NCBI RefSeq assembly: GCF_000768315.1
Contig: NZ_AQQX01000003.1
Span: forward strand, 310,001 to 374,000
Direction of reading: 5' to 3'
Length of the DNA: 64,000 nucleotides
From: Pseudooceanicola atlanticus
GTDB taxonomy: Bacteria > Pseudomonadota > Alphaproteobacteria > Rhodobacterales > Rhodobacteraceae
Below the pieces are notes generated by a model. That model did not search any database. It saw nothing but the letters and a program-made list of their open reading frames with translations, and had not been told where the DNA came from. The number at the start of each line of letters is the position of its first letter. The first letter of the stretch is position 1. A program made the position numbers and the translations under genes. Below are positions 1-64,000 of the stretch, piece by piece.

Positions 1-1
1 C

Positions 2-463
2 GTGGTCAACACCACGCCCGAAGCCTGGCGCGAAGTGCTGGCGATCAACCTTGATTCGGGCTTCCACATGTGCCGCCTGGTGATCCCTGAAATGCAGAAG
101 GCCGGCGGCGGGTCGATCGTCAACGTGACCTCGATCAGCGGCTACCAGGGCCTGCCCGGCGCGCATACCTACACGGCGGCCAAGGCGGGGATGATCAACC
201 TCACCCGCTCGCTCTGCGTGGCCTATGCCAAGGACGGGATCCGCGCCAATGCCATCGCGCCCGGCTTCATCGCCACCCGGATGGTCGAAAGCTTCCTGCC
301 GATGTTCGAAGATGCGGCGGTGGCCGAGTCGATCACGCCTATGTCCCGCCCCGGCACGCCCGAGGAAATGGCCTATGGCTGCCTCTATCTCGCCTCGGAC
401 GAGGCGGGCTATTGCAACGGCTCGATCCTGACCATCGACGGCGGCACCACGGCCCGCCAGTAA
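2..463 (+). CDS. SDR-family oxidoreductase, C-terminal part (5' end outside window)
   Basis: This is the C-terminal ~153 residues of a classical short-chain dehydrogenase/reductase. The reading frame is open at the left edge, so the Rossmann cofactor motif TGxxxGxG lies outside the window. The active site is visible: the serine strand IVNVTSISG and the YTAAK tyrosine/lysine pair, followed by IRANAIAPGFIATRM and the C-terminal SILTIDGG strand. The pattern is that of FabG-like NAD(P)H-dependent 3-oxoacyl or alcohol reductases. Substrate cannot be told from this part. It ends in TAA and converges on bioY across a shared hairpin. Its place at the edge of the catabolic cluster suggests, but does not prove, a role in that pathway. 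Confidence 0.9.
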   Translation: MVNTTPEAWREVLAINLDSGFHMCRLVIPEMQKAGGGSIVNVTSISGYQGLPGAHTYTAAKAGMINLTRSLCVAYAKDGIRANAIAPGFIATRMVESFLPMFEDAAVAESITPMSRPGTPEEMAYGCLYLASDEAGYCNGSILTIDGGTTARQ

Positions 464-494
464 TCTGGCCAGAATACCCGCCCTCGGGCGGACC

Positions 495-528
495 GGGGCG
501 CGCGACACAGAGGTCGCGCGCCCCGTTT
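495..528. terminator. Bidirectional hairpin between SDR gene and bioY
   Basis: A perfect 12-bp stem (GGGGCGCGCGAC with GTCGCGCGCCCC) with a six-base loop, followed on the plus strand by GTTTCG. It lies between two convergent genes and probably terminates both. The U-tract is short. Confidence 0.7.
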
Positions 529-532
529 CGTG

Positions 533-1072
533 TCAGGCGTTCGCGAAGCCCGGCCGCGCCTTGTAGAGCGCCGCGGTGATTGCGGCGGCAATCACGGCTT
601 TCAGGATGTCCCCGGGGATGAAGGGCATGGCATAGCCCGTCGCCGTCAGCAGCGACACTTTCATCATCACGGCCATGCCGATGATCCCGCAGACGGTCAC
701 GACACCGATGCCACCCACCACGGCCCCCGTCAGCGCCGGCAGGAAGGTCTTGGGCTTGGCAAAGCGGTCAGCCACCAGCCCGATCACGAAGGCGCCCAGC
801 GGGAACCCGATCAGGTAACCCAGCGTCGGCCCGGCAAAGACGCCCATCCCGCCACGGCCACCGGCCAGCAACGGCAGGCCCAGGGCCACCAGGAACAGGA
901 ACAGCAGCACCGACAGCGCCCCGTTGCGCGCGCCCAGGATGGTGCCGGCCAGCATGATGCCCATGCTCTGCGCCGTGATCGGAATGCCCGAGGCCAGCGT
1001 CAACTTGGGCAACAGCCCCAGCACAGCGATGAGGGCAGCGAATAGCGCGATCCGCGCGAGTGTCTTTTCCAT
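533..1072 (-). CDS. bioY: Biotin ECF transporter S component BioY
   Basis: A 179-aa very hydrophobic protein with about six membrane segments, the length and pattern of BioY, the biotin-binding S component of energy-coupling-factor transporters. Characteristic stretches are the N-terminal LTLASGIPITAQSMGIMLAG, the GGRGGMGVFAGPTLGYLIGFP loop and the terminal FIPGDILKA motif. The ATG at 1072 was chosen because the BioY similarity begins there; a longer open frame upstream is a shadow of bioN. It is the last gene of a run bioM-bioN-bioY. In Rhodobacter these three proteins form the tripartite high-affinity biotin importer. The context (a biotin-dependent carboxylase 18 kb away and a shared predicted operator for the operon) suggests it supplies biotin for that enzyme. 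Confidence 0.93.
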   Translation of the reverse strand: MEKTLARIALFAALIAVLGLLPKLTLASGIPITAQSMGIMLAGTILGARNGALSVLLFLFLVALGLPLLAGGRGGMGVFAGPTLGYLIGFPLGAFVIGLVADRFAKPKTFLPALTGAVVGGIGVVTVCGIIGMAVMMKVSLLTATGYAMPFIPGDILKAVIAAAITAALYKARPGFANA

Positions 1073-1092
1073 GGGAATCCTTCCTTCCTCAG

Positions 1093-1692
1093 TCAGATCG
1101 TATGCGCGCGGGCGCGCATGGCTTCGGCGGCCTGATCGGCTTCGTCGAGGGCGCCAAGGGCAAGCGGCGGCACGATCCGCCAGCTCAGTCGCCGGGGCGA
1201 TCGCATGCGATAGGCCTCGGCCAGGTGATCGGCCCGCGCCGACAGCGCGGGGATGAAACGCAGGGTCAGCGCCACGGCAAGCGACAGCCTGCGCCGCGCG
1301 ACCTCGGGCACACGCAGACGGGCAAGGCCCCGGTCCACGACGCCCAGGGTCTCTGCCGGGGATGTCGTGCGCGAAAACACCATCGCCGCGGCGATACAGG
1401 CCATCAAGGTGCCCGCCACCGACAGGCCCAGCACAAGGTGCCCGGTCGCCCATTGGAACGCGATGATGAAAACGGCGATCACGGCGGGCATCTTCAGATC
1501 CCGCGCGATCAGCGACAGGAACCAGCGTCCGGGGATCAGGCTGGCCAGCATCACCGCCCCGAAGGCCGCCCAGTTCAGCACCGGCAGGTCGGTGACGCCC
1601 AGAATTGTGCAGAACACACACAGCCCCAGCAGCTTGCGCGCCGCCGGGATGCGGTGAAACGGCGTTGGCCGGGCCGAGAGCGCTCCGATCAT
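1093..1692 (-). CDS. bioN: ECF transporter transmembrane T component BioN (CbiQ family)
   Basis: A 199-aa membrane protein of the CbiQ/EcfT family. It has an N-terminal cytoplasmic stretch (PTPFHRIPAARKLLG), several hydrophobic segments, and the family's conserved cytoplasmic helices late in the protein (PEVARRRLSLAVALTLRF), which couple the ATPase to the S component. The start ATG overlaps the bioM stop as ATGA, so translation is probably coupled. bioY follows after 20 bp. It is slightly short compared with general EcfT proteins but normal for BioN. Confidence 0.9.
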   Translation of the reverse strand: MIGALSARPTPFHRIPAARKLLGLCVFCTILGVTDLPVLNWAAFGAVMLASLIPGRWFLSLIARDLKMPAVIAVFIIAFQWATGHLVLGLSVAGTLMACIAAAMVFSRTTSPAETLGVVDRGLARLRVPEVARRRLSLAVALTLRFIPALSARADHLAEAYRMRSPRRLSWRIVPPLALGALDEADQAAEAMRARAHTI

Positions 1693-2384
1693 TCAAATCC
1701 CCCCTGCCCGGCCATGGCATCGCGATAGGCCCCGATGACCTCTCCCGGTTCGCCGTCCAGCCGCACGGCGCCGGCGTCGATCCACAACACCCGGTCACAG
1801 CCCGTCAGGCTGTCCAGGTCATGGCTCGCCTCGATCCGCGCGGCGGGCAGCTCCTCCAGCACCCGGCGCAACGCCAGCGTCGTCGGCAGATCGAGCCCGG
1901 CAAAGGCCTCATCCATCAGCAATATATCAGGGTCGCCGATACTCGCCACCATCAGGCCCAGCAGATGTTTCTGCCCCTGCGACAGCGAATGCACCAGCCG
2001 GTCGTGCCAATGGGCGACACCGAACCGCGCCAGATGCGCCTTCGCCAGTTGCTCGGCCTCCCGCGCGGTGGCGCCCTTGGCCTTGGGGCCGAAGGTCAGC
2101 TCTTCCAGCACGGTGGGAAACAGCAGCGCATGATCGGGGTTCTGGAAGACAAAGCCGATGCGCGACGTCGCCGCCTTGCGGTCCTTCGCCGGATCGAACC
2201 CGCCCACCCGGACCGTGCCGTCATCGGGACGGGTCAGCCCGGCGATCAGGCGCAGCAATTGCGACTTGCCCGCACCGTTGCGCCCGACCAGCCCCAGCCG
2301 CCGGACATCCAGCGACAGATCCAGCCCGTCAAAGACCGTCCGGTCCTCGAGCGTCAGCCTGACCTTCGACAATTCGATCCGCAT
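1689..2384 (-). CDS. bioM: ECF transporter ATPase BioM
   Basis: An ABC ATPase of about 231 aa that powers biotin uptake with BioN and BioY. It shows Walker A GRNGAGKSQ, the Q-loop region FVFQNPDHALLFPTV, a signature-like SLSQGQKHLLGL in which Q replaces the second G of SGGQ, Walker B ILLMDEAFAGLD and a switch histidine (IEASHDLD). Note that the P-loop ends in GKSQ rather than GKST/GKSS. I place the start at MRIELSKVRL (2384); in-frame ATGs at 2396 and 2447 are possible, and the one at 2396 has a GGGA just upstream. It lies 59 bp downstream of the acyl-CoA dehydrogenase stop in the same direction. Confidence 0.9.
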   Translation of the reverse strand: MRIELSKVRLTLEDRTVFDGLDLSLDVRRLGLVGRNGAGKSQLLRLIAGLTRPDDGTVRVGGFDPAKDRKAATSRIGFVFQNPDHALLFPTVLEELTFGPKAKGATAREAEQLAKAHLARFGVAHWHDRLVHSLSQGQKHLLGLMVASIGDPDILLMDEAFAGLDLPTTLALRRVLEELPAARIEASHDLDSLTGCDRVLWIDAGAVRLDGEPGEVIGAYRDAMAGQGGFE

Positions 2385-2443
2385 CGACCCGTTCATCGAC
2401 CCATTCCCGGCACTGGCGTTCCGCCGGATGTGCCTGTCGTGGA

Positions 2444-4189
2444 TCACACCCAGTCTTCCTCAAGGGTCGCGGTCAGGTCGGATTGCGCCATGACGGGCGC
2501 AAGCCATGCCTGCACATGCGGCAGTTCGAACCCGGCAAAGTAGCGTGCCGCGACCTTGTGCCCGTCATTCAACGGACCGGGCCGAGTTGCAAGGTCCGTC
2601 AGCAGCCAACCGGCCACCAGATGCCCCGTCGCGGACAGAAATTGCGTCGCATTGGCCAGCGCGGCGGCCGGATCGTTCTGCCCGCGCACGGTGTCGACCG
2701 CCTGTTCCACGGCCGCCCGGGCCGTGCGCAGGGCAGCGGCGCATTCCGGCAGAATGTCCTCCGCGCGGGCCTCGGTCTCGCGGATGCGCTGCATCAGCAG
2801 CTCGATCCCCCCGGTCTTGTCAAAGATCACCTTGCGGCCCAGCAGGTCGATCCCCTGGATGCCGGTCGTGCCCTCGTGGATCGGGTTCAGACGGTTGTCG
2901 CGGTAGATCTGTTCGACCTCGAAATCACGGGTATAGCCATAGCCGCCATGGATCTGGATGGCGTAATGATTGGCGACCAGCCCCATTTCCGACGGCCAGC
3001 TTTTCACGATCGGCGTCAGCAGGCCCAGCAACCGCCCGGCCTCCGCATCGCCGGCCGCCTCCTGGTCGACCAGCCGCGCCGCGTAAAGGCACATGGCGAG
3101 GCTGCCCTCGGCAATCGCCTTCTGGGCCAGCAGCATCCGCCGCACATCAGGGTGGCGCAGCAGCGGCACCGGCGCAGGATGGTTGCGATCCTCCAGCGGG
3201 CGGCCCTGCACACGTTCCGACGCATAGCCGCGCGAGGCAAGGTAGCCGCGCCAGGCCAGCGCCGCGGCACCGATTCCGACACCGATCCGCGCCTCGTTCA
3301 TCATCTGGAACATGATCGGCAGACCCTGCCCCTCGGCCCCGATGCGCCAGCCCCGGGCGCCCTCGTTCTCGCCAAAGGCCATCACGCAGTTCGGCGTGCC
3401 GCGCCATCCCATCTTGTGGTTCAGCCCGGCCACCGCCACGTCGTTCGGCTCCCCATCCGGCAAAACAGAAGGCACGGCGAACAGCGACAGCCCACCCGAT
3501 CCCGGGATCAGCGATCCGTCCGGCTGTTCGACCTTGGCCAGCACCAGGTGGACGGTCATCGGGGTGATGTCCTGCCCGCCGGACGAGATCCACATCTTGG
3601 TGCCGCGCAACCGGTAGCGCGGGCCCAGATCGTCCTCACCATCGGGCAGCGCCCGGGTCGTGGTGTCCCCCAGCGACGACCCGACCGCAGGCTCGGACAG
3701 GCACATCGTGCCAAGCGCCTCGCCCTCCTGCTGCGGCTGGGCAAAGGCGGCGATCTGCGCCGGCGTGCCAAAGGTCCGGATCACCCGGGTATTGGCCACG
3801 CTCAGCATCGGGAAGGACGACGCCGCGATATGCGCGGCCATGCTCATCGCCATGGTCCCCGCGACAACGGTAAAGGGCAGCGACATGCCGCCCTCGTCCT
3901 CTGGGACGCCCGCCAGGTGCAGCCCGGCATCCAGCCAGGCGCGCACCGCCTTGCGGGTACCGGGTTCGACCACGACCTTGCCATCGACCAGCTGCGGCTC
4001 AACCTGGTCCGAGGCCCGCCAGGCCGGCGCGAACGCCTCGCGCGAGATCCGGTCGGCCAGGTCCAGGACCGCACGCCAGTCTTCCGGGGTCTGCCCCTGA
4101 TGCGCGGGAAGATCGGCAAGGGTGCCGATCTCCAACCAGTTGAACAGAAGCGCGTCCAGCGTCGCGCGGTCGAAAGGGTGGTCGGTCAT
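2444..4189 (-). CDS. Acyl-CoA dehydrogenase with C-terminal extension (DmdC-like)
   Basis: A 581-aa flavoprotein that oxidises an acyl-CoA at the alpha-beta bond. It has the FAD-binding signature GTMCLSEPAVGSS, the WISSGGQDIT strand, the arginine helix region NEARIGVGIGAAALAWRGY and the C-terminal HGGYGYTRDFEVEQIYRD. The catalytic glutamate is in NPIHEGTTGIQGID. At ~580 aa it is longer than ordinary ACADs (~380) and matches the subfamily with an extra helical C-terminal domain that includes 3-methylmercaptopropionyl-CoA dehydrogenases (DmdC) and medium/long-chain enzymes. The start ATG overlaps the permease stop (ATGA), so it is co-transcribed with the importer. I infer that it acts on the CoA ester of the imported substrate, not necessarily on DMSP products. 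Confidence 0.9.
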   Translation of the reverse strand: MTDHPFDRATLDALLFNWLEIGTLADLPAHQGQTPEDWRAVLDLADRISREAFAPAWRASDQVEPQLVDGKVVVEPGTRKAVRAWLDAGLHLAGVPEDEGGMSLPFTVVAGTMAMSMAAHIAASSFPMLSVANTRVIRTFGTPAQIAAFAQPQQEGEALGTMCLSEPAVGSSLGDTTTRALPDGEDDLGPRYRLRGTKMWISSGGQDITPMTVHLVLAKVEQPDGSLIPGSGGLSLFAVPSVLPDGEPNDVAVAGLNHKMGWRGTPNCVMAFGENEGARGWRIGAEGQGLPIMFQMMNEARIGVGIGAAALAWRGYLASRGYASERVQGRPLEDRNHPAPVPLLRHPDVRRMLLAQKAIAEGSLAMCLYAARLVDQEAAGDAEAGRLLGLLTPIVKSWPSEMGLVANHYAIQIHGGYGYTRDFEVEQIYRDNRLNPIHEGTTGIQGIDLLGRKVIFDKTGGIELLMQRIRETEARAEDILPECAAALRTARAAVEQAVDTVRGQNDPAAALANATQFLSATGHLVAGWLLTDLATRPGPLNDGHKVAARYFAGFELPHVQAWLAPVMAQSDLTATLEEDWV

Positions 4190-5199
4190 CACGTTCGCCT
4201 GACTGTATTCAACGACGCCGAAATCAGCGCGAGGATCAGAATGCCACCCTGGACGATGTATTGCCAGAAGGTCTGGACCCCCATCACCGACAGCCCGTTG
4301 TTGATCACCCCGATCAGCAGCACGCCGATGGCGGTGCCGAGGATGTGGAACTTGCCCGGTTTCAGGGTCGAGGCCCCGATGAACACGGCCACGAAGGCGT
4401 TCAGCAGGTAGACGTCGCCCACCCCCTGCGGCCGCCCCGCGCCAAGGTTCGCCCCCGCGACCAGCCCGCCAAGCGCGGCACAGGCCCCGCTGATCCCCAT
4501 GGCGATCAGCGCATATTTCGAAAAGGTGATACCCGACAACCGCGAGGCCTCGCGGTTGCCGCCAAGCGCATACATGTTCCGCCCCGTCTGCGTGTGCTCC
4601 AGGAACACCCACAGCACCAGCCCCAGCAACAGCAGGATCAGCACGGGGTTCGGCACCCCCGCGATCTTGCCCTGCCCGATGATGGTGAAGGCGTCGGGGA
4701 TCTCGGTCGCGTACACGGTGCGCCCGCCCGACACGCCCAGGATCACCCCGGTCACGACAAAGCTCATCGCCAGCGTCTCGACGATGGCCGAGATACCCAG
4801 CTTCGAGATCAGCGCACCGTTCAGCATCCCGATCAGCGCCGACAGCGCCATCACGGCCAGGATGACCAGGACGACGACGAACCAGCTCTCGTAGCCCAAC
4901 TCCATCAGGAACCGGGCGGCGAAATAGCCGCCGAAGGTCGCCATCGCCCCGATCGACAGGTCGAACAGACCGACGACGAGGCAGATGGTCAGCCCGAAGG
5001 CGATCATCCCCAGGATCGACACCTGGTTGAGGATGTTCAGCATGTTGCGCAGGGTCATGAAGACCTCGGGTCGCCCGAAGGAAAACAGGACGATCAGCAG
5101 GACAAGCGAAAGTAGCGTCCCCCAGCGGGACAGGAAATCGATCCAGTCGAACTTGCGCGCGGGGGTCGGGTCGGATTTTGCGGTGTCTGATGTGGTCAT
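4189..5199 (-). CDS. Ribose-type ABC transporter permease
   Basis: A 336-aa inner-membrane permease of the RbsC/BPD_transp_2 (CUT2) family, with about nine or ten hydrophobic segments. Diagnostic regions are NILNQVSILGMIAFGLTICLVVGLFDLSIGA near residue 60 and the EAA-like loop GGNREASRLSGI. CUT2 permeases import pentoses, polyols, autoinducer-2 and other small hydroxylated compounds as homodimers. It overlaps the ATPase gene upstream (ATGA at 5196-5199) and the acyl-CoA dehydrogenase downstream by four bases. Coupling to CoA enzymes instead of sugar kinases suggests a substrate that is not a simple sugar. Confidence 0.93.
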   Translation of the reverse strand: MTTSDTAKSDPTPARKFDWIDFLSRWGTLLSLVLLIVLFSFGRPEVFMTLRNMLNILNQVSILGMIAFGLTICLVVGLFDLSIGAMATFGGYFAARFLMELGYESWFVVVLVILAVMALSALIGMLNGALISKLGISAIVETLAMSFVVTGVILGVSGGRTVYATEIPDAFTIIGQGKIAGVPNPVLILLLLGLVLWVFLEHTQTGRNMYALGGNREASRLSGITFSKYALIAMGISGACAALGGLVAGANLGAGRPQGVGDVYLLNAFVAVFIGASTLKPGKFHILGTAIGVLLIGVINNGLSVMGVQTFWQYIVQGGILILALISASLNTVRRT

Positions 5200-6734
5200 G
5201 CTGCGATTGCCCCTCCAGCGGCGAGTGTCATGATCTTCGCGTCCGTCACATCCGCACCCGACAATTCGCCCACCACCCTGCCGGCGGCAAAGACGAACAC
5301 CCGGTCACAGACCAGCGCGTATTCTTCCAGTTCGGTCGAGGCAAAGACGATCCCCTTGCCGTCCCGGGCCAGTTCGTCGATCAGCTCGTAGATTTCCTTC
5401 TTCGCACCCACGTCCACGGCGGCGGTCGGCGAATTCAGCAGGAAGACCTGCGCGCCGGTGGACAGCCATCGGCCCAGAACGACCTTCTGCTGGTTGCCGC
5501 CCGACAGATCGTCGATCGCGGTCTCGATGCCGGGCATCCGCACCCGCATCTTCGCGGTGACCTGGTTGGCCGCCGCATCCTCACGCCCGCGATGCACGAG
5601 GCGCAGGAACGGCTCGCGCAGATATTGCGCAAGGCTCGGCAGGGTGACGTTCGACCGGATGCTCTCGGCGTGGAAAATCGCCTCCGTCAGGCGGTTCTTC
5701 GGCACATAGGCAATCCCGGCGGCGATGGCATCGGCCGGATCGCGCAGGCGGATCGGCCGGTCCAGGACCTCCACCTCGCCCGCCGTCGGACGGCTGCGCC
5801 CGAACAGAAGGTTCAGCGTCTCGTCCGCGCCCGATCCGGGCAGCCCGGCGACGCCCACGATCTCTCCGGGGGCCAGGTCGAACGTGATGCCCCGCGCCCG
5901 CTGCCCCGACAGGTCGCGCACCCGCATGATGCGCCCCTCGCGGGCATGGGACCGGAGGCGCCGCTCGGCCAGGGCGCCGCCCCGGCCCACGATGGCCTCC
6001 ACGATCTTCTCATGGGTGATGTCTTCGCCCTCGAACGTGCCCGCATTGCGCCCGTCGCGCAGAACCGTGGCACGATCCGCGATCTCGAACACCTCCGACA
6101 GGCGGTGCGAAACGTAGAGGAACGAATGCCCCTTCGCCGCCAAGGCCCGCATCTGGTCGAACAGCCGTTCGACCTCGTGCGGCAACAGCGCGTTGGTGGG
6201 TTCGTCCAGGATAATGATCCGCGCATCGGTCGACACCGCCCGCGCGATCGAGATCATCGCCTGCTGTTCCGGCCGCAGCGCGCTCACCGGGGTCGAGGTC
6301 GGAATATCCACGCCGACCTTGTCCAGGATGGCCCGGGCGCGCTTGTGCACGGCGGCCCAGTTCAGCAGCCCGGCACGCCGCGGCAGCGGCTCGCCCAGGT
6401 GCAGGTTTTCCGCGACGCTCAGCGTCGGCACCAGGTTCATGTGCTGATGCACCACGGCAATGCCCGCGGCGGTGGCGTCGGCCGGGGTGGCGATGTCGAC
6501 GGACTTGCCGTCGATCCGGATCTCGCCCGAGCTTGGCGCATAGGCCCCGCAGACGCATTTGATCAGCGTCGATTTCCCGGCCCCGTTTTCGCCCAACAGC
6601 GCGTGGATTTCTCCCTCGCGCACGTCGAACCCGACATTGTCCAGCGCCAGGGTGCCGGGAAACTGCTTGGTCAGGCCACGGATGGTCAGAACCTCGCCGG
6701 GACGCGGCCCGGCGGTTTGGTCGTCATGTGTCAT
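5196..6734 (-). CDS. Ribose-type ABC transporter ATPase (two ABC domains)
   Basis: A 512-aa double ABC ATPase of the RbsA/MglA type. The N-terminal domain has Walker A GENGAGKST (~residue 53) and Walker B RIIILDEPTNAL. The C-terminal domain has a degenerate P-loop (GLPGSGADE), as is usual for this family, then a full signature LSGGNQQKVVLGRWL and FLLNSPTAAVD, where N-S replaces the usual D-E of Walker B. The second half is therefore probably not hydrolytic. The gene follows the binding-protein gene after a hairpin and overlaps the permease start. Confidence 0.93.
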   Translation of the reverse strand: MTHDDQTAGPRPGEVLTIRGLTKQFPGTLALDNVGFDVREGEIHALLGENGAGKSTLIKCVCGAYAPSSGEIRIDGKSVDIATPADATAAGIAVVHQHMNLVPTLSVAENLHLGEPLPRRAGLLNWAAVHKRARAILDKVGVDIPTSTPVSALRPEQQAMISIARAVSTDARIIILDEPTNALLPHEVERLFDQMRALAAKGHSFLYVSHRLSEVFEIADRATVLRDGRNAGTFEGEDITHEKIVEAIVGRGGALAERRLRSHAREGRIMRVRDLSGQRARGITFDLAPGEIVGVAGLPGSGADETLNLLFGRSRPTAGEVEVLDRPIRLRDPADAIAAGIAYVPKNRLTEAIFHAESIRSNVTLPSLAQYLREPFLRLVHRGREDAAANQVTAKMRVRMPGIETAIDDLSGGNQQKVVLGRWLSTGAQVFLLNSPTAAVDVGAKKEIYELIDELARDGKGIVFASTELEEYALVCDRVFVFAAGRVVGELSGADVTDAKIMTLAAGGAIAA

Positions 6735-6752
6735 GATGGGTCTCGCAACAGG

Positions 6753-6783
6753 AAAACCGGGCCGCGCGAACGCGACCCGGGTG
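6753..6783 (-). terminator. Hairpin between binding-protein and ATPase genes
   Basis: A GC-rich imperfect stem (CCGGGTCGCG with CGCGGCCCGG on the minus strand, loop TTCG) followed by TTTTCC on the minus strand. Its place just after the binding-protein stop fits partial termination, which would make the periplasmic binding protein more abundant than the membrane parts. Confidence 0.55.
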
Positions 6784-6788
6784 TCGTC

Positions 6789-7760
6789 TCAGTTGCCGGC
6801 GACGCTCTCTCCCGAGAACAGGCCGCAGGTCGAAAAGTCCAGCGACTCGCCCTTGGCCGGGGCGCTCGACGCGGTGACGAGGCAGGGCTTCAGCGTCAGC
6901 AGCTGCGTCGGCGGAGGGTTGCCCTCGAGCGTGGACTTGATCACGTCCACGGCGACCACGCCCATCCGGTCCACGTTATAGGCCACGGTCAGCTCTGCCG
7001 GGCCGTCCTGGCGCACCAGTTCCAGCACTTCGGGGATGCCGTCCTGGCTGACGACGAACACATCCGCCTCGCGGCCCGACTGCTCGATCGCGCGCACCAC
7101 CGGGGCGACCAGCTCGTCCCAGCCGACCCAGAAGGCGTCGAGGTCGGGATTGGCCAGCAGCAGGTTGTTGGCCTGGGCATAGGCATCGTCGACCTGCCCC
7201 GGCACCTTGATCTCGATCTTGGTCACCTCGATCTCGGGATAGCCTGCCATCACCGCATCGAACCCGCGTTCCCGCTCGATCAGCGCCGGCAGCACGTTCC
7301 AGTTCAGCGCGGCCACCTTGCCCGTGCCCTCGATCCGGCCGGCAAGCTCGGTCGCGGCGATCACGCCGTCAGCGGTGTTGTTGGACCCGATATCGGCCGT
7401 GATCCCCGGCACCAGGCCCGAGAAGGTCGAGACGAACGGCACGTCCTTTTCATTCGCATAGCCGATCACGCCCGACATCTGCGTATTGGCCGAGGCCACG
7501 TTCAGGATTGCATCGAAATCGCGGTCCATGAAGGCCATCGCGGCGTTGTTCGTGGCAACCTGGTCGCCCTGCCCGTCGAACAGTTCGACCTCCCAGCCCA
7601 GCTCCTTGGCATAGGCGATGCCGCTATCGGCCTGGCGCTGGATCGAGGGCGAGTTGTAGTTCACCGCCACGACGCCCAGCTTGACGTCCTGTGCAAAGGC
7701 CGCTCCGGCCATGCCGACAACGCCAAAGGCGCCGGCGACGAGTTTCGCAGTCAAATTCAT
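6789..7760 (-). CDS. Periplasmic substrate-binding protein, ribose-type ABC transporter
   Basis: A 323-aa secreted protein of the Peripla_BP_4 (RbsB-like) family. The signal peptide is MNLTAKLVAGAFGVVGMAGA with likely cleavage after AFA. The mature part begins VKLGVVAVNYNSPSIQRQ and shows the two-lobe pattern (AILNVASANTQ, GVIAATELAG, FWVGWDELVAPVVRAI, VSQDGIPEVLELV). The ATG at 7760 is supported by GGAGGAC seven bases upstream; a longer frame would place charged residues before the signal peptide. First gene of the importer-dehydrogenase-biotin operon. A copy of the 17-bp regulon motif lies 127 bp upstream. Ligand unknown; binding-site residues cannot be assigned to a known sugar. Confidence 0.92.
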   Translation of the reverse strand: MNLTAKLVAGAFGVVGMAGAAFAQDVKLGVVAVNYNSPSIQRQADSGIAYAKELGWEVELFDGQGDQVATNNAAMAFMDRDFDAILNVASANTQMSGVIGYANEKDVPFVSTFSGLVPGITADIGSNNTADGVIAATELAGRIEGTGKVAALNWNVLPALIERERGFDAVMAGYPEIEVTKIEIKVPGQVDDAYAQANNLLLANPDLDAFWVGWDELVAPVVRAIEQSGREADVFVVSQDGIPEVLELVRQDGPAELTVAYNVDRMGVVAVDVIKSTLEGNPPPTQLLTLKPCLVTASSAPAKGESLDFSTCGLFSGESVAGN

Positions 7761-7886
7761 AATGTCCTCCCTTGGCGCATTGCTTGCGCCTTTTCCTGTC
7801 GGATGCGGCGCCTCCTCCTGACGCGGTGTCATCCGATGCAGATCACGCTAAACCGCTCAAACAACTTTGGTCAACGGTTTTGCCCA

Positions 7887-7903
7887 ACAAGATTGTAAAA
7901 CAA
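7887..7903 (-). promoter_or_regulatory. Predicted regulon operator, copy 1
   Basis: Read on the minus strand this is TTGTTTTACAATCTTGT. It matches TTG(T/C)NNNACAANNTTGT found upstream of three other operons in the cluster, and contains TTGTNNNACAA, which fits the TNGTNNNACNA pattern reported for FCD-type GntR regulators. It points towards the binding-protein gene and also lies 90 bp before the phosphatase gene at 7993. Confidence 0.65.
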
Positions 7904-7992
7904 TTTGAACGCAGATACACAGAAGCCAAGAAATGCAGGCGTTTCAGCGCAGGTGTTCAGGTTCTAAATTGATCCAAACAGGGGATTTTTTC

Positions 7993-8748
7993 GTGATACA
8001 GCAGCGAAAACTGCCATTCGAAGGCGCCGCGAACTTTCGCGATCTCGGGGGATATCCGGCCGGTCCGGGACGGCAAACCCGCTGGCATCTTGTCTATCGA
8101 AGCGATTCGCTGGCCGAGCTGACAGAGGCCGACCTGGACCGCCTCGACGCGCTCGATCTCTTCGCGCTCTTCGACTTCCGCCTGCCCGACGAAGCCGCGC
8201 AGAAACCCGACCGCCTGCCCGATGGCCACGCGATCCGGCTCGCCAATCCCGGCTTCCTGCCGGAAAACACCGACGTGATGCTGGCGCGTATCCGTCGCGG
8301 CCAGATCACCGCGGCCGAGGTCATCGCCGAGGTGACGGGCCATTACACGCTCTTTGCCGAACGCCACATCGCCAATTACCGCGACTATTTCCGCACCCTG
8401 CTGGAGGCCGATGGCCGTCCCGTCCTGATCCATTGCACCTCGGGCAAGGATCGCACCGGATGGGGCTCTGCCCTGACGCTGCTGGCAGCGGGATGCGACG
8501 ACGACACCGCCGCCCGGGATTACGTCCTGACCGACCAATATCGACGCGATGTGGCCTTCATGTTCCCCGGCGGTGTCGCGACCGAAACGCTGGACGTCCT
8601 GACCTCCGCCCGCCGCGCCTATATAGACACGGCGCTGGCCACGCTGCGCCGGCGCCACGGCCCCGGCAACGACTGGATGGCCGAGCTGGGCTTCGACGCC
8701 GCCGACCGTCAGGCGCTGCAGGCCCTGCTGACAGAGCCCACAGCGTGA
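7993..8748 (+). CDS. Tyrosine/serine protein-phosphatase-like enzyme (Y_phosphatase3)
   Basis: About 251 aa with the N-terminal FEGAANFRDLGGYPA and the P-loop HCTSGKDRTGWG. This places it in the atypical dual-specificity phosphatase family (Tyr_phosphatase3, MptpB/LipA-like), which acts on phosphotyrosine, phosphoinositides or other organic phosphates. Catalytic Cys and Arg are both present in HCxxGKDRTG. I chose GTG at 7993, ten bases after AGGGGA; an upstream ATG at 7933 would add 20 residues with no family similarity. It is divergent from the importer operon and its stop is 15 bp from that of surE, which converges on it. Its role may be to remove a phosphorylated intermediate or dead-end phosphate, an inference from the phosphotransfer genes nearby. 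Confidence 0.85.
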   Translation: MIQQRKLPFEGAANFRDLGGYPAGPGRQTRWHLVYRSDSLAELTEADLDRLDALDLFALFDFRLPDEAAQKPDRLPDGHAIRLANPGFLPENTDVMLARIRRGQITAAEVIAEVTGHYTLFAERHIANYRDYFRTLLEADGRPVLIHCTSGKDRTGWGSALTLLAAGCDDDTAARDYVLTDQYRRDVAFMFPGGVATETLDVLTSARRAYIDTALATLRRRHGPGNDWMAELGFDAADRQALQALLTEPTA

Positions 8749-8763
8749 CTGCCGCCCCCGCGC

Positions 8764-9531
8764 TCAGGCGAAACTCGCCTCCAGCGCCTTCAGCGACCGG
8801 TCCGCGGTCATGTCCAGCTGAATGGGCGTCACCGAGATCTCGTTGTTCTCGATGGCGTCCAGGTCGGTGCCCCGGGTTACATCATGATCGACCCGCATGA
8901 TCTTGATCCACCAGTAATCCTTGCGCCGGGCATCGGTGCGCTTGGTCGGCTTGAACGACCCCGGCGGGCGCTGGCCCAGACGGCAGACGCGGATGCCCTT
9001 CACCTTGTCCGGCGCCACGGGCGGGAAGTTGACGTTCACGAAGGTGCCCGGTGCGATCCCCGCATCAAGGATGCCGTCGATCACCTCGGGGGCAAAGCGT
9101 TCGGCGGTCTCCCAATGGACCTCCTCGAAGGCATGGACCAGGCTCATCGCGACCGACGGCACCCCCAGAAGCGCCCCTTCCATCGCCGCCGAGGCGGTGC
9201 CGGAATAGGTCAGGTCCTCCGCCAGGTTGGCGCCCCAGTTGATGCCGGACAACAGCAGGCTCGGCGGTTCCGGCATCAGCTCGTAGATACCCATCAGCGC
9301 GCAATCGGTGGGCGTGCCCTTGATCGCGTGGCGATGCGCATCCAGCTGACGGTGACGAATCGGATTATGCATCGAGATCGAATGCGACGCGCCCGATTGC
9401 TCCTCTGCCGGGGCCACCACCCAGGTCTCGTCGCAATGGGGTTTCACCAGCCGTTCAAGCAGCTTGATCCCGTCGGCTTCGATCCCGTCGTCATTGCACA
9501 GCAGCACCCTGTGTCCGTTCAGGTTCTTCAT
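8764..9531 (-). CDS. surE: SurE-family 5'/3'-nucleotidase (acid phosphatase)
   Basis: A 255-aa SurE protein, a metal-dependent phosphatase of nucleoside monophosphates and polyphosphate. The metal-binding NDDG motif is at residues 13-16, followed by APAEEQSGASHSIS and the SGINWGANLAEDLTYSGTASAAMEG region carrying the metal-binding Asn. SurE is usually encoded next to pcm and nlpD. Here it is divergent from a thiolase gene, with a regulon motif 23 bp upstream of its start. It may therefore be a second, pathway-dedicated paralogue. Its substrate preference cannot be read from sequence. Confidence 0.88.
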   Translation of the reverse strand: MKNLNGHRVLLCNDDGIEADGIKLLERLVKPHCDETWVVAPAEEQSGASHSISMHNPIRHRQLDAHRHAIKGTPTDCALMGIYELMPEPPSLLLSGINWGANLAEDLTYSGTASAAMEGALLGVPSVAMSLVHAFEEVHWETAERFAPEVIDGILDAGIAPGTFVNVNFPPVAPDKVKGIRVCRLGQRPPGSFKPTKRTDARRKDYWWIKIMRVDHDVTRGTDLDAIENNEISVTPIQLDMTADRSLKALEASFA

Positions 9532-9553
9532 GGTCTCTCCTCCGTTTTCTAAA

Positions 9554-9570
9554 TTGTCCTACAACATTGT
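9554..9570 (+). promoter_or_regulatory. Predicted regulon operator, copy 2, overlapping a promoter
   Basis: TTGTCCTACAACATTGT, 71 bp before the thiolase start and 23 bp before surE on the other strand. TTGTCC (9554-9559) and TATGAT (9578-9583) with an 18-bp spacer look like a sigma-70 promoter. The motif covers the -35 and part of the spacer, which would suit a repressor. Confidence 0.65.
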
Positions 9571-9640
9571 TGGGCATTATGATAGGTGAATTCACAGGGA
9601 ATCGAACCGGGGTCGGAGGGGCCCCGGAAGGGAGGACATC

Positions 9641-10879
9641 ATGGAAAGTTGGATCGCCGGTGTCGGCATGACACCCTTTGGACGCCATCCGGACCTGTCG
9701 GTGCGCGACATGGCCGAACAGGCCGTCAGGGACGCACTCGCCGACGCGGGGCTCGAGGCCGGGGACCTCGGCGCCGTCTTCTTCGGCAATGCGGTGCAGG
9801 GCGCGATCGAGGGGCAATATGGCGTGCGCGGCCAGATCGCCATGCGCGACCTGCCGCTGGGCCCCATCCCCATCATCAATGTCGAAAACGCCTGCGCCAG
9901 CGCCACCACCGCGCTGCACCTGGCGCTGGCCCATGTCCAGACCGGCCAGGCCGACATCGCGCTGGCGGTCGGCTCGGAAAAGATGGTCCACCCCGACAGC
10001 GCGGTCTCGATGACCGCCTTCGAAGGCTCCTGGGAACGCGGCGAACGCGACCACGTCATCGACCGCCTCGGCGATCTGGGGCGCAACACCCCGACCCCGC
10101 CCGAGGCCGCGGCCCGCGAAACCCCGCATTCCGTCTTCATGGATGTCTATTCCGCCTTCGCCAAGTGGCACATGGCCGAATACGGCACCACCGAACGCCA
10201 GATCGCCGCCATCGCGTCCAAGAACCACGGCCATTCGGTGCACAATCACCGCGCCCAGTTCCAGCGCGCCTTCTCCACCGATGACATCCTCGCGGCCCGG
10301 CTGATCGCCTGGCCCTTCACCCTGCCCATGTGCTCTGCCATTTCCGACGGGGCGGCGGCGGCCATCGTGTGCAACAAGGCCGGGCTGGCCCGCATCAACG
10401 CCGCCCGCGCCGTCAGGGTCCGGGCCGCCGTGATGATGCATGGCGGCCGCCGCGCACCCGACGATTACGCCAACCACATCTCGCGCAAGGCCTCGGCCCG
10501 CGCCTACGAGGTTGCCGGGCTGGGACCGCAGGACATCGACGTCGTCGAATGCCACGACGCCACCGCCTTCGGCGAGCTTCAGCAATCCGAACTGCTGGGC
10601 TTCACCGAACTCGGCGGCGGCGGCGCGCTGGCCGACAGCGGGGCCACGACGCTGGGCGGCCGTATCCCCTTCAACCCCTCCGGCGGGCTGGAAAGCCGCG
10701 GCCACCCGATCGGCGCGACGGGCCTCGCCCAGACCTTCGAACTCGTCACCCAGCTGCGCGGAGAGGCCGGTCCCCGCCAGGTCGACGGCGCCCGCATCGC
10801 CCTGGCCGAAAACGGCGGGGGGTTGATGGGCGTCGAAGAGGCCGCCATCGGCATCACCATCCTCGAGGCCGCGTCATGA
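9641..10879 (+). CDS. Thiolase-family acyltransferase (SCP-x/lipid-transfer-type)
   Basis: A 412-aa thiolase-fold enzyme that cleaves or forms C-C bonds in beta-ketoacyl-CoA. The nucleophilic cysteine is C85 in VENACASATTAL and the GHPIGATG loop is intact near the C terminus. Two changes from canonical thiolase II are visible: the NEAF/HDCF position reads CHDATAFGE, and the C-terminal Cys-x-Gly is replaced by AENGGGLMG. Both fit the non-canonical SCP-x-like group found in sterol, aromatic and branched-chain pathways, some members of which act as aldolases. Strong GGGAGG ribosome site. It overlaps the next CoA-ligase gene by ATGA. Confidence 0.87.
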   Translation: MESWIAGVGMTPFGRHPDLSVRDMAEQAVRDALADAGLEAGDLGAVFFGNAVQGAIEGQYGVRGQIAMRDLPLGPIPIINVENACASATTALHLALAHVQTGQADIALAVGSEKMVHPDSAVSMTAFEGSWERGERDHVIDRLGDLGRNTPTPPEAAARETPHSVFMDVYSAFAKWHMAEYGTTERQIAAIASKNHGHSVHNHRAQFQRAFSTDDILAARLIAWPFTLPMCSAISDGAAAAIVCNKAGLARINAARAVRVRAAVMMHGGRRAPDDYANHISRKASARAYEVAGLGPQDIDVVECHDATAFGELQQSELLGFTELGGGGALADSGATTLGGRIPFNPSGGLESRGHPIGATGLAQTFELVTQLRGEAGPRQVDGARIALAENGGGLMGVEEAAIGITILEAAS

Positions 10880-12381
10880 GCCTCGCGACGCTGCTTCACG
10901 AAGCCGCGCGCAGCCATCCCACCCGGCCCGCCATCTCGGTCGGCAACCGCCAGGCGCTGGATTATGCCGGGCTGGCCCGCGAAGCGGCCGGCATCGCCGC
11001 GTCCCTCGCCCGGCGCGGGCTGCGCCCCGGCGACCCCGTGCTGCTGGCGATGAAGAACACCGAGAGTTACTTCTCGTGGCTCTTCGGATGCTGGTGGGGC
11101 GGCTTCGTCGCCGCACCGGTCAATGCCACGCTGCACGGGCGCGAAATCGCTGGCATCATCGGTGACCTGGCCCCGAAACTCGCGATCACCGATCCGGCCA
11201 TCGCGACCGAGATCGCGCCCCTCTGCCCGACCCTCGACATCATCGAACGTGGCAGCGCCGCGGCGACCGGCGCCGCGCAGACCGACCCCGACGGGCCACC
11301 CTGCCCCGTGGCGCTGACCGACACCGCCTGGGTCTTCTACACCTCCGGCACCACGGGCACGCCCAAGGGCGCCTGCCTCAGCCATGCGAACCTTTTGTCC
11401 ATGACCACCGGCTACCTGGCTGACGTGGACCGCCTGACACCGGACGACACGCTCCTGCACCTCGCCGCCACGTCCCATGCCTCGGGCCTATTCGGGCTCA
11501 GCTTCGTGGCGCGGGCCGCCGAACATGTCCTCATGCCCTCGGGCGGCTATGATCCGGATGACATGCGCGCCATCCTGACGGCCCGCAAGGCGGTGACCTT
11601 CTTCGCCCCCACGACCCTGCTGAGCCGGATGCGCCAGGACGGCATCGGCGACCTGGCGCAGGACCATATCCGCACGGTGCTGACCGGCGCCGGACCGGTG
11701 CTGGCGCAGGATGTGCGCAACGCGGTCGACACCTTCGGGCCAAGGCTCTGGAACGGCTACGGCCAGGGCGAAAGCCCCTGCACCATCACCGCCAACGACC
11801 AGGCCTCCATCGCGCGGGCCATCGCCGAGGGCGACGATACCGGCCTCGTCTCCGTCGGCATCCCGCGCACCGGCGTCACGCTCCGCCTGCTCGCCCCCGA
11901 CGGGTCAGAGGTCCCGCAGGGCGAGGCGGGCGAGGTCTGCCTGCGTGCCCCCACCGTTATGTCGGGTTACCTGAACCGGCCAGAGGCCACGGCGGACACG
12001 CTCGCCGGCGGCTGGCTCCATACCGGCGATATCGGCCGGCTGGACGATCGCGGGCGGCTGACCCTGCTGGACCGGATCAAGGATGTCATCATCTCGGGCG
12101 GCATGAATGTCTATGCGCGCGAGGTCGAGGACGTGCTCTCCACCCACCCCGCCGTGGCCGAGGTCGCGGTGATCGGCACCCCCGATCCCAAATGGGGCGA
12201 GAGCGTCGTCGCGCTGATCGTGCCCGCCCCCGGCGCCACGCCCCCGGCGCTGGCGGAATCGCTCGATGCCCACTGCCTGGATCGGCTGGCCCGGTTCAAG
12301 CGCCCCAAGCGCTACGAAATCCGCGAAAACCTGCCCAGAAACGCCGCCGGGAAGGTGCTCAAGGCGCAGCTACGCAATTGA
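10876..12381 (+). CDS. AMP-forming acyl-CoA synthetase (ligase 1)
   Basis: A 501-aa member of the ANL superfamily that activates a carboxylic acid as acyl-AMP and transfers it to CoA. Motifs: P-loop FYTSGTTGTPKGA (~residue 155), NGYGQGESP, the hinge region TGDIGRLDDRGRLTLLDRIKDVIISGGMNVYAREVED, and a C-terminal lysine in AAGKVLKAQLRN. The ATG overlaps the thiolase stop, fixing the start. Substrate acid unknown. The sequence is not the longer acetyl-CoA synthetase type and resembles medium/aromatic-acid ligases. Co-expression with a thiolase suggests that a beta-keto or unsaturated acid is activated here. Confidence 0.9.
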   Translation: MSLATLLHEAARSHPTRPAISVGNRQALDYAGLAREAAGIAASLARRGLRPGDPVLLAMKNTESYFSWLFGCWWGGFVAAPVNATLHGREIAGIIGDLAPKLAITDPAIATEIAPLCPTLDIIERGSAAATGAAQTDPDGPPCPVALTDTAWVFYTSGTTGTPKGACLSHANLLSMTTGYLADVDRLTPDDTLLHLAATSHASGLFGLSFVARAAEHVLMPSGGYDPDDMRAILTARKAVTFFAPTTLLSRMRQDGIGDLAQDHIRTVLTGAGPVLAQDVRNAVDTFGPRLWNGYGQGESPCTITANDQASIARAIAEGDDTGLVSVGIPRTGVTLRLLAPDGSEVPQGEAGEVCLRAPTVMSGYLNRPEATADTLAGGWLHTGDIGRLDDRGRLTLLDRIKDVIISGGMNVYAREVEDVLSTHPAVAEVAVIGTPDPKWGESVVALIVPAPGATPPALAESLDAHCLDRLARFKRPKRYEIRENLPRNAAGKVLKAQLRN

Positions 12382-12412
12382 AATTTACATAAAATCCTTA
12401 CGTCCAACTAAA

Positions 12413-12429
12413 TTGTCTAACAATCTTGT
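12413..12429 (+). promoter_or_regulatory. Predicted regulon operator, copy 3
   Basis: TTGTCTAACAATCTTGT, 90 bp before the 12519 start. A consensus TTGACA follows at 12440-12445, but no good -10 is seen after it. This site controls the entry to the large phosphotransfer-carboxylase operon. Confidence 0.65.
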
Positions 12430-12518
12430 CTTAACATTGTTGACAGGACGCAAGGTGAAACGGCAAAGTCAATTCGTGACCCCGAGGAGGAGAAGGGGAT
12501 CACCACAGGGAGGACATA

Positions 12519-13268
12519 ATGGCCAAACTATACACCGACACTGACAAGTTCGGGGACGCCAACGCATCGCCGACGGTGGAGGCATTCCACGCCGCCGTTA
12601 AGGACATCGTGCGCCAGAAGCTGGCGGAATCCGGCGGGCATTGGGACAGTTTCGTATTCGACAAATCCTACACGCTGATCACCGAAGAGGACATGAAGGG
12701 CGTCGAGAAGATGCTGCTCGATGCCGGGCATCTCTTCGACTGGTCCGCGGCGATCTCGCCCACCGAACGGCCCGAGGCCTACAAGCCCGTCGAAGGCGTC
12801 AGCGATGACGATATGGGCGAGTTCAGCTTCGAACACGAAGACGCCGTGACCGCCGCCGCCGAAGGCGGGCTGGAACAGCGCGGCCAGGGCGACAACGTGG
12901 CCCGCTACGCCGAGGATTGCGAGGGCGTCGCGCGCTACATCCGTTCGCCCATGCAGGTGATGAAGTTTCTCGAAGAGGGCGTTCCGGACAACACCATCGC
13001 CATCATCGACGACAGTGGCGGCACCCTGACCGCGCCGATCCTGGAACAGTTCAAGGGCGTGATCTGCGCCGGCGGCACCACCCGGTCCCACCTGGGGATC
13101 CTGACCCGTGAATACGGGGTGCCCTGCGTCATGAACGCCAAGGTCAGCGGCATCAAGCAGGGCGACACCGTGCGCATCGAAAGCACGGGCGACCCGAAAA
13201 CCGCCGCCGATTACCAGAAGAATGTCGAACGGACCGTCAAGGTCTGGCGCGTCGCCGGCGCAAGCTGA
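12519..13268 (+). CDS. Stand-alone PEP-utilising-enzyme mobile (phosphohistidine) domain protein
   Basis: A 249-aa protein. Its C-terminal third is the swivelling phosphohistidine domain of PEP synthase, PPDK and enzyme I: GVICAGGTTRSHLGILTREYGVPCVMN, with H191 as the likely phosphorylated residue. The first ~140 residues are helical and acidic and I do not recognise them. No ATP-grasp or PEP-binding barrel is present, so it must receive phosphate from another protein; the PPDK-like protein at 16985 is the obvious donor. Precedent: phenylphosphate synthase of Thauera also divides these domains between polypeptides. First gene of the operon, with a strong GGGAGGA ribosome site. Confidence 0.82.
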   Translation: MAKLYTDTDKFGDANASPTVEAFHAAVKDIVRQKLAESGGHWDSFVFDKSYTLITEEDMKGVEKMLLDAGHLFDWSAAISPTERPEAYKPVEGVSDDDMGEFSFEHEDAVTAAAEGGLEQRGQGDNVARYAEDCEGVARYIRSPMQVMKFLEEGVPDNTIAIIDDSGGTLTAPILEQFKGVICAGGTTRSHLGILTREYGVPCVMNAKVSGIKQGDTVRIESTGDPKTAADYQKNVERTVKVWRVAGAS

Positions 13269-13292
13269 GCCGCGCAAGGGAGGAGACAGACA

Positions 13293-14846
13293 ATGACAAT
13301 GCCGCTGAATTACAGCCAGTTGCTGGAAACCAACAACCTGATCCAGCAGAACGTCGACGAAAGCTATTGGCTCTGCGTCACCCGCACGGTCCAGGAATCC
13401 AAGCTGTTCCCGGTGCCGTCCTACATGATGCTCAGCTACCTGATGGCCTTCTACCGCTATCCGTCGCTGCTGCGTAAGATCGAAACCCGCATGTCCGCCG
13501 AGGAACTGGGCGACCGGTCCCGCGAAATGGCGATGAAGCACCGCGCCCCGGGCGTCAGCTGGGGCCTGCCGAACTTCTACCTGCTGGGCCGCGAATGGCT
13601 GATCAACATGGGCGTGATCAAGCCGACCGACGCGATCGAGGACGTCATGTACGTCATGGATTTCTGGAAACGCTTCCAGCTCGCGCTCTACCGCAATGAT
13701 GGGCATATCAGCCGCGTGCAATACGGCCACCGCGCCCAGATCCTGTCGGAACGCCAGACCCAGGTCTTCCATTCCGATCTCTACACCTGCGAGAACGGCG
13801 ACGAGTTGCACGAGGCCGCGCACCAGTTCATGGCCTCCGCCTCGCAATATGGGTTCCTGATCTCCTGCGAAAGCCGGATCAGCCTGCACAACCATGGCCC
13901 CTACAAGCTGAACGAGAATTCCGAGATGATCGTGCGGGACTTCATGGACCTCGCCGAAAGCGATTTCCCATGGCTCGACGGCGTCGCCGAAGGGGTGGAG
14001 TTCAACAACATCACCGTCACGATGGCCGCCAAGGATTGCCATTTCTACCTGGTCGACGACTGGGGCAGCTTCGAGGCCGAGCCCGAGTTTTCCGCCGACA
14101 AGCTGATCGGCGTCGGGCTCTACACCTCCGACAACCTCTCCGAAGGTTACGTACCGCTGGGCATGGACAGCCGTGAGGACCTGATCGCGATGTTCAAGAA
14201 GCTCGACGCGCAGGTGAAAGAGGCGATGAACAACCTCTGGAAGCGCATCGCGGGCTATTCCCGCGACCAGATGATGGATGCGGGCGCGATCACCTATTTC
14301 GCGATCATCAAGGACCTCGCCCATATCGCCGGCGTCTACGACGTGGACGACTGGATGAAGGTCGACGAACGCGCCGAACGCTTCCGTCCGCTGCTCAACG
14401 ACGAATATGGCCGTGATGTGCTGGGCGAACTGGTGGGGCTGCTGTCCAACCCCAGCCAGAAGCTGTCGGAGTATCAGATGATGATGCACTCCAATGCGCC
14501 GACCAAGATGTACACGCCGATCCCCTATTCGGTTCTGTCGGGCGAAACCTACACGCCCACGGCGGGCCCGCTCTATCCCGGCATCACCAACCTGCCCGAG
14601 AAGAAGGACGTCTATACCACCACGCGCGGCAAGATGAACTTCGCCGAGTACAACAAGGCCAGCCAGGAATTCTGCCCCGCGGCGCTCGTCCCCGAGAACC
14701 GGTTCCTGTGCGAAACCTGGGTCAAGTACAACGCCGGGTCCGAAAAGGCCGACGCGCTCTACGAAGTGTCGCAGCAGGCCTCGCGCAAGCTGGCCGGCAA
14801 AGGGTCCTCCCTGTCCCGCGACGAGGTCGAAGGCCTCCGGGACTGA
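13293..14846 (+). CDS. Unrecognised 517-aa protein of the phosphotransfer operon
   Basis: I do not recognise a family. The protein is soluble-looking, rich in aromatic residues and Met, with no signal peptide, membrane segment or P-loop. Visible features are a central ISLHNHGPYKLNENSEM stretch (two close His), a possible beta-rich segment GVEFNNITVTMAAKDCHFYLVDDWG, an amphipathic helix near EDLIAMFKKLDAQVKEAMNNLWKRI, and a proline/tyrosine-rich tail (KMYTPIPYSVLSGETYTPTAG). It lies between the swivelling-His protein (24 bp upstream) and CoA ligase 2. By analogy with rifampin phosphotransferase and phenylphosphate synthase, it may be the substrate-binding phospho-acceptor subunit; that is inference only. 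Codon use looks like its neighbours. Confidence 0.8.
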   Translation: MTMPLNYSQLLETNNLIQQNVDESYWLCVTRTVQESKLFPVPSYMMLSYLMAFYRYPSLLRKIETRMSAEELGDRSREMAMKHRAPGVSWGLPNFYLLGREWLINMGVIKPTDAIEDVMYVMDFWKRFQLALYRNDGHISRVQYGHRAQILSERQTQVFHSDLYTCENGDELHEAAHQFMASASQYGFLISCESRISLHNHGPYKLNENSEMIVRDFMDLAESDFPWLDGVAEGVEFNNITVTMAAKDCHFYLVDDWGSFEAEPEFSADKLIGVGLYTSDNLSEGYVPLGMDSREDLIAMFKKLDAQVKEAMNNLWKRIAGYSRDQMMDAGAITYFAIIKDLAHIAGVYDVDDWMKVDERAERFRPLLNDEYGRDVLGELVGLLSNPSQKLSEYQMMMHSNAPTKMYTPIPYSVLSGETYTPTAGPLYPGITNLPEKKDVYTTTRGKMNFAEYNKASQEFCPAALVPENRFLCETWVKYNAGSEKADALYEVSQQASRKLAGKGSSLSRDEVEGLRD

Positions 14847-14900
14847 TGTCGGCGGGAGGGGTTCGCCCCTCCCCCGGCCCCAAAGACAGGATAATTACCA

Positions 14901-16379
14901 ATGCAGATCGGATCTCTCATCCGACGCGCAGCGCGTCATTTCAAGACCGCGCCCTGCCTCGTGCAGGACGACCGCGTCATGAGCTTCGCCGAATTCGACG
15001 CGGCCACCGACCGTCTGGGCAACGCGCTTCTGGCTTCGGGCCTCGAACCGGGTGACCAGGTCGGTGTGCTCCTGCCCAATTCCATCGAATGCATCGTCGC
15101 CTATTACGCCCTGGCGAAATCCGGGCTGGTGCGGGTCGGGATGAACACCCGCGAAACCATCGGCGATCATGCCTACAAGCTGACCGACAGCCAGTCCCGC
15201 GCGGTGATCCATCCCGGCGACGACGATTTCCCGGTCGAGATGAAGATCGACCTGGCCACGCTCAACCGCATGATCGACACCGGCGACAGCACCCCCTGTT
15301 CCGTCGCCCGCGCGCTCGATGCGCCCTACCGCATGGGCTATACCGGCGGCACCACCGGCCAGCCCAAGGCTGTCACCCTGACCGAACGCGGCGAACTGGC
15401 GGAATTGTCGGCCTTCCTGACCGACCTGATGCCCGACATCCGCGAAGGCGACACCTTCCTGCACGCGGCCCCCATTGCCCATGCCTCGGGCGCGTTCTTC
15501 CTGCCCGCGCTGGTGCGCGGCGCGCGCAGCCTGATGATGACGAAATTCGACGCCGCGCAATTCGTCGACATGGCCCAGGCCGAAAAGGCGACGCTGACCT
15601 TCCTCGTGCCGACCATGCTGTCGATGATCCTCGAGGAACCGGGCTGCGCCGACGCCACCTTCGACCTGCGCCGCATCGCCTATGGCGCCTCCCCGATCTC
15701 CGAGGCCGTGCTGCGCCGCGCCGAGGCCCGCTTCGGCCAGGTCTTCGCCCAATGCTACGGCCAGGCCGAAAGCCCCATGGTCATCACCTGCCTCAAACCC
15801 GAGGATCACGACCGGATCGGCTCCTGCGGGCGGCCCTTCACCATCGTCGAGGTCAAGGTGCTGGACGATGACGACAACGAGGTCCCGGTCGGCGAAACCG
15901 GCGAGATCTGCTGCCGCGGCCCCCAGACCATGGCCTATTACTGGAACCGTCCCGAGGCGACGGCCAAGACCTTCCGCAACGGATGGCTTCACACCGGCGA
16001 TGTCGGGCGCATGGACGAGGACGGGTTCTTTTACATCCTCGACCGCAAGAACGACATGCTGATCTCGGGCGGCTACAACGTCTACCCCCGCGAGGTCGAG
16101 GACATCCTGCTCGAGGTCGAGGGCGTCGTCGAGGTCGCCGTGATCGGCCTGCCCGACGAAAAATGGGGCGATCGCGTCCATGCGGTCGTGTCGGGCCGCC
16201 CGGGTCTCGACCCCGATGCCGTTCTGAAACACGCTAAATCGCGGCTGGCCGGACATAAATGCCCCAAGGGCGTGGATGTCTGGGACAGCCTGCCAAAAAG
16301 CGGCGCGGGCAAGATCCTGCGGCGCAAGGTTCGCGACGACATGATCGCGGGCAGCAAACACAGGGAGATGTCCGAATGA
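14901..16379 (+). CDS. AMP-forming acyl-CoA synthetase (ligase 2)
   Basis: A 492-aa ANL-superfamily ligase. The P-loop reads GYTGGTTGQPKAVTLT, with G replacing the usual S in the T-S-G-T-T position. Other motifs are YGQAESPMV, TGDVGRMDEDGFFYILDRKNDMLISGGYNVYPREVED and the C-terminal SGAGKILRRKVRDDM carrying the adenylation lysine. It belongs to the long/medium-chain and aromatic-acid ligase group. It shares the hinge and C-terminal motifs of ligase 1 but is clearly not a recent duplicate. Its stop overlaps the next start as ATGA, so it is translationally coupled to the 201-aa protein of the PPDK-like system. Confidence 0.9.
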   Translation: MQIGSLIRRAARHFKTAPCLVQDDRVMSFAEFDAATDRLGNALLASGLEPGDQVGVLLPNSIECIVAYYALAKSGLVRVGMNTRETIGDHAYKLTDSQSRAVIHPGDDDFPVEMKIDLATLNRMIDTGDSTPCSVARALDAPYRMGYTGGTTGQPKAVTLTERGELAELSAFLTDLMPDIREGDTFLHAAPIAHASGAFFLPALVRGARSLMMTKFDAAQFVDMAQAEKATLTFLVPTMLSMILEEPGCADATFDLRRIAYGASPISEAVLRRAEARFGQVFAQCYGQAESPMVITCLKPEDHDRIGSCGRPFTIVEVKVLDDDDNEVPVGETGEICCRGPQTMAYYWNRPEATAKTFRNGWLHTGDVGRMDEDGFFYILDRKNDMLISGGYNVYPREVEDILLEVEGVVEVAVIGLPDEKWGDRVHAVVSGRPGLDPDAVLKHAKSRLAGHKCPKGVDVWDSLPKSGAGKILRRKVRDDMIAGSKHREMSE

Positions 16380-16981
16380 TGAAGGATCCGCAGCTGGCCC
16401 TCCACGGGCTGGCGATCAAGAAACACGGAACCGCCGAAGAGGTCGCCGCCATCACCGCGCTCGATCCAGCCGTGGTCACCAAGCACCTCGATGCCGCCGC
16501 CGAGACGGGCCGCGCGCTCAAGACCGGCGACAAGTACATGTTGCAGCCCACGGCGCAGATCGCGCTCAAATCGGCCTATTCCCGCGATTATTCCGATGAA
16601 CGCGCCAATGCCGACATGCAGGCCGCCTATGACGATTTCGAACGGGTGAACGAACAGCTGAAATCGCTCATCACCGAATGGCAGACCATGACTGTCGGCG
16701 GCAAGTCGATGCCCAACGACCATTCCGACAAGGCCTATGACGACAAGATCATCGACCGCCTGGGCGACCTGCACGAACGGGCCGAGCCGGTGCTGGACCG
16801 GCTGGCCGCCGGGCTGCCGCGCCTGTCGGTCTGGAAACAGCTGCTGCTGACCGCGCTGGAACGCGCCGAGGACGGAGAGATCGACTGGGTCTCCGACGCC
16901 CGTTGCATGAGCTACCACACCGCCTGGTTCGAAATGCACGAGGACCTGATCCGCGTGCTTGGCCGCGAACGCCTGGAGTAA
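16376..16981 (+). CDS. 201-aa winged-helix-like protein coupled to the PPDK-like gene
   Basis: The N-terminal ~60 residues look like a winged helix (KHGTAEEVAAITALDPAVVTKHLDAAAETGRALKTGDKYMLQP). The rest is helical and charged, ending in SYHTAWFEMHEDLIRVLGRERL. The gene starts within the stop of CoA ligase 2 and ends 3 bp before the PPDK-like gene, so all three are co-translated. I have the impression that similar C-terminal sequences accompany short PPDK proteins in other bacteria, but cannot confirm it. It may be an accessory subunit or regulator of the phosphotransferase rather than a transcription factor. Start: tandem ATGATG at 16376. Confidence 0.8.
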   Translation: MMKDPQLALHGLAIKKHGTAEEVAAITALDPAVVTKHLDAAAETGRALKTGDKYMLQPTAQIALKSAYSRDYSDERANADMQAAYDDFERVNEQLKSLITEWQTMTVGGKSMPNDHSDKAYDDKIIDRLGDLHERAEPVLDRLAAGLPRLSVWKQLLLTALERAEDGEIDWVSDARCMSYHTAWFEMHEDLIRVLGRERLE

Positions 16982-16984
16982 CCC

Positions 16985-18757
16985 ATGACCCGCTGGACCA
17001 CGAAACTCGACGGCTCGGACCTGCCCGACAAGCTGCTGATCGGCGGCAAGGGCTGGTCGGTCGCGCGCATGGCCGCCCTTGGCCTGACCGTGCCGCCCGC
17101 CTTCGTCATCACGACCGAGGCCTGCACCGAATACCGCCGCACCAAGGATTTCCCCGACGGCCTGATCGACGAGATCGCCGAGGGCCTGTCCTGGCTCGAG
17201 GCACAGACCGGCCGCACCTATGGCCACGGCCCCTCGCCGCTGCTGGTCTCCGTGCGCTCCGGTGCCGCGATCTCCATGCCCGGCATGATGGATACCGTGC
17301 TCAACATGGGCATCTGCGGCGAAACCGAAACCGCCCTGACCGAGGAATGCGGCGACCCGGCCTTTGCCCGGGACACCCATCGCCGGTTTCATGAACTCTA
17401 CAGCCACATCGTGCTCAAGACCGACGCGGGCGAGCTGTCCAATGACGACACGGCGCAGGACTGGGCCGAAACCATCCGCGCGGCCTCGGGCAAGGACCTG
17501 CCCGCCGACCCGACCGACCGGCTGCACGCCGCCGTCCGCGCGGTGTTCGAAAGCTGGGACTCGCGGCGGGCCAAGCGCTACCGCAAGCATCACGACATCT
17601 CGGACGATCTCGGCACGGCCGTGGTCATCCAGGCGATGGTCTTCGGCAACATGAGCGGCGCCTCGGGCACCGGCGTCATGTTCTCGCGCAACCCGATCGA
17701 CGGCAATCCGACGCCCTACGGCGAATACCTCGTCAACGCCCAGGGCGAAGACGTGGTGTCGGGCAAGTTCACGCCCAGGCCACTCGACACGATGCGCGAC
17801 ACCGTGCCCGAGGCGCATGACGCCCTGCTCGACGGCGCCCGCCGGCTCGAGGTCGAAAACGGCGACGTGCAGGACATCGAATTCACCGTGCAGGACGGCA
17901 CGCTCTATTTCCTTCAGGCCCGCGCCGCCAAACGCGCGCCCGAAGCGGCGCTGAAGATCGCCACCGACATGCTGGACGAGGGCACGATCGACGAGGCCAC
18001 CGCCCTCACCCGCATCACCCCCGACCAGGTCCGCTCCCTGCTGGCCCCGCGCCTGGCCGACGGCGCCGCCGCCTCTGCGGAAACGCTGGCAAGGGGCGAA
18101 GCGGCCTCTCCCGGCATCGGCATCGGTGTCGTCGTCACCGACAGTGACGAGGCCGAACGCCGCGCCGCCAATGGCGAGGCCGTGATCCTGGCCCGCGCCA
18201 CCACCAGCCCCGACGACCTGCACGGCATGATCGCCGCCATGGCCGTCGTGACCGAACGGGGCGGATCGACCAGCCATGCCGCCGTCGTCAGCCGCGCCCT
18301 GGGCGTGCCCTGCGTCACCGGCTGCGGCGACGCCACCGTCACCGCGCTTGCGGGCCGCACCATCACCGTCGACGGCGCCGAGGGCCTGATCCTCGCCGAT
18401 GCGCTCGACGTGCAGGAACCCGACGAAACCGCGCTCTCGGGCATCGTGCGCCTGACCCGGATCGCCGAAGGCGTCAGCCCGGTCAGGGTCATCCTGCCCG
18501 GCGACGCGCCGTCATCGGCGCTCGATCTGAACGCGGTCGAGGGCGGCAGCGAACTGGATCGCCTGCCCGAACTGCTGAAAGGCGTCGATATCGCCGGCGG
18601 CGGTGCGCTGGCCGATGACAAGGGCGTCGCCATCGCGGTCGCGGCCGGGGTGAAAACCATCGTCGGCCAACCCCGCCTCGCCATCCTGCTCGCCGCCCTG
18701 CGCGCGCAGAAAACCAACGAGGATCGCGAAACCATCGCGGTCGAGGCTTCGGTCTGA
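16985..18757 (+). CDS. Truncated pyruvate-phosphate-dikinase-like protein (ATP-grasp plus phosphohistidine domain)
   Basis: A 590-aa protein matching the first two-thirds of PPDK (usually ~880 aa). Residues 1-320 form the ATP-grasp nucleotide-binding region (LLIGGKGWSVARMAALGLTVPPAF, SVRSGAAISMPGMMDTVLN, GTGVMFSRNPIDG, FLQARAAKR). Residues ~370-470 are the swivelling domain with TERGGSTSHAAVVSRALGVPCVTG, catalytic H431. The C-terminal PEP/pyruvate TIM barrel is absent and replaced by ~120 residues of unknown fold. It should therefore phosphorylate its histidine from ATP but cannot make or use PEP itself. The acceptor must be another partner, plausibly the proteins at 12519 and 13293. It is followed by the biotin carrier after 34 bp. 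Confidence 0.88.
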   Translation: MTRWTTKLDGSDLPDKLLIGGKGWSVARMAALGLTVPPAFVITTEACTEYRRTKDFPDGLIDEIAEGLSWLEAQTGRTYGHGPSPLLVSVRSGAAISMPGMMDTVLNMGICGETETALTEECGDPAFARDTHRRFHELYSHIVLKTDAGELSNDDTAQDWAETIRAASGKDLPADPTDRLHAAVRAVFESWDSRRAKRYRKHHDISDDLGTAVVIQAMVFGNMSGASGTGVMFSRNPIDGNPTPYGEYLVNAQGEDVVSGKFTPRPLDTMRDTVPEAHDALLDGARRLEVENGDVQDIEFTVQDGTLYFLQARAAKRAPEAALKIATDMLDEGTIDEATALTRITPDQVRSLLAPRLADGAAASAETLARGEAASPGIGIGVVVTDSDEAERRAANGEAVILARATTSPDDLHGMIAAMAVVTERGGSTSHAAVVSRALGVPCVTGCGDATVTALAGRTITVDGAEGLILADALDVQEPDETALSGIVRLTRIAEGVSPVRVILPGDAPSSALDLNAVEGGSELDRLPELLKGVDIAGGGALADDKGVAIAVAAGVKTIVGQPRLAILLAALRAQKTNEDRETIAVEASV

Positions 18758-18791
18758 ACCCCCAAGGACCCGGTCAGGAACGGAAAAGAAC

Positions 18792-19301
18792 ATGACACTG
18801 AAACAAACCGATATCGAGGCTCTGGTCGAACTCTTCGGCGACAGCTCCTGGAAAGAGATGCACCTGCGCATGGGCGAGGACGAGTTGTTCCTGACCAAGG
18901 ATGCCAACGCCACCAGCCCGATGGCCCGCGGCAATGCCCAACCGGCCACCGCCCCGGCGCCCGCACAGGCTCCAACCCCGGCCCCGGCTCCCGCACAGGC
19001 CCCAACACCAGCCCCCGCCGCGGCCCCGGCCCCCGCGGACAGCACCGACCGCTCCGGCTGGATCGAGGTCAAGGCCCCGAACCTCGGCACCTTCTACCGC
19101 GCCCCCAGCCCCGAGGCCGACCCCTACGTGACCGTGGGCGCAACCGTGACCGAAGAGACCGAGATCTGCCTGATCGAGGTGATGAAACTCTTCACCACCA
19201 TGCGCGCGGGTCTCAAGGGCACCGTTCGCGAGATCGTGGCCCAGGACGGCGACATGGTCGAATTCGGTGCCACGCTCATGTGGATCGAACCCGAGGCCTG
19301 A
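18792..19301 (+). CDS. Biotin carboxyl carrier protein
   Basis: A 169-aa AccB-like carrier. The N-terminal helical region (1-45) is followed by a Pro-Ala-Gln linker (about 52-82) and a biotinyl domain whose attachment lysine is K132 in IEVMKLF, with the usual Met before it. The thumb region EAPDPYVTVG is also recognisable. This organism should have another accB for fatty-acid synthesis; this copy lies immediately before a dedicated biotin carboxylase (4-bp gap), so it serves the pathway-specific carboxylase. Its linker is encoded by an internal DNA repeat (see repeat entry). Confidence 0.93.
   Translation: MTLKQTDIEALVELFGDSSWKEMHLRMGEDELFLTKDANATSPMARGNAQPATAPAPAQAPTPAPAPAQAPTPAPAAAPAPADSTDRSGWIEVKAPNLGTFYRAPSPEADPYVTVGATVTEETEICLIEVMKLFTTMRAGLKGTVREIVAQDGDMVEFGATLMWIEPEA
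18955..19017 (+). repeat. 30-bp tandem duplication encoding the BCCP Pro-Ala linker
   Basis: Two imperfect in-frame copies of a ~30-bp unit containing CCCGCACAGGC and CCAAC, which encode two near-identical APAQAPTPAP decapeptides. This makes the linker length likely to vary between strains. Confidence 0.75.
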
Positions 19302-19304
19302 TCC

Positions 19305-20666
19305 ATGACCGTATCCCGCATCTTCGTGGCCAACCGTGGCGAGATCGCCCAGAGGGTTCTGCGCACCGCCCGCGACATGGGCCTGGAAACCGTGATCGGC
19401 GTGTCCCAGGCCGATGCCGAGGGGCTGCCCGCCCAGATGGCCGACCGCGCCGTCGTGCTGGGCCCCGCCCAGGCCACGCAAAGCTACCTCAACGTCGACC
19501 TTGTGCTTCACGCGGCCAAGGCCACGGGCTGTGACGCGCTGCATCCGGGCTACGGCTTCCTGTCGGAAAAACCCGAACTGGCCCGCCGCTGCGCCGAAGA
19601 GGGCATCACCTTCATCGGCCCGCGCCCCGAAACCATCGAGGATATGGGCGACAAGCTCTCGGCCATCGCCGTGGCCCGCGCCGCCAAGGTGGCGACCGTG
19701 CCCGGCACCGACATGATCGACAGCGCCTCCAAGGCCAAGGCCGCGGCCGAAGAGCTCGGCTACCCCGTGGTGATGAAGGCCAGCGCCGGCGGCGGTGGCA
19801 AGGGCATGTTCCTCGCCCGCTCCGCCGACGGGCTGGAAAGCGCCTTCAACCGCGCCACCCGCGAGGCCCAGGCCGCCTTCGGCGATGGCCGGCTCTACAT
19901 GGAACGCTTCGTCGAAGCCGCCCGCCACGTGGAGGTGCAGGTGATCGGCGACGGCGAAGGCAACGTGATCCATTTCGGCGACCGCGACTGTTCCGTGCAG
20001 CGCCGCTACCAGAAACTGATCGAAGAGGCGCCGGTCACCGCCATGTCCCCTGCCCTGCAGCAGAAACTGCGCGAGGCGGCGGTGCGGCTCTGTGCCCATG
20101 CGAAATATCGCGGCGCCGGCACGGTCGAGTTCCTCTACGATGTCGCGCGCGAGGATTTCTACTTCATCGAGGTCAACTCGCGCATCCAGGTCGAACACCC
20201 GGTGACCGAGGAGATCTCGGGCCACGACCTGATCCACCACCAGATCCTCGCCGCCAGCGGCCAGGGCCTTGTCCTGTCACAGGACGAGATCACCCTGTCC
20301 GGTCACGCGCTCGAGGTCCGCATCAACGCCGAAGACCCGGCCCGCGACTTCGCCCCGGCGCCCGGCCGCCTGACCGCCTGGGCTCCGCCCTTGCAAGACG
20401 GCGTGCGACTCGACAGTCACATGCGCGACGGCGATCTCGTGCCGCCCTTCTATGACAGCATGGTCGGCAAGCTGATCACCCGCGCCAGGACCCGCGACGA
20501 CGCGATCGAAGCAATGCTGCGCGCCATCCGCGATTTCCGGGTCGAGGGCATCACCACGACGCTGCCCTTCGCCGCCCGCATCATCGACCACCCCGATTTC
20601 CGGGAAAACCGTATCACCACGCGCTGGCTCGAGGATCAGTTCCTCGCGGCGCAAGACGTTGCCTGA
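19305..20666 (+). CDS. Biotin carboxylase subunit
   Basis: A 453-aa AccC-type enzyme that carboxylates biotin on the carrier protein using ATP and bicarbonate. It has the N-terminal IFVANRGEIAQRVLRTAR, the glycine-rich ATP-grasp loop MKASAGGGGKGMF, the DRDCSVQRRYQKLIEEAP segment and the active-site EVNSRIQVEHPVTEEISGHDL with the catalytic Glu/Arg. Length and motifs are complete, so the enzyme should be active. It sits between its carrier and carboxyltransferase genes with 3- and 11-bp gaps, forming a three-subunit biotin enzyme distinct from the housekeeping acetyl-CoA carboxylase. Confidence 0.94.
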   Translation: MTVSRIFVANRGEIAQRVLRTARDMGLETVIGVSQADAEGLPAQMADRAVVLGPAQATQSYLNVDLVLHAAKATGCDALHPGYGFLSEKPELARRCAEEGITFIGPRPETIEDMGDKLSAIAVARAAKVATVPGTDMIDSASKAKAAAEELGYPVVMKASAGGGGKGMFLARSADGLESAFNRATREAQAAFGDGRLYMERFVEAARHVEVQVIGDGEGNVIHFGDRDCSVQRRYQKLIEEAPVTAMSPALQQKLREAAVRLCAHAKYRGAGTVEFLYDVAREDFYFIEVNSRIQVEHPVTEEISGHDLIHHQILAASGQGLVLSQDEITLSGHALEVRINAEDPARDFAPAPGRLTAWAPPLQDGVRLDSHMRDGDLVPPFYDSMVGKLITRARTRDDAIEAMLRAIRDFRVEGITTTLPFAARIIDHPDFRENRITTRWLEDQFLAAQDVA

Positions 20667-20677
20667 AGGAGACCAAG

Positions 20678-22138
20678 ATGGCCCATGTTGAATTCCTCGA
20701 CGAGACCATGCGCGACGGCCAGCAAAGCCTCTGGGGCATGAGAATGCAGGCCGGCATGGCCTTGCCGGTCTCCCCCCTCATCGACCGGACCGGGTTCCGG
20801 GTGATCGACCTGGCCGGGTCGTCGCTGATGGAGGTGCTGATCAAGCACGCCCAGGAAAACCCCTGGGAAGGGCTCGACCTGCTGGTCAATTCCATGCCGC
20901 GCACGCGGCTGCGGGGCGGCATGCGCTCCAACGCCTCCGTCACCTTCGGGGTGACGCCGGATGCGCTGATGGACCTGTGGATGCGGCAGCTGAACGAACA
21001 CGGCATCCGGTCCTTCTGGATCTACGACGTGCTCTACAACATCGACAAGATGCACCGCCTCGCCAAGGTGGCCAAGGAATACGGGTCCGAGGTCGCCGGA
21101 TCGATCATGTACGTGCAATCGCCGGTCCATACCGACGATTACTTTGCTGAAAAGGCCGGGCAGATGGCCGCCTCTCCGGATATCGACACGATCCTGCTTT
21201 ATGATACTGCCGGCGTGCTGGAAAAAGAGCGGCTTCAGACCCTGATCCCCGCGATCCGCGCCAAGATCGGCGACAAGCCGATCGAGTTTCACGCCAACAA
21301 CATCCTCGGCCAGTCCGGCAAGGCCTACCTGGACGCGGTGGACCTGGGCGTCACGATCCTGCACACCGCCTCGCGCTCCATGGCCAACGGCCCCTCGGTG
21401 CCGTCGACGGAAAGCGTGGTCAAGAACCTCGAGATCCTGGGCCACACCCACAACCTCGACAAGACGCTCTTCAAACCGGTCGAGGAGCACTTCCGCGCCG
21501 TCGGCAAGGCGGCGGGCTTCCTGGTGGACCAGTTCAACGAATACGACGTGCTGGCCGTGCATCACCAGATCCCCGGCGGCATGACCGGCACGCTCAAGGC
21601 GCAGCTGGCTCAGCACAAAATGACCGACCGCCTGGATGACGTGCTCGAGGAAACCGCCAAGGTGCGGCGCGAACTGGGCTATCCCGGCATGGCGACGCCG
21701 TTCTCCCAGCTGGTGGGCACGCTCGCGGTGCTCAACATCGTCACCGGCAAGCGCTACTCCGTCATCCCCGACGAGGTGATCCAGTACGCCGCCGGCTATT
21801 ACGGCGAAACCGTCGCGCCGATCGACGACAACGTGCTTGACCAGATCATGACCTCCTCCCGCGCGAAAGAGGTCCTGGCCGCCCCGCCCGAACAGCCCTC
21901 CATCGAGGATCTGCAAAAGCAATACGGCACCACCGACCCGGACGAGCTGATCCTGCGCGCCCTGGTTCCCGGCCCTGCACTGGACAAGATGCGCGCCGCC
22001 GGGCCGGTCAAGACGACCTACCCGCTGCTCTCCAGCCCGGAACTGGACCAGGTGCGCAAGCTGCTGAAAGTGGCCAACCTGCCGCTCGTCCAGATCCAGA
22101 GCAGCCAGCTCGACCTGACCCTGCGTGGCGGGGCCTGA
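20678..22138 (+). CDS. Carboxyltransferase subunit, divergent pyruvate-carboxylase/oxaloacetate-decarboxylase type
   Basis: A 486-aa HMGL-like TIM-barrel protein plus C-terminal PYC_OADA region, aligning by eye with pyruvate carboxylase CT domains (RDGQQSL, NPWEGL, MYVQSPVHT, HQIPGGMTGTL, GTLAVLNIVTGKRY). The metal-binding Asp is kept (D13). However, the carbamylated lysine of IKDM is Tyr (Y175 in LLYDTAG), the second metal His of HxH is Asn (H205-A-N207), the His after RDA is Gln, and the catalytic Thr/Ser after PGGM is not aligned. The active site is thus remodelled, and the acceptor is probably not pyruvate. It may alternatively use a phosphorylated or enolate acceptor made by the dikinase-like proteins upstream. 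Confidence 0.87.
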   Translation: MAHVEFLDETMRDGQQSLWGMRMQAGMALPVSPLIDRTGFRVIDLAGSSLMEVLIKHAQENPWEGLDLLVNSMPRTRLRGGMRSNASVTFGVTPDALMDLWMRQLNEHGIRSFWIYDVLYNIDKMHRLAKVAKEYGSEVAGSIMYVQSPVHTDDYFAEKAGQMAASPDIDTILLYDTAGVLEKERLQTLIPAIRAKIGDKPIEFHANNILGQSGKAYLDAVDLGVTILHTASRSMANGPSVPSTESVVKNLEILGHTHNLDKTLFKPVEEHFRAVGKAAGFLVDQFNEYDVLAVHHQIPGGMTGTLKAQLAQHKMTDRLDDVLEETAKVRRELGYPGMATPFSQLVGTLAVLNIVTGKRYSVIPDEVIQYAAGYYGETVAPIDDNVLDQIMTSSRAKEVLAAPPEQPSIEDLQKQYGTTDPDELILRALVPGPALDKMRAAGPVKTTYPLLSSPELDQVRKLLKVANLPLVQIQSSQLDLTLRGGA

Positions 22139-22139
22139 C

Positions 22140-23300
22140 ATGCGCCGCGCCGTCATCGTCGATATCCTGCGGACCCCCTTCGGCAAAGGCCGCGAGGGGG
22201 GCGCGCTCTCTCACCTGCACCCGGTGGACCTCTATGCCCGCACGCTGCAGGCACTGCTGGCCCGCACCGGCATCGACCCGGACCTGGTCGAGGACGTGAT
22301 CACCGGCTGCGTCATCCAGGTCGGCGAACAGGCGGCCAATATCGGCCGCCAGGCCGTGCTGGCCGCCGGCCTGCCCGAAACCGTGCCCTCGGTCACGCTG
22401 GACCGCAAATGCGGCTCGGCCCAGCAGGCGATGGATTTCGCCGCCCAGGGCGTCATCGCGGGCGCCTATGACGTCGTGATCGCCGGCGGTGTCGAGATGA
22501 TGAGCCGCGTGTCGATGAAATCGAACCGCATGGGCAAGGACAACATGGGCCCCATGTTCCACGCCCGCTATCCCGATGGGCTGGTCCACCAGGGCATCTC
22601 GGCCGAGCTGATCGCCGCCAAGTGGGGCCTCGACCGCGACGCGATGGACCGCTTCGCCCTGCGCTCCCACCAGCTGGCCGATGCCGCCCGCGACCGGATC
22701 GGCGCGGATGTCATCGACATCGACGGCGTCACCGCCGACGAGGGTCTGCGCCCGTCCTCGACGCTGGACGCCCTCGGCGGCCTGCGCATCGCCTTCCAGG
22801 ACGACGCCCTGCACGACCGCTTCCCGCAGATCAACTGGTCCGTCACCGCGGGCAATTCCAGCCAGGTCACCGACGGCGCAGGCGCCGCCCTGATCATGGA
22901 GGAAAGCCTCGCGCTCAAGCTCGGCCTGACACCGCGTGCCGCCTTTGCGGGCTTTGCCACCGTGGGTGACGATCCGGTGATGATGCTGACAGGCCCGATC
23001 CCCGCCACCGCGAAATTGCTGGCCCGCAAGGGGCTGACCATCGACGACATCGCCGCCTTCGAGGTGAACGAGGCCTTCGCGTCGGTCGTGCTGGCCTGGC
23101 AGGCCGAAACCGGTGCCGACCCGGACCGCGTGAACCGCTATGGCGGCGCCATCGCGCTTGGCCACCCGGTCGGAGCGTCGGGGATGCGCCTCATGGCCAA
23201 CCTCGTCGCAGCACTCGAGGACGGCGCAGGCCGTTACGGGCTTCAGACCATGTGTGAAAGCGGCGGCATGGCCAATGCCACCCTGATCGAACGCGTATAG
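22140..23300 (+). CDS. Acetyl-CoA acyltransferase (thiolase II type)
   Basis: A 386-aa degradative-type thiolase. All catalytic elements are present: nucleophile Cys in LDRKCGSAQQAMD, EVNEAFASV, GHPVGASG and the C-terminal CESGGMANA. It should cleave a beta-ketoacyl-CoA to acetyl-CoA or propionyl-CoA plus a shortened acyl-CoA. The ATG at 22140 is one base after the carboxyltransferase stop; an overlapping GTG at 22125 is less likely. Being in one operon with the carboxylase, it fits a scheme in which carboxylation creates a beta-keto acid whose CoA ester is then thiolysed. Confidence 0.93.
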   Translation: MRRAVIVDILRTPFGKGREGGALSHLHPVDLYARTLQALLARTGIDPDLVEDVITGCVIQVGEQAANIGRQAVLAAGLPETVPSVTLDRKCGSAQQAMDFAAQGVIAGAYDVVIAGGVEMMSRVSMKSNRMGKDNMGPMFHARYPDGLVHQGISAELIAAKWGLDRDAMDRFALRSHQLADAARDRIGADVIDIDGVTADEGLRPSSTLDALGGLRIAFQDDALHDRFPQINWSVTAGNSSQVTDGAGAALIMEESLALKLGLTPRAAFAGFATVGDDPVMMLTGPIPATAKLLARKGLTIDDIAAFEVNEAFASVVLAWQAETGADPDRVNRYGGAIALGHPVGASGMRLMANLVAALEDGAGRYGLQTMCESGGMANATLIERV

Positions 23301-23309
23301 GAGGCCGCG

Positions 23310-23609
23310 ATGTACATCGTATCCGTGCTCTACCCCAAGGGCAATTTCGACCTCGACTATTACCGGCAGAGCCACCTGCCCCTGGTCGACCGGCTGCTCA
23401 CCCCCGAAGGGATGAGCGAAATGGCCTATTGGCAACCGACCGAGGACGCCCCCGACGCGCCGTTTCAACTGATCGCCGAGCTGCGCTTTGCCGATGCCGA
23501 AACCGCCGGAAAGGCGCTGGCGCTGCATGGCAAGACCACGCAGGACGACATCCCGAACTTCACCTCGGTGACACCCTTGATCCTGACGGGAACGCTGCGC
23601 GCGGGCTGA
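23310..23609 (+). CDS. EthD-like small ferredoxin-fold protein
   Basis: A 99-aa protein with the EthD signature (YIVSVLYPKGNFDLDYYRQSHLPLVDRLL, then two beta strands around FQLIAELRFADAETA). EthD-fold proteins are dimeric alpha/beta barrels found in degradation operons for ethers, steroids and aromatics; most lack a proven reaction, some act as lyases or accessory proteins. It starts 9 bp after the thiolase with an AGGAGG ribosome site and is the last gene of the operon, 3 bp from the convergent regulator gene. Confidence 0.85.
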   Translation: MYIVSVLYPKGNFDLDYYRQSHLPLVDRLLTPEGMSEMAYWQPTEDAPDAPFQLIAELRFADAETAGKALALHGKTTQDDIPNFTSVTPLILTGTLRAG

Positions 23610-23612
23610 TCC

Positions 23613-24344
23613 TCAGCCCGCCGCCAGCGGTCGCACCATCCGGTCCACGCCGGCCTGGAACGCATTGTCGTCCAGCCGCGAAATCGACAGCCGCGACCGC
23701 CAGATATGGATGCGCATCAGGCGGTCGGCGCGGATGAACTGCCCTGCCTTGATCGCCGCGATCACCGCCCGGTATTCGTCGAACTGCTTGCTGCGGTCGG
23801 GTTCCGACATCAGCGTCTGGAATTGCAGCCGCAGCAGGTGGATCTGCATCAGCGGGATGATCCGGTGCAGCTCGTCATTGCCCGAGGCCCGGAACAGGAT
23901 GTCGTAGAACTTGCGCCGCGCCTCGATGAAGCTGCGGGAATCCCCCCGATCCTCATGCGCCAACAACTCTTCGCTGACCGCGTCGAATTCCTCGCGCATG
24001 TAGCCCTTGGACACCTGCCGCGCCGCCAGGTTCGCCCCCAGCCCGCAGGTCACTTCCAGCACCTGCAACAGGTCCTGCGCATCCTTGCGGTCCAGCGCGC
24101 GGACGAAGGCGCCGCGGTTCTGGTTCAGCGTCACGATCCCTTCGGCCGCCAGGCGTTTCAGCGCCTCGCGGACCGGGCCACGGCTGACGCCCAGGCTTTC
24201 GGTCAGGTCGGCCTCGACCAGGCGCTGGCCCGGCACCAGCGTGCTGTTCTGAATGGCGGTGATGATGGCGTCGAACACGATGTCCGGTGAACTCTTGGTC
24301 ACGATCTTGGCCTCGGTCACAGTCCTGGAAGACGGTTTCTTCAT
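23613..24344 (-). CDS. GntR-family (FCD/FadR-type) transcriptional regulator
   Basis: A 243-aa regulator. The winged helix is at residues ~20-90 (DAIITAIQNSTLVPGQRLVEADLTESLGVSRGPVREALKRLAAEGIV) and an FCD ligand-binding helical domain covers ~100-230, with His/Asp residues typical of its metal site (FYDILFRASGNDELHRIIPLMQIH). FCD proteins bind carboxylates or acyl-CoA and usually repress. It lies convergent to the carboxylase operon. It is the only regulator in the first 26 kb, so it is the best candidate to bind the four copies of the 17-bp motif. Its own 5' region shows no copy. Confidence 0.92.
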   Translation of the reverse strand: MKKPSSRTVTEAKIVTKSSPDIVFDAIITAIQNSTLVPGQRLVEADLTESLGVSRGPVREALKRLAAEGIVTLNQNRGAFVRALDRKDAQDLLQVLEVTCGLGANLAARQVSKGYMREEFDAVSEELLAHEDRGDSRSFIEARRKFYDILFRASGNDELHRIIPLMQIHLLRLQFQTLMSEPDRSKQFDEYRAVIAAIKAGQFIRADRLMRIHIWRSRLSISRLDDNAFQAGVDRMVRPLAAG

Positions 24345-24411
24345 ATATTAATCCCAAACACCGTTATCGCACAGACCACCTGCCTGTCACGGTGGCCCCG
24401 TTGAAAGTCTA

Positions 24412-24894
24412 TCACAAGATCTCGTGGATATGGTAGCGAGGGCCCTCGGCCAGCCGCTCTCCGATACCCACGCACATTAGGCGGTTCAGCCAGGTCCAAT
24501 CCGGATGCGCCGTCTCGAACCGTGGCAGGATGCGGAAATACAGCCGCTCCGGCGGCACCTCCCGCCCCTCGGCCAGGGCGGCGATATCCTCGTCCGACCC
24601 GTGGCGCATGCCCGCATAGGTCATGTGGATCTGCGCGCCGTCCTCCGTTTCGAGGGTCAGGCGCACATCCAGCTCCAGCACCCCGTCGGCCCGGGTCAGC
24701 GCCCAGTCGCCGCCGAAGGGCAGCACATCGGCATTGATCCGTCCCCGCATGTCGCCGCCGATCACCGGCACGATCTTGCGGTTGCCCTGCGGCGTGTCAC
24801 CCAGTTTCTGCGCCGGTCCCAGCTTGGCCGTCAGAACCGCCAGCGGGCGGGTTCTGGGCACCGTCCAATCTTCCACGTTCACCTCCCGGTCCAT
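24412..24894 (-). CDS. DUF3237-family protein
   Basis: A 160-aa predicted beta-barrel protein of the DUF3237 family (RKIVPVIGGDMRGRINADVLPFGGDWALTRADGVLELDVRLTLETEDGAQIHMTYAG, then YFRILPRFETAHPDWTWLNRLMCVG). Members occur widely in aromatic, terpene and ketone degradation clusters. No reaction is firmly assigned to most. GGAGG precedes the ATG at the proper distance. It is divergent from the SDR gene, with regulon motif copy 4 in the shared promoter. Confidence 0.82.
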   Translation of the reverse strand: MDREVNVEDWTVPRTRPLAVLTAKLGPAQKLGDTPQGNRKIVPVIGGDMRGRINADVLPFGGDWALTRADGVLELDVRLTLETEDGAQIHMTYAGMRHGSDEDIAALAEGREVPPERLYFRILPRFETAHPDWTWLNRLMCVGIGERLAEGPRYHIHEIL

Positions 24895-24943
24895 GATTTC
24901 AACCTCCAGTATAAAGCAAACCGCAAATATATGAAGAACAATA

Positions 24944-24960
24944 TTGCACTACAATTTTGT
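24944..24960 (+). promoter_or_regulatory. Predicted regulon operator, copy 4
   Basis: TTGCACTACAATTTTGT, 39 bp before the SDR start and 50 bp before the divergent DUF3237 gene. It differs from the other copies only by C for T at position 4 among the fixed bases. TAGACT (24966-24971) could be the -10 of the SDR promoter. Confidence 0.6.
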
Positions 24961-24998
24961 CTTGCTAGACTTTCCCCTCACCAGAGGAGGAGACAGCA

Positions 24999-25742
24999 AT
25001 GGCCATCATCATCACCGGCGGAACCAAGGGGATCGGACGCGATGTCGCCCTCGCCTTCAGCGCGCCGGGCAAGACCGTCGTCGTCAACTACCATTCCGAC
25101 AGCGCGGCCGCCCAGGCCACCGCCGCCGAGATCGAAAAAGCCGGGGCCACAGCCATCGTCGTGCAGGCCGATGCGGGCACGCCCGAGGGCTGCGCCGACC
25201 TGGCCCGCGCGGTCAGCGATGCCGGCGAACGCGCCGAAATGCTGGTCCATTGCGCCGTCGATGCCTACGCGACCCCCACGCTCGACGCAGCGCCCGACCG
25301 GTTCACCAAGGCGGTGACTACCAACGGCATCTCGCTCCTTTTCCTGGTGCAGGCCTTCGATGCCCTGCTCGACAGCGGATCGACCGTGTTCTTCTTCTCC
25401 AGTCGCGGCGGCCGGATCGTCGTGCCGAACTACGCCGCCATCGGCGTCGGCAAGGCCGCGACCGAGGCGCTGATCCGCTACATGGCGACCGAACTTGCCC
25501 CGCGCGGCATCCGCGTCAATTCCGTCGCCCCCTCCATCGTCGGGACCGAGGCGGTGCGCACCATCTTCGGTGAGGACACCACCACATCGCTGATGGAGCA
25601 CGCGGCCCGCGACAACCCCTCCGGCCGTGCCGTCGCCCCGGACGATTATTGCGAGCTGATCCGCTTCCTCGCCTCCCCCGCCGCGCAGTTCATCACCGGC
25701 CAGGTGATCTACGTGAACGGCGGCGCCAACCTCGCCGCGTGA
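24999..25742 (+). CDS. SDR-family reductase with Y-x6-K active site (FabL-like)
   Basis: A 247-aa short-chain dehydrogenase with cofactor motif TGGTKGIG at the N terminus and a C-terminal FITGQVIYVNGG strand. Unlike classical SDRs (YxxxK), the active site reads YAAIGVGK, a Y-x6-K spacing. The following ALIRYMATELAPRGIRVNSVAPS matches FabL and other enoyl-reductase-type SDRs. The reaction may thus be enoyl or keto reduction of the pathway intermediate. GAGGAGG ribosome site. Single-gene unit divergent from DUF3237. Confidence 0.88.
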   Translation: MAIIITGGTKGIGRDVALAFSAPGKTVVVNYHSDSAAAQATAAEIEKAGATAIVVQADAGTPEGCADLARAVSDAGERAEMLVHCAVDAYATPTLDAAPDRFTKAVTTNGISLLFLVQAFDALLDSGSTVFFFSSRGGRIVVPNYAAIGVGKAATEALIRYMATELAPRGIRVNSVAPSIVGTEAVRTIFGEDTTTSLMEHAARDNPSGRAVAPDDYCELIRFLASPAAQFITGQVIYVNGGANLAA

Positions 25743-25760
25743 CGCACGGCGGGGCCTCGG

Positions 25761-25821
25761 CCCCGTCGGATCTGGCCCCGTCGGATCTGGCCCTGTCGGG
25801 TCTGGCCGCGTCGGGTCCTGG
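25761..25821 (+). repeat. Four tandem copies of a 15-bp unit
   Basis: Copies 1 and 2 are identical (CCCCGTCGGATCTGG). Copies 3 and 4 have one to three changes each, copy 4 with an extra base. Since the unit is 15 bp it would keep frame if translated, but it lies after the SDR stop codon. A second micro-repeat of ATACCGAC (three copies, 25891-25920) follows. Apart from these repeats and the terminator, I see no gene in the 302 bp between the SDR and icd. Confidence 0.75.
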
Positions 25822-25995
25822 CTCCGGGCGAAAGCGCCGCATCAGATGCCCGTCCGGCGGCCCAAGAGGGCGGTCATCCGCACCGACGCAATACCGACCG
25901 GATACCGACGTGATACCGACGTGCCGTTCGGTGGGGTAACGAACCCGCGCCGGGGTGGTCGGCCTGCGCCCCGCTCCTGTCTTCCGGACACGAAA

Positions 25996-26024
25996 AACCC
26001 CGCCGCGCGGAACGCGGCGGGGCT
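25996..26024 (-). terminator. Terminator of icd
   Basis: A GC-rich stem (CCCCGCCGCG pairing with CGCGGCGGGG around GGAA) lies 21 bases after the icd stop. On the minus strand it is followed by GTTTTTCG, a proper U-tract. Confidence 0.8.
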
Positions 26025-26044
26025 GTTTTCGTCGGGCTGGAAAA

Positions 26045-28249
<2,205 letters not shown>

Positions 28250-28408
28250 GATTTCCAAGCCTTTGTTGAGCCGCCGCACGCTTATCTCACAAGGGCGCAA
28301 ACGTCCACCGCCCTGTCACGGCTGCGACGGTTTATCAGCCGAAACCGCCTCGGGCCCGGCGTCTGCCTGCCTGAAAATGCGCCCCTGATCGGGGCCGGCT
28401 GTGGGACG

Positions 28409-28915
28409 CTACTTGCGCTTTCCGGCCCCGTCGATCTCCCCCACCGTCAAAACGGGTGAGGCGTCGATCTTGTGGGCGTCCATCATCGCGGCGACCCGTT
28501 CCAGTGACGAAACGAGTTGCGCCTGCTCCCAATCGGCAAGCTTGACGAATTCCCGGACATAGCGCTGCTGCAGAGCGTCGGGCGCCTCTTCCAGCGATCC
28601 GCGGCCGGTGACTGTCAGGATGATGTTGGTCTGGCGCCGGTCGGTTTCCGACGGGGTGCGCCGGACATGGCCCCGCGACACGAGCTTGTCGACGACCGAG
28701 GTGACGGTGGCCTGGCTGACACCCATCTGCTGCGCCAGTGCCTTGGGCGTGGCGGTGGTGTCGGGCTTGCTGGCCAGAATCTGAAGCACGCGCAGCTGCG
28801 CGGGCGACAATCCGGCCGCAGAGGCCAGGTCGCGCTCGTACTGCTCTGTTGCGCGCAGGATGCGGCGCAGGGCAATAAGGCTTTCGTCAACGCGGTCTGG
28901 TTCGATTTCGCTCAT
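28409..28915 (-). CDS. ectR: MarR-family regulator of ectoine genes (EctR-like)
   Basis: A 168-aa MarR protein with a winged helix at about residues 45-110 (AQLRVLQILASKPDTTATPKALAQQMGVSQATVTSVVDKLVSRGHVRRTPSETDRRQTNIILTVTG). It is divergent from ectABC-ask. In methylotrophs and several marine bacteria an EctR MarR protein at this place represses the ect promoter. The ATG at 28915 (MSEIEPD) is used because the only longer start is a TTG without a ribosome site. The assignment as EctR rests on position and family. Confidence 0.85.
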   Translation of the reverse strand: MSEIEPDRVDESLIALRRILRATEQYERDLASAAGLSPAQLRVLQILASKPDTTATPKALAQQMGVSQATVTSVVDKLVSRGHVRRTPSETDRRQTNIILTVTGRGSLEEAPDALQQRYVREFVKLADWEQAQLVSSLERVAAMMDAHKIDASPVLTVGEIDGAGKRK

Positions 28916-29179
28916 GGCAGAAATTATCTCATTCCCGTCTGATCGGTTCAACTCCCAAAGTACTTCCTTTAGGGTCGCGAAGCATAAAGCGGTGCGACAA
29001 CACTACTACTTTACCTTTCGAACCTTTTAAATGGCCACCAATCCCCTAAAAACAAGGGGTTTAGCCGCCATACCCACGATTTTCTGCCGGAAAGGCCCAA
29101 AATTTTACTTCAAAGGTTGAAACTTTTCCGCACCCCAACTAGTTTGTCACTCGAAGGAAATAACAAGGGTCAGATTGAA
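28916..29179 (+). promoter_or_regulatory. ect promoter and control region
   Basis: 264 bp, clearly more AT-rich than its surroundings. It holds a short hairpin CCCCT-N7-AGGGG (29043-29059) overlapped by CTAAA/TTTAG, and two inverted copies of a near-identical word: TTTCGAACCTTT (29016-29027) and AAAGGTTGAAA (29112-29122). These are candidate sites for the MarR regulator. No clear -35/-10 pair can be assigned. Confidence 0.5.
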
Positions 29180-29716
29180 ATGCCGAAAGATCTAGAGCAG
29201 ACACGAACTCGCAAGCCCCTCCTGCGCAAACCAGAAGCGACGGATGGGGCCGAAATCTGGGAGCTCATCCGCGACTGCAAGCCGCTGGACGAGAACTCCA
29301 TGTACTGCAATCTCATCCAGGCGGATCACTTCCGCGACACCTGCGTGGTGGCTGAACTGGATGGTGAAATCGTCGGCTGGATTTCTGGCCACATGATCCC
29401 CAACGAAGATGCGTTCTTCGTCTGGCAGGTCGCCGTCAGCCCCAAGGCACGTGGGCTGGGCCTGGGCCGCAAGATGCTGGTCCACCTGCTGGAGCGCGAC
29501 GCCTGCGACGGCGCCGAGGCGTTGAAGACGACCATCACCGAGGACAACGATGCCTCCTGGGGTCTCTTCCGCAGCTTTGCCAAGCACATTGGCGGCGAGC
29601 TCACGGACGAGCCGCACTTCCACGAGGAAGATCATTTCGGTGGCGCACACGACACCGAGCACATGGTGACCATCACGCTGCCCGCGGTCGACGAAGACCT
29701 GCGCAAGGCCGCCTGA
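29180..29716 (+). CDS. ectA: L-2,4-diaminobutyric acid acetyltransferase EctA
   Basis: A 178-aa GNAT enzyme that acetylates L-2,4-diaminobutyrate, the second step of ectoine synthesis. The EctA signature DCKPLDENSMYCNLIQADHFRDTCVVAE and the acetyl-CoA loop SPKARGLGLGRKM are present, as is the SFAKHIGGELTDEPHFHEEDHFGG C-terminal region. The ATG at 29180 is used; a TTG further upstream would add 21 unlikely residues. First gene of the operon; ectB follows after 93 bp. Confidence 0.96.
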   Translation: MPKDLEQTRTRKPLLRKPEATDGAEIWELIRDCKPLDENSMYCNLIQADHFRDTCVVAELDGEIVGWISGHMIPNEDAFFVWQVAVSPKARGLGLGRKMLVHLLERDACDGAEALKTTITEDNDASWGLFRSFAKHIGGELTDEPHFHEEDHFGGAHDTEHMVTITLPAVDEDLRKAA

Positions 29717-29809
29717 TCGCGCGCACCACAACGCCCCCTAATTCACCAATTGGCTCCTGCAGCGGAACTTTCCGCTGCCGGTAGGCTTTGTCCCGAAAGG
29801 ACTTATGAA

Positions 29810-31102
29810 ATGCCTAAAGACATGACCAACGATTTTGACATTTATGAACGCCGCGAGAGCGCCGCACGCTCCTACTGCCGTTCGTTCCCCACCACCTTCG
29901 TGAAAGCCCAAGGGTCGGAAATGACCGACGCCGACGGAAACACGTATATCGACTTCCTGGCCGGCTGTTCGTCGCTGAACTACGGCCATAACGACCCGGA
30001 CATGAAATCGGCGCTGATCGACCACATCACCGCCGACGGGATCGCCCATGGTCTGGACATGCACACCGACGCCAAGGCGGCATTCCTGACGGCGTACGAG
30101 GAGAAAATCCTCAAGCCGCGGGGCATGGACTACAAGATCATGATGACCGGCCCGACTGGCACCAACGCCGTCGAAGCCGCGATGAAGCTGGCCCGCAAGG
30201 TCACCGGCCGTCGCAACATCATCTCGTTCACCAACGGCTTCCATGGGATGACCATGGGCTCGCTGTCGCTGACCGGTAACATCGGCAAGCGCAACGGCGC
30301 TGGCGGTGGCCACCTGGGCGACGTGACCCACCTGCCCTACGAACATTCGATGGGCGAAGGCGTGGACACGCTGCAATTCATCGAAGCGATGCTGAACAAC
30401 TCCTCCTCCGGTGTTGATGCCCCGGCGGCCTTCATCTTCGAACCCGTTCAGGGCGAAGGCGGGCTGAACGCGGCCTCCGACGAATGGATGCAGGGCGTTG
30501 CGAAGCTGGCCAAGGAACATGGCGCGCTGCTGATCGTGGACGACATCCAGTCGGGCTGCGGCCGGACCGGCACCTACTTCGCCTTCGAGAAGGCAGGGAT
30601 CGAGCCGGACATGATCACCCAAGCGAAATCGCTGTCGGGCTTCGGCCTGCCCTTCGCCGCGCTGCTGATCAAGCCGGAGCACGACATCTGGAAGCCGGCC
30701 GAACACAATGGCACCTTCCGGGGCAACACCCATGCCTTCGTCACTGGCCGCGTCGCGATTGAAAAATTCTGGTCCGACAATGCATTCCAGGACGAACTTG
30801 CAGCGAAATCGACGGTGCTGACCACGGCTCTGCAGGAAATCGCGGACCTGATCCCGGGTGCCCGCCTGAAGGGGCGCGGCCTGATGCAGGGTGTCGATGT
30901 CGGCTCTGGCGAGCTGGCCTCCAAGATCTGCGCCCGCGCCTTCGAAAAGGGCCTGATCATCGAAACCTCCGGTGCCGATGACGAGGTCGTCAAGGTGCTG
31001 GCAGCGCTCACCATCAAGGATGAGACGTTCCGCAAGGGCCTCGGGCTGCTGCTCGACGCCACGCGCGACGTCCTCGAAACCAACAAGATTGCCGCGGAGT
31101 AA
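29810..31102 (+). CDS. ectB: Diaminobutyrate-2-oxoglutarate transaminase EctB
   Basis: A 430-aa class III aminotransferase making L-2,4-diaminobutyrate from aspartate semialdehyde and glutamate, the first step of ectoine synthesis. Motifs: [51 protein letters not shown] and the PLP-lysine region [13 protein letters not shown]. Full length. ATG at 29810 is preceded by AAGGAC. It is separated by 5 bp from ectC. Confidence 0.97.
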
Positions 31103-31107
31103 ACCCA

Positions 31108-31506
31108 ATGATCGTTCGTGACTTCAACAAGATCGTCAAAGAGGAAAAAGACCGCGTCGTTTCGGACGCCAACTGGACATCCGTGCGGATGCTGCTGGCC
31201 GACGACAAGATGGGCTTTTCCTTCCACATCACCTTCCTCGAGGCCGGTTCGGAACACACGTTCCACTACAAGAACCACTTCGAAAGCGTCTACTGCATGC
31301 AGGGCAAGGGTCGGATCACCGACCTGGCCACCGGCGAGACGCACGAGATCACGCCCGGCGTGATGTACGCTCTCGACAAGCATGACAAGCACACGCTGGT
31401 GGCGGACGAGGAACTCGTCATGGCCTGCTGCTTCAACCCGCCCGTCACGGGCACCGAAGTGCACCAGGAAGACGGCTCCTACGCCCCGGCCGAGGAAAAC
31501 GCCTGA
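31108..31506 (+). CDS. ectC: L-ectoine synthase EctC
   Basis: A 132-aa cupin that cyclises N-gamma-acetyl-diaminobutyrate to ectoine. It has the N-terminal [18 protein letters not shown], the cupin segment [25 protein letters not shown] with iron-binding residues, and [14 protein letters not shown]. Normal family length. Ask follows after 8 bp. No ectD (hydroxylase) is present in the window, so the product is ectoine unless ectD lies elsewhere. Confidence 0.97.
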
Positions 31507-31514
31507 GGCCAAGC

Positions 31515-32939
31515 ATGACCCATACTGTTGAAAAAATCGGCGGGACCTCGATGTCCCGCGTCGACACCCTTCGCGACACGCTGTTCATCGGCGATCGCGA
31601 AGGAGACGACCTATACGGCCGCATCTTCGTGGTTTCAGCCTTTGGTGGCATCACCAACCTGTTGCTGGAACACAAGAAATCCGGTGAGGCCGGTGTCTAC
31701 GCCCAGTTCGCGCATTCCGATACCGGACGCGGCTGGCACGAGGCGCTGGACCGCGTCGGCGAAGAAATGGTCAAGGCGCATGAAGCGATCCTCGAACATC
31801 CTGCCGACATCGAACGCGCCACGGATTTCGTCCGCGGCCGGATCGAGGATGCCCGCAACGCGCTGATCGACCTGCAGCGGCTCTGCACCTACGGCCACTT
31901 CCGCCTGGAAGAGCACATGTTGCAGGTGCGCGAATTGCTGTCGGGTCTGGGTGAGGCGCATTCCGCCTTCGCCACGGTTCTTATGCTGCAACGGGCTGGC
32001 GTCAATGCCCGCCTCGTGGACCTGTCGGGCTGGCGCGACGAAGGCGGCCTGACGCTCGAGGAACGCATCAATTCCGCGATGGACAAGGTCGACCCGATGA
32101 CCGAAATGCCCATCGTCACGGGCTATGCCCAATGCGTCGAAGGCCTGATGCGCGAATTCGACCGTGGTTATTCCGAGGTGACGTTTTCCAAGCTGGCCGC
32201 CCTCACCGGCGCCAAGGAAGCGATCATCCACAAGGAATTCCACCTCAGCTCCGCCGACCCGAACCTGGTCGGTCAGGATGCCGTGCGCAAACTGGGCCGG
32301 ACCAATTATGACGTGGCCGACCAGTTGTCGAACATGGGGATGGAGGCGATCCACCCGAAAGCCGCCAAGACCCTGCGCCAGGCAGAGGTGCCGCTGCGCG
32401 TGACCAACGCGTTCGAGCCGGAGGACCCGGGCACGCTGATCGACGATCAGCCGACCGATACGCCGGAGGTGGAAATCGTGACCGGCCTCGACATCATCGC
32501 CTTCGAAGTGTTCGAACAGGACATGGTGGGCGTGAAGGGTTACGACGCCGCGATCCTCGAGGTGCTCAAACGCCACGACGTGCGCATCGTGTCCAAGGTG
32601 TCGAACGCCAACACGATCACCCACTACCTCGACTCCTCGCTCAAGATCATGAAGCGCGTCGAGAAAGACATCGCAGCCCTCTACCCGTCGGCCGAGATTT
32701 CCTCGCGAACATTGTCCCTGGCCTCGGTGATCGGGCGCGACCTGAGCGGCCTCAGCGTGCTGACGCGTGGCCTGCAGGCCATCGCCGCCGCGGGGATGGA
32801 AGCCATCGGCGCCACCCAAGGCCCGCGCAATGTCGACGTCCAGTTCGTGATGGAACGCGACGACCTCAAGAAAGCGATCAAGGCGCTCCACGAGGTGTTC
32901 GTGGAAAAGCCCAAGCATGAGTTGAAGCAGGTCGCCTGA
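31515..32939 (+). CDS. ask: Ectoine-operon aspartate kinase (Ask_Ect)
   Basis: A 474-aa aspartokinase that supplies aspartyl phosphate for ectoine synthesis. The start HTVEKIGGTSMSRVDTLRDTLF is the hallmark of the specialised Ask_Ect group, which is tied to ect operons and usually insensitive to lysine/threonine feedback. A C-terminal ACT region follows (VSKVSNANTITHYLDSSL, SLASVIGRDLSGLSVL). Last gene of the ect operon; a strong terminator lies 22 bp downstream. Confidence 0.94.
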   Translation: MTHTVEKIGGTSMSRVDTLRDTLFIGDREGDDLYGRIFVVSAFGGITNLLLEHKKSGEAGVYAQFAHSDTGRGWHEALDRVGEEMVKAHEAILEHPADIERATDFVRGRIEDARNALIDLQRLCTYGHFRLEEHMLQVRELLSGLGEAHSAFATVLMLQRAGVNARLVDLSGWRDEGGLTLEERINSAMDKVDPMTEMPIVTGYAQCVEGLMREFDRGYSEVTFSKLAALTGAKEAIIHKEFHLSSADPNLVGQDAVRKLGRTNYDVADQLSNMGMEAIHPKAAKTLRQAEVPLRVTNAFEPEDPGTLIDDQPTDTPEVEIVTGLDIIAFEVFEQDMVGVKGYDAAILEVLKRHDVRIVSKVSNANTITHYLDSSLKIMKRVEKDIAALYPSAEISSRTLSLASVIGRDLSGLSVLTRGLQAIAAAGMEAIGATQGPRNVDVQFVMERDDLKKAIKALHEVFVEKPKHELKQVA

Positions 32940-32961
32940 CCCCGATCTGCTTCGACCATCA

Positions 32962-32996
32962 GAAGGCGCACCGGCCTACCGGTGCGCCTTCTTTTT
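32962..32996 (+). terminator. Rho-independent terminator of the ect operon
   Basis: A perfect 13-bp stem (GAAGGCGCACCGG with CCGGTGCGCCTTC), loop CCTA, followed by five T. Confidence 0.92.
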
Positions 32997-33005
32997 ATGT
33001 CGGAA

Positions 33006-33077
33006 AGGGGCTGCTCTGCCCCTGTCGCCGAGGCTCTGCCTCGGCGCCTACCCCGGAGTATTTCCGGCAAGATGAAG
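33006..33077 (-). repeat. Dispersed structured intergenic repeat, long copy A
   Basis: On the minus strand it begins CTTCATCTTGCCGGAAATAC and continues through CTCCGGGGTAG into two hairpins (GCCGAGGC-AGA-GCCTCGGC and a GGGGC/GCCCC stem). It matches the copy at 36974 for about 85 nt, with compensating changes in the first hairpin. The 337-bp gap between ask and rluE holds this, the copy at 33128 and the ect terminator; no gene is seen there. Confidence 0.75.
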
Positions 33078-33127
33078 CAGGGGATCTGCGCCCTGATTCA
33101 CCTGGACCTCTATTCATCTGGCCCCCC

Positions 33128-33207
33128 TTTCATCTGGCCAACAAGTATCCCGGGAGGTTTGGAGGGCAGAGCCCTCCATGGCCCTTGCGGCCCGAGCAAG
33201 ATGAAAT
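33128..33207 (+). repeat. Degenerate repeat copy with inverted ends (MITE-like)
   Basis: Starts TTTCATCTGGCC-AACAAGTATCC, contains a perfect hairpin GGAGGGC-AGA-GCCCTCC (33161-33177) and ends GCAAGATGAAA, the inverse of its start. About 80 bp long and lacking any coding capacity. Confidence 0.55.
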
Positions 33208-33277
33208 CGAATGCGCCGCAGGCGCGCCTGTTGGCGAAAGGCTGGTCGCGGGCGCGGCAGCGGACTAGAAGCATGCC

Positions 33278-33826
33278 ATGGCGCGCACGATCCTCTTTAA
33301 CAAACCTTTCGACGTCCTGTCGCAATTCACCGACCGCGGGACGGAGGGCTCCCCCCGCCCGACCCTGTCGAATTTCATTGACCTGCCTGGCGTCTACCCG
33401 GCGGGGCGGCTGGATCGCGACAGCGAGGGGCTGATGATCCTGACGGATGACGGACGACTGCAATCCCGGATTTCCCACCCGAAATACAAGGCGCCCAAGA
33501 CATACCTTGCCCAGGTCGAGGGCGAAATCTCGGACGACGCGCTCAGGGCACTGGCCGCAGGCGTCACGCTCAAGGATGGCCCGACCCGCCCGGCACAGGC
33601 GCGCCGCGTGGCGGAACCCGATTGGCTCTGGCCCCGCACGCCGCCGATCCGGGAGCGCAAATCCGTGCCCGATTGCTGGGTCGAGCTGACGATCACCGAA
33701 GGCCGCAATCGGCAGGTGCGCCGCATGACGGCCCATGTCGGCCACCCGACCCTGCGCCTGATCCGCACCCGCATCGGTGACTGGCAACTGGGCGCACTCG
33801 CCCCTGGCCAGTGGCGCGACGCTTGA
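33278..33826 (+). CDS. rluE: 23S rRNA pseudouridine synthase, RluE type
   Basis: A 182-aa RsuA/RluB/E/F-family pseudouridine synthase without an N-terminal S4 domain, which fits RluE (pseudouridine 2457 of 23S rRNA). The catalytic aspartate is in [30 protein letters not shown] and the C-terminal [25 protein letters not shown] are typical. A single gene between a repeat patch and the envelope genes. Confidence 0.92.
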
Positions 33827-33905
33827 GTGCCGGCCTGCTTCCACGCCAGCTCCATTGCCGCCCGCGCCGCCGCCCGCTAGCGTGGCGCAAAACCGCGAGG
33901 AGCAG

Positions 33906-34196
33906 ATGGATCAATTGACAGAGCTGTTTCAGATCGAGTGGCGGCAGGAAATCATCGGCCTTTTCGGTGGCGCGCTCTTCTTCGGCTCTTGGCTGTTGCA
34001 GGCCTGGGAGAGCCGGAAGGCAGGGCGCTCGATCGTGTCGCCGCGCTTCTTCATGCTGCGCGCCCTGGCCTCGGCCCTGCTGGCGCTGGAGGGCGCGCGG
34101 TCCGGGTCGTTCTCGATCTTCGCGGTGATGTCGGCGACGCTGCTCCTGATGCTCTACAACCTCAGGCTCAGCCTGCGGGCAAAGCCCGACGCTTAA
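33906..34196 (+). CDS. Small LAB_N-domain membrane protein (lipid A biosynthesis N-terminal domain)
   Basis: A 96-aa protein with three predicted membrane segments (EIIGLFGGALFFGSWLLQAW, MLRALASALLALEGA, FSIFAVMSATLLLMLYNLRL). The pattern matches the LAB_N domain, which occurs fused to lipid-A-disaccharide synthase or as stand-alone partner of GT2/GT39 glycosyltransferases. GAGGAG lies just before the ATG at 33906. It converges on the GT2 gene with a 4-bp overlap of the two stop regions (34193-34196). It probably helps a polyprenyl-phosphate sugar system modify LPS. Confidence 0.82.
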   Translation: MDQLTELFQIEWRQEIIGLFGGALFFGSWLLQAWESRKAGRSIVSPRFFMLRALASALLALEGARSGSFSIFAVMSATLLLMLYNLRLSLRAKPDA

Positions 34197-35233
34197 CCCA
34201 ACCGACCGCGCACCTCGCCCGGATCCTGCATCAGGGGTTCGCCGCCGATCGTCTGGTCGATCACGTATTTGTCGCGCTCGCGCAGGCCTGCCGCCTGCAG
34301 CAATTCCGCCACCAGCCCGACGCCCAGCACCTGCGTGCCGGTGATCACGAACAGGATCCCGATCAGCAGCAGGGGGCGATTGCCGATCGGCCCCATATCC
34401 AGCACCCAGAGCGCCGACAGGTAGGAAATGAAGGCCAGCCCGATCAGCATCAGCGGCAGGCCCAGCATGGCAAAGAAATGCAGCGGACGGGACTGGTAGC
34501 GCGTCACCAGCTTGACCGTGGCGATGTCCAGCAGGCCCTTGATCATGCGCCGCGGCCCGTATTTCGACACGCCGTGCTGGCGCGGATGATGTTCCACGGC
34601 GATCTCGGCCACCCGGTAGCCGGCCGCATGCAACAGCGCCGGGGTGAACCGATGCAATTCGCCATAGAGGTTCAGGTGCCGCGCCGCGCGCCGCGTATAG
34701 GCCTTGAAGCCGCAATTGATGTCATGCAGGTCGACGTCGAACATCCGGGCGGTCATCCGGTTGAACACCTTCGACGGCAGCGTCTTGCCCAGCGGGTCGT
34801 GTCGCATCTGTTTCCAGCCCGACACCACGTCATAGCCTTCTTCCAGCCGTGCCAGGAAGCGCGGGATTTCCTTGGGGTCGTCCTGCAGGTCGGCATCCAT
34901 GGTCACGATCACGTCGCCCCGGGCTTCGGCCATGCCGGCCGACAGTGCCGCCGCCTTGCCGAAATTCCGGGTGAACCGGATCAGCCGCACGGCCGGGTCG
35001 GCCTCGGCCAGGGCCTCTACCACCAGGTCGCCGCCATCGTCGGAACCGTCATCGACGAAGATCACCTCGTGCCGGGGCGCCAGCGCGCCCATGGCCACGG
35101 TGATCCGCGCATGCATTTCCTCCAGCGTTTCCGCTTCGTTCAGGAAGGGCACGACGATGGACACCGTCTTGACCGGTCCGCGGCGTTCTGCGCGCGCGCG
35201 CAACGCCCTGTCCAGATCCGACGAAATGTTCAT
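34193..35233 (-). CDS. Family 2 polyprenyl-phosphate glycosyltransferase (ArnC/DPM1-like)
   Basis: A 346-aa membrane-anchored GT2 enzyme. N-terminal GT-A domain: VSIVVPFLNEAETLEEM, FVDDGSDDGG, the metal-binding TMDADLQDDPKEIPRFL and SGWKQMRHDPLGKTLPSKVFN. Two C-terminal membrane segments (LPLMLIGLAFISYLSALWVL and LLIGILFVITGTQVLGVG) are as in ArnC and GtrB. These enzymes load a sugar from a nucleotide onto undecaprenyl phosphate. The ATG at 35233 is preceded by AGGGGA. It is divergent from the GT39-like gene, its likely partner. Confidence 0.92.
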   Translation of the reverse strand: MNISSDLDRALRARAERRGPVKTVSIVVPFLNEAETLEEMHARITVAMGALAPRHEVIFVDDGSDDGGDLVVEALAEADPAVRLIRFTRNFGKAAALSAGMAEARGDVIVTMDADLQDDPKEIPRFLARLEEGYDVVSGWKQMRHDPLGKTLPSKVFNRMTARMFDVDLHDINCGFKAYTRRAARHLNLYGELHRFTPALLHAAGYRVAEIAVEHHPRQHGVSKYGPRRMIKGLLDIATVKLVTRYQSRPLHFFAMLGLPLMLIGLAFISYLSALWVLDMGPIGNRPLLLIGILFVITGTQVLGVGLVAELLQAAGLRERDKYVIDQTIGGEPLMQDPGEVRGRLG

Positions 35234-35403
35234 GTGGCAATCCCCTCTCAGGCCCCGGCAATGTCTCATGAGGCCTTTGCGACCCTCTCAACCTATTGTT
35301 TCCGTCCAAAATGGTAATTTTATGGCACCACGGACGGGATTGTTGCAGATTGTGCGCAATAACAGCGCATTGGACAGCGCGGCAGGACAGCAAGGGGACA
35401 GGC

Positions 35404-36960
35404 ATGGGCGCAGACGAACGGCAGCCGGGCTTCGGCGCGGCCTATCTGGTGGCCGCCCTGGGCGTGCTGGTCCTTGGGGCCTACACGGCCTTCGAACCTT
35501 TCGGACGTGACCAGGGGATCCATTCCACCATCGCCTATGCCTGGGGCGAAGGGCTGACCACCTACCGCGATGTCTTCAACATCAAGCCGCCCATGACCAC
35601 GGCGATGCACCGCCTCAGCCAGCTGCTGTTCGGCCATGACATGCAGGCGATCCGCTACCTCGACTGGGTGATTTTCTTCGCCACGACACTGGGGGTGGTC
35701 CGTATCCTGCAAAAGCTGGGACGGTCCGCGGCAGAGGCCGGCGCAGCCGGGCTGGGCCTGTCGGTGATCTATTATTCCATGACCTATTGGGAACATGCCC
35801 AGACCGATGGCTGGGCCGCCTTCACCGTGGTGCCCTCGCTGCTCTGCCTGATCGCGGGGTGGGAGCGGACGGGTCGCGCCCGCGCGCTCTGGATGCTGCT
35901 GGGTGGCGCGATGCTGGGTGTGGGCGTGGGGTTCAAATACACGATCATGGCGGCTGGCCTGCTGGTCTTTGCGCCGCTTTTCAGCCAGGGCACGGTGCGG
36001 TTCCGCTGGTCCGACCTGGGCTTCTACGTGCTGGGCGGCGCGCTGGTCCTTGGCACGATCGTCGCCATCCTCGTCAGCGGCGGCGCGCTGGAGCCCTTCC
36101 TCGAGATCCAGAACTACATCCGCGGCTATATCGCCTATGGCGCCGAACGCTCCGATTTTCTGTGGGATCTCATCGTCATGGTGGGCCCGGCGCCGGTGAA
36201 CATCTGGATCATCCTCGGCGGTTTCCTGCTCTGGCTGGCGGCCCTCATGCGGGGCGAGGCCCTCTTTTTCTACGTCATCGCCATCTGGGGCGTCACCGGC
36301 TGGCTCTCGGGCTTCGTTCAGGCCAAGGGCTTCGCCTATCACTTCCTGCCGATGATGCCGGCCTATGCGGTGTTCTGGGGCCTCTGCATCGGCGCGCTGA
36401 CCTCGGCATTACGCCGCCGGCTGGGTTCGGCCGCGCTGGCCTCGGCCTTCATGATCGCCGGGCTGGCCTGGGTGATCTCGACGACGCCGATCTGGCCACG
36501 CATGGCCGGCCACCTGCGCCTGCTACAGGCCAATGCGACGATCCAGGAACACCACGCGATCCACCCGATGCCCGTCGATTTTGACATCGCCGCGACCGAG
36601 GATTTCGCCGCCCTGCTCGCCACGCATCGGGCACCCGGCGACAGCCTCTTCGTCTGGGGCTACGAGACGATGATCTATTTCCTCGCCGAAGAACCGCCGC
36701 GCTATCGCTACCCCTTCGCCTGGCCCTTCGTCGTGGATTTCCACGATGGCCGCTACACGCCGGACCTGATGGCGCGGCTCGCCGCCAACCCGCCGCGCCA
36801 CGTCGTCGTCCAGGACAGCGACGCCACCCCCTGGGTGACCGGCCGCCCAGAAAGCTCGGCCGAATTCCTCGCGCTCTTCCCCGAGCTCTCCAGCTTCCTC
36901 GACGCGAACTACACGCCGGTCGCGGAAACCGAAAAGTTCACCCTGCTGGAACGCCAGTAA
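35404..36960 (+). CDS. PMT/GT39-like integral membrane glycosyltransferase
   Basis: A 518-aa protein with about ten membrane segments. The first periplasmic loop FEPFGRDQGIHSTIAYAWGEGLTTYRDVFNIKPPM carries the acidic residue pattern of ArnT and PMT_2 enzymes, which transfer a sugar from a polyprenyl phosphate to lipid A or proteins. The C-terminal ~120 residues are a soluble domain (GYETMIYFLAEEPPRYRYPFAW). ATG at 35404 follows AAGGGGACA. With the divergent GT2 and the LAB_N protein it forms a likely envelope-decoration module. The acceptor is unknown. Confidence 0.85.
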   Translation: MGADERQPGFGAAYLVAALGVLVLGAYTAFEPFGRDQGIHSTIAYAWGEGLTTYRDVFNIKPPMTTAMHRLSQLLFGHDMQAIRYLDWVIFFATTLGVVRILQKLGRSAAEAGAAGLGLSVIYYSMTYWEHAQTDGWAAFTVVPSLLCLIAGWERTGRARALWMLLGGAMLGVGVGFKYTIMAAGLLVFAPLFSQGTVRFRWSDLGFYVLGGALVLGTIVAILVSGGALEPFLEIQNYIRGYIAYGAERSDFLWDLIVMVGPAPVNIWIILGGFLLWLAALMRGEALFFYVIAIWGVTGWLSGFVQAKGFAYHFLPMMPAYAVFWGLCIGALTSALRRRLGSAALASAFMIAGLAWVISTTPIWPRMAGHLRLLQANATIQEHHAIHPMPVDFDIAATEDFAALLATHRAPGDSLFVWGYETMIYFLAEEPPRYRYPFAWPFVVDFHDGRYTPDLMARLAANPPRHVVVQDSDATPWVTGRPESSAEFLALFPELSSFLDANYTPVAETEKFTLLERQ

Positions 36961-36973
36961 CCCGCGCCCCCTG

Positions 36974-37050
36974 CTTCATCTTGCCGAAAATACTCCGGGG
37001 TAGCCGTCAAGGCGAAGCCTTGGCGGCAAGGGGCAGAGCCCCTTTCCCAC
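36974..37050 (+). repeat. Dispersed structured intergenic repeat, long copy B
   Basis: Begins 13 bases after the GT39-like stop with CTTCATCTTGCCGAAAATAC, then CTCCGGGGTAG, a hairpin GTCAAGGC-GAA-GCCTTGGC and a GGGGCAGAGCCCC hairpin followed by TTTCC. It may also act as a terminator. Confidence 0.75.
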
Positions 37051-37056
37051 AATAGC

Positions 37057-37088
37057 AAAAGGCGCCCCGGGTTCCCCGAGGCGCCTTT
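37057..37088. terminator. Bidirectional terminator between GT39-like gene and dctM
   Basis: An AAAAGGCGCC stem pairs with GGCGCCTTT, with an inner CGG/CCG extension around GTTCC. A-rich and T-rich flanks make it work for both convergent genes. Confidence 0.85.
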
Positions 37089-37109
37089 CAACATTCCATC
37101 CAGCCCGGC

Positions 37110-38507
37110 CTAGGCCAGCGATGGCAGCCACAGCACGATGCCCGGGAAGGCCACCAGACCGGCAATGGTCAGCGCGTCCGCGATGAAGAAGGGCGTCACG
37201 CCGCGGAACACGTCCTGCACGGACAGTTCCGGCCGCACCCCGGCCACCACGAAGCAGTTCAGACCGATCGGTGGTGTGATCAGACAGAACTCCGCCATCT
37301 TCACCACCAGGATCCCGAACCAGATTGCGCACATCGGGCCGGACATACCGAAGGTGCTGTCCGCCGCCGACACCAGATCGCCGCCATTCAGCGCCATCAC
37401 CGCGGGGTAGACCACCGGCAGGGTCAGCAGCAGCATCCCGATCGCATCCATGAACATGCCCAGTACGGCATAGGCCAGCAGGATCAGCACCAGCGTCATC
37501 ATCGGCGATTGTTCAAGCCCCTGGATCCAGTCCGAAAACGCCCGCGGCAGGTTCGCGAAGCCCAGGAAGCGCACGTAGATCAGCACGCCCCAGATGATCG
37601 TGAAGATCATCGTGGCCAGCTTTGCCGTTTCCAGCAGCGCGTCCTTCAGCTCGGCCCATTTCATGCCCTTCACCAGCGCCATCACGAAGATCAGCGCCGC
37701 GCCCAGGGCGCCGCCCTCGGTCGGGGTGCCCAGCGGGTCGCCGAAGGGGTTGTAGATGAACGAGATGATGATCAGCACGACGAAGAAGATCGGGAAAGCC
37801 GGGATCAGCGACTTGATCCGTTCGCCCCAGCCGAACCCGCCGACAGGCGGGCCAAGGCGCGGCATGGCCAGGGCCAGCCCGACGATGATGCCACCGTAGA
37901 CCACGGCCGAGAACACGCCGGGGATGAAGCCCGCCAGCAGCAGCTTGCCCACGTCCTGTTCCACGATGATCGCGTAGATCACCAGGATGGCCGAGGGCGG
38001 GATCAGCGAGGCAAGCGTGCCCCCCGCCGCCACGACCCCTGCCGCAAAGCGCTTGTCATAGCCGATCTTCAGCATCTCGGGGATCGCGATCCGGGCGAAC
38101 ACGGCCGAGGTCGCGACCGAGGCGCCGGACACGGCCGAGAAACCCGCGGTGGCAAAGACGGTCGACACCGCCATGCCGCCCGGCAGCCAGCCCAGCCATT
38201 TCTTCGCCGCGTCGAACAACGCGTTGGTCAGGCCCGCGTAATAGGCCATGTAGCCGATCAGGATGAAGACCGGGATCAGCGACAGCTCCTGGCTGGCGAT
38301 CTTGGAATGGGGCACCTGCCCCGCCGTCTTGACGGCCACGCCAAGCGCCCAGCCCAGCTCGTCCCAGGCGTAATCCTTCTTCTCCCAGAAGATCCAGATC
38401 AGGCCGACGACGCCCGCGGCGCCCGCGGCAAAGGCCACGCGCATGCCCAGAACGACCAGAACCAGCAGACCGCCGGAAACCCAGAGACCGATTTCAATAC
38501 TGCTCAT
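37110..38507 (-). CDS. dctM: TRAP transporter large permease (DctM)
   Basis: A 465-aa protein with about 12 membrane segments, the ion-coupled channel of a tripartite ATP-independent periplasmic transporter. Family motifs include the GLTNALFDAAKKWLGWLPGGMAVSTVFATAGFSAVSGAS region and GGTLASLIPPSAILVIYAI in the first half, plus LITPPIGLNCFVVAGV near the C terminus. Last gene of the dctP-dctQ-dctM operon, 9 bp after dctQ. TRAP systems import organic acids; the substrate here is not indicated by neighbours. Confidence 0.95.
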   Translation of the reverse strand: MSSIEIGLWVSGGLLVLVVLGMRVAFAAGAAGVVGLIWIFWEKKDYAWDELGWALGVAVKTAGQVPHSKIASQELSLIPVFILIGYMAYYAGLTNALFDAAKKWLGWLPGGMAVSTVFATAGFSAVSGASVATSAVFARIAIPEMLKIGYDKRFAAGVVAAGGTLASLIPPSAILVIYAIIVEQDVGKLLLAGFIPGVFSAVVYGGIIVGLALAMPRLGPPVGGFGWGERIKSLIPAFPIFFVVLIIISFIYNPFGDPLGTPTEGGALGAALIFVMALVKGMKWAELKDALLETAKLATMIFTIIWGVLIYVRFLGFANLPRAFSDWIQGLEQSPMMTLVLILLAYAVLGMFMDAIGMLLLTLPVVYPAVMALNGGDLVSAADSTFGMSGPMCAIWFGILVVKMAEFCLITPPIGLNCFVVAGVRPELSVQDVFRGVTPFFIADALTIAGLVAFPGIVLWLPSLA

Positions 38508-38516
38508 CGCGCGCCC

Positions 38517-39149
38517 CTATCTGTCCAGGCTCGAGACATGCTCGGCCTCTTCTGCCGCCAGTTCCGCGGCGGATTTCATCAGCGGCACCCCGATGGGCTT
38601 GTCGCCGCCCTTGCCGATGGCCACGACGTAGCCCCACAGCTGCAGCAACAGGCGAATGCCCATGATGCCGAAAGCGACGGGGACCAGCAGCTTGGCCGGC
38701 CAGATCGGCAGGCCGATATCGATGGTGCTGTCGCGGCTCCAGTTCGGCGCGCCGAAATCGAAGCTGCGCCCGAAATGCGCCCAGCTGCCCCAGATCAGCA
38801 GCACGATCAGCGCGAAGGTCGCGAAGGTGGTGATGAACTCGCCAACCCAGAGCGCCCGGCCCTTGAGCTTGCCGATCACGATATCCATGCGGATATGGCC
38901 GCCGTCCCGCTGGGCGTAGGAAATGCCCAGGAAGGCGATCAGCGGCATCGCGATCTGGATCCAGTCCACGTAACCCGGCAGCGGCGCGTTGAAGAAATGC
39001 CGACCCGCGACCGAGACCACGGCCAGCACCATCAGCATCAGCACCGCCAGGCCCGAGATCACGCCGAACACCTTCTCGACGCGGTAGAGCGCGCGATCCA
39101 GCCGGCTCAGCGCGCTGCCGTCTTCCAGAACTGCAGATGAACCTGCCAT
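38517..39149 (-). CDS. dctQ: TRAP transporter small permease (DctQ)
   Basis: A 210-aa membrane protein with four hydrophobic segments and the DctQ motif AVVSVAGRHFFNAPLPGYVDWIQIAMPLIAFLGISYAQRDGGHIRMDI. It is slightly longer than average because of an N-terminal extension and a loop with FDFGAPNWSRDSTIDIG. Second gene of the operon. Confidence 0.92.
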   Translation of the reverse strand: MAGSSAVLEDGSALSRLDRALYRVEKVFGVISGLAVLMLMVLAVVSVAGRHFFNAPLPGYVDWIQIAMPLIAFLGISYAQRDGGHIRMDIVIGKLKGRALWVGEFITTFATFALIVLLIWGSWAHFGRSFDFGAPNWSRDSTIDIGLPIWPAKLLVPVAFGIMGIRLLLQLWGYVVAIGKGGDKPIGVPLMKSAAELAAEEAEHVSSLDR

Positions 39150-39196
39150 CGTTGTCCCCCGTCTGTCTTGTCCCGTCTCTGCGGACGGAAAGAAGG

Positions 39197-39224
39197 AAAG
39201 GCCCCGGCATCCACCGGGGCCTTT
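39197..39224 (-). terminator. Intercistronic hairpin between dctP and dctQ
   Basis: A perfect 11-bp stem (AAAGGCCCCGG with CCGGGGCCTTT) with a six-base loop, followed on the minus strand by CCTTCTTTCC. It probably terminates part of the transcripts so that the binding protein is made in excess. Confidence 0.7.
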
Positions 39225-39245
39225 GTTTTCAATGCCTTGTAAGGC

Positions 39246-40259
39246 TTACATGCCGTGCATTTCGGCCAGCTTGGCCTTGACCATGTCGTAGAGTTCCTGC
39301 GCCGGGATGCCCTGCGCGCTCTTCTCTTCGATCCACTGGTCGGCAATGCCCTGGGTCGCGTCGCGGAACTTCTGCAGCTCCTCGTCGGAGAATTCGACCT
39401 TGGTCACGCCCTTCTCGTCCAGGATCTGGTCCCACTGGGTCAGAACGTTGTTCTGGTAGTTGTCCAGGTAATAGGCGATGGATTCATCGACCGAGCTGTC
39501 CAGCGCTTCGCGGTGCTCGTCCGACAGGCCCTCATAGGCGTCGATGTTGACCACGATCGGGCAGTTCACGGTGCCCGGGTTCAGGTTCGCGGTCCACCAG
39601 TCGGCCTGGTCGATCGTGCGGAACGACAGGTGCGCGTGCTGCGCGAAGGCCACGGTGTCGACGACGTTTGCTTCCATCGCGTTATAGGCTTCGTTCGACG
39701 GCACGGAGGTCGGCACACCGCCCACGGCCTTGAACGCTTCGCCCAGGCCACCGGTGGCACGGACGCGCATGCCGTCAAAGCTTTCGACGGTTTCGCGCGG
39801 ATCGCCGGTGCCCACCAGGTTGTATTGCGGCATCGGCGAGGTCATCAGCAGCTTGGCGTTCCAGCGTGCCAGGTCTTCCTGCACGGCCGGATGCTCGTAG
39901 ATCATGTGGCTGACCGCGACTTCCTCTTCGAGGTTGCGCACGCCCAGGAAGGGCAGTTCCAGCACGGTGATCGTGGGGTTCTTGTCCTCGTGGTAGCCGG
40001 CACAGAACTGGGCCATTTCAAAGGCCCCGATCGAGATACCGTCGAGGTTCTCGGTGTTCTTGGACAGACCGCCATAGGACACGTTCATGGTGAACTCGCC
40101 GCCGGTCTTTTCCGACACCAGTTCAGCCAGTTTTTCGACGTGTTCGGTGAAGGCGCGGCGCTTGCCCCAGACGGACACGTTCCACTCTTCTGCCATTGCG
40201 GGGGCCGCGATGGCGATGGACAATGCAGCAACCGCTGCACCCTGAAGGTACTTGTTCAT
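39246..40259 (-). CDS. dctP: TRAP transporter substrate-binding protein (DctP)
   Basis: A 337-aa secreted protein. Signal peptide MNKYLQGAAVAALSIAIAAP with cleavage after AMA. The mature protein has the DctP pattern: KTGGEFTMNVSYGGLSK, ELPFLGVRNLEEE, the substrate-contacting arginine in FDGMRVRATGGLGEAF, and NAMEANVVDTVAFAQHAHLSF. The arginine binds a carboxylate in characterised DctP proteins, so the ligand is probably an organic acid. ATG at 40259 has GGGAGGAAT in front. An inverted-repeat operator lies ~85 bp upstream. Confidence 0.94.
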   Translation of the reverse strand: MNKYLQGAAVAALSIAIAAPAMAEEWNVSVWGKRRAFTEHVEKLAELVSEKTGGEFTMNVSYGGLSKNTENLDGISIGAFEMAQFCAGYHEDKNPTITVLELPFLGVRNLEEEVAVSHMIYEHPAVQEDLARWNAKLLMTSPMPQYNLVGTGDPRETVESFDGMRVRATGGLGEAFKAVGGVPTSVPSNEAYNAMEANVVDTVAFAQHAHLSFRTIDQADWWTANLNPGTVNCPIVVNIDAYEGLSDEHREALDSSVDESIAYYLDNYQNNVLTQWDQILDEKGVTKVEFSDEELQKFRDATQGIADQWIEEKSAQGIPAQELYDMVKAKLAEMHGM

Positions 40260-40343
40260 GGTATTCCTCCCGTTACTCCGGCCTCGACAAGGGCCGGTTC
40301 CATGGAAACCGTACAGGCGGATACCCAATTCGCAAGTAAAATC

Positions 40344-40378
40344 AAAGTAACTTTTCTCGCATTGTGGAACGTTACTTT
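40344..40378. promoter_or_regulatory. Inverted repeat AAAGTAAC...GTTACTTT upstream of dctP
   Basis: Perfect 8-bp arms separated by 19 bp, about 85-120 bp upstream of dctP. A candidate operator for a dimeric regulator of the TRAP operon. No regulator gene is adjacent. Confidence 0.5.
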
Positions 40379-40456
40379 GCGCTGACTGTGCCTTGCCTGA
40401 ACGTCAACTCGCCCTAGCGGCCACGCCGTTTCGCGGGGCCGTCGCGACAGGATGGC

Positions 40457-42916
40457 TCAGGCCCCGACCCGGCGCAGGCGCAGCGCGTTGCTGACCACCA
40501 GGACCGAGGACGCGGCCATCGCGGCCGAGGCCAGCATCGGCGACAGCATCGGCCCGCCCACCAGCGCCAACAGACCCGCCGCGACAGGGATCAGCGCGAC
40601 GTTGTAGGCGAAGGCCCAGAAGAGGTTCTGACGGATATTTGCCATCGTGCACTGCGACAGGTCGATCGCCCGGGCCACACCTTCAATGTCACCGTCCATC
40701 AGCACCACGTCGGCGCTTTCCATCGCGACATCCGTCCCCGACCCCATGGCGATGCCCACATCTGCGGCGGCCAGCGCGGGCGCGTCGTTAATCCCGTCCC
40801 CGGCAAAGGCCACGCGCGCATCGACGCGCAGCGCGTCGACGATGCCCGCCTTCTCGGTCGGCTTCACCCCGGCGCGAACTTCGTCGATGCCCAGGTCGCG
40901 GGCCACGGCCCCGGCTGCGGCCTCGCTGTCGCCTGTCACCATGACCAACCGCTTGCCCTGTTGCCGGAGGCGCGCCAGCACCGCGGCCGCTTCGGGCTTG
41001 ACCTCGTCGGACACGGCCAGCACGGCGATCACGGCGCCATCGGCCTCGGCATAGAGGACCGTGCGGCCCTCGGCATTCCAGTCGGCAACCGCCTGCTCCA
41101 TCTCGGGCGACAGCGCGCCGGTGACGTAGTCGCGATTGCCGATCCGCAGGCTGCGCCCAGACACCTGCCCTTCGACACCCAGCCCGGCGCGGGCGGTCAC
41201 GCCCTCGGCCCCGGGCAGCGTCAGCCCCCTGTCCCGGGCCCCCGCCACAATCGCGCGGGCGATGGAATGTTCCGAATAAGCCTCCAGCGCGGCAAGCGCG
41301 GCCAAGTCCTCCTCGGACCCGACAAGGCCCGTCAGCACCGGACGGCCCCGGGTCAGCGTGCCCGTCTTGTCGAAGGCCACGACCTCCACCACCGCGAGCG
41401 ATTGCAGCGCATCGCCCTTGCGGAACAGCACGCCCATCTCGGACCCGCGTCCCGTGCCCACCATGATTGAAACCGGAACGGCCAGGCCCATGGCACAGGG
41501 GCAGGCCACCACCAGAACCGACACCGCCGCGACCAGAGCGGTCGGCAGCGCGGGTTCCGGTCCCAGCAGCCACCAGCCGAGGAAGACCAGCGTCGCCACC
41601 CCGATCACCGCCGGCACGAAAACCGCCGCGATCCGGTCGACGAGGGACTGGATCGGCAGCTTGGCCCCCTGCGCGGCTTCGACCGCGGCCATGATCTGCG
41701 ACAGGACCGTGCCCTCGCCCGTCGCCGTGGCGCGGATCACCAGGGCCCCCGCCCCGTTGACCGTGCCGCCGACCACCGCATCGCCCGCCCCCTTGGAGGC
41801 CGGGATTGGTTCGCCCGTCACCATGCTTTCGTCGACATCCGACCGCCCCTCGACGATCTCGCCATCGACGGGCATCCGTTCGCCGGGCTGCACAAGGATC
41901 ACGTCGCCGGGGCTGAGCTCTGCGACGGCGACCATCCGCGTCCCCTCGCCCTCGCGCAGCCGGGCCTCGCGCACCTGGAGCCCCGCCAGCCGCCGGATCG
42001 CGGCAGAGGCGCGGCCACGGGCCCGCGCCTCCATCCACCGCCCCGCGAGGATCAGCGTCACGATGACCGCCGCGGCCTCGAAATAGACCGCGCGCGCGCC
42101 GTCGGGCAGCAGGCCGGGGGCAAAGGTCGCCACGGTCGAATAGGCCCAGGCGGCGCTTGTCCCGACCACGACCAGCGCGTTCATCTCGGGCGCGAAATGG
42201 CGCAGCGCGGGCAGGCCCGAGCGGAAGAACCGCGCGCCGGGCCAGAACAGCACCAGCGAGGTCAGCAGGAACTGCCAGATATTGACCAGGTCATGCCCGA
42301 TCGTCCGGCCCAGCCAATGGTGAAAGGCCGGCACCACGTGGCCGCCCATGGCCAGGATGACGACCGGTAGGGTCAGCGCCCCGGCGATCAGCGTGTCGCG
42401 GCGCAGGGTGGTGATCTCCTCGGCCTGGCGGTCGACCTGATCTTCGCCGGTTTCAGCTGCGATTTCAGCGCCATAACCCACGCCACGCACCGCATCGGCC
42501 ATCGCCCGCGGGGTGACGGCGCCCGCGATATAGCGGATATGGGCCTGGTGGGTCGCGATGTTGAACGACGCGTCCTCGACCCCCGGCAGGGCGGTCAGCG
42601 CGGTTTCGATCCGCCGCGCGCAGGACGCACAGGTGGCCCCTGTGATGTCCAGCCGCAAGTGATCCTCGGCCGCCGGATAGCCCGCGCGCGACAATGCCTC
42701 TGCCGCCGCCCTGGGGGTCAGCGATCCGTCATGGGCGACCTCGGCCTTGCGGGTGGCCAGGTTGACCCGTGCGCTGGCCACGCCCGGCACGCCCGACAGC
42801 GCGGTCTCTGCCCGCCGGACACAGCCGGCACAGGACAGTTTCGTCACCTCGAGACGCAGCAGGTCGTCGGGGTGGTTCGGGTCGGATGCGGGCGTCGGCG
42901 TGGTCTGCAGGTTCAT
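40457..42916 (-). CDS. copA: Copper-translocating P-type ATPase CopA
   Basis: An 819-aa P1B-type ATPase exporting Cu(I). Two N-terminal heavy-metal-associated domains have CAGC (~residue 30) and CASC (~95). Membrane CPC motif in [15 protein letters not shown], phosphorylation motif [12 protein letters not shown] (VTGEPIP), and hinge [35 protein letters not shown] with HP-type sequence ([10 protein letters not shown]). CPC and two HMA domains fit Cu+/Ag+. It lies 97 bp after phnM in the same direction, but is functionally unrelated. No copper regulator is adjacent. Confidence 0.95.
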
Positions 42917-43013
42917 ATTCGGCCTCCTGCATCTCTCAAATGACAGGGCGGCCAGAAGGTCAAGGGGACCGCACGTCGCGGCCCCCTTTCGTTCGGTGCG
43001 GCTCAGGCAGGGG

Positions 43014-44165
43014 TCAGGCGACCCGGCGGCCCTGCGACCACACGCCGTGCAGCGCCGGCACCCCGCCCCGCAGGGCGAACCGGATCACATCGGCGCGCAT
43101 GTCCGGGGCCAGCACGCCACGATCGTTCAGGCCAGAGGCCCGGGCCGGACCCTTCGTCACGGTGGCGATCCCGCGCGCCATGTCGTCCCAGCCCTGCCCC
43201 AGCAGCACCGCGCCATAGAGCAGCGCCGCCGGCACGTAGTCCGAGGACAGGATGTCCAGCAGCCCCATATCGGCCAGTTCGCGCGCCGCGACATTGCCGG
43301 AATGAGAACCGCCGCGCACCAGGTTCGGGGCGCCCATGATGACACTGATCTGGTGGGCACGACAGGCCTCGGCGGCCTCGACCGAGGTCGGGAATTCCGC
43401 CACCCGGATGCCATGCGCGGCCGAGGTCGCGACCTGTTCGGACGTGGTGTCGTCGTGGCTGGCCAGAACGGCGCCGTAGCGCTTGGCAGCGGCGACCGCC
43501 CCGGCCTCGTGCCGGGCGCCCAGACGGTCATGCAGACCGATCAGCCAGTCGCAATATTCAGTGAAACCGTCGGTCGACAGGCCGTGCTTGCCGCAGACAT
43601 AGGCCTCGAACTTCTTGATGTCGCGGAATTGGCGCTGGCCGGGCGTGTGATCCATCAGGGACACGATACCGACCCGGTCCTCGGGACCGAACTCGTCCAG
43701 TTCCTCCAGCAGGGTTTCCGAACAGGTCTCGGCCCTCAGGTGCAGGTGGTGACTGATCTTCAGCGCGCCCTTGTCGCGCATCGTCAGGATCTCGTCTGCC
43801 ATCGACCTGGCATAGCGCCCGTAGCTGAGCGCATGTTCCGACACCATCGACCCGACGCGGATCGCATCGAAAACCGTGGTGATGCCGCAGCCCGCCAGTT
43901 CCTGGTCATGGGCGACGATGGCGGCGTGATGCGGCCAGTCGACCTTGGGGCGCGGGGTGATGTGGCGCTCAAGGTTGTCGGTGTGCAGCTCCACCAGCCC
44001 CGGCGCGATCCAGTCGCCCTCGCAATCCAGCCCCGTCGCGGTGCCCTGCCCGATCTCGGCGATCATGCCGTCGCGCATCACGATATGGCCTTCGATCACC
44101 TCGGTCTCGAGGATCACCCGCGCATTGGTCAGGACCGTCTCGTCCCGTGTCTGCACGTCCTTCAT
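43014..44165 (-). CDS. phnM: Alpha-D-ribose 1-methylphosphonate 5-triphosphate diphosphatase PhnM
   Basis: A 383-aa amidohydrolase-superfamily enzyme of the C-P lyase pathway that removes diphosphate from the triphosphate intermediate before C-P bond cleavage. Metal-binding residues are in [23 protein letters not shown] and [15 protein letters not shown]. The start ATG at 44165 overlaps the phnN stop. Last gene of the phnG-to-phnM operon. A second PhnM is encoded at 51597; this copy is embedded in the operon and is likely the main one. Confidence 0.95.
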
Positions 44166-44740
44166 TGCGTCACCTCTCTGGTGGTCTTCGTCATTGTCTC
44201 GTCCAGGTGCAGGCGGTCGATCACCGTCTGCACCGTGTCGTCCAGCGCCCCGCCATTGTCCACGGTGACGACGCTGTCGATCCCCTCGGGCATGGCAAAG
44301 CCGGCACGTTCCAGCCGACGCGCGATGTCCTCGCGGGTTTCGCGGCCGCGGGCCGCCAGCCGATCCGCCAGGATCGAGGGCGCGGCGGTCAGCGACAGCA
44401 CCGCGAACCGGTCGAACCGCGCCTGCGCCTCCGGCAGGACCGCGCGGGACAGGTTCACCAGCGCATCGCGCCCCGCCCCAAGCACCTGGCGCACACCGAC
44501 GGGCACGCCATAGGCCAGATTGTGGGCGCGCCAATGCAGGGCAAAGGCCCCGGCCTCGACCCGGCGGGTGAACTCGGCCTCGCTCACGCCCTCGAAATCC
44601 TCACCGCCCGCATCTTCGGGCCGGGTGATGACCCGGCGCACAAGGTGCAGACCGGGCCGGCGACGGGCCAGCGCCTGCATCACGCTGTCCTTGCCGACAC
44701 CGGACGGCCCGACAACCGCGATCAGCCGTCCGGTGTTCAT
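44162..44740 (-). CDS. phnN: Ribose 1,5-bisphosphokinase PhnN
   Basis: A 192-aa guanylate-kinase-fold enzyme converting ribose 1,5-bisphosphate to PRPP, which recycles the ribose left by C-P lyase. P-loop GPSGVGKDS at the N terminus; RRVITRPEDAGGEDFEGVSEAEF and WRAHNLAYGVPVGV follow. It overlaps phnL and phnM by four bases on each side, so the three are translationally coupled. Confidence 0.94.
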   Translation of the reverse strand: MNTGRLIAVVGPSGVGKDSVMQALARRRPGLHLVRRVITRPEDAGGEDFEGVSEAEFTRRVEAGAFALHWRAHNLAYGVPVGVRQVLGAGRDALVNLSRAVLPEAQARFDRFAVLSLTAAPSILADRLAARGRETREDIARRLERAGFAMPEGIDSVVTVDNGGALDDTVQTVIDRLHLDETMTKTTREVTQ

Positions 44741-45420
44741 GCCGCCACCTGCGGAGAGAACCCGGTCACGTCGATCTGGCGGTCGCAGACCCGGTCGCGC
44801 GCGGCCTCGTCATGGAAGATGCCAATGATCGCGCTGCCCCGCGCCTTGGCCTCTTCGATGAGGCCGAGCACGGTTTCGCGGTTGGTCGCGTCGAGGCTGG
44901 CGGTCGGTTCGTCCAGCAGCATCGCCGGGAAGTCATGGGCAAAGCCGCGCGCGATGTTGACCCGCTGCTGTTCCCCGCCCGAAAAGGTCGTCGGGCTCAG
45001 GTCCCACAGGGTGCGCGGGATGTTCAGCCGCTCCAGCAGCTCCTCGGCCCGGGCCCGCGCCGTATCGACCGGCGTGCCGACGGCCAGCAGCGGCTCTGCC
45101 ACGACGTCGAGCGTCGGCACCCGGGGCACGACCCGCAGGAATTGGCTGACATAGCCCAGCATATGGCGGCGCAATTGCAGTATCTCGCGCGGGTTCGCGG
45201 CGGCGACATCGGTCTCGCCTACCCAGATATGGCCTGAGGCGGCCAGGTAATTGCCGTAGATCATCCGCATGAGCGTAGATTTCCCGGCGCCCGAGGCCCC
45301 GGTCAGCGCCACGCATTCGCCCCGCGCGACGGCCAGTTCGGCCCCCCGCATGACAGGGATCACGGCGCCGCCCTGGTTGTGAAGGGTGAAGGTCTTCGAA
45401 AGGTTCTCGATCCGGATCAT
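44737..45420 (-). CDS. phnL: C-P lyase ABC-type ATPase PhnL
   Basis: A 227-aa ABC protein of the C-P lyase complex. Walker A TGASGAGKST, signature TFSGGEQQRVNIARGF, Walker B AMLLDEPTASLD. PhnL binds the complex and is not a transporter ATPase. MIRIENLSKTF (ATG 45420) is used as start. The 136 bp between it and phnK holds no clear gene or structure. Confidence 0.94.
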   Translation of the reverse strand: MIRIENLSKTFTLHNQGGAVIPVMRGAELAVARGECVALTGASGAGKSTLMRMIYGNYLAASGHIWVGETDVAAANPREILQLRRHMLGYVSQFLRVVPRVPTLDVVAEPLLAVGTPVDTARARAEELLERLNIPRTLWDLSPTTFSGGEQQRVNIARGFAHDFPAMLLDEPTASLDATNRETVLGLIEEAKARGSAIIGIFHDEAARDRVCDRQIDVTGFSPQVAA

Positions 45421-45556
45421 CTGTCCTGTTCCCGATATCTGGTGGTGTCGTCCCGTCGGATGGGTCGACCAAAGCTCTGCCCGTCCGCCCAGGACAACGT
45501 TTCGTGCCGCCCCTGCCCGCCAGGACCCGTGGCAAAGATGCCAATCATCATGCCGC

Positions 45557-46327
45557 TCATACCTGCAGCACGCTCGACACCAACAGCTGTGTATAGCCAT
45601 GCTGCGGATCGTCCAGCACCTGGTCTGTCAGCCCGGCCTCGACCACATGGCCGTCCTTCATGACCATCAACCGGTCCGCCAGAAGCCGAACCACGGCCAG
45701 GTCATGCGTCACGATGATCGCCGACAGCCCCATCTCGCGCACCAGCCCGCGCAGCAGATCGAGCAGCCGGGCCTGCACCGACACGTCAAGCCCGCCGGTC
45801 GGTTCATCCATGAACACCAGCCGAGGCCCGGTCACCAGGTTGCGCGCGATCTGAAGCCGCTGGCGCATCCCGCCGGAAAAGGCCGACGGGCGATCGTCGA
45901 TCCGGTCGCCCGAGATCTCGACCCGGCCCAGCCAGTCCAGCGCCTCTTCGCGGATCGTGCCGTAATTGCGCGCCCCCACGGCCATCAGCCGTTCGCCCAC
46001 ATTGCCACCGGCCGAGACGTTCATCCGCAGACCTTCATGAGCATGCTGATGGACAAAGGCCCAGTCGGTTCGCCCCAGCATGCGCCGCTCAGGCTCCGAC
46101 ATGGTCACCGTGTCCTTCATCCCGTCGGCGCGGGTGTCGAACAGGACCTCGCCGCGATCCGGGGTCAGCTGGCCCGCCAGCGAATTCAGTAGGGTCGTCT
46201 TGCCCGACCCGCTTTCGCCGACGATGCCCATGACCTCGCCCGGCCATAAATCGAAGGAGACATCGGAGCAGCCGATCCGGCTGCCATAGAACTTGGATAC
46301 GTTGCGCACGGACAGAAGCGGCGTCAT
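45557..46327 (-). CDS. phnK: C-P lyase ABC-type ATPase PhnK
   Basis: A 256-aa ABC ATPase that docks on PhnJ in the C-P lyase core complex. Walker A GESGSGKTT, the long Q-loop segment GRTDWAFVHQHAHEGLRMNVSAGGNVGERLMAVG specific to PhnK, signature FSGGMRQRLQIARNL, Walker B RLVFMDEPTGGLD. Its start overlaps the alpha/beta-hydrolase stop by four bases. Confidence 0.95.
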   Translation of the reverse strand: MTPLLSVRNVSKFYGSRIGCSDVSFDLWPGEVMGIVGESGSGKTTLLNSLAGQLTPDRGEVLFDTRADGMKDTVTMSEPERRMLGRTDWAFVHQHAHEGLRMNVSAGGNVGERLMAVGARNYGTIREEALDWLGRVEISGDRIDDRPSAFSGGMRQRLQIARNLVTGPRLVFMDEPTGGLDVSVQARLLDLLRGLVREMGLSAIIVTHDLAVVRLLADRLMVMKDGHVVEAGLTDQVLDDPQHGYTQLLVSSVLQV

Positions 46328-46986
46328 GTCAGGCCCTCCAGGAAAGTCAGGATCTCGTCCGCCACGGCATCGGGCAGATCAAAGGGCAGCATGTGCCCGG
46401 TTTCGAACAGTTTCACATTGTCAAAGGCAGCGCGGTCCGCCGCCCCCGTCAGGATCGAGGACGTGCCGATCAGCGACAGGACGGGCATGGTCAGCTGCCC
46501 CACCAGCGGCCGCCCGTCAAAACGCAGCGCCGCCCGCATCGCGTCCATCAGGCCCTTCGGCGGCGTCGCCGCGATGACAGACCTCAGCGCCGGGCGCAGG
46601 GCGCGATTAGTGGACATCCGCGCCACGATGGGCGCAAGGCCACCCGGCCCCGGCACCCGCACGATCGCCGGCGACAGGCGATGCCCCAGCCCGCGCAACA
46701 GCCAGCCCGGCAGGCGCAGGGGCGCATCGACCAGGACAAGCCCCGCACAGCGCTCCGGCAGGCGGGCGGCGATCTGCATCGCCACCATGCCGCCCAGGGA
46801 ATGGCCGCCGATAACGAACCGATCCGGCAGGTCAGGGATCAGGGCCTCGGCATAGGCCTCCACCCGCGCGGCACGGGCGCGCGGCGCCTGGCCGTGGCCG
46901 GGCAGATCGGGCCAGGTCCCGCCGATCCGCTCGGACCAGGGCAGCCCGCAGACCGCCGTGCCATGCAACCAGATGGTCGGGATCAC
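46324..46986 (-). CDS. Alpha/beta hydrolase within the phn operon
   Basis: A 220-aa alpha/beta-hydrolase-fold protein. Nucleophile elbow GGHSLGGMV (Ser ~98 region), oxyanion HG near the N terminus (WLHGTAVCG), a late aspartate (SLIGTSS region uncertain) and catalytic His in ETGHMLPFDLPDAV. It is coupled by ATGA overlaps to fosX-like upstream and phnK downstream, so it must be made with C-P lyase. No such gene belongs to the classical phn set. It might hydrolyse a phosphonate ester or lactone before or after C-P cleavage; this is inference. Confidence 0.85.
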   Translation of the reverse strand: MIPTIWLHGTAVCGLPWSERIGGTWPDLPGHGQAPRARAARVEAYAEALIPDLPDRFVIGGHSLGGMVAMQIAARLPERCAGLVLVDAPLRLPGWLLRGLGHRLSPAIVRVPGPGGLAPIVARMSTNRALRPALRSVIAATPPKGLMDAMRAALRFDGRPLVGQLTMPVLSLIGTSSILTGAADRAAFDNVKLFETGHMLPFDLPDAVADEILTFLEGLT

Positions 46987-47402
46987 GTCGCGCCCTCCCG
47001 GCCTTTCGCATAGCGCGCCAGCCGCTCGGCCAGGGTGCCGGTATGCAGTTCAAACAGGTGGTTGTCGGGACCATAGAAATAAAGCGACCGCCCTTCCCCT
47101 TCGACCCGCGGGCGCGGCGGCAGCAGATCAAGGCCCAACGCTTCGATCCGCGCCCGCCTGTCGTCGAACTCCGCCTCGTCGATCCTGAAGGCCACGTGGT
47201 TGTAGCTCCGCTCTGGCAGCGGTTCGCCCTTCATCGTCGCGACCCAGACACCGCCGATGTCAAAGAACCGCTCTTCGGAGATCGAGAATTGCTCGGCCCC
47301 GCTGTCATAGATGCAGCGCGCCTTGAACACCTGCTCCAGCATGCGCTGAGTGGCATCCAGATCGGACACGATCAGGGTGATATGGGACAGGCCCGCGCTC
47401 AC
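46983..47402 (-). CDS. fosX: FosX-like VOC metalloenzyme in the phn operon
   Basis: A 139-aa vicinal-oxygen-chelate protein. Alignment by eye to FosX is strong: the metal ligands H7 (LSHITLIV), H69 (YNHVAF) and E118 (HLFELHTGTL) and the catalytic base E44 are all present. FosX hydrolyses fosfomycin, an epoxyphosphonate. In Mesorhizobium loti a FosX homologue in a phn operon has weak activity on it. Here too it probably has a phosphonate-catabolic function. The GTG start (47402) overlaps the phnJ stop as GTGA. Confidence 0.93.
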   Translation of the reverse strand: MSAGLSHITLIVSDLDATQRMLEQVFKARCIYDSGAEQFSISEERFFDIGGVWVATMKGEPLPERSYNHVAFRIDEAEFDDRRARIEALGLDLLPPRPRVEGEGRSLYFYGPDNHLFELHTGTLAERLARYAKGREGAT

Positions 47403-48259
47403 TCCGCCGCCTCCGCCGACAGGCGCCCGCGATGACCCGCCGCCTGGCGCGTCGCGCAGTAATCGGTGTCGGAACAGACGAACATCCGCCCGCCCGCATC
47501 GTCGATGATGACCTCGTCGAGATAGCTGTCCTCGGCCCCGCACATGTCGCAGGGATGCTCGGCCTTGGACGGATCGAAGGGATGATCCTCGAAATCGAGC
47601 GAAACGACCTGGGTATAGGGCGGCAACGCATAGATCCGCTGCTCCCGGCCCGCGCCGAACAGCTGGATGCCCGCCATTTCCATCTTGGGATTGTCGAATT
47701 TGGGGATCGGCGACGGGTCCATGACGTAGCGCGCCTCGACCTTCACCGGATAGGCATAGGCGGTGGCGATGTGCCCGTGGCGCGAGATATCCTCGTACAA
47801 CTTCACATGCATCAGGCCGTATTCCTCCAACGCATGCATCTTGCGGGTCTCGACCTCCGAGGGTTCGAGGAACCGCAGCGGCTCCGGGATCGGCACCTGG
47901 TAGACGAGGATCTGGCCCTCTCGCAGCGGCTCCTCGGGGATGCGGTGACGGGTCTGGATGACCGTCGCCTCCGACGTCTTCTCGGTCACCGCGACCTGCG
48001 CGGTCTTCTCGAAGAACTTGCGGATCGACACCGCATTCGTCGTGTCGTCGGCCCCCTGGTCGATCACCTTGAACGTGTCCTCTGGCGTCAGCGTCGCGGC
48101 ACTCACCTGCACGCCGCCGGTGCCCCAGCCATAGGGCATCGGCATCTCGCGGCTGGCAAAGGGCACCTGGTAGCCCGGCACCGCCAACCCCTTGAGGATC
48201 GCACGGCGGATCATCCGCTTGGTCTGTTCGTCGAGATATGCAAAATTGTAGTCAGACAT
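47399..48259 (-). CDS. phnJ: C-P lyase catalytic subunit PhnJ (radical SAM)
   Basis: A 286-aa enzyme that cleaves the C-P bond of alpha-D-ribose 1-methylphosphonate 5-phosphate by radical chemistry, releasing methane from methylphosphonate. Its [4Fe-4S] cysteines C237, C240, C262 and C268 follow the C-x2-C-x21-C-x5-C pattern of E. coli PhnJ, and the radical-carrying glycine lies in VPGYQVPF (G29). ATG at 48259 has AGGA nearby; longer frames upstream are not family-like. phnI lies 300 bp upstream on the same strand, unusually far. Confidence 0.97.
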   Translation of the reverse strand: MSDYNFAYLDEQTKRMIRRAILKGLAVPGYQVPFASREMPMPYGWGTGGVQVSAATLTPEDTFKVIDQGADDTTNAVSIRKFFEKTAQVAVTEKTSEATVIQTRHRIPEEPLREGQILVYQVPIPEPLRFLEPSEVETRKMHALEEYGLMHVKLYEDISRHGHIATAYAYPVKVEARYVMDPSPIPKFDNPKMEMAGIQLFGAGREQRIYALPPYTQVVSLDFEDHPFDPSKAEHPCDMCGAEDSYLDEVIIDDAGGRMFVCSDTDYCATRQAAGHRGRLSAEAAE

Positions 48260-48275
48260 CTCAGGACCACCCCGC

Positions 48276-48476
48276 ATGGATATGATTTTCTTTGGCTTTT
48301 TCGGCCTTCTGGCGACCATCGTGGCGGTCATCATCGGCCTGGCCGGCTACACGGTCTTCTTCGGTCGCGGCAAGGACATGCCCAATGCCGGCGTGCGGAT
48401 GCGGACCCGCGTGACCCGCCATGGCATCCTGCATCGTCCCGGTCGTCTGCCCCGCAAACGACCGCCCGGGGACTGA
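48276..48476 (+). CDS. Small single-span membrane protein opposite the phn operon
   Basis: A 66-aa ORF in the gap between phnJ and phnI, on the opposite strand. An N-terminal membrane segment (MIFFGFFGLLATIVAVIIGLAGYTVFF) is followed by a basic tail (RMRTRVTRHGILHRPGRLPRKRPPGD). AGGA lies 10 bases before the ATG. Support for a real gene: codon bias is natural, it explains the 300-bp gap, and a copy of the dispersed repeat begins 13 bp after its stop in the same orientation in which other copies follow genes here. Function unknown. It could still be chance coding. Confidence 0.5.
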   Translation: MDMIFFGFFGLLATIVAVIIGLAGYTVFFGRGKDMPNAGVRMRTRVTRHGILHRPGRLPRKRPPGD

Positions 48477-48488
48477 GCGGAACCGCCC

Positions 48489-48520
48489 CTTCATCTTGCC
48501 GGAAATACTCCCGCCGGAGG
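48489..48520 (+). repeat. Dispersed intergenic repeat, short copy
   Basis: CTTCATCTTGCC-GGAAATACTCC followed by CGCCGGAGG, which forms a small CTCC-CGCC-GGAG hairpin. Starts 13 bp after the small membrane ORF. Confidence 0.75.
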
Positions 48521-48559
48521 CATCCGACCTTGCAAGCGGCACGGCGGTAAGGACCATGC

Positions 48560-49663
48560 TCATTCCGCCGCCTCCTGCTGCACGGGCCTTTGCCGCTCTT
48601 CCGCCTCGCGGCGCAGTTTGCGGATCAGCTCAAGCTCGGACTGGAAATCGACGTAATGTGGCAGCTTGATATGCTCCAGGAAGCCGGTCGCCTGGATGTT
48701 GTCGGAATGGTAGAGGACGAACTCTTCGTCCTGCGCCGGCGCACCGACATTGTCCTCGCCCAGTTCCTCCCACCTCAGCGCCCGGTCGACCAGCGCCATT
48801 GAGATCGCCTTGCGCTCCGTCTGCCCGAAGACGAGGCCGTAGCCGCGGGTGAATTGCGGCGGTTCGGTCTTCGATCCGGTGAACTGGTTCACGGTCTCGC
48901 ATTCGGTCACCACGATCTCGCCGATCTCGATGGCAAAGCCCAGCTCGGGCACCTCCATCTCGACCGGCACGGTGCCGATGCGCAGCTCGCCCACGAAAGG
49001 GTGGTTGCGGCCATAGCCGCGCTGCGTCGAATAGGCCATGCCCAGCACGAAACCCTCGTCGCCCCGCGTCAGCGCCTGCAGGCGCAAGGGGCGTCCGGCG
49101 GGCAATTCCAGCGGCTCGCGCGTCAGGTCACGCGGGGTGTCGGCTTCGGGTCGGTGCTCGCCCTGGATCAGCCCCTCCCGATCCAGGAATTCCGTCACAT
49201 GCGGTGTCGGCTCCTGCCGGGCCTCGGCTGTCGCGGCCTCGGGCGGCTCCAGCCCTTCGGCCGCCAGCGCGAAATCCAGCAGGCGATGCGTGTAATCGAA
49301 GGTCGGGCCCAGGACCTGGCCGCCCGGCGCATCCTTGAACGTGGCCGAGATACGTCGGTCGCAGGCCATCGCCCCGGTATCCACCGGTTCCGAATAGCCG
49401 AACCGTGGCAGGGTCGTGCGATACGCGCGGATCAGGAAGATCGCCTCGATCAGGTCCCCCCGCGCCTGCTTGATCGCCAGCGCCGCCAGGTCGGGATCGT
49501 AAAGCGAGCCTTCGGCCATTACCCGGTTCACCGCCAGCGCCAGCTGTTCGCGGATCTGCGGGATGCTCAGTTCCGCGACCGAGACATCGCCGCGCCGTTC
49601 CTCGGCCAGCCAGTCATGGGCATTGTCGATGGCGCGTTCGCCACCCTTTACCGCCACATACAT
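48560..49663 (-). CDS. phnI: C-P lyase / ribose 1-methylphosphonate triphosphate synthase subunit PhnI
   Basis: A 367-aa protein matching PhnI: MYVAVKGGERAIDNAHDWL at the N terminus, SVAELSIPQIREQLALAVNRVMAEGSLYDPDLAALAIKQARGDLIEAIFLIRAYRTTLPR, and the C-terminal DFQSELELIRKLRREAEERQ. PhnI with PhnG, PhnH and PhnL replaces adenine of ATP by the phosphonate. Its ATG overlaps the phnH stop. Confidence 0.96.
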   Translation of the reverse strand: MYVAVKGGERAIDNAHDWLAEERRGDVSVAELSIPQIREQLALAVNRVMAEGSLYDPDLAALAIKQARGDLIEAIFLIRAYRTTLPRFGYSEPVDTGAMACDRRISATFKDAPGGQVLGPTFDYTHRLLDFALAAEGLEPPEAATAEARQEPTPHVTEFLDREGLIQGEHRPEADTPRDLTREPLELPAGRPLRLQALTRGDEGFVLGMAYSTQRGYGRNHPFVGELRIGTVPVEMEVPELGFAIEIGEIVVTECETVNQFTGSKTEPPQFTRGYGLVFGQTERKAISMALVDRALRWEELGEDNVGAPAQDEEFVLYHSDNIQATGFLEHIKLPHYVDFQSELELIRKLRREAEERQRPVQQEAAE

Positions 49664-50229
49664 CAGATCACCTCCGTCGAGCGGGGCAGCGCGGCCAGGT
49701 CTGACCCGCTGGTGAAGAAGAAATCCCGCCCCAGCGGGAACAGCGCATGGTTCGCGCGGAACACGTCCGGGTCCGGCAGGTTCAGCGCCGCAACATCCTT
49801 GATGCCGGGGCCGCGCAATTGCGTGCCCTCGGCTCGCAGGTCATCGCATTCGACGATCAGCGTGGCCGACCGGTCGGGATATTCCGAGGTGCCGATGGCA
49901 AAGCGGTCAATCGGCATCAGGTCGTCCCAGTGACCTAGGGCAAAGACGGCCTCTCCGGCACCGACCAGCGGCGCGCCGGTGTGGAAGGTGACCCAGGCGC
50001 GCACCGCCTCGTTGTCCAGCGGACCGGCCAGGTGCAGCGGCGTTTCGGGATCACAGAGCGTCAGGATCAGCGTCGCCGCCGCGGCGGACATCGGCGTAGG
50101 CCCCTGCCCGCCTTTGATCGCCTCGATCCGGCCGGGCCGGGCCATGGCGTTCATTGCCGCGCGGAACGCGTGCGCGGCATCCACCGGCGCATTTGTGAAA
50201 CCACCTTCTAGAAGCTGGGCGTCCATCAT
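49663..50229 (-). CDS. phnH: C-P lyase complex subunit PhnH
   Basis: A 188-aa subunit of the C-P lyase core complex. The typical PhnH sequence AFRAAMNAMARPGRIEAI near the N terminus, TLCDPETPLHL, and the C-terminal NHALFPLGRDFFFTSGSDLAALPRST are all seen. It overlaps phnG by four bases. Confidence 0.95.
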   Translation of the reverse strand: MMDAQLLEGGFTNAPVDAAHAFRAAMNAMARPGRIEAIKGGQGPTPMSAAAATLILTLCDPETPLHLAGPLDNEAVRAWVTFHTGAPLVGAGEAVFALGHWDDLMPIDRFAIGTSEYPDRSATLIVECDDLRAEGTQLRGPGIKDVAALNLPDPDVFRANHALFPLGRDFFFTSGSDLAALPRSTEVI

Positions 50230-50684
50230 GCCTCTCCCCGGACCATCGTGAAGAAATCGACCTTCGTTGCCGCGGCCTTCTCGGCCCGCCTGTTCGCGCG
50301 GGCTTCTGCTGCCGCTTGCAGCGGCTCCAGCAGGCCCTTGCGGACCGTGCCGGCCCGGTCGCCCTGCATCAGCGCATCCGCCAGCGCGGCGATCTCGGCC
50401 TTGCGGCGGTCGCGGCCCTGAACCATTGCGTGGCCCACCGTGCCATCAGTCAGCTTCAGCGACCCGCGGGTCACCGACATCTCGCCCAGGTTGAAGGCCG
50501 CACCGGTTGCCCCGGCCCGCCCCCGCACCATCACGCCACCCACTTCGGGCGCACGCAGCCAGGCGAAGTCGGGCGCCAGGCCCAGACCATCCCAAAGCGC
50601 CGCCAGCTCTGCCGCCGGGGCCCTGGCCAGAAGGCCCATCCAGGCCTTGCGGTCCGCGTTCTCTTCCGTTTCGAAATCTTTCAT
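50226..50684 (-). CDS. phnG: C-P lyase complex subunit PhnG
   Basis: A 152-aa PhnG protein (RKAWMGLLARAPAAELAALWD, LRAPEVGGVMVRGRAGATGAAFNLGEMSVTRGSLKL, VGHAMVQGRDRRKAEIAALADALMQ). Helps transfer the ribosyl triphosphate in phosphonate activation. First gene of the operon, divergent from phnF across a 97-bp control region. Confidence 0.95.
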   Translation of the reverse strand: MKDFETEENADRKAWMGLLARAPAAELAALWDGLGLAPDFAWLRAPEVGGVMVRGRAGATGAAFNLGEMSVTRGSLKLTDGTVGHAMVQGRDRRKAEIAALADALMQGDRAGTVRKGLLEPLQAAAEARANRRAEKAAATKVDFFTMVRGEA

Positions 50685-50701
50685 CTAGACACCTTGCCGA
50701 G

Positions 50702-50729
50702 TTGTCTAAGGATCTATACAACTAGACAA
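50702..50729. promoter_or_regulatory. Putative PhnF operator between phnG and phnF
   Basis: Inverted repeat TTGTCTA-N14-TAGACAA, with a further TTTAGAC at 50733-50739. It lies in the promoter region shared by phnG and phnF. UTRA-type GntR proteins recognise such AGAC-rich palindromes, so autoregulation by PhnF is likely. Confidence 0.6.
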
Positions 50730-50781
50730 ATGTTTAGACCCCTTTGCCCGAACGCTCAACCCCGGACGAGGTGAAACTTTC

Positions 50782-51507
50782 ATGACAGCCCCCCGCACGC
50801 CGCTCTGGAAATCCATATCCGCGGCCCTGACCGACGACCTTGGCAACGGCCGTTACGGTCCCGGAGACAAGCTCCCCACCGAGGCGGAACTGGCCAGCCG
50901 CTTTGGCGTCAACCGCCACACGGTGCGCCACGCGCTGAAGGATCTGTCCGATCGCGGGCTGGTCCTGTCGCGGCGCGGCGCGGGCGTCTTCGTCACGCAA
51001 AGCCCGACGGAATATCCCATCGGCCGGCGCGTGCGGTTCCACCAGAATGTCCGCGCGGCGGGCCGCCTGCCCTCTCGCAAGACACTCAGCACCGAAACCC
51101 GCGCCGCCGACCCGCGCGAGGCCCGGGCGCTGGACCTGCCCCAGGGCGCGCCGGTCCATGTGGCCGAGGGGCTGTCGCTGGCCGACGACCAGCCGCTGGC
51201 GCATTTCCGGTCGGTCTTTCCCGCCGACCGCATGCCCGACCTGTTGGTCCACCTGGCCGAAACAAGCTCTGTCACCGAAGCGCTGAAGGCTTGCGGCGTC
51301 ACCGACTATACCCGCAAATCCACCCGCGTGACGGCCAAGCTTGCGACCGCCACACAGGCCCTGCACCTGCAATGCCGCGAGGGCGATCCGGTGCTGCGCA
51401 CGATCTCCCTCAGCGTCGATCTTCAGGGCCATCCGGTGGAGTACGGTCACACCTGGTTTTCCGGCGATCGCGTCACCCTGACCCTTGGCGATGACGAGGA
51501 CGTGTAG
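50782..51507 (+). CDS. phnF: GntR/UTRA-family phosphonate regulator PhnF
   Basis: A 241-aa HutC-type GntR regulator. N-terminal winged helix (GPGDKLPTEAELASRFGVNRHTVRHALKDLSDRGLVLSRRGAGVFVT) and C-terminal UTRA effector domain (ALDLPQGAPVHVAEGLSLADDQPLAHFRSVFPA; VLRTISLSVDLQGHPVEYGHTWFSGDRVTL). Divergent from the C-P lyase operon, whose promoter it most likely controls. Confidence 0.93.
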   Translation: MTAPRTPLWKSISAALTDDLGNGRYGPGDKLPTEAELASRFGVNRHTVRHALKDLSDRGLVLSRRGAGVFVTQSPTEYPIGRRVRFHQNVRAAGRLPSRKTLSTETRAADPREARALDLPQGAPVHVAEGLSLADDQPLAHFRSVFPADRMPDLLVHLAETSSVTEALKACGVTDYTRKSTRVTAKLATATQALHLQCREGDPVLRTISLSVDLQGHPVEYGHTWFSGDRVTLTLGDDEDV

Positions 51508-51596
51508 AAATCGTCAGCAAAACAAGCCGCTTTTGTCATCGCAGCGATACATTGATCCCTTATCCACAACCAAAATCTTTGAGCAGGCCGAATCCA

Positions 51597-52787
51597 ATGC
51601 CGACCATATTGCCCTCCTACCCTGCCCTGCGCTTCACCGGCGCAGAGATCCTCAGGGACGGCGAAATGCAGTCCCGTTCGATCGCCATTGCCGACGGGCG
51701 GATCACCCGTGGCCCCCTGACCGAGGTCAACCTCGCCGGTTACATGATCCTGCCCGGCATCGTCGATCTGCATGGCGATGCCTTCGAACGCCACATCGCG
51801 CCGCGCCCGACCGCGCCGTTTCCGTCCTCGACCGGGCTGCGCTCGACCGACCGGGATGCGGCGGCGAATGGCGTAACCACCGCCTATCTCGCCCAGAGCT
51901 GGAGCTGGGAAGGCGGCAAGCGTGGCCCCGATTACGCGATGGCGATGATGCAGGCGCTGGACAGCTACCGGCCCCAGGCGCTGACCGACCTGCGCCTGCA
52001 AATCCGCTGCGAAACCCATACGGTGGACACCGCCGACCGGCTGCTGGCGGCGATCCAGAAATTCGGCATCGACTACGTGGTCTTCAACAACCACCTGGAC
52101 GAGGCCGATCACCTGGCCTCTTTCAACCGCGACGAGCTTTATGCCTGGGCCAAGAATGCCGGGCGCACGGTCGACGAACACCTTGAGGTCATCAAGCAGG
52201 CCCACCGGCAGAGGACACAGGTGCCGCGCTACCTGTGCCGCCTGGCCGACCGGTTCGACGAACTGGGCGTGATCTACGGCTCCCATGACGACCCCGACGG
52301 CGAAACCCGCGAGACGTTCTCGATGATCGGGGCGAAGATCTGCGAATTTCCCACGGCCCGCTCCGCCGCGGCACTGGCCCGCGCGGTCGGGGACCCGGTG
52401 CTGATGGGGGCGCCCAACATCGTCCGCGGCGGGTCGCAATCCGGCAACATCGCCGCCGAGGACCTGGTGCGCATGGGGCTCTGTGATGCGCTGGTGTCGG
52501 ACTATTACTACCCCGCCCTGCACCTGGCCGCGTTCCACCTGGCCGATATGGGCGCGCTGACCTTCCCGCAGGCCTGGGCGATGATCTCGGAAGCGCCGGC
52601 GCGCATCCTGCGCCTGCCTGATCGCGGGCGGCTGGATCCGGGACGCCGCGCCGACCTGACGATCATCAACAGCGAAACCCGCGCCATCGAGGCGACGATC
52701 TCCGGCGGGCGCATCACCCACCTGGCTGGCGAGGCCGCGCATCGGTTCGCCTTTGCCTCCATGGGCGCGCAGATGGCGGCTGAATAA
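51597..52787 (+). CDS. Second PhnM-family amidohydrolase
   Basis: A 396-aa paralogue of PhnM, with the metal-binding pattern VDLHGDAFERHIAPRP, GSHDDPDGE and MGAPNIVRGGSQSGN. Compared with the copy at 43014 it has ALTDLRLQIRCETHTVDTADR and an altered N-terminal domain, so it is an old divergence and not a recent duplicate. It lies downstream of phnF, outside the C-P lyase operon. It may handle another ribosyl-triphosphate intermediate or be expressed under other conditions. ATG at 51597 preferred to a TTG upstream. Confidence 0.87.
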   Translation: MPTILPSYPALRFTGAEILRDGEMQSRSIAIADGRITRGPLTEVNLAGYMILPGIVDLHGDAFERHIAPRPTAPFPSSTGLRSTDRDAAANGVTTAYLAQSWSWEGGKRGPDYAMAMMQALDSYRPQALTDLRLQIRCETHTVDTADRLLAAIQKFGIDYVVFNNHLDEADHLASFNRDELYAWAKNAGRTVDEHLEVIKQAHRQRTQVPRYLCRLADRFDELGVIYGSHDDPDGETRETFSMIGAKICEFPTARSAAALARAVGDPVLMGAPNIVRGGSQSGNIAAEDLVRMGLCDALVSDYYYPALHLAAFHLADMGALTFPQAWAMISEAPARILRLPDRGRLDPGRRADLTIINSETRAIEATISGGRITHLAGEAAHRFAFASMGAQMAAE

Positions 52788-52810
52788 CCCGGGCCGCCAT
52801 CCGCAACAGG

Positions 52811-52828
52811 CTGTCGGAAAACCGTCAC
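52811..52828 (+). promoter_or_regulatory. Pho box upstream of glycerophosphodiesterase gene
   Basis: CTGTCGG-AAAA-CCGTCAC, two 7-bp direct half-sites 11 bp apart, close to the PhoB consensus CTGTCAT-N4-CTGTCAT. It ends 93 bp before the start codon. Phosphate starvation control is expected. Confidence 0.7.
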
Positions 52829-52921
52829 GAAGCCTTCAGGAAAGTGTCGTCCAATCGTCAATTCCGCGTTGCCGGGACATGACCATATCCCCTCACACAA
52901 CAACAAGGGGACTTTCCTGAC

Positions 52922-54115
52922 ATGAAACCGCTTTCCATTCTCGCCCTGGCCGCCGCCAGCGCCATCGCCGCCCCGGCCCTGGCCGACGTGCAGCTGGGCC
53001 CGCGCCCGATGTACCTGACCGACGCCCTGCCCGAGGGCGCGCTGAAGGACAAGCTGCAGGCCTGCACCGGCCCGTTCGAGCCCTCGACCTTCTCCATCGG
53101 TCATCGCGGTGCGCCCCTGATGTTCCCCGAGCACACGGTCGAATCGAACCGCGCCGCAGCCCGCATGGGCGCCGGCATCCTGGAATGCGACGTGGCCTTC
53201 ACCGCCGACAAGGAACTGGTCTGCCGTCACGCCCAGAACGACCTGCACACCACCACCAACATCCTGGCCACCGACCTGGGTGACAAGTGCACCACGCCCT
53301 TCGCCGCCGCCGATGGCGACACGCCGGCCGCCGCCGAATGCCGCACCTCGGACATCACGCTGGCCGAATACCGCACGCTGAACGGCAAGATGGACGCCGC
53401 CAACCGCGCCGGCACCACCGTCGAGGAATACATGGACGGCACCGCCAACTGGCGCACCGACCTCTATTCCACCACGGGCACGTTGATGACCCACGCGGAA
53501 TCGATCGAGCTGTTCAAGTCGCTCGGCGCGAAGTTCACCCCCGAACTGAAATCCCCCTCGGTCGAGATGCCCTTCGACGGCTTCACCCAGGAAGATTACG
53601 CGCAGAAGATGATCGACGAGTACAAGGCCGCCGGCATTCCCGCCTCCGACGTCTGGGCGCAGAGCTTCAACCTCGACGACGTGCTTTACTGGATCAAGGC
53701 AGAGCCCGAGTTCGGCGAACAGGCCGTGTTCCTTGTCGAATGGTATGACGGCTTCGACCAGCAGGATCCCGAAAGCTGGCAGTGGGACTTCGCAGAGCTG
53801 AAGGCCCAGGGCGTCAACTACCTGGCTCCGTCGATCAACATGATGGTCACCGAAGAGAACGGCGAGATCATGGCCTCCGCCTTCGCCAAGGCCGCCAAGG
53901 CCGCCGATCTCAAGCTGATCGCCTGGACCCTGGAACGCTCCGGCCCGCTGGCCTCCGGTGGCGGCTGGTACTTCCAGTCCGTGACCCCGGCCATCGACAA
54001 TGACAGCGACTACCTGGTGGTGCTGGACGTGCTGGCCCAGGACGTGGGCGTCGAAGGCGTCTTCTCCGACTGGCCCGCCACGGTCACCTACTACGCGAAC
54101 TGCATGGGCCTCTGA
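52922..54115 (+). CDS. Periplasmic glycerophosphodiester phosphodiesterase
   Basis: A 397-aa secreted GDPD enzyme that releases glycerol 3-phosphate from deacylated phospholipids. Signal peptide [21 protein letters not shown]. Catalytic and metal residues are in [15 protein letters not shown] (H61), [17 protein letters not shown] (E88, D90, H103) and TPELKSPS. Several cysteines suggest disulfides. It is longer than cytoplasmic UgpQ and fits the secreted GlpQ type. A Pho box upstream and two terminators downstream mark it as a single-gene phosphate-starvation unit. Confidence 0.92.
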
Positions 54116-54123
54116 GGCCTGTC

Positions 54124-54192
54124 AGGGGCGCTCCCCGGCGCCCCTCTTCCCCAGTGCAGCCCCTAAGGCGCGGCCCCGGCCGCGCCTTTTTT
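54124..54192 (+). terminator. Double terminator after the glycerophosphodiesterase gene
   Basis: First hairpin AGGGGCGC-TCCCC-GGCGCCCCT. Second, AAGGCGCGGCC pairing with GGCCGCGCCTT (54165-54188), is followed by TTTT and forms the main rho-independent terminator. The remaining ~230 bp to 54422 show no gene or clear signal. Confidence 0.85.
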
Positions 54193-54422
54193 CGTTTGGG
54201 GGCCTTGCGCCGCGCGGCAACGATAAGCGGTGTGACAACCGTGCTGCGTGGGGGATCAGAACCTGACAGGCGTCGACCTTAAGCCCTGCACGGAGCGTTG
54301 ACCCTGCCCGTCCAAGCATCTGCCTCCGAGGCGAGCACAGTGACATGTACGCTGGAGCGCAGCACTCAGCCGCAGGAAAGTCCCGGGCCGTGCCCTCCAC
54401 CGGCAGAGCCGAGGGCCAAGCG

Positions 54423-55040
54423 CTAGCCCTCGTATTTCTCCAGGAACGCTTCTGCGGTCAGGCCCCGGAAATCCGCCAGCGCCTCGCGCAGGCGGGCATG
54501 GTCCCAGTCCCACCAGGCCAGCGCGATCAGGCGCTCCGCGATCTCCGCGGGCTGGCGCAGGCGCATCATCCGCGCGGGCGTGCCCGCAACGATCGTGTAG
54601 GGCGCCACGTCCCTGGTCACGATCGCACCCGAGGCAACGACCGCCCCATGTCCGATCGTCACCTCGGGCTTGACCTGAGCATTGTGCCCCAGCCAGGTGT
54701 CATGTCCGATCACCACGCGCCGCGACCGGCGATGTGCGAAGAAATCGGCGTCGTTCTCCACGTCGTCCCAGTAATCCGCCGAACGGTAGAGGAAATGATG
54801 GCAGGCGGCAGTATCGAGCGGATGATCCGTAGCCCCGATCCGCACGAAACTGGCGATATTGGCGAATTTGCCGACGCTGGCATTGGCGATATCGGCATAG
54901 CGGTCGCAATAGGAATAATCGCCGATCTCGGAATGAGCGACGCGGCTGCCCTGCCCGATTTCGACGAAACGGCCGAGCGTGGTCTCGGTGAGCGTGGCAC
55001 CTTCGTGGATGAAGGGCTTGGTTTCGGACAATCTGGGCAT
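54423..55040 (-). CDS. Hexapeptide-repeat transferase of phosphonate metabolism
   Basis: A 205-aa left-handed beta-helix acyltransferase (isoleucine-patch repeats: VAHSEIGDYSYCDRYADIANASVGKFANIASFVRIGATDHPLD, then VVIGHDTWLGHNAQVKPEVTIGHGAVVASGAIVTRDVAPYTIVAGTPARMMR). It belongs to the group usually found with phn genes and thought to N-acetylate aminoalkylphosphonates, a PhnO-like detoxifying function. It lies after phnE in the same direction, with a dispersed repeat in between. Confidence 0.85.
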   Translation of the reverse strand: MPRLSETKPFIHEGATLTETTLGRFVEIGQGSRVAHSEIGDYSYCDRYADIANASVGKFANIASFVRIGATDHPLDTAACHHFLYRSADYWDDVENDADFFAHRRSRRVVIGHDTWLGHNAQVKPEVTIGHGAVVASGAIVTRDVAPYTIVAGTPARMMRLRQPAEIAERLIALAWWDWDHARLREALADFRGLTAEAFLEKYEG

Positions 55041-55079
55041 TTTTCTGCGACCTCCCGGAACCGCGTCACCCGCCGGACG

Positions 55080-55111
55080 CCTCCGGCGGGAGTATTTCTG
55101 GCAAGATGAAG
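55080..55111 (-). repeat. Dispersed intergenic repeat, short copy
   Basis: On the minus strand CTTCATCTTGCC-AGAAATACTCC-CGCCGGAGG, starting 5 bp after the phnE2 stop codon. Confidence 0.75.
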
Positions 55112-55116
55112 CGGGA

Positions 55117-56436
55117 TCAGTGCCCGGACTCGTCCGCTGCGATCAGCTTGCGCCGCAGCCAGCCCGAGAACCAGTCCATCACGAAGACCATCAGCACGAC
55201 GAGGACGATGTAGTAGGTCACTTCCTCCCAGTCCTTCTGGGTGATCATCGCCTGGGTCAGCAACAGCCCGATCCCGCCGCCCGTGATCGCACCGATCACG
55301 GTGGCCGAGCGGGTGTTGGATTCGAAGAAGTAGAGGATCTGCGACAGCAGCACCGGCGTCACCTGCGGGATCACCCCGAAACGGTAGCGCTGCACCGGTT
55401 TCGCGCCGGTCGATTGCAGCCCCTCGATCTGCTTGCCGTCGACGTTTTCCAGCGCCTCCGAGAACATCTTGCCGAAGGAGCCGGTATCGGTGACCAGGAT
55501 CGCCAGTGCGCCGGTCAGCGGTCCGGGCCCGAAGGCGCGGGCCAGGACGATGGTCCAGATCAGCGCATCCACGCCCCGGAACAGGTCGAACAGGCGGCGG
55601 AAAAACTGCCGCACCACGACGAGCGGCGTGAAGTTGCGCGCGGCAAGAAAGGCCAGCGGCAGCGACACGATGGCCGCACCGAACGTGCCCAGGAAGGCCA
55701 TCAACACGGTTTCGAAGAGCGCCCATGCGACATCGGCATGGCGCCACATGTTGTTGTGCCAGAACCCGTCCCAGATCGCCCCGGCCTCGCCCGACAGGGC
55801 GCGCGACATCAGCGTGCCCGGCCCCATCCCGTGATAGGGGCTGTCGAGAGTGAAGAAGAACAGCTCCCACCCCGTTTCATAGCGGAAAAGCTCGGATTTG
55901 CGGCGGGTGATGGTCAGGCGGCCTTCATCGGTGGTGATCGCCACGCGGTTCTTTGAGGCGTTGATCCATTCCGGCAGGTCCTCCGTCGGGAAGGTCGCGT
56001 TGGCCCCGCCATTGCCGGGCCGCGCGGTGACCAGACCGTAGCCGGGGATGTCGTAGGAGACCTCCTCGGGGCCGAAGGTCACGATGCCGCCGCCATCCAG
56101 CGTGATCACCGTCGTTTCGCCCAGGGCGACCCAGGCGGGCGCTTCGCCCGCGGGGTATTCGCCCTTGCGTTCGCCCTCGATCGCGACCTCGACCTCGCCG
56201 GAGCGGTTGTCGCGGGTCACGTGGGTCTTGTAGCTGTAGCTGTCGCGGATCAGGGTTCGGCCGTTTTCTGGGTCGGCGTCGCGGATCAGGCCCGGCACGT
56301 CGAAGGCGAAGAAGGCGTAGACGAGATAGGCCAGGATCAGCAGCGGCATCCCGAAAGAGATCATGCGCTTGCGTTTGAACAGGGCCTCGGCCTGGTCCTT
56401 CAGCGGCGCGGCGGTGTTGGTGGCGGTCATGGTCAT
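55117..56436 (-). CDS. phnE: Phosphonate ABC transporter permease PhnE (second, with large periplasmic insert)
   Basis: A 439-aa permease, much longer than the usual ~280. After the first membrane segment there is a ~190-residue soluble insert (residues ~55-195, e.g. GEVEVAIEGERKGEYPAGEAP and ITLDGGGIVTFGPEEVSYDI) that looks like beta-rich periplasmic protein. The C-terminal half is a normal BPD_transp_1 permease (GALAILVTDTGSFGKMFSEALENVDGKQIEGLQSTGAKPVQ as EAA loop). It overlaps phnE1 by ATGA. The two PhnE proteins probably make a heterodimer. Confidence 0.92.
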   Translation of the reverse strand: MTMTATNTAAPLKDQAEALFKRKRMISFGMPLLILAYLVYAFFAFDVPGLIRDADPENGRTLIRDSYSYKTHVTRDNRSGEVEVAIEGERKGEYPAGEAPAWVALGETTVITLDGGGIVTFGPEEVSYDIPGYGLVTARPGNGGANATFPTEDLPEWINASKNRVAITTDEGRLTITRRKSELFRYETGWELFFFTLDSPYHGMGPGTLMSRALSGEAGAIWDGFWHNNMWRHADVAWALFETVLMAFLGTFGAAIVSLPLAFLAARNFTPLVVVRQFFRRLFDLFRGVDALIWTIVLARAFGPGPLTGALAILVTDTGSFGKMFSEALENVDGKQIEGLQSTGAKPVQRYRFGVIPQVTPVLLSQILYFFESNTRSATVIGAITGGGIGLLLTQAMITQKDWEEVTYYIVLVVLMVFVMDWFSGWLRRKLIAADESGH

Positions 56437-57317
56437 GCGAGCATCTCCTGCTTGCGGCCATGGGTCAGCCGGTCACGGAAATAGGAGGACACCTGGTCGA
56501 AGGTGACGATGGTGGCGAAGAGCAGCAGGAAGATCGCGGCGCTTTCGTCATATTGCCCCTGCCCCCAGGACATGGCGTTCTTCAGCTCGTAGCCGATGCC
56601 GCCCGCGCCGACGAAGCCCAGGATGGCCGAGGCACGGATATTGATCTCGAAGCGCAGCAGGGCATAGCTCAGGTAATTGGGCGCCACCTGCGGCACCACG
56701 CCCAGCAGCATCCGCTGCGACCAGTTGGCCCCGACCGAGGACAGCCCTTCGACCGGTTTGAGCGAGGCGTTCTCGTTCACTTCCGAGAAGAGCTTGCCCA
56801 GGGCGCCGACCGTGTGGAAGGCGATGGCGATCATCGCCGGAACCGGGCCACCGCCCAGCACGAAGATCAGCACCAGCGCGATGACGATTTCCGGGATCGC
56901 GCGCATCACGTCCATGATCCGGCGGAAGACCGGGATCAGGCGCGGCCAGCGCGCCATGCCCCGGGTCGACAGCATCGACAGGATCGCACCGCCGATGGCC
57001 CCGATCAGGGTCGACACGGCGGCGATGTTGATCGTCTCGATCAAGGCCGGGAAGAAGGTCACGAGGTGACCGGGCAATTCGTGGATCTTCTCGGAGGCCT
57101 CGGCGATGACCGTGCGCGGGAAATCCAGCACGTTGGTCCAGCCATCCCAGAACCCGCCCGCGTTGCGGGCGTCGGCGACCATGAAGCCGGACACCATCAG
57201 GGCCACGAATATGGCCAGCAGGATGCCGGAATAAAGACGCTTGCGGCGTGTCAGAGCCATGTAATCGTCGCGGATATTCGTCACGCGCGACCCGGCGGTG
57301 GTGCTTATCTCTGCCAT
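56433..57317 (-). CDS. phnE: Phosphonate ABC transporter permease PhnE (first)
   Basis: A 294-aa permease with six membrane segments and the PhnE EAA loop (FHTVGALGKLFSEVNENASLKPVEGLSSVGANWSQRMLLGVVPQVAPNYLSY). Standard length. It follows phnD across a terminator-like hairpin and is coupled to the second permease gene. Confidence 0.95.
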   Translation of the reverse strand: MAEISTTAGSRVTNIRDDYMALTRRKRLYSGILLAIFVALMVSGFMVADARNAGGFWDGWTNVLDFPRTVIAEASEKIHELPGHLVTFFPALIETINIAAVSTLIGAIGGAILSMLSTRGMARWPRLIPVFRRIMDVMRAIPEIVIALVLIFVLGGGPVPAMIAIAFHTVGALGKLFSEVNENASLKPVEGLSSVGANWSQRMLLGVVPQVAPNYLSYALLRFEINIRASAILGFVGAGGIGYELKNAMSWGQGQYDESAAIFLLLFATIVTFDQVSSYFRDRLTHGRKQEMLA

Positions 57318-57334
57318 GTCGGAAGGGCCTTTCG

Positions 57335-57365
57335 AAAAAATGGCGGGCCCCCTGGGGGACCCGCC
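57335..57365 (-). terminator. Terminator-like hairpin between phnD and phnE
   Basis: GGCGGG stem pairing with CCCGCC around an inner CCCC/GGGG, followed on the minus strand by ATTTTTTCG. A full intrinsic terminator inside an operon; it should reduce permease expression relative to PhnD. Confidence 0.8.
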
Positions 57366-57379
57366 GGAAACATCAGCGA

Positions 57380-58285
57380 TTACTGGGATTTCGCTTTGCG
57401 TGCTTCGATGATGGACAGGTACGCGTCATGGGTGATCGCGTCGAAGCCCAGGGATTCACCGGCCGAGATGTTGTAGGTGCAGTCCTGGTCCTTCTCGTAC
57501 ATACCGTCGATCAGGTTGGTCATGGTGGTCTTGACCTCGGTCGGCAGCGCCTTGCGCAGGACGATCGGGCCTTCCGGGATCGGCTTGGAGCGCCAGATTT
57601 CCACCAGGTCGTTCATGTCGATCAGGCCGGCATCCACTGCCTTGCGCAGCGCGCCGGAGTTGAAGCCGTCTTCCCAGTTGCCCTGGCCGTCGGCCCAGGT
57701 CACGCCGCCGTCGACGTCACCGTTGTTCACTGCAACGATGGTCTGCTCGTGACCGCCAGTGAAGACGACCTCACCGAAATAGTCACCGTTCTCCATGGTC
57801 GCGCCGGTTTCGGTCGGGATCTCGATCGACGGGATCAGGTAGCCGGAGGTGGAGTTCGGGTCACCGAAGCCGAACTTCTTGCCTTCCATGTCGTCCAGCG
57901 AGGCGATGCCGCTGTCCTTGCGGGCGAACCCGATGGAATGGTAGCCGTAGGAGCCGTCCAGGTTGATCTTGACCAGCACCGGCTCGACCGCTTCGGGATC
58001 GTCCAGGAAGGTCTTGGCATAGCCGGACGCGCCCAGCCAAGCCATGTCGATGGTGCCGCCCAGCAGGCCCTGGATCACACCGTCGTAATCGGCCGGCGCG
58101 AACAGCTTGACCGGAACGCCAAGTGCTTCTTCGGTGTATTCCTTCAGGCATTCATGGCTGTTCAGCCGGTCCTGGGCGTTCTCACCGCCGAGGATGCCGA
58201 TGCGGAATTCCTCGATCTGGTCCTGGGCCATGGCGGCGCCGGTCAGTGCGGTGGTTGCCAGGGCGGCGGCGATCAGTTTTTTCAT
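57380..58285 (-). CDS. phnD: Phosphonate ABC transporter substrate-binding protein PhnD
   Basis: A 301-aa periplasmic protein with signal peptide MKKLIAAALATTALTGAAMA. PhnD features: EEFRIGILGGENAQDRL, TIDMAWLGASGYAKTFL, SFARKDSG-like FARKDSGIASLDDMEGKKFGFGDPNSTSGYLIP and NGDVDGGVTWADG. These match the aminoethylphosphonate-binding pocket pattern. The ATG at 58285 is preceded by GGGAGC. It lies between two hairpins. Confidence 0.95.
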   Translation of the reverse strand: MKKLIAAALATTALTGAAMAQDQIEEFRIGILGGENAQDRLNSHECLKEYTEEALGVPVKLFAPADYDGVIQGLLGGTIDMAWLGASGYAKTFLDDPEAVEPVLVKINLDGSYGYHSIGFARKDSGIASLDDMEGKKFGFGDPNSTSGYLIPSIEIPTETGATMENGDYFGEVVFTGGHEQTIVAVNNGDVDGGVTWADGQGNWEDGFNSGALRKAVDAGLIDMNDLVEIWRSKPIPEGPIVLRKALPTEVKTTMTNLIDGMYEKDQDCTYNISAGESLGFDAITHDAYLSIIEARKAKSQ

Positions 58286-58305
58286 CTTGGTAGCTCCCAT
58301 AGGTA

Positions 58306-58333
58306 GAAAAGCCCCGTCCAGACTGGGCGGGGC
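58306..58333 (-). terminator. Hairpin between phnC and phnD
   Basis: GCCCCG and CGGGGC arms with an 11-base loop, followed on the minus strand by TTTTCT. A likely weak terminator or stabilising stem. Confidence 0.6.
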
Positions 58334-58342
58334 CGATGAAAT

Positions 58343-59155
<813 letters not shown>

Positions 59156-59371
59156 GCTATATCCCCCGTGTCTTCACGAGGCGTGCTAGGCGCCGACGAA
59201 TACGGAAATGTATCGGTTTGGCGAAACTTTTGTGACGGATGCCGGGCCGCGTCTTTTCCCCGTCCGGCGTCGCGACCAATGCCTGCAAAGCGGGCGGCGG
59301 ATCGCGAAGACTTGTCGGACGCCGGCCCCCGGCCTAGCCTGATCGCCACGCTTTCAGGAGGAGAAACCGCC

Positions 59372-59677
59372 ATGACTATCGTCGCCGTTTTCCGCGCCCG
59401 CCGGACCGAGGCCGGCGATGGCCCGGATTATTACGCGCATCTCGAACAGATGGCCGCCCTGGCAACGGCGATGCCCGGCTACATCTCTCACAAGGCCTAT
59501 CGGGCCGAAGATGACGAACGCCTGACCTACTTCGAATGGGAAGACATGGACAGCCTGAACGCCTGGGCCCGCCACCCCGACCATGTCGCGGTCAAGCAGA
59601 TCGGTCGCGAGAGGTTCTATGCGGATTACCACCTGCAAATCTGCGAGGTCAGCCGCGAAAGCCGGTTCAACCGGTAA
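59372..59677 (+). CDS. Small antibiotic-biosynthesis-monooxygenase (ABM) fold protein
   Basis: A 101-aa ferredoxin-like-fold protein of the ABM family (TIVAVFRARRTEAGDGPDYYAHLEQMAALATAMPGYISHKAY, then LTYFEWEDMDSLNAWARHPDH). These homodimers are heme-independent oxygenases or simply stress proteins. Strong AGGAGGAG ribosome site. Divergent from phnC. No partner gene nearby suggests a pathway. Confidence 0.85.
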   Translation: MTIVAVFRARRTEAGDGPDYYAHLEQMAALATAMPGYISHKAYRAEDDERLTYFEWEDMDSLNAWARHPDHVAVKQIGRERFYADYHLQICEVSRESRFNR

Positions 59678-59791
59678 CGGGCTGGCGCGGAGCAGCCGGG
59701 CGCCATGGCAAGCGGCCCGTCGTGCGGTCGGCCGTCCCGAGGCGCGATCGCAGACCTCAGCAACGTGGTGACGTAAGGCCCGAACCCTGTC

Positions 59792-60985
59792 TCACCCCGC
59801 CCGCACCATCAACCGCTCCAGCCCGTGGAAATGGTAGGTGTCGCCATAGCGCGGGGTCTCGACCAGCTTCAGATCGGGGCAGCGCGCGGCCAGCACCGGC
59901 AGCGCCGTGACCAGCTCCAGCCGGGCCAGCGGCGCACCGATGCAGAAATGCAGCCCGCCGCCGAACCCGGAATGCGTCCGTGCGGGCCGCGCGGGATCGA
60001 ACAGGTCGGGATCGGCAAAGGCGGCGGGGTCGCGATTGGCCGCGCCCAGCAGCAGCGCCACCTGGTCGCCGCGTTTGAAATCATGCCCGAAGACGCTGAC
60101 ATCCTCGTAGGCATAGCGGGTGAACATGTGCAGCGGCGGGTCGTAGCGCAGCACCTCCTCGACCGTGGCGGCGATGCTGTCCGGCGCGGTCAGCTCGGCC
60201 AGCCGTTCGCGATGCGGGTCCGACAGCAGCGTCGCCATCCCGTTGCCGATCGTGTGCACCGTGGCCTCGTGCCCGGCATTCAGCAACAGGATGCAGGTGG
60301 TGATCATCTCGTCGGTGGACAGCTTCTCTCCGTCCTCCTCCGCCGCGATCAGCTGGGTGATCAGGTCGTCGCGCGGATCGTTGCGGCGGGCGTCGATATA
60401 GCGGCGCATGTAATCGGAAAACTCCGCCGCCGCGCTGGCCGCCGCATCCTCGGTCGCGCGGGTGCGGCTGGCCATGTACATCGCCACCATCGCGTTCGAC
60501 CAGCGCAGCAATTGCGGCGCCATGTCCTCGGGCACGCCCAGAAGCCGGGCGATCACGATCACCGGCAACGGTGCGGCAAAGGCCGGCAGAAGGTCGAACT
60601 CGCCCTCCGGGAAATCGTCGATCAGCCGATGCGCCAGAGCCTCGATATCCGGGCCCAGCGACGCGATCCGGCGCGAGGTGAAGGCCCGCAAGACCAGCCC
60701 CCGCAGGCGGGTATGGCGGGGCGGCTCCAGCTCCAGCATGGAATGCGCTTCGATATCGTAGAAGGGCGTCAGGTGGTCGGGGATGGCCGGCGCCATTTCC
60801 ACCGGGACCTCGCGGCCAAAGCGGCGATCCTTCAGCAAGGCCTGCACCGCGTCATGGGTGAAGGCCGCCATCATCCCGTAATCCTGCCACTCGTGCAGCG
60901 GACCGTCTGCCCGCGCGCGGGCATAGAACGGGTACGGGTTCTGGACGAAATCGGGATCGGTCGGGGATTGGATCAATTGGGCCAT
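59792..60985 (-). CDS. Cytochrome P450
   Basis: A 397-aa soluble class I P450. Heme-binding loop FGGGLHFCIGAPLARLE with the axial cysteine, K-helix EEVLRYDPP, I-helix LLLNAGHEATVHTIGNG with the oxygen-activating region, and the PERF-like DPARPARTH. The size and lack of a membrane anchor are those of bacterial CYP enzymes dependent on ferredoxin, but no ferredoxin or reductase gene is adjacent. The ATG at 60985 (MAQLIQSP) is chosen; longer frames would overlap the divergent kinase gene. Confidence 0.94.
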   Translation of the reverse strand: MAQLIQSPTDPDFVQNPYPFYARARADGPLHEWQDYGMMAAFTHDAVQALLKDRRFGREVPVEMAPAIPDHLTPFYDIEAHSMLELEPPRHTRLRGLVLRAFTSRRIASLGPDIEALAHRLIDDFPEGEFDLLPAFAAPLPVIVIARLLGVPEDMAPQLLRWSNAMVAMYMASRTRATEDAAASAAAEFSDYMRRYIDARRNDPRDDLITQLIAAEEDGEKLSTDEMITTCILLLNAGHEATVHTIGNGMATLLSDPHRERLAELTAPDSIAATVEEVLRYDPPLHMFTRYAYEDVSVFGHDFKRGDQVALLLGAANRDPAAFADPDLFDPARPARTHSGFGGGLHFCIGAPLARLELVTALPVLAARCPDLKLVETPRYGDTYHFHGLERLMVRAG

Positions 60986-61044
60986 GCGCGCTCTATCTGA
61001 TGGGTGACTTCCCAAGGCAAGGGGGGGATCGGTATAAGGACGCA

Positions 61045-62817
61045 ATGACACGTTCCTACCTGCGGCGCGCCGCCACGATCGCGGCCTTTCTCTGCCTGAC
61101 CCTCGCCGTCGCCTGGGCGGTCTGGCGCGGCAGCTATGCCCAGGCGCTGGACCCGCTGACCGAACGTGGCGAGGCGGACCTCGCCCTGACCGTCGACCGA
61201 CTGACCGGACAGCTGCAACGCTACCAGGACCTGGCCGTTCTGATGTCCACCCACCCCCACCTCACGGTCCTGTCGGACACCGCCGGCAGCCCCTTCGCCC
61301 GCAACCGCGCCTCGGAATTGCTGCTGGCCGCGGCGGACCGGACCACCGCGCTGAACCTCGCCTGGTTCTCGCCCGAGGGCGCGATCCTGGCCGAGGCGCG
61401 GGCCGGCACCGTCACCCCGCAGGAGGTGTCGGCCTTCCGCGCCTCCGCCACGTTCCAAAGGGCGCTGACCGGGGCGCTTGGCACCGGGATCGGCTATTAC
61501 GGGCCGGAGCGTCTGCGCAGCTACATCTTCGCCGCGCCCAGCTTCGGCATTAACGGCGGCGTGCGCGGCGTGCTGGTCGTGGCGGTGGATATCGACCACG
61601 TCGAAGGCGTCTGGCGGGGGGATCGGCCTTCGGTCTTCTTCACCGACGATGCGGGCCGCGTCTTCATCACCAACCGGTCCGAGCTGCTGAACTGGCGCGA
61701 AACCGCGGGCAGCTTTCTGCCCCCCGAAGGGGACCCCGTGCCGGTGCGACGCAGCAATATCAGCGGGCACGAGATCTGGCGTGCGGATCTGAGCCCCTAT
61801 GTCCCCGACCCCGCCCTGCGGCTGGGCCGCGAGATGCCGCAGATCGGCATGCACGCCACCGCCCTCATCGACGTGACCCAGGCCGGACGGCTGGCCGCGC
61901 TGCAGGCGGCGGTCGTCGCGCTGGTGCTGCTGGCCTTCGGGGCGGTGATCTTCTGGGCCACGGAACGCCGCCGGGTGCTGGCGCGGGCCAATGCCCAGCT
62001 GGAAAACCGCGTGCTGGCCCGCACCGCGGAACTGTCGGGCGCCAACATGATGCTGCGCCGCGAAGTCACCGAGCGGCAGGAGGCCGAGGCCGCGCTGAAA
62101 CAGGCCCAGGCCGACCTCGTCCAGGCCGGGAAGCTGTCGGCGCTTGGCCAGATGTCGGCGGGCCTCAGCCACGAGCTGAACCAGCCGCTGATGGCGATCC
62201 GTCAGTTTGCCGAGAACGGCGCGCTGTTCCTCGACCGCGGCAAGACCGACACGGCGCGCGCCAACCTTTCGCGGATCGAGGAGCTGTCGGGCCGGATGGG
62301 CCGCATCATCCGCAACCTGCGCGCCTTCGCCCGCCAGGAAAGTGAACCGGCGCGGCGGGTCGACGTGGCCCAGGTCATCGCCACCGCTCTGGAAATGACC
62401 GAAGCACGGCTGGCAAAGGATGCGATCACGCTGCACTGGACGGCCCCCGACACCCCCATGCCGGCGCTGGCGGGCGAGGTGCGGCTGGTCCAGGTGCTGG
62501 TCAATCTCATCACCAATGCCGCCGACGCGATGGCGGGCACCGAGCGGCGCGAACTGACGCTGTCGGTCACCGACACGCCCCGCCCCACGATCCGCGTCGC
62601 CGATACCGGACCGGGCATCGCCCAGCCCGAACGCATCTTCGATCCGTTCTATTCCACCAAGGAGGTCGGCGCGAGCGAGGGGATGGGGCTGGGCCTGTCG
62701 ATCTCGTATGGCATGGTGCAGAGCTTCGGCGGCGCGATCCAGGGCCGCAACCGCGAGGATGGCGGCGCGGTCTTCACCGTGGAGCTGGAACCGGTGCCGG
62801 GTGAACGGGCAGCCTGA
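61045..62817 (+). CDS. DctB-like sensor histidine kinase
   Basis: A 590-aa membrane kinase. N-terminal membrane segment (residues 9-27), a periplasmic dCache-type sensor region of ~260 residues (FSPEGAILAEARAGT, YYGPERLRSYIFAAPSF), a second membrane segment (286-305), a coiled coil (310-360), then the HisKA H-box GLSHELNQPLMAIRQF with H376 and the HATPase region (NLITNAADAM, DTGPGI, GLGLSIS). The architecture matches DctB, which senses C4-dicarboxylates. No dctD response regulator follows, so it is an orphan here. GGACG precedes the ATG at 61045. Confidence 0.9.
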   Translation: MTRSYLRRAATIAAFLCLTLAVAWAVWRGSYAQALDPLTERGEADLALTVDRLTGQLQRYQDLAVLMSTHPHLTVLSDTAGSPFARNRASELLLAAADRTTALNLAWFSPEGAILAEARAGTVTPQEVSAFRASATFQRALTGALGTGIGYYGPERLRSYIFAAPSFGINGGVRGVLVVAVDIDHVEGVWRGDRPSVFFTDDAGRVFITNRSELLNWRETAGSFLPPEGDPVPVRRSNISGHEIWRADLSPYVPDPALRLGREMPQIGMHATALIDVTQAGRLAALQAAVVALVLLAFGAVIFWATERRRVLARANAQLENRVLARTAELSGANMMLRREVTERQEAEAALKQAQADLVQAGKLSALGQMSAGLSHELNQPLMAIRQFAENGALFLDRGKTDTARANLSRIEELSGRMGRIIRNLRAFARQESEPARRVDVAQVIATALEMTEARLAKDAITLHWTAPDTPMPALAGEVRLVQVLVNLITNAADAMAGTERRELTLSVTDTPRPTIRVADTGPGIAQPERIFDPFYSTKEVGASEGMGLGLSISYGMVQSFGGAIQGRNREDGGAVFTVELEPVPGERAA

Positions 62818-62868
62818 GCCGCCAGGGCCCCTTGATCCGGGACCTGTCCGGTTTGACGGGACAGGATG

Positions 62869-62900
62869 CCTCCGGCGGGAGTATTTTTGGCAAGATGAAA
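62869..62900 (-). repeat. Dispersed intergenic repeat, short copy
   Basis: On the minus strand TTTCATCTTGCC-AAAAATACTCC-CGCCGGAGG, about 50 bp after the LysR stop. Confidence 0.75.
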
Positions 62901-62949
62901 AGGATCCGGCGCGGGAGCCGACGCGGTGCGCGATTTGTGGCGGCGCGGG

Positions 62950-63915
62950 TTACAGCAGCTTGAGGCTCGCGCTGAGATCGGGATAGGCATCGACGGCGGG
63001 CGAGATGACGATCTCCTGCAGCAGGCTCCGCAGGTCCTGTGCGACCTGGGCGGGCACGTCTTCCAGGATGCCCTCGCGCGCCATCAGAACGATGCGCCGC
63101 GTCACCGGGGCGAAGGGCAGACCGCGCAGTTCCAGATCTGGCAGCAGGCGGCGCGCGCGCATCAGCGCCAGCGGCGGCAGGATCGTCCAGCCGACCCCCT
63201 GCCCGACCATCGCCAGGATCGCGTGGTAGCTGTCCAGTTCGAAGCGATGCGCCAGGGTCAGGTTCTGCTGCGCCAGGTGGGTGGCGATCAGCCGGCCCAT
63301 ATGGTGGCGCGTCGTGTACTGGATCAGCGGATGCGCCTTGAGCTGTGCCAGCAGATCCTTGTCGGGGTCGGTCATGCCGCGCGGGGCGGCGACGACGAAG
63401 CCTTCGGACAGGATCGGGTGGATCTCGGCCCAGGGGGGGGCCGGGCCCATTTCGGCGGTGACGATCACGTCGAGCGCCTCGGCCTCCAGCTGATCGTAGA
63501 GACCGTGGGAGGCGCCGGTTTCCAGCAGGAACTGGCAGCCATCCAGCCGGTCCGCCATGCGGATCAACAATTGCGGGGTCACGTCGGCCTCGAAATCCTC
63601 GATCACGCCGAGGCGCAGGCGCCGCAGCGCCGATCCGCCCGCCACCGCCAGTTCGGCCCGGGCCTGTGCGGCCTCGTTCAGGATCGACTGGGCACGGCGG
63701 CGGAACGCCTCACCGGCGCGGGTCAGCGTGACGGGGCGCGCATTGCGCACCAGGAGCGGCACGCCAAGGGCGGTTTCCAGATTGGTCAATTGCTGGGACA
63801 CGGCCGAGGCCGAGGCGCCAAGACGCCGCGCCGCGGCGGTGATGGACCGTTCCTCCGCCGTGGCCACGAAAACCTCGATCCCCCAGAGCGTGATCCGGCC
63901 GGGGCTCGATTGCAT
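62950..63915 (-). CDS. LysR-family transcriptional regulator
   Basis: A 321-aa LysR regulator. N-terminal winged helix (IEVFVATAEERSITAAARRLGASASAVSQQLTNLETALGVPLLVRNARPVTLTRAGEAF) and a C-terminal periplasmic-binding-like domain from ~residue 95. It converges on the sensor kinase gene; no divergent target gene is seen, as its upstream neighbour is on the same strand and only 3 bp away. The target is unknown. Confidence 0.93.
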   Translation of the reverse strand: MQSSPGRITLWGIEVFVATAEERSITAAARRLGASASAVSQQLTNLETALGVPLLVRNARPVTLTRAGEAFRRRAQSILNEAAQARAELAVAGGSALRRLRLGVIEDFEADVTPQLLIRMADRLDGCQFLLETGASHGLYDQLEAEALDVIVTAEMGPAPPWAEIHPILSEGFVVAAPRGMTDPDKDLLAQLKAHPLIQYTTRHHMGRLIATHLAQQNLTLAHRFELDSYHAILAMVGQGVGWTILPPLALMRARRLLPDLELRGLPFAPVTRRIVLMAREGILEDVPAQVAQDLRSLLQEIVISPAVDAYPDLSASLKLL

Positions 63916-63918
63916 GGA

Positions 63919-64000
63919 TCAGCTCATCTTGTTCAGCTTGCTCTGAAGCTCTGCCAGCTGCTTCTTGATCGTGTCGAGGTCATCGTCCTTGCCGGACTTC
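63919..64000 (-). CDS. C-terminal fragment of a protein running off the window
   Basis: The last 27 codons read KSGKDDDLDTIKKQLAELQ and on to KLNKMS, then TGA. The heptad spacing suggests a coiled coil. C-terminal tails like this occur in polyhydroxyalkanoate repressor/phasin-type proteins, but the part seen is too short to assign. It stops 3 bp before the lysR start and so may be its operon partner. Confidence 0.5.
   Translation of the reverse strand, partial: KSGKDDDLDTIKKQLAELQSKLNKMS

Follow-up and report, generated by a model that had tools for sequence, protein, structure and literature searches.

The coupling of a dikinase to biotin-dependent carboxylation has been described for the Hpe pathway of Rhodococcus rhodochrous GD02 and for acvABCDEF of Sphingobium SYK-6, which act on the lignin ketones 4-hydroxyacetophenone and acetovanillone and also include dephosphorylation and CoA activation (PMC9618137, PMC12167813). 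HpeHI carries out the phosphorylation, HpeCBA carboxylates the phosphorylated ketone only, and HpeD removes the phosphate (PMC9618137, PMC12167813). Multi-gene dikinases for small hydroxylated molecules are also represented by phenylphosphate synthase PpsABC and by CreHI, and rifampin phosphotransferase (RPH) is built from ATP-grasp, substrate and swivel modules (PMC12167813). VadK (Rv1127c), a truncated PPDK, autophosphorylates its own histidine and has been presented as a histidine kinase with a regulatory function, which is proposed for it in mycobacteria (PMC13400623). The earlier note on this DNA knew of no described pathway that couples such phosphotransferases to biotin carboxylases; the Hpe and acv systems do so, and the order of steps it put forward, namely phosphorylation, carboxylation, CoA activation and cleavage, matches this characterised precedent.

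The window, i.e., the whole stretch of 64,000 nucleotides that was analysed, contains 12 genes arranged head-to-tail on the plus strand (9641–23609). The spacing between them is 3–54 bp or the genes overlap, with the exception of 137 bp ahead of the gene at 12519; because of this tight spacing, the run is very likely a single operon. The promoter-like and terminator-like patterns scanned for were no better than in shuffles. One plus-strand operon had been noted here before, and the spacing bears this out, but its extent was drawn too narrowly. All of the genes named at that time are present (swivel protein, 517-aa protein, PPDK_N kinase, biotin carrier, biotin carboxylase, carboxyltransferase, AMP ligase and thiolase), whereas the 200-aa gene at 16379–16981, the gene pair at 9641–12381 and the SurE, IphP, EthD, GntR and SDR genes were missing from the inventory.

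The first two genes encode an SCP2/lipid-transfer type thiolase of 412 aa (9641..10879; Thiolase_N and Thiolase_C_1; among NCBIfam models 'lipid-transfer protein' scored best but did not reach its cut-off) and an AMP-forming CoA ligase of 501 aa (10876..12381; AMP-binding), whose start overlaps the stop codon of the thiolase gene. They are followed by the genes of a stand-alone phosphohistidine swivel protein of 249 aa (12519..13268; PF00391, PEP-utilizers, E 5e-8), a 517-aa protein (13293..14846), another AMP-forming CoA ligase of 492 aa (14901..16379; AMP-binding), a 200-aa protein (16379..16981, alternative start 16376) and a PPDK-derived kinase of 590 aa (16985..18757). Downstream lie the genes of a biotin carboxyl carrier protein (BCCP) of 169 aa (18792..19301; TIGR00531, 132 bits versus a cut-off of 115), a biotin carboxylase of 453 aa (19305..20666; Biotin_carb_N, CPSase_L_D2 and Biotin_carb_C), a carboxyltransferase of the PycB/OadA superfamily of 486 aa (20678..22138; PYC_OADA), a thiolase of 391 aa (22125..23300; the nearest PDB sequence is 3svk, acetyl-CoA acetyltransferase, E 4e-78) and an EthD-domain protein of 99 aa (23310..23609; PF07110, E 4e-5).

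The relatives examined were the best 80 of 161, and linkage was counted in the 37 of these 80 loci that are at least 21 kb long and include both 10-kb flanks; the relatives are not independent samples. All 37 carry the swivel gene alongside those of the 517-aa and 200-aa proteins. The PPDK-like kinase is present in 26/37 loci, each of which (26/26) also carries the carboxyltransferase, and the kinase, biotin carboxylase, carboxyltransferase, ligase and thiolase are all found in 25/37. BCCP was detected in 9/37 loci at 100 bits and in 27/37 at 40 bits. Loci with the kinase and carboxylase occur in two gene orders and two phyla, and plasmids of Rhodococcus oxybenzonivorans and R. pyridinivorans preserve the order of the core genes. 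The operon is rare and scattered among marine, soil and freshwater bacteria; going by their names, the records that carry it are from Alpha-, Beta- and Gammaproteobacteria and from Rhodococcus, and some of the names refer to pollutant degradation. The gene set recurs together in relatives, the check that the earlier note had proposed, and its pairing of the kinase set with the carboxylase is upheld.

The 590-aa kinase contains an ATP-grasp domain (PPDK_N) and a swivel domain (PEP-utilizers), and no PEP/pyruvate-binding Pfam domain was found in it. Against the NCBIfam model NF004531 it scores 693 bits, above the cut-off of 456, and VadK presumably belongs to this model as well (PRK05878), while its score against the full-length PPDK model TIGR01828 is 510 bits, below the cut-off of 843. 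For counts of residue conservation, relatives with less than 85% coverage or containing a stop or X were left out. This gave 45 carboxyltransferases, 74 swivels and 28 PPDK-like proteins, to which the window copy and four carboxyltransferase, two swivel and four PPDK-like copies were added. His431 of the kinase is kept in 33/33 aligned sequences. Elsewhere, the host genome encodes homologues that have the size of a PPDK (a frame of 874 aa) and of a pyruvate carboxylase (a frame of 1236 aa); therefore, the operon copies of the kinase and carboxylase need not be housekeeping enzymes. In having ATP-grasp and swivel domains and lacking the PEP/pyruvate domain, the kinase resembles VadK; however, VadK is described as lacking an encoded partner domain, whereas the window operon encodes candidate partners (PMC13400623).

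One of these, the stand-alone swivel protein, retains its catalytic His191 in 77/77 aligned sequences, and its profile matches the AcvA/HpeH-type swivel (E 3e-10). The fold matches of its AF2 model (pLDDT 82.9) include RPH and the PPDK carrier domain, and pyruvate kinase and LD-carboxypeptidases are also among the top matches, all with low TM. Although the swivel matches RPH, the units in the window are separate genes, and the score for the RPH family lies far under its cut-off (59 versus 999 bits), the best stretch being the swivel.

No Pfam or NCBIfam family was found for the 517-aa protein at E 0.1, and the best PDB sequence reached only E 0.22; the earlier note had rightly called it unrecognised. 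With 1060 matching proteins (counted as 90% clusters, E <= 0.001), it represents a genuine gene family. When its profile (A1) was compared with a 15-member AcvA-type profile (A4) using hhalign, no relation was detected (probability 0.5, E 0.11). With these values, the idea that the 517-aa protein is the split-off substrate domain of HpeH is unsupported by sequence. We propose that it is a substrate-binding subunit, a putative role resting on linkage and fusion. The 200-aa protein, described from linkage, fusions and a model, has a predicted winged-helix N-terminus and a helical C-terminus, and a relative on the Methylibium plasmid is annotated as MarR. Fusions of the 517-aa and 200-aa parts were found in P0096 and P0100, and single frames also occur in loci L041, L068 and L084. 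The combined 517+200 model has a pLDDT of 86.4 but rests on a noisy alignment (A2), in which MAFFT laid separate 200-aa rows over approximately residues 13–365, i.e., on the 517-aa part; the listed fold matches of this model (50 per listing) are mostly winged helices from the 200-aa part, with no RPH among them. A 793-aa protein of Rhodococcus opacus B4 joins the swivel, 517-like and 200-like parts, and its gene overlaps a phosphatase gene. This triple fusion suggests that the three proteins form one enzyme. No carboxylase subunit was found in a stretch of 25 kb around the R. opacus B4 fusion gene, and the swivel, 517-aa and 200-aa genes have no kinase or carboxyltransferase nearby in 8/37 full-flank loci; consequently, carboxylation is not the sole use of this module.

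The carboxyltransferase matches members of its superfamily (5ks8, E 6e-62; 2nx9, E 3e-58), which it shares with PycB, the alpha subunit of oxaloacetate decarboxylase and transcarboxylase 5S, but differs from them in the active site. Lys178 of oxaloacetate decarboxylase 2nx9, the metal-site lysine proposed to accept the carboxyl group (PMC2881705), aligns to Tyr175 of the window enzyme, the position being counted on the alignment. Tyrosine occupies this position in 48/50 carboxyltransferases and glutamate in 2/50, and the second histidine of the metal-site His-x-His is replaced by asparagine in 46/50 (Asn207 in the window copy). Acv-like carboxyltransferases, in contrast, keep the lysine and the His-x-His in 3/3. 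With the lysine replaced, and in most cases the second histidine too, the known carboxylation mechanism is not to be assumed for these enzymes.

Ahead of the operon lie the genes of an IphP-type phosphatase of 271 aa (7933..8748, plus strand; Y_phosphatase3, PF13350, E 5e-58) and a SurE phosphatase of 255 aa (8764..9531, minus strand; PF01975 and NCBIfam SurE), both candidate pathway phosphatases. A SurE or IphP match is present in 32/37 full-flank loci (none matched in 5/37), SurE lying inside the flanks of 22/37, and a gene annotated as tyrosine-protein phosphatase sits inside the operon on two Rhodococcus plasmids. The 4.94-Mb window genome contains just two SurE and three Y_phosphatase3 matches, the window copies included. 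These phosphatase neighbours suggest a dephosphorylation step, which was lacking in the pathway proposed earlier. On the other side, a GntR/FCD regulator (23613..24344, minus strand; PF00392 and PF07729) is convergent to the operon and is matched in 17/37 full-flank loci. It is followed by an SDR oxidoreductase of 247 aa (24999..25742, plus strand; adh_short_C2); SDR matches were found in 9/37 loci with this query and in 21/37 with a second SDR query. Sugar-type ABC transporter genes and SDRs also lie near the operon and single out no substrate. Neither the HpaB-like hydroxylase encoded close to one of the plasmid copies nor the protocatechuate dioxygenase of the host genome points to one particular substrate.

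With the Hpe and Acv systems, in which ketone carboxylation itself is known (PMC9618137), the window locus shares an ATP-dependent dikinase with a swivel histidine, a three-part biotin carboxylase, a phosphatase and a CoA synthetase; its carboxyltransferase and BCCP are 36% and 33% identical to those of the Acv-like locus L098, which is not HpeCBA itself. At the same time, the window kinase is PPDK-type and spread over four genes, and no HpeH/AcvA-type kinase match above the NF006153 cut-off was found in the window genome. PpsA and CreH are also HpeH homologues; the 517-aa protein does not match the HpeH/AcvA-type profile. The phosphatases are SurE and IphP instead of the NagD homologue of Hpe and Acv, and domain and PDB sequence searches revealed no NagD homologue among the 12 operon genes. 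Judged by its sequence, the operon is a distinct variant with a PPDK-derived kinase, a 517-aa protein with no detected relation to HpeH/AcvA and a carboxyltransferase without the catalytic lysine. In the open-licence literature searched by title, we found no publication on this operon, including under its two Rhodococcus plasmid hosts, none on PPDK together with biotin carboxylase, and none on a catabolic pathway that joins a dikinase, biotin-dependent carboxylase, ligase, thiolase and phosphatase.

On balance, the operon is probably a catabolic route for a ketone bearing a phosphorylatable oxygen. The sequence itself shows which genes are present, that their linkage is conserved, that some are fused, that the catalytic histidines are retained and that the carboxyltransferase site has changed; from this we infer the following reaction steps, with a hydroxyl and not the enol oxygen as the site of phosphorylation. 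The 590-aa protein would take a phosphoryl group from ATP onto its own His431, from which it would move to His191 of the swivel protein, directly or via a His-to-His relay. The swivel would hand it to the substrate, which the 517-aa protein would bind, and the role of the 200-aa protein in this unit would be structural or regulatory. BCCP, biotin carboxylase and carboxyltransferase would then attach CO2 beside the carbonyl of the phosphorylated ketone, and the phosphate would be removed by the SurE and/or IphP phosphatase. The resulting beta-keto acid would be activated by a CoA ligase and cleaved by a thiolase to acetyl-CoA and a shorter acyl-CoA. A hydroxylated ketone is the best reading of the substrate, its identity not being singled out by the neighbours.

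In another reading, the kinase would act on a simple ketone at its enol oxygen, and the resulting enol phosphate would serve the carboxyltransferase as a ready enolate, making the metal and lysine machinery dispensable; the replacement of the lysine in 50/50 and of the second histidine by asparagine in 46/50, both of which 3/3 Acv-like enzymes retain, speaks for such a route. We know of no enzyme that carboxylates an enol phosphate in such a manner, and since the phosphate would be lost on carboxylation, the phosphatase matched in 32/37 loci would be needless, so we consider this route rather unlikely. Equally doubtful is a bolder form of the proposal, in which a four-gene PPDK-derived dikinase with a two-swivel His-to-His relay would yield an enol phosphate or a similarly activated ketone, and lysine-independent carboxylation by a new mechanism would add a third type to the ketone carboxylases, next to the acetone/acetophenone carboxylases and HpeCBA.

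The winged helix predicted in the 200-aa protein, the MarR annotation of its relative and the regulatory role described for VadK (PMC13400623) are consistent with a phosphorelay from the PPDK-derived histidine kinase through the swivel to the 200-aa protein, controlling the operon or the carboxylase. However, a GntR regulator is linked in 17/37 loci, the 517-aa protein and the phosphatases better suit a small-molecule kinase, and the HpeHI precedent is enzymatic, which makes a relay quite improbable. Less probable still are two independent functions, with unrelated substrates for the kinase set and for the carboxylase route and with regulation as the reason for their common operon: kinase-module genes do occur without carboxyltransferase in 8/37 loci and in R. 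opacus B4, but all 26 PPDK-bearing full-flank loci have the carboxyltransferase, in two gene orders and two phyla. An anaplerotic set, in which PPDK and a two-subunit pyruvate carboxylase interconvert pyruvate, PEP and oxaloacetate, is suggested by the superfamily names (PPDK, pyruvate carboxylase subunit B); it is hardly tenable given a kinase in which no PEP/pyruvate domain was found, a carboxyltransferase without its lysine, the PPDK-size and pyruvate-carboxylase-size homologues elsewhere in the genome and the ligase and thiolase within the operon.

The route for a phosphorylatable ketone, if correct, predicts a second, differently assembled kinase–carboxylase strategy for ketone breakdown. 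No phosphate acceptor is named for VadK in the available part of its description (PMC13400623), and the swivel, 517-aa and 200-aa proteins are candidate partners for truncated PPDK histidine kinases. The 517-aa protein defines a family without a model in Pfam or NCBIfam, and the carboxyltransferase branch without the catalytic lysine allows the role of this residue to be tested by comparing natural enzymes. Should a lignin or additive ketone prove to be the substrate, these genes may be useful for valorisation or clean-up.

Twelve plus-strand genes very probably form an operon at 9641-23609. They are separated by gaps of 3-54 bp or overlap, with the exception of a 137-bp gap ahead of 12519. 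The order is SCP2-type thiolase, CoA ligase, stand-alone phosphohistidine (swivel) protein (12519-13268), 517-aa protein (13293-14846), CoA ligase, 200-aa protein (16379-16981), 590-aa PPDK-like kinase with ATP-grasp and swivel domains (16985-18757), biotin carrier (BCCP), biotin carboxylase, carboxyltransferase, thiolase and EthD protein. The observation in the earlier note was confirmed and the genes named there are correct; its list left out the 200-aa gene, the upstream thiolase/ligase pair and the phosphatases. The latter lie upstream of the operon and are of the IphP type (7933-8748, plus strand) and the SurE family (8764-9531, minus strand). A sugar-type ABC transporter, comprising a periplasmic binding protein, an ATPase and a permease (4189-7832, minus strand), is also located upstream and hints at a polar substrate. 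The binding-protein family was found in 5 and the ATPase family in 4 of 81 clustered stretches, the window included. Downstream, a DUF3237 gene (24412-24894, minus strand) sits between genes for a GntR regulator and an SDR. Elsewhere, the window genome encodes a PPDK-size protein and a protein of pyruvate carboxylase size.

A scan for the 517-aa family with one genome per species gave 161 relatives; the best 80 of the 161 were kept, and 37 of these had both 10-kb flanks. The swivel and 200-aa genes are present in all 37 of these full-flank loci. The PPDK-like kinase was found in 26, and the co-occurrence of the kinase set with the carboxylase proposed earlier was borne out, the carboxyltransferase being present in 26/26 of them. 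Kinase, biotin carboxylase, carboxyltransferase, ligase and thiolase occur together in 25/37 loci. Three of the 37 have a carboxyltransferase without a kinase nearby, and eight have neither; all eight show the layout IphP phosphatase, swivel, 517, 200, SDR. For four of the eight (L061, L070, L072 and L076), the same assembly prefix recurs in a further locus, which is of the main type; this second locus is whole in L025, whereas L021, L023 and L039 are truncated where the contig or flank stops. Gene order differs in many sphingomonads, L033 and L046 being exceptions. One locus has three consecutive carboxyltransferase matches (L069:16025-20418), and no biotin carboxylase was matched there. Six bins (L020, L025, L032, L061, L065 and L066) are titled Klebsiella pneumoniae; their clusters resemble those of environmental gammaproteobacterial bins, and the titles look wrong.

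The system is rare. It was detected in 4 of 190 members of the class, counting the window genome, and in one of these (G097) by distant relatives only. In the phylum survey, the window genome was the only carrier among 299 drawn genomes (completeness of at least 90). Among plasmid records, 9 of 72,556 match. On the plasmids of Rhodococcus oxybenzonivorans and R. pyridinivorans, the core genes, swivel through thiolase, stand in unchanged order and are followed by a tyrosine-type phosphatase.

The coupling itself has a precedent. In the published Hpe pathway, HpeHI transfers phosphate to 4-hydroxyacetophenone or acetovanillone, and HpeCBA accepts the ketone for carboxylation only in its phosphorylated form. 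HpeD takes off the phosphate, HpeE and HpeF are the proposed finishing steps, and the SYK-6 acv genes are homologous to the Hpe genes (PMC9618137, PMC12167813, PMC13101465). Phosphorylation followed by biotin-dependent carboxylation, as suggested in the earlier note, is partly supported, while the statement that no described pathway couples the two does not hold. Three fetched loci (L098, L099 and L100) encode an HpeH/AcvA-type protein, an ATP-grasp protein, BCCP and carboxyltransferase, followed in L098 by a gene that appears HAD-like by eye. We consider them probably Acv-like because of their gene order and because the protein encoded by the first gene is 85-86% identical to a SYK-6 protein. 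A biotin carboxylase gene was not found within what was fetched of L098 and L099, and the one in L100 is set apart by about 5 kb, which counts against a full Acv match.

The window system differs from Hpe/Acv in several respects. Profile comparison gave a match between the swivel and its AcvA-type counterpart (E 3e-10), whereas the 517-aa family showed none to the AcvA-type profile (E 0.11). The adjoining phosphatases are SurE or IphP proteins instead of NagD homologues. The window carboxyltransferase shares 36% identity with the Acv-like enzyme, but its site is altered. The His-x-His histidines reportedly bind metal, according to structure work on 5S; the second is replaced by Asn in 46 of 50 sequences and retained in the other 4. 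The position aligned to Lys178 of oxaloacetate decarboxylase, the acceptor of the carboxyl group proposed in PMC2881705, is Tyr in 48/50 and Glu in 2/50. Both the lysine and the second histidine are kept in all three Acv-like enzymes.

This altered site is the main argument for phosphorylation of an enol, a less likely but more novel alternative that we retain. However, carboxylation of an enol phosphate should release the phosphate, yet a phosphatase was matched in 32/37 full-flank loci (no match in 5/37). Since a phosphatase gene is so frequent and lies within the operon in Rhodococcus, we favour an Hpe-like route in which the hydroxyl of a ketone would be phosphorylated, Hpe-like carboxylation would follow, and the linked phosphatase would remove the phosphate. 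The 4.94-Mb window genome has 2 SurE and 3 Y_phosphatase3 matches; with so few SurE matches, the chance of such a gene in a random 21-kb stretch is about 1/100 by a rough hand estimate, related loci not being independent.

The catalytic histidine is conserved in 77/77 aligned swivel proteins and 33/33 aligned PPDK-like kinases. The 590-aa kinase passes the NF004531 model, under which VadK, a truncated PPDK histidine kinase of mycobacteria, presumably also falls. VadK is reported to share this domain architecture and to undergo autophosphorylation on its histidine (PMC13400623).

The 517-aa and 200-aa parts are fused in two proteins and also occur in single frames of L041, L068 and L084. In Rhodococcus opacus B4, a 793-aa protein has the order swivel, 517-like, 200-like; its gene overlaps a phosphatase gene, and a PPDK-like gene lies 7 kb away on the opposite strand. 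On plasmid pROB02 of this strain (L103:11368-15636), the triple fusion and the overlapping tyrosine-type phosphatase gene are accompanied by an ecdysteroid-22-kinase-family gene. No carboxylase subunit was found in the 25 kb read around the fusion, so the kinase module may also be used without carboxylation. Plasmid pRB98 of R. oxybenzonivorans carries a second, more divergent set of swivel, 517-like and fused swivel-517 genes upstream of the operon (L101:7902-11103). On plasmid RPME01 of Methylibium petroleiphilum PM1 (L102:11890-14779), 517-like, swivel and 200-like genes adjoin a cluster for a cobalamin-dependent mutase and an AMP-ligase; a tie to branched alcohol or acid catabolism is possible. 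In the distant G097 locus (L082), swivel, 517-like and 200-like genes precede a gene for an 835-aa PPDK-like protein (L082:5809-8313). Its TIGR01828 match extends to residue 625, and no Pfam domain was matched in the last 300 residues; by eye, this C-terminal part looks like a degenerate PEP/pyruvate domain, and the protein is possibly an evolutionary intermediate. The same locus encodes a methane-monooxygenase gamma-chain-like domain fused to an EthD domain (L082:8771-10009).

What appears to be new here, judging from the sequences, is the 517-aa family, for which no library searched has a model, together with the altered carboxyltransferase site; the coupling of kinase and carboxylase is already known. 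Given the fusions and the L082 arrangement, the swivel, 517-aa, 200-aa and PPDK-like genes look like one old module, which the carboxylase has joined in many genomes.
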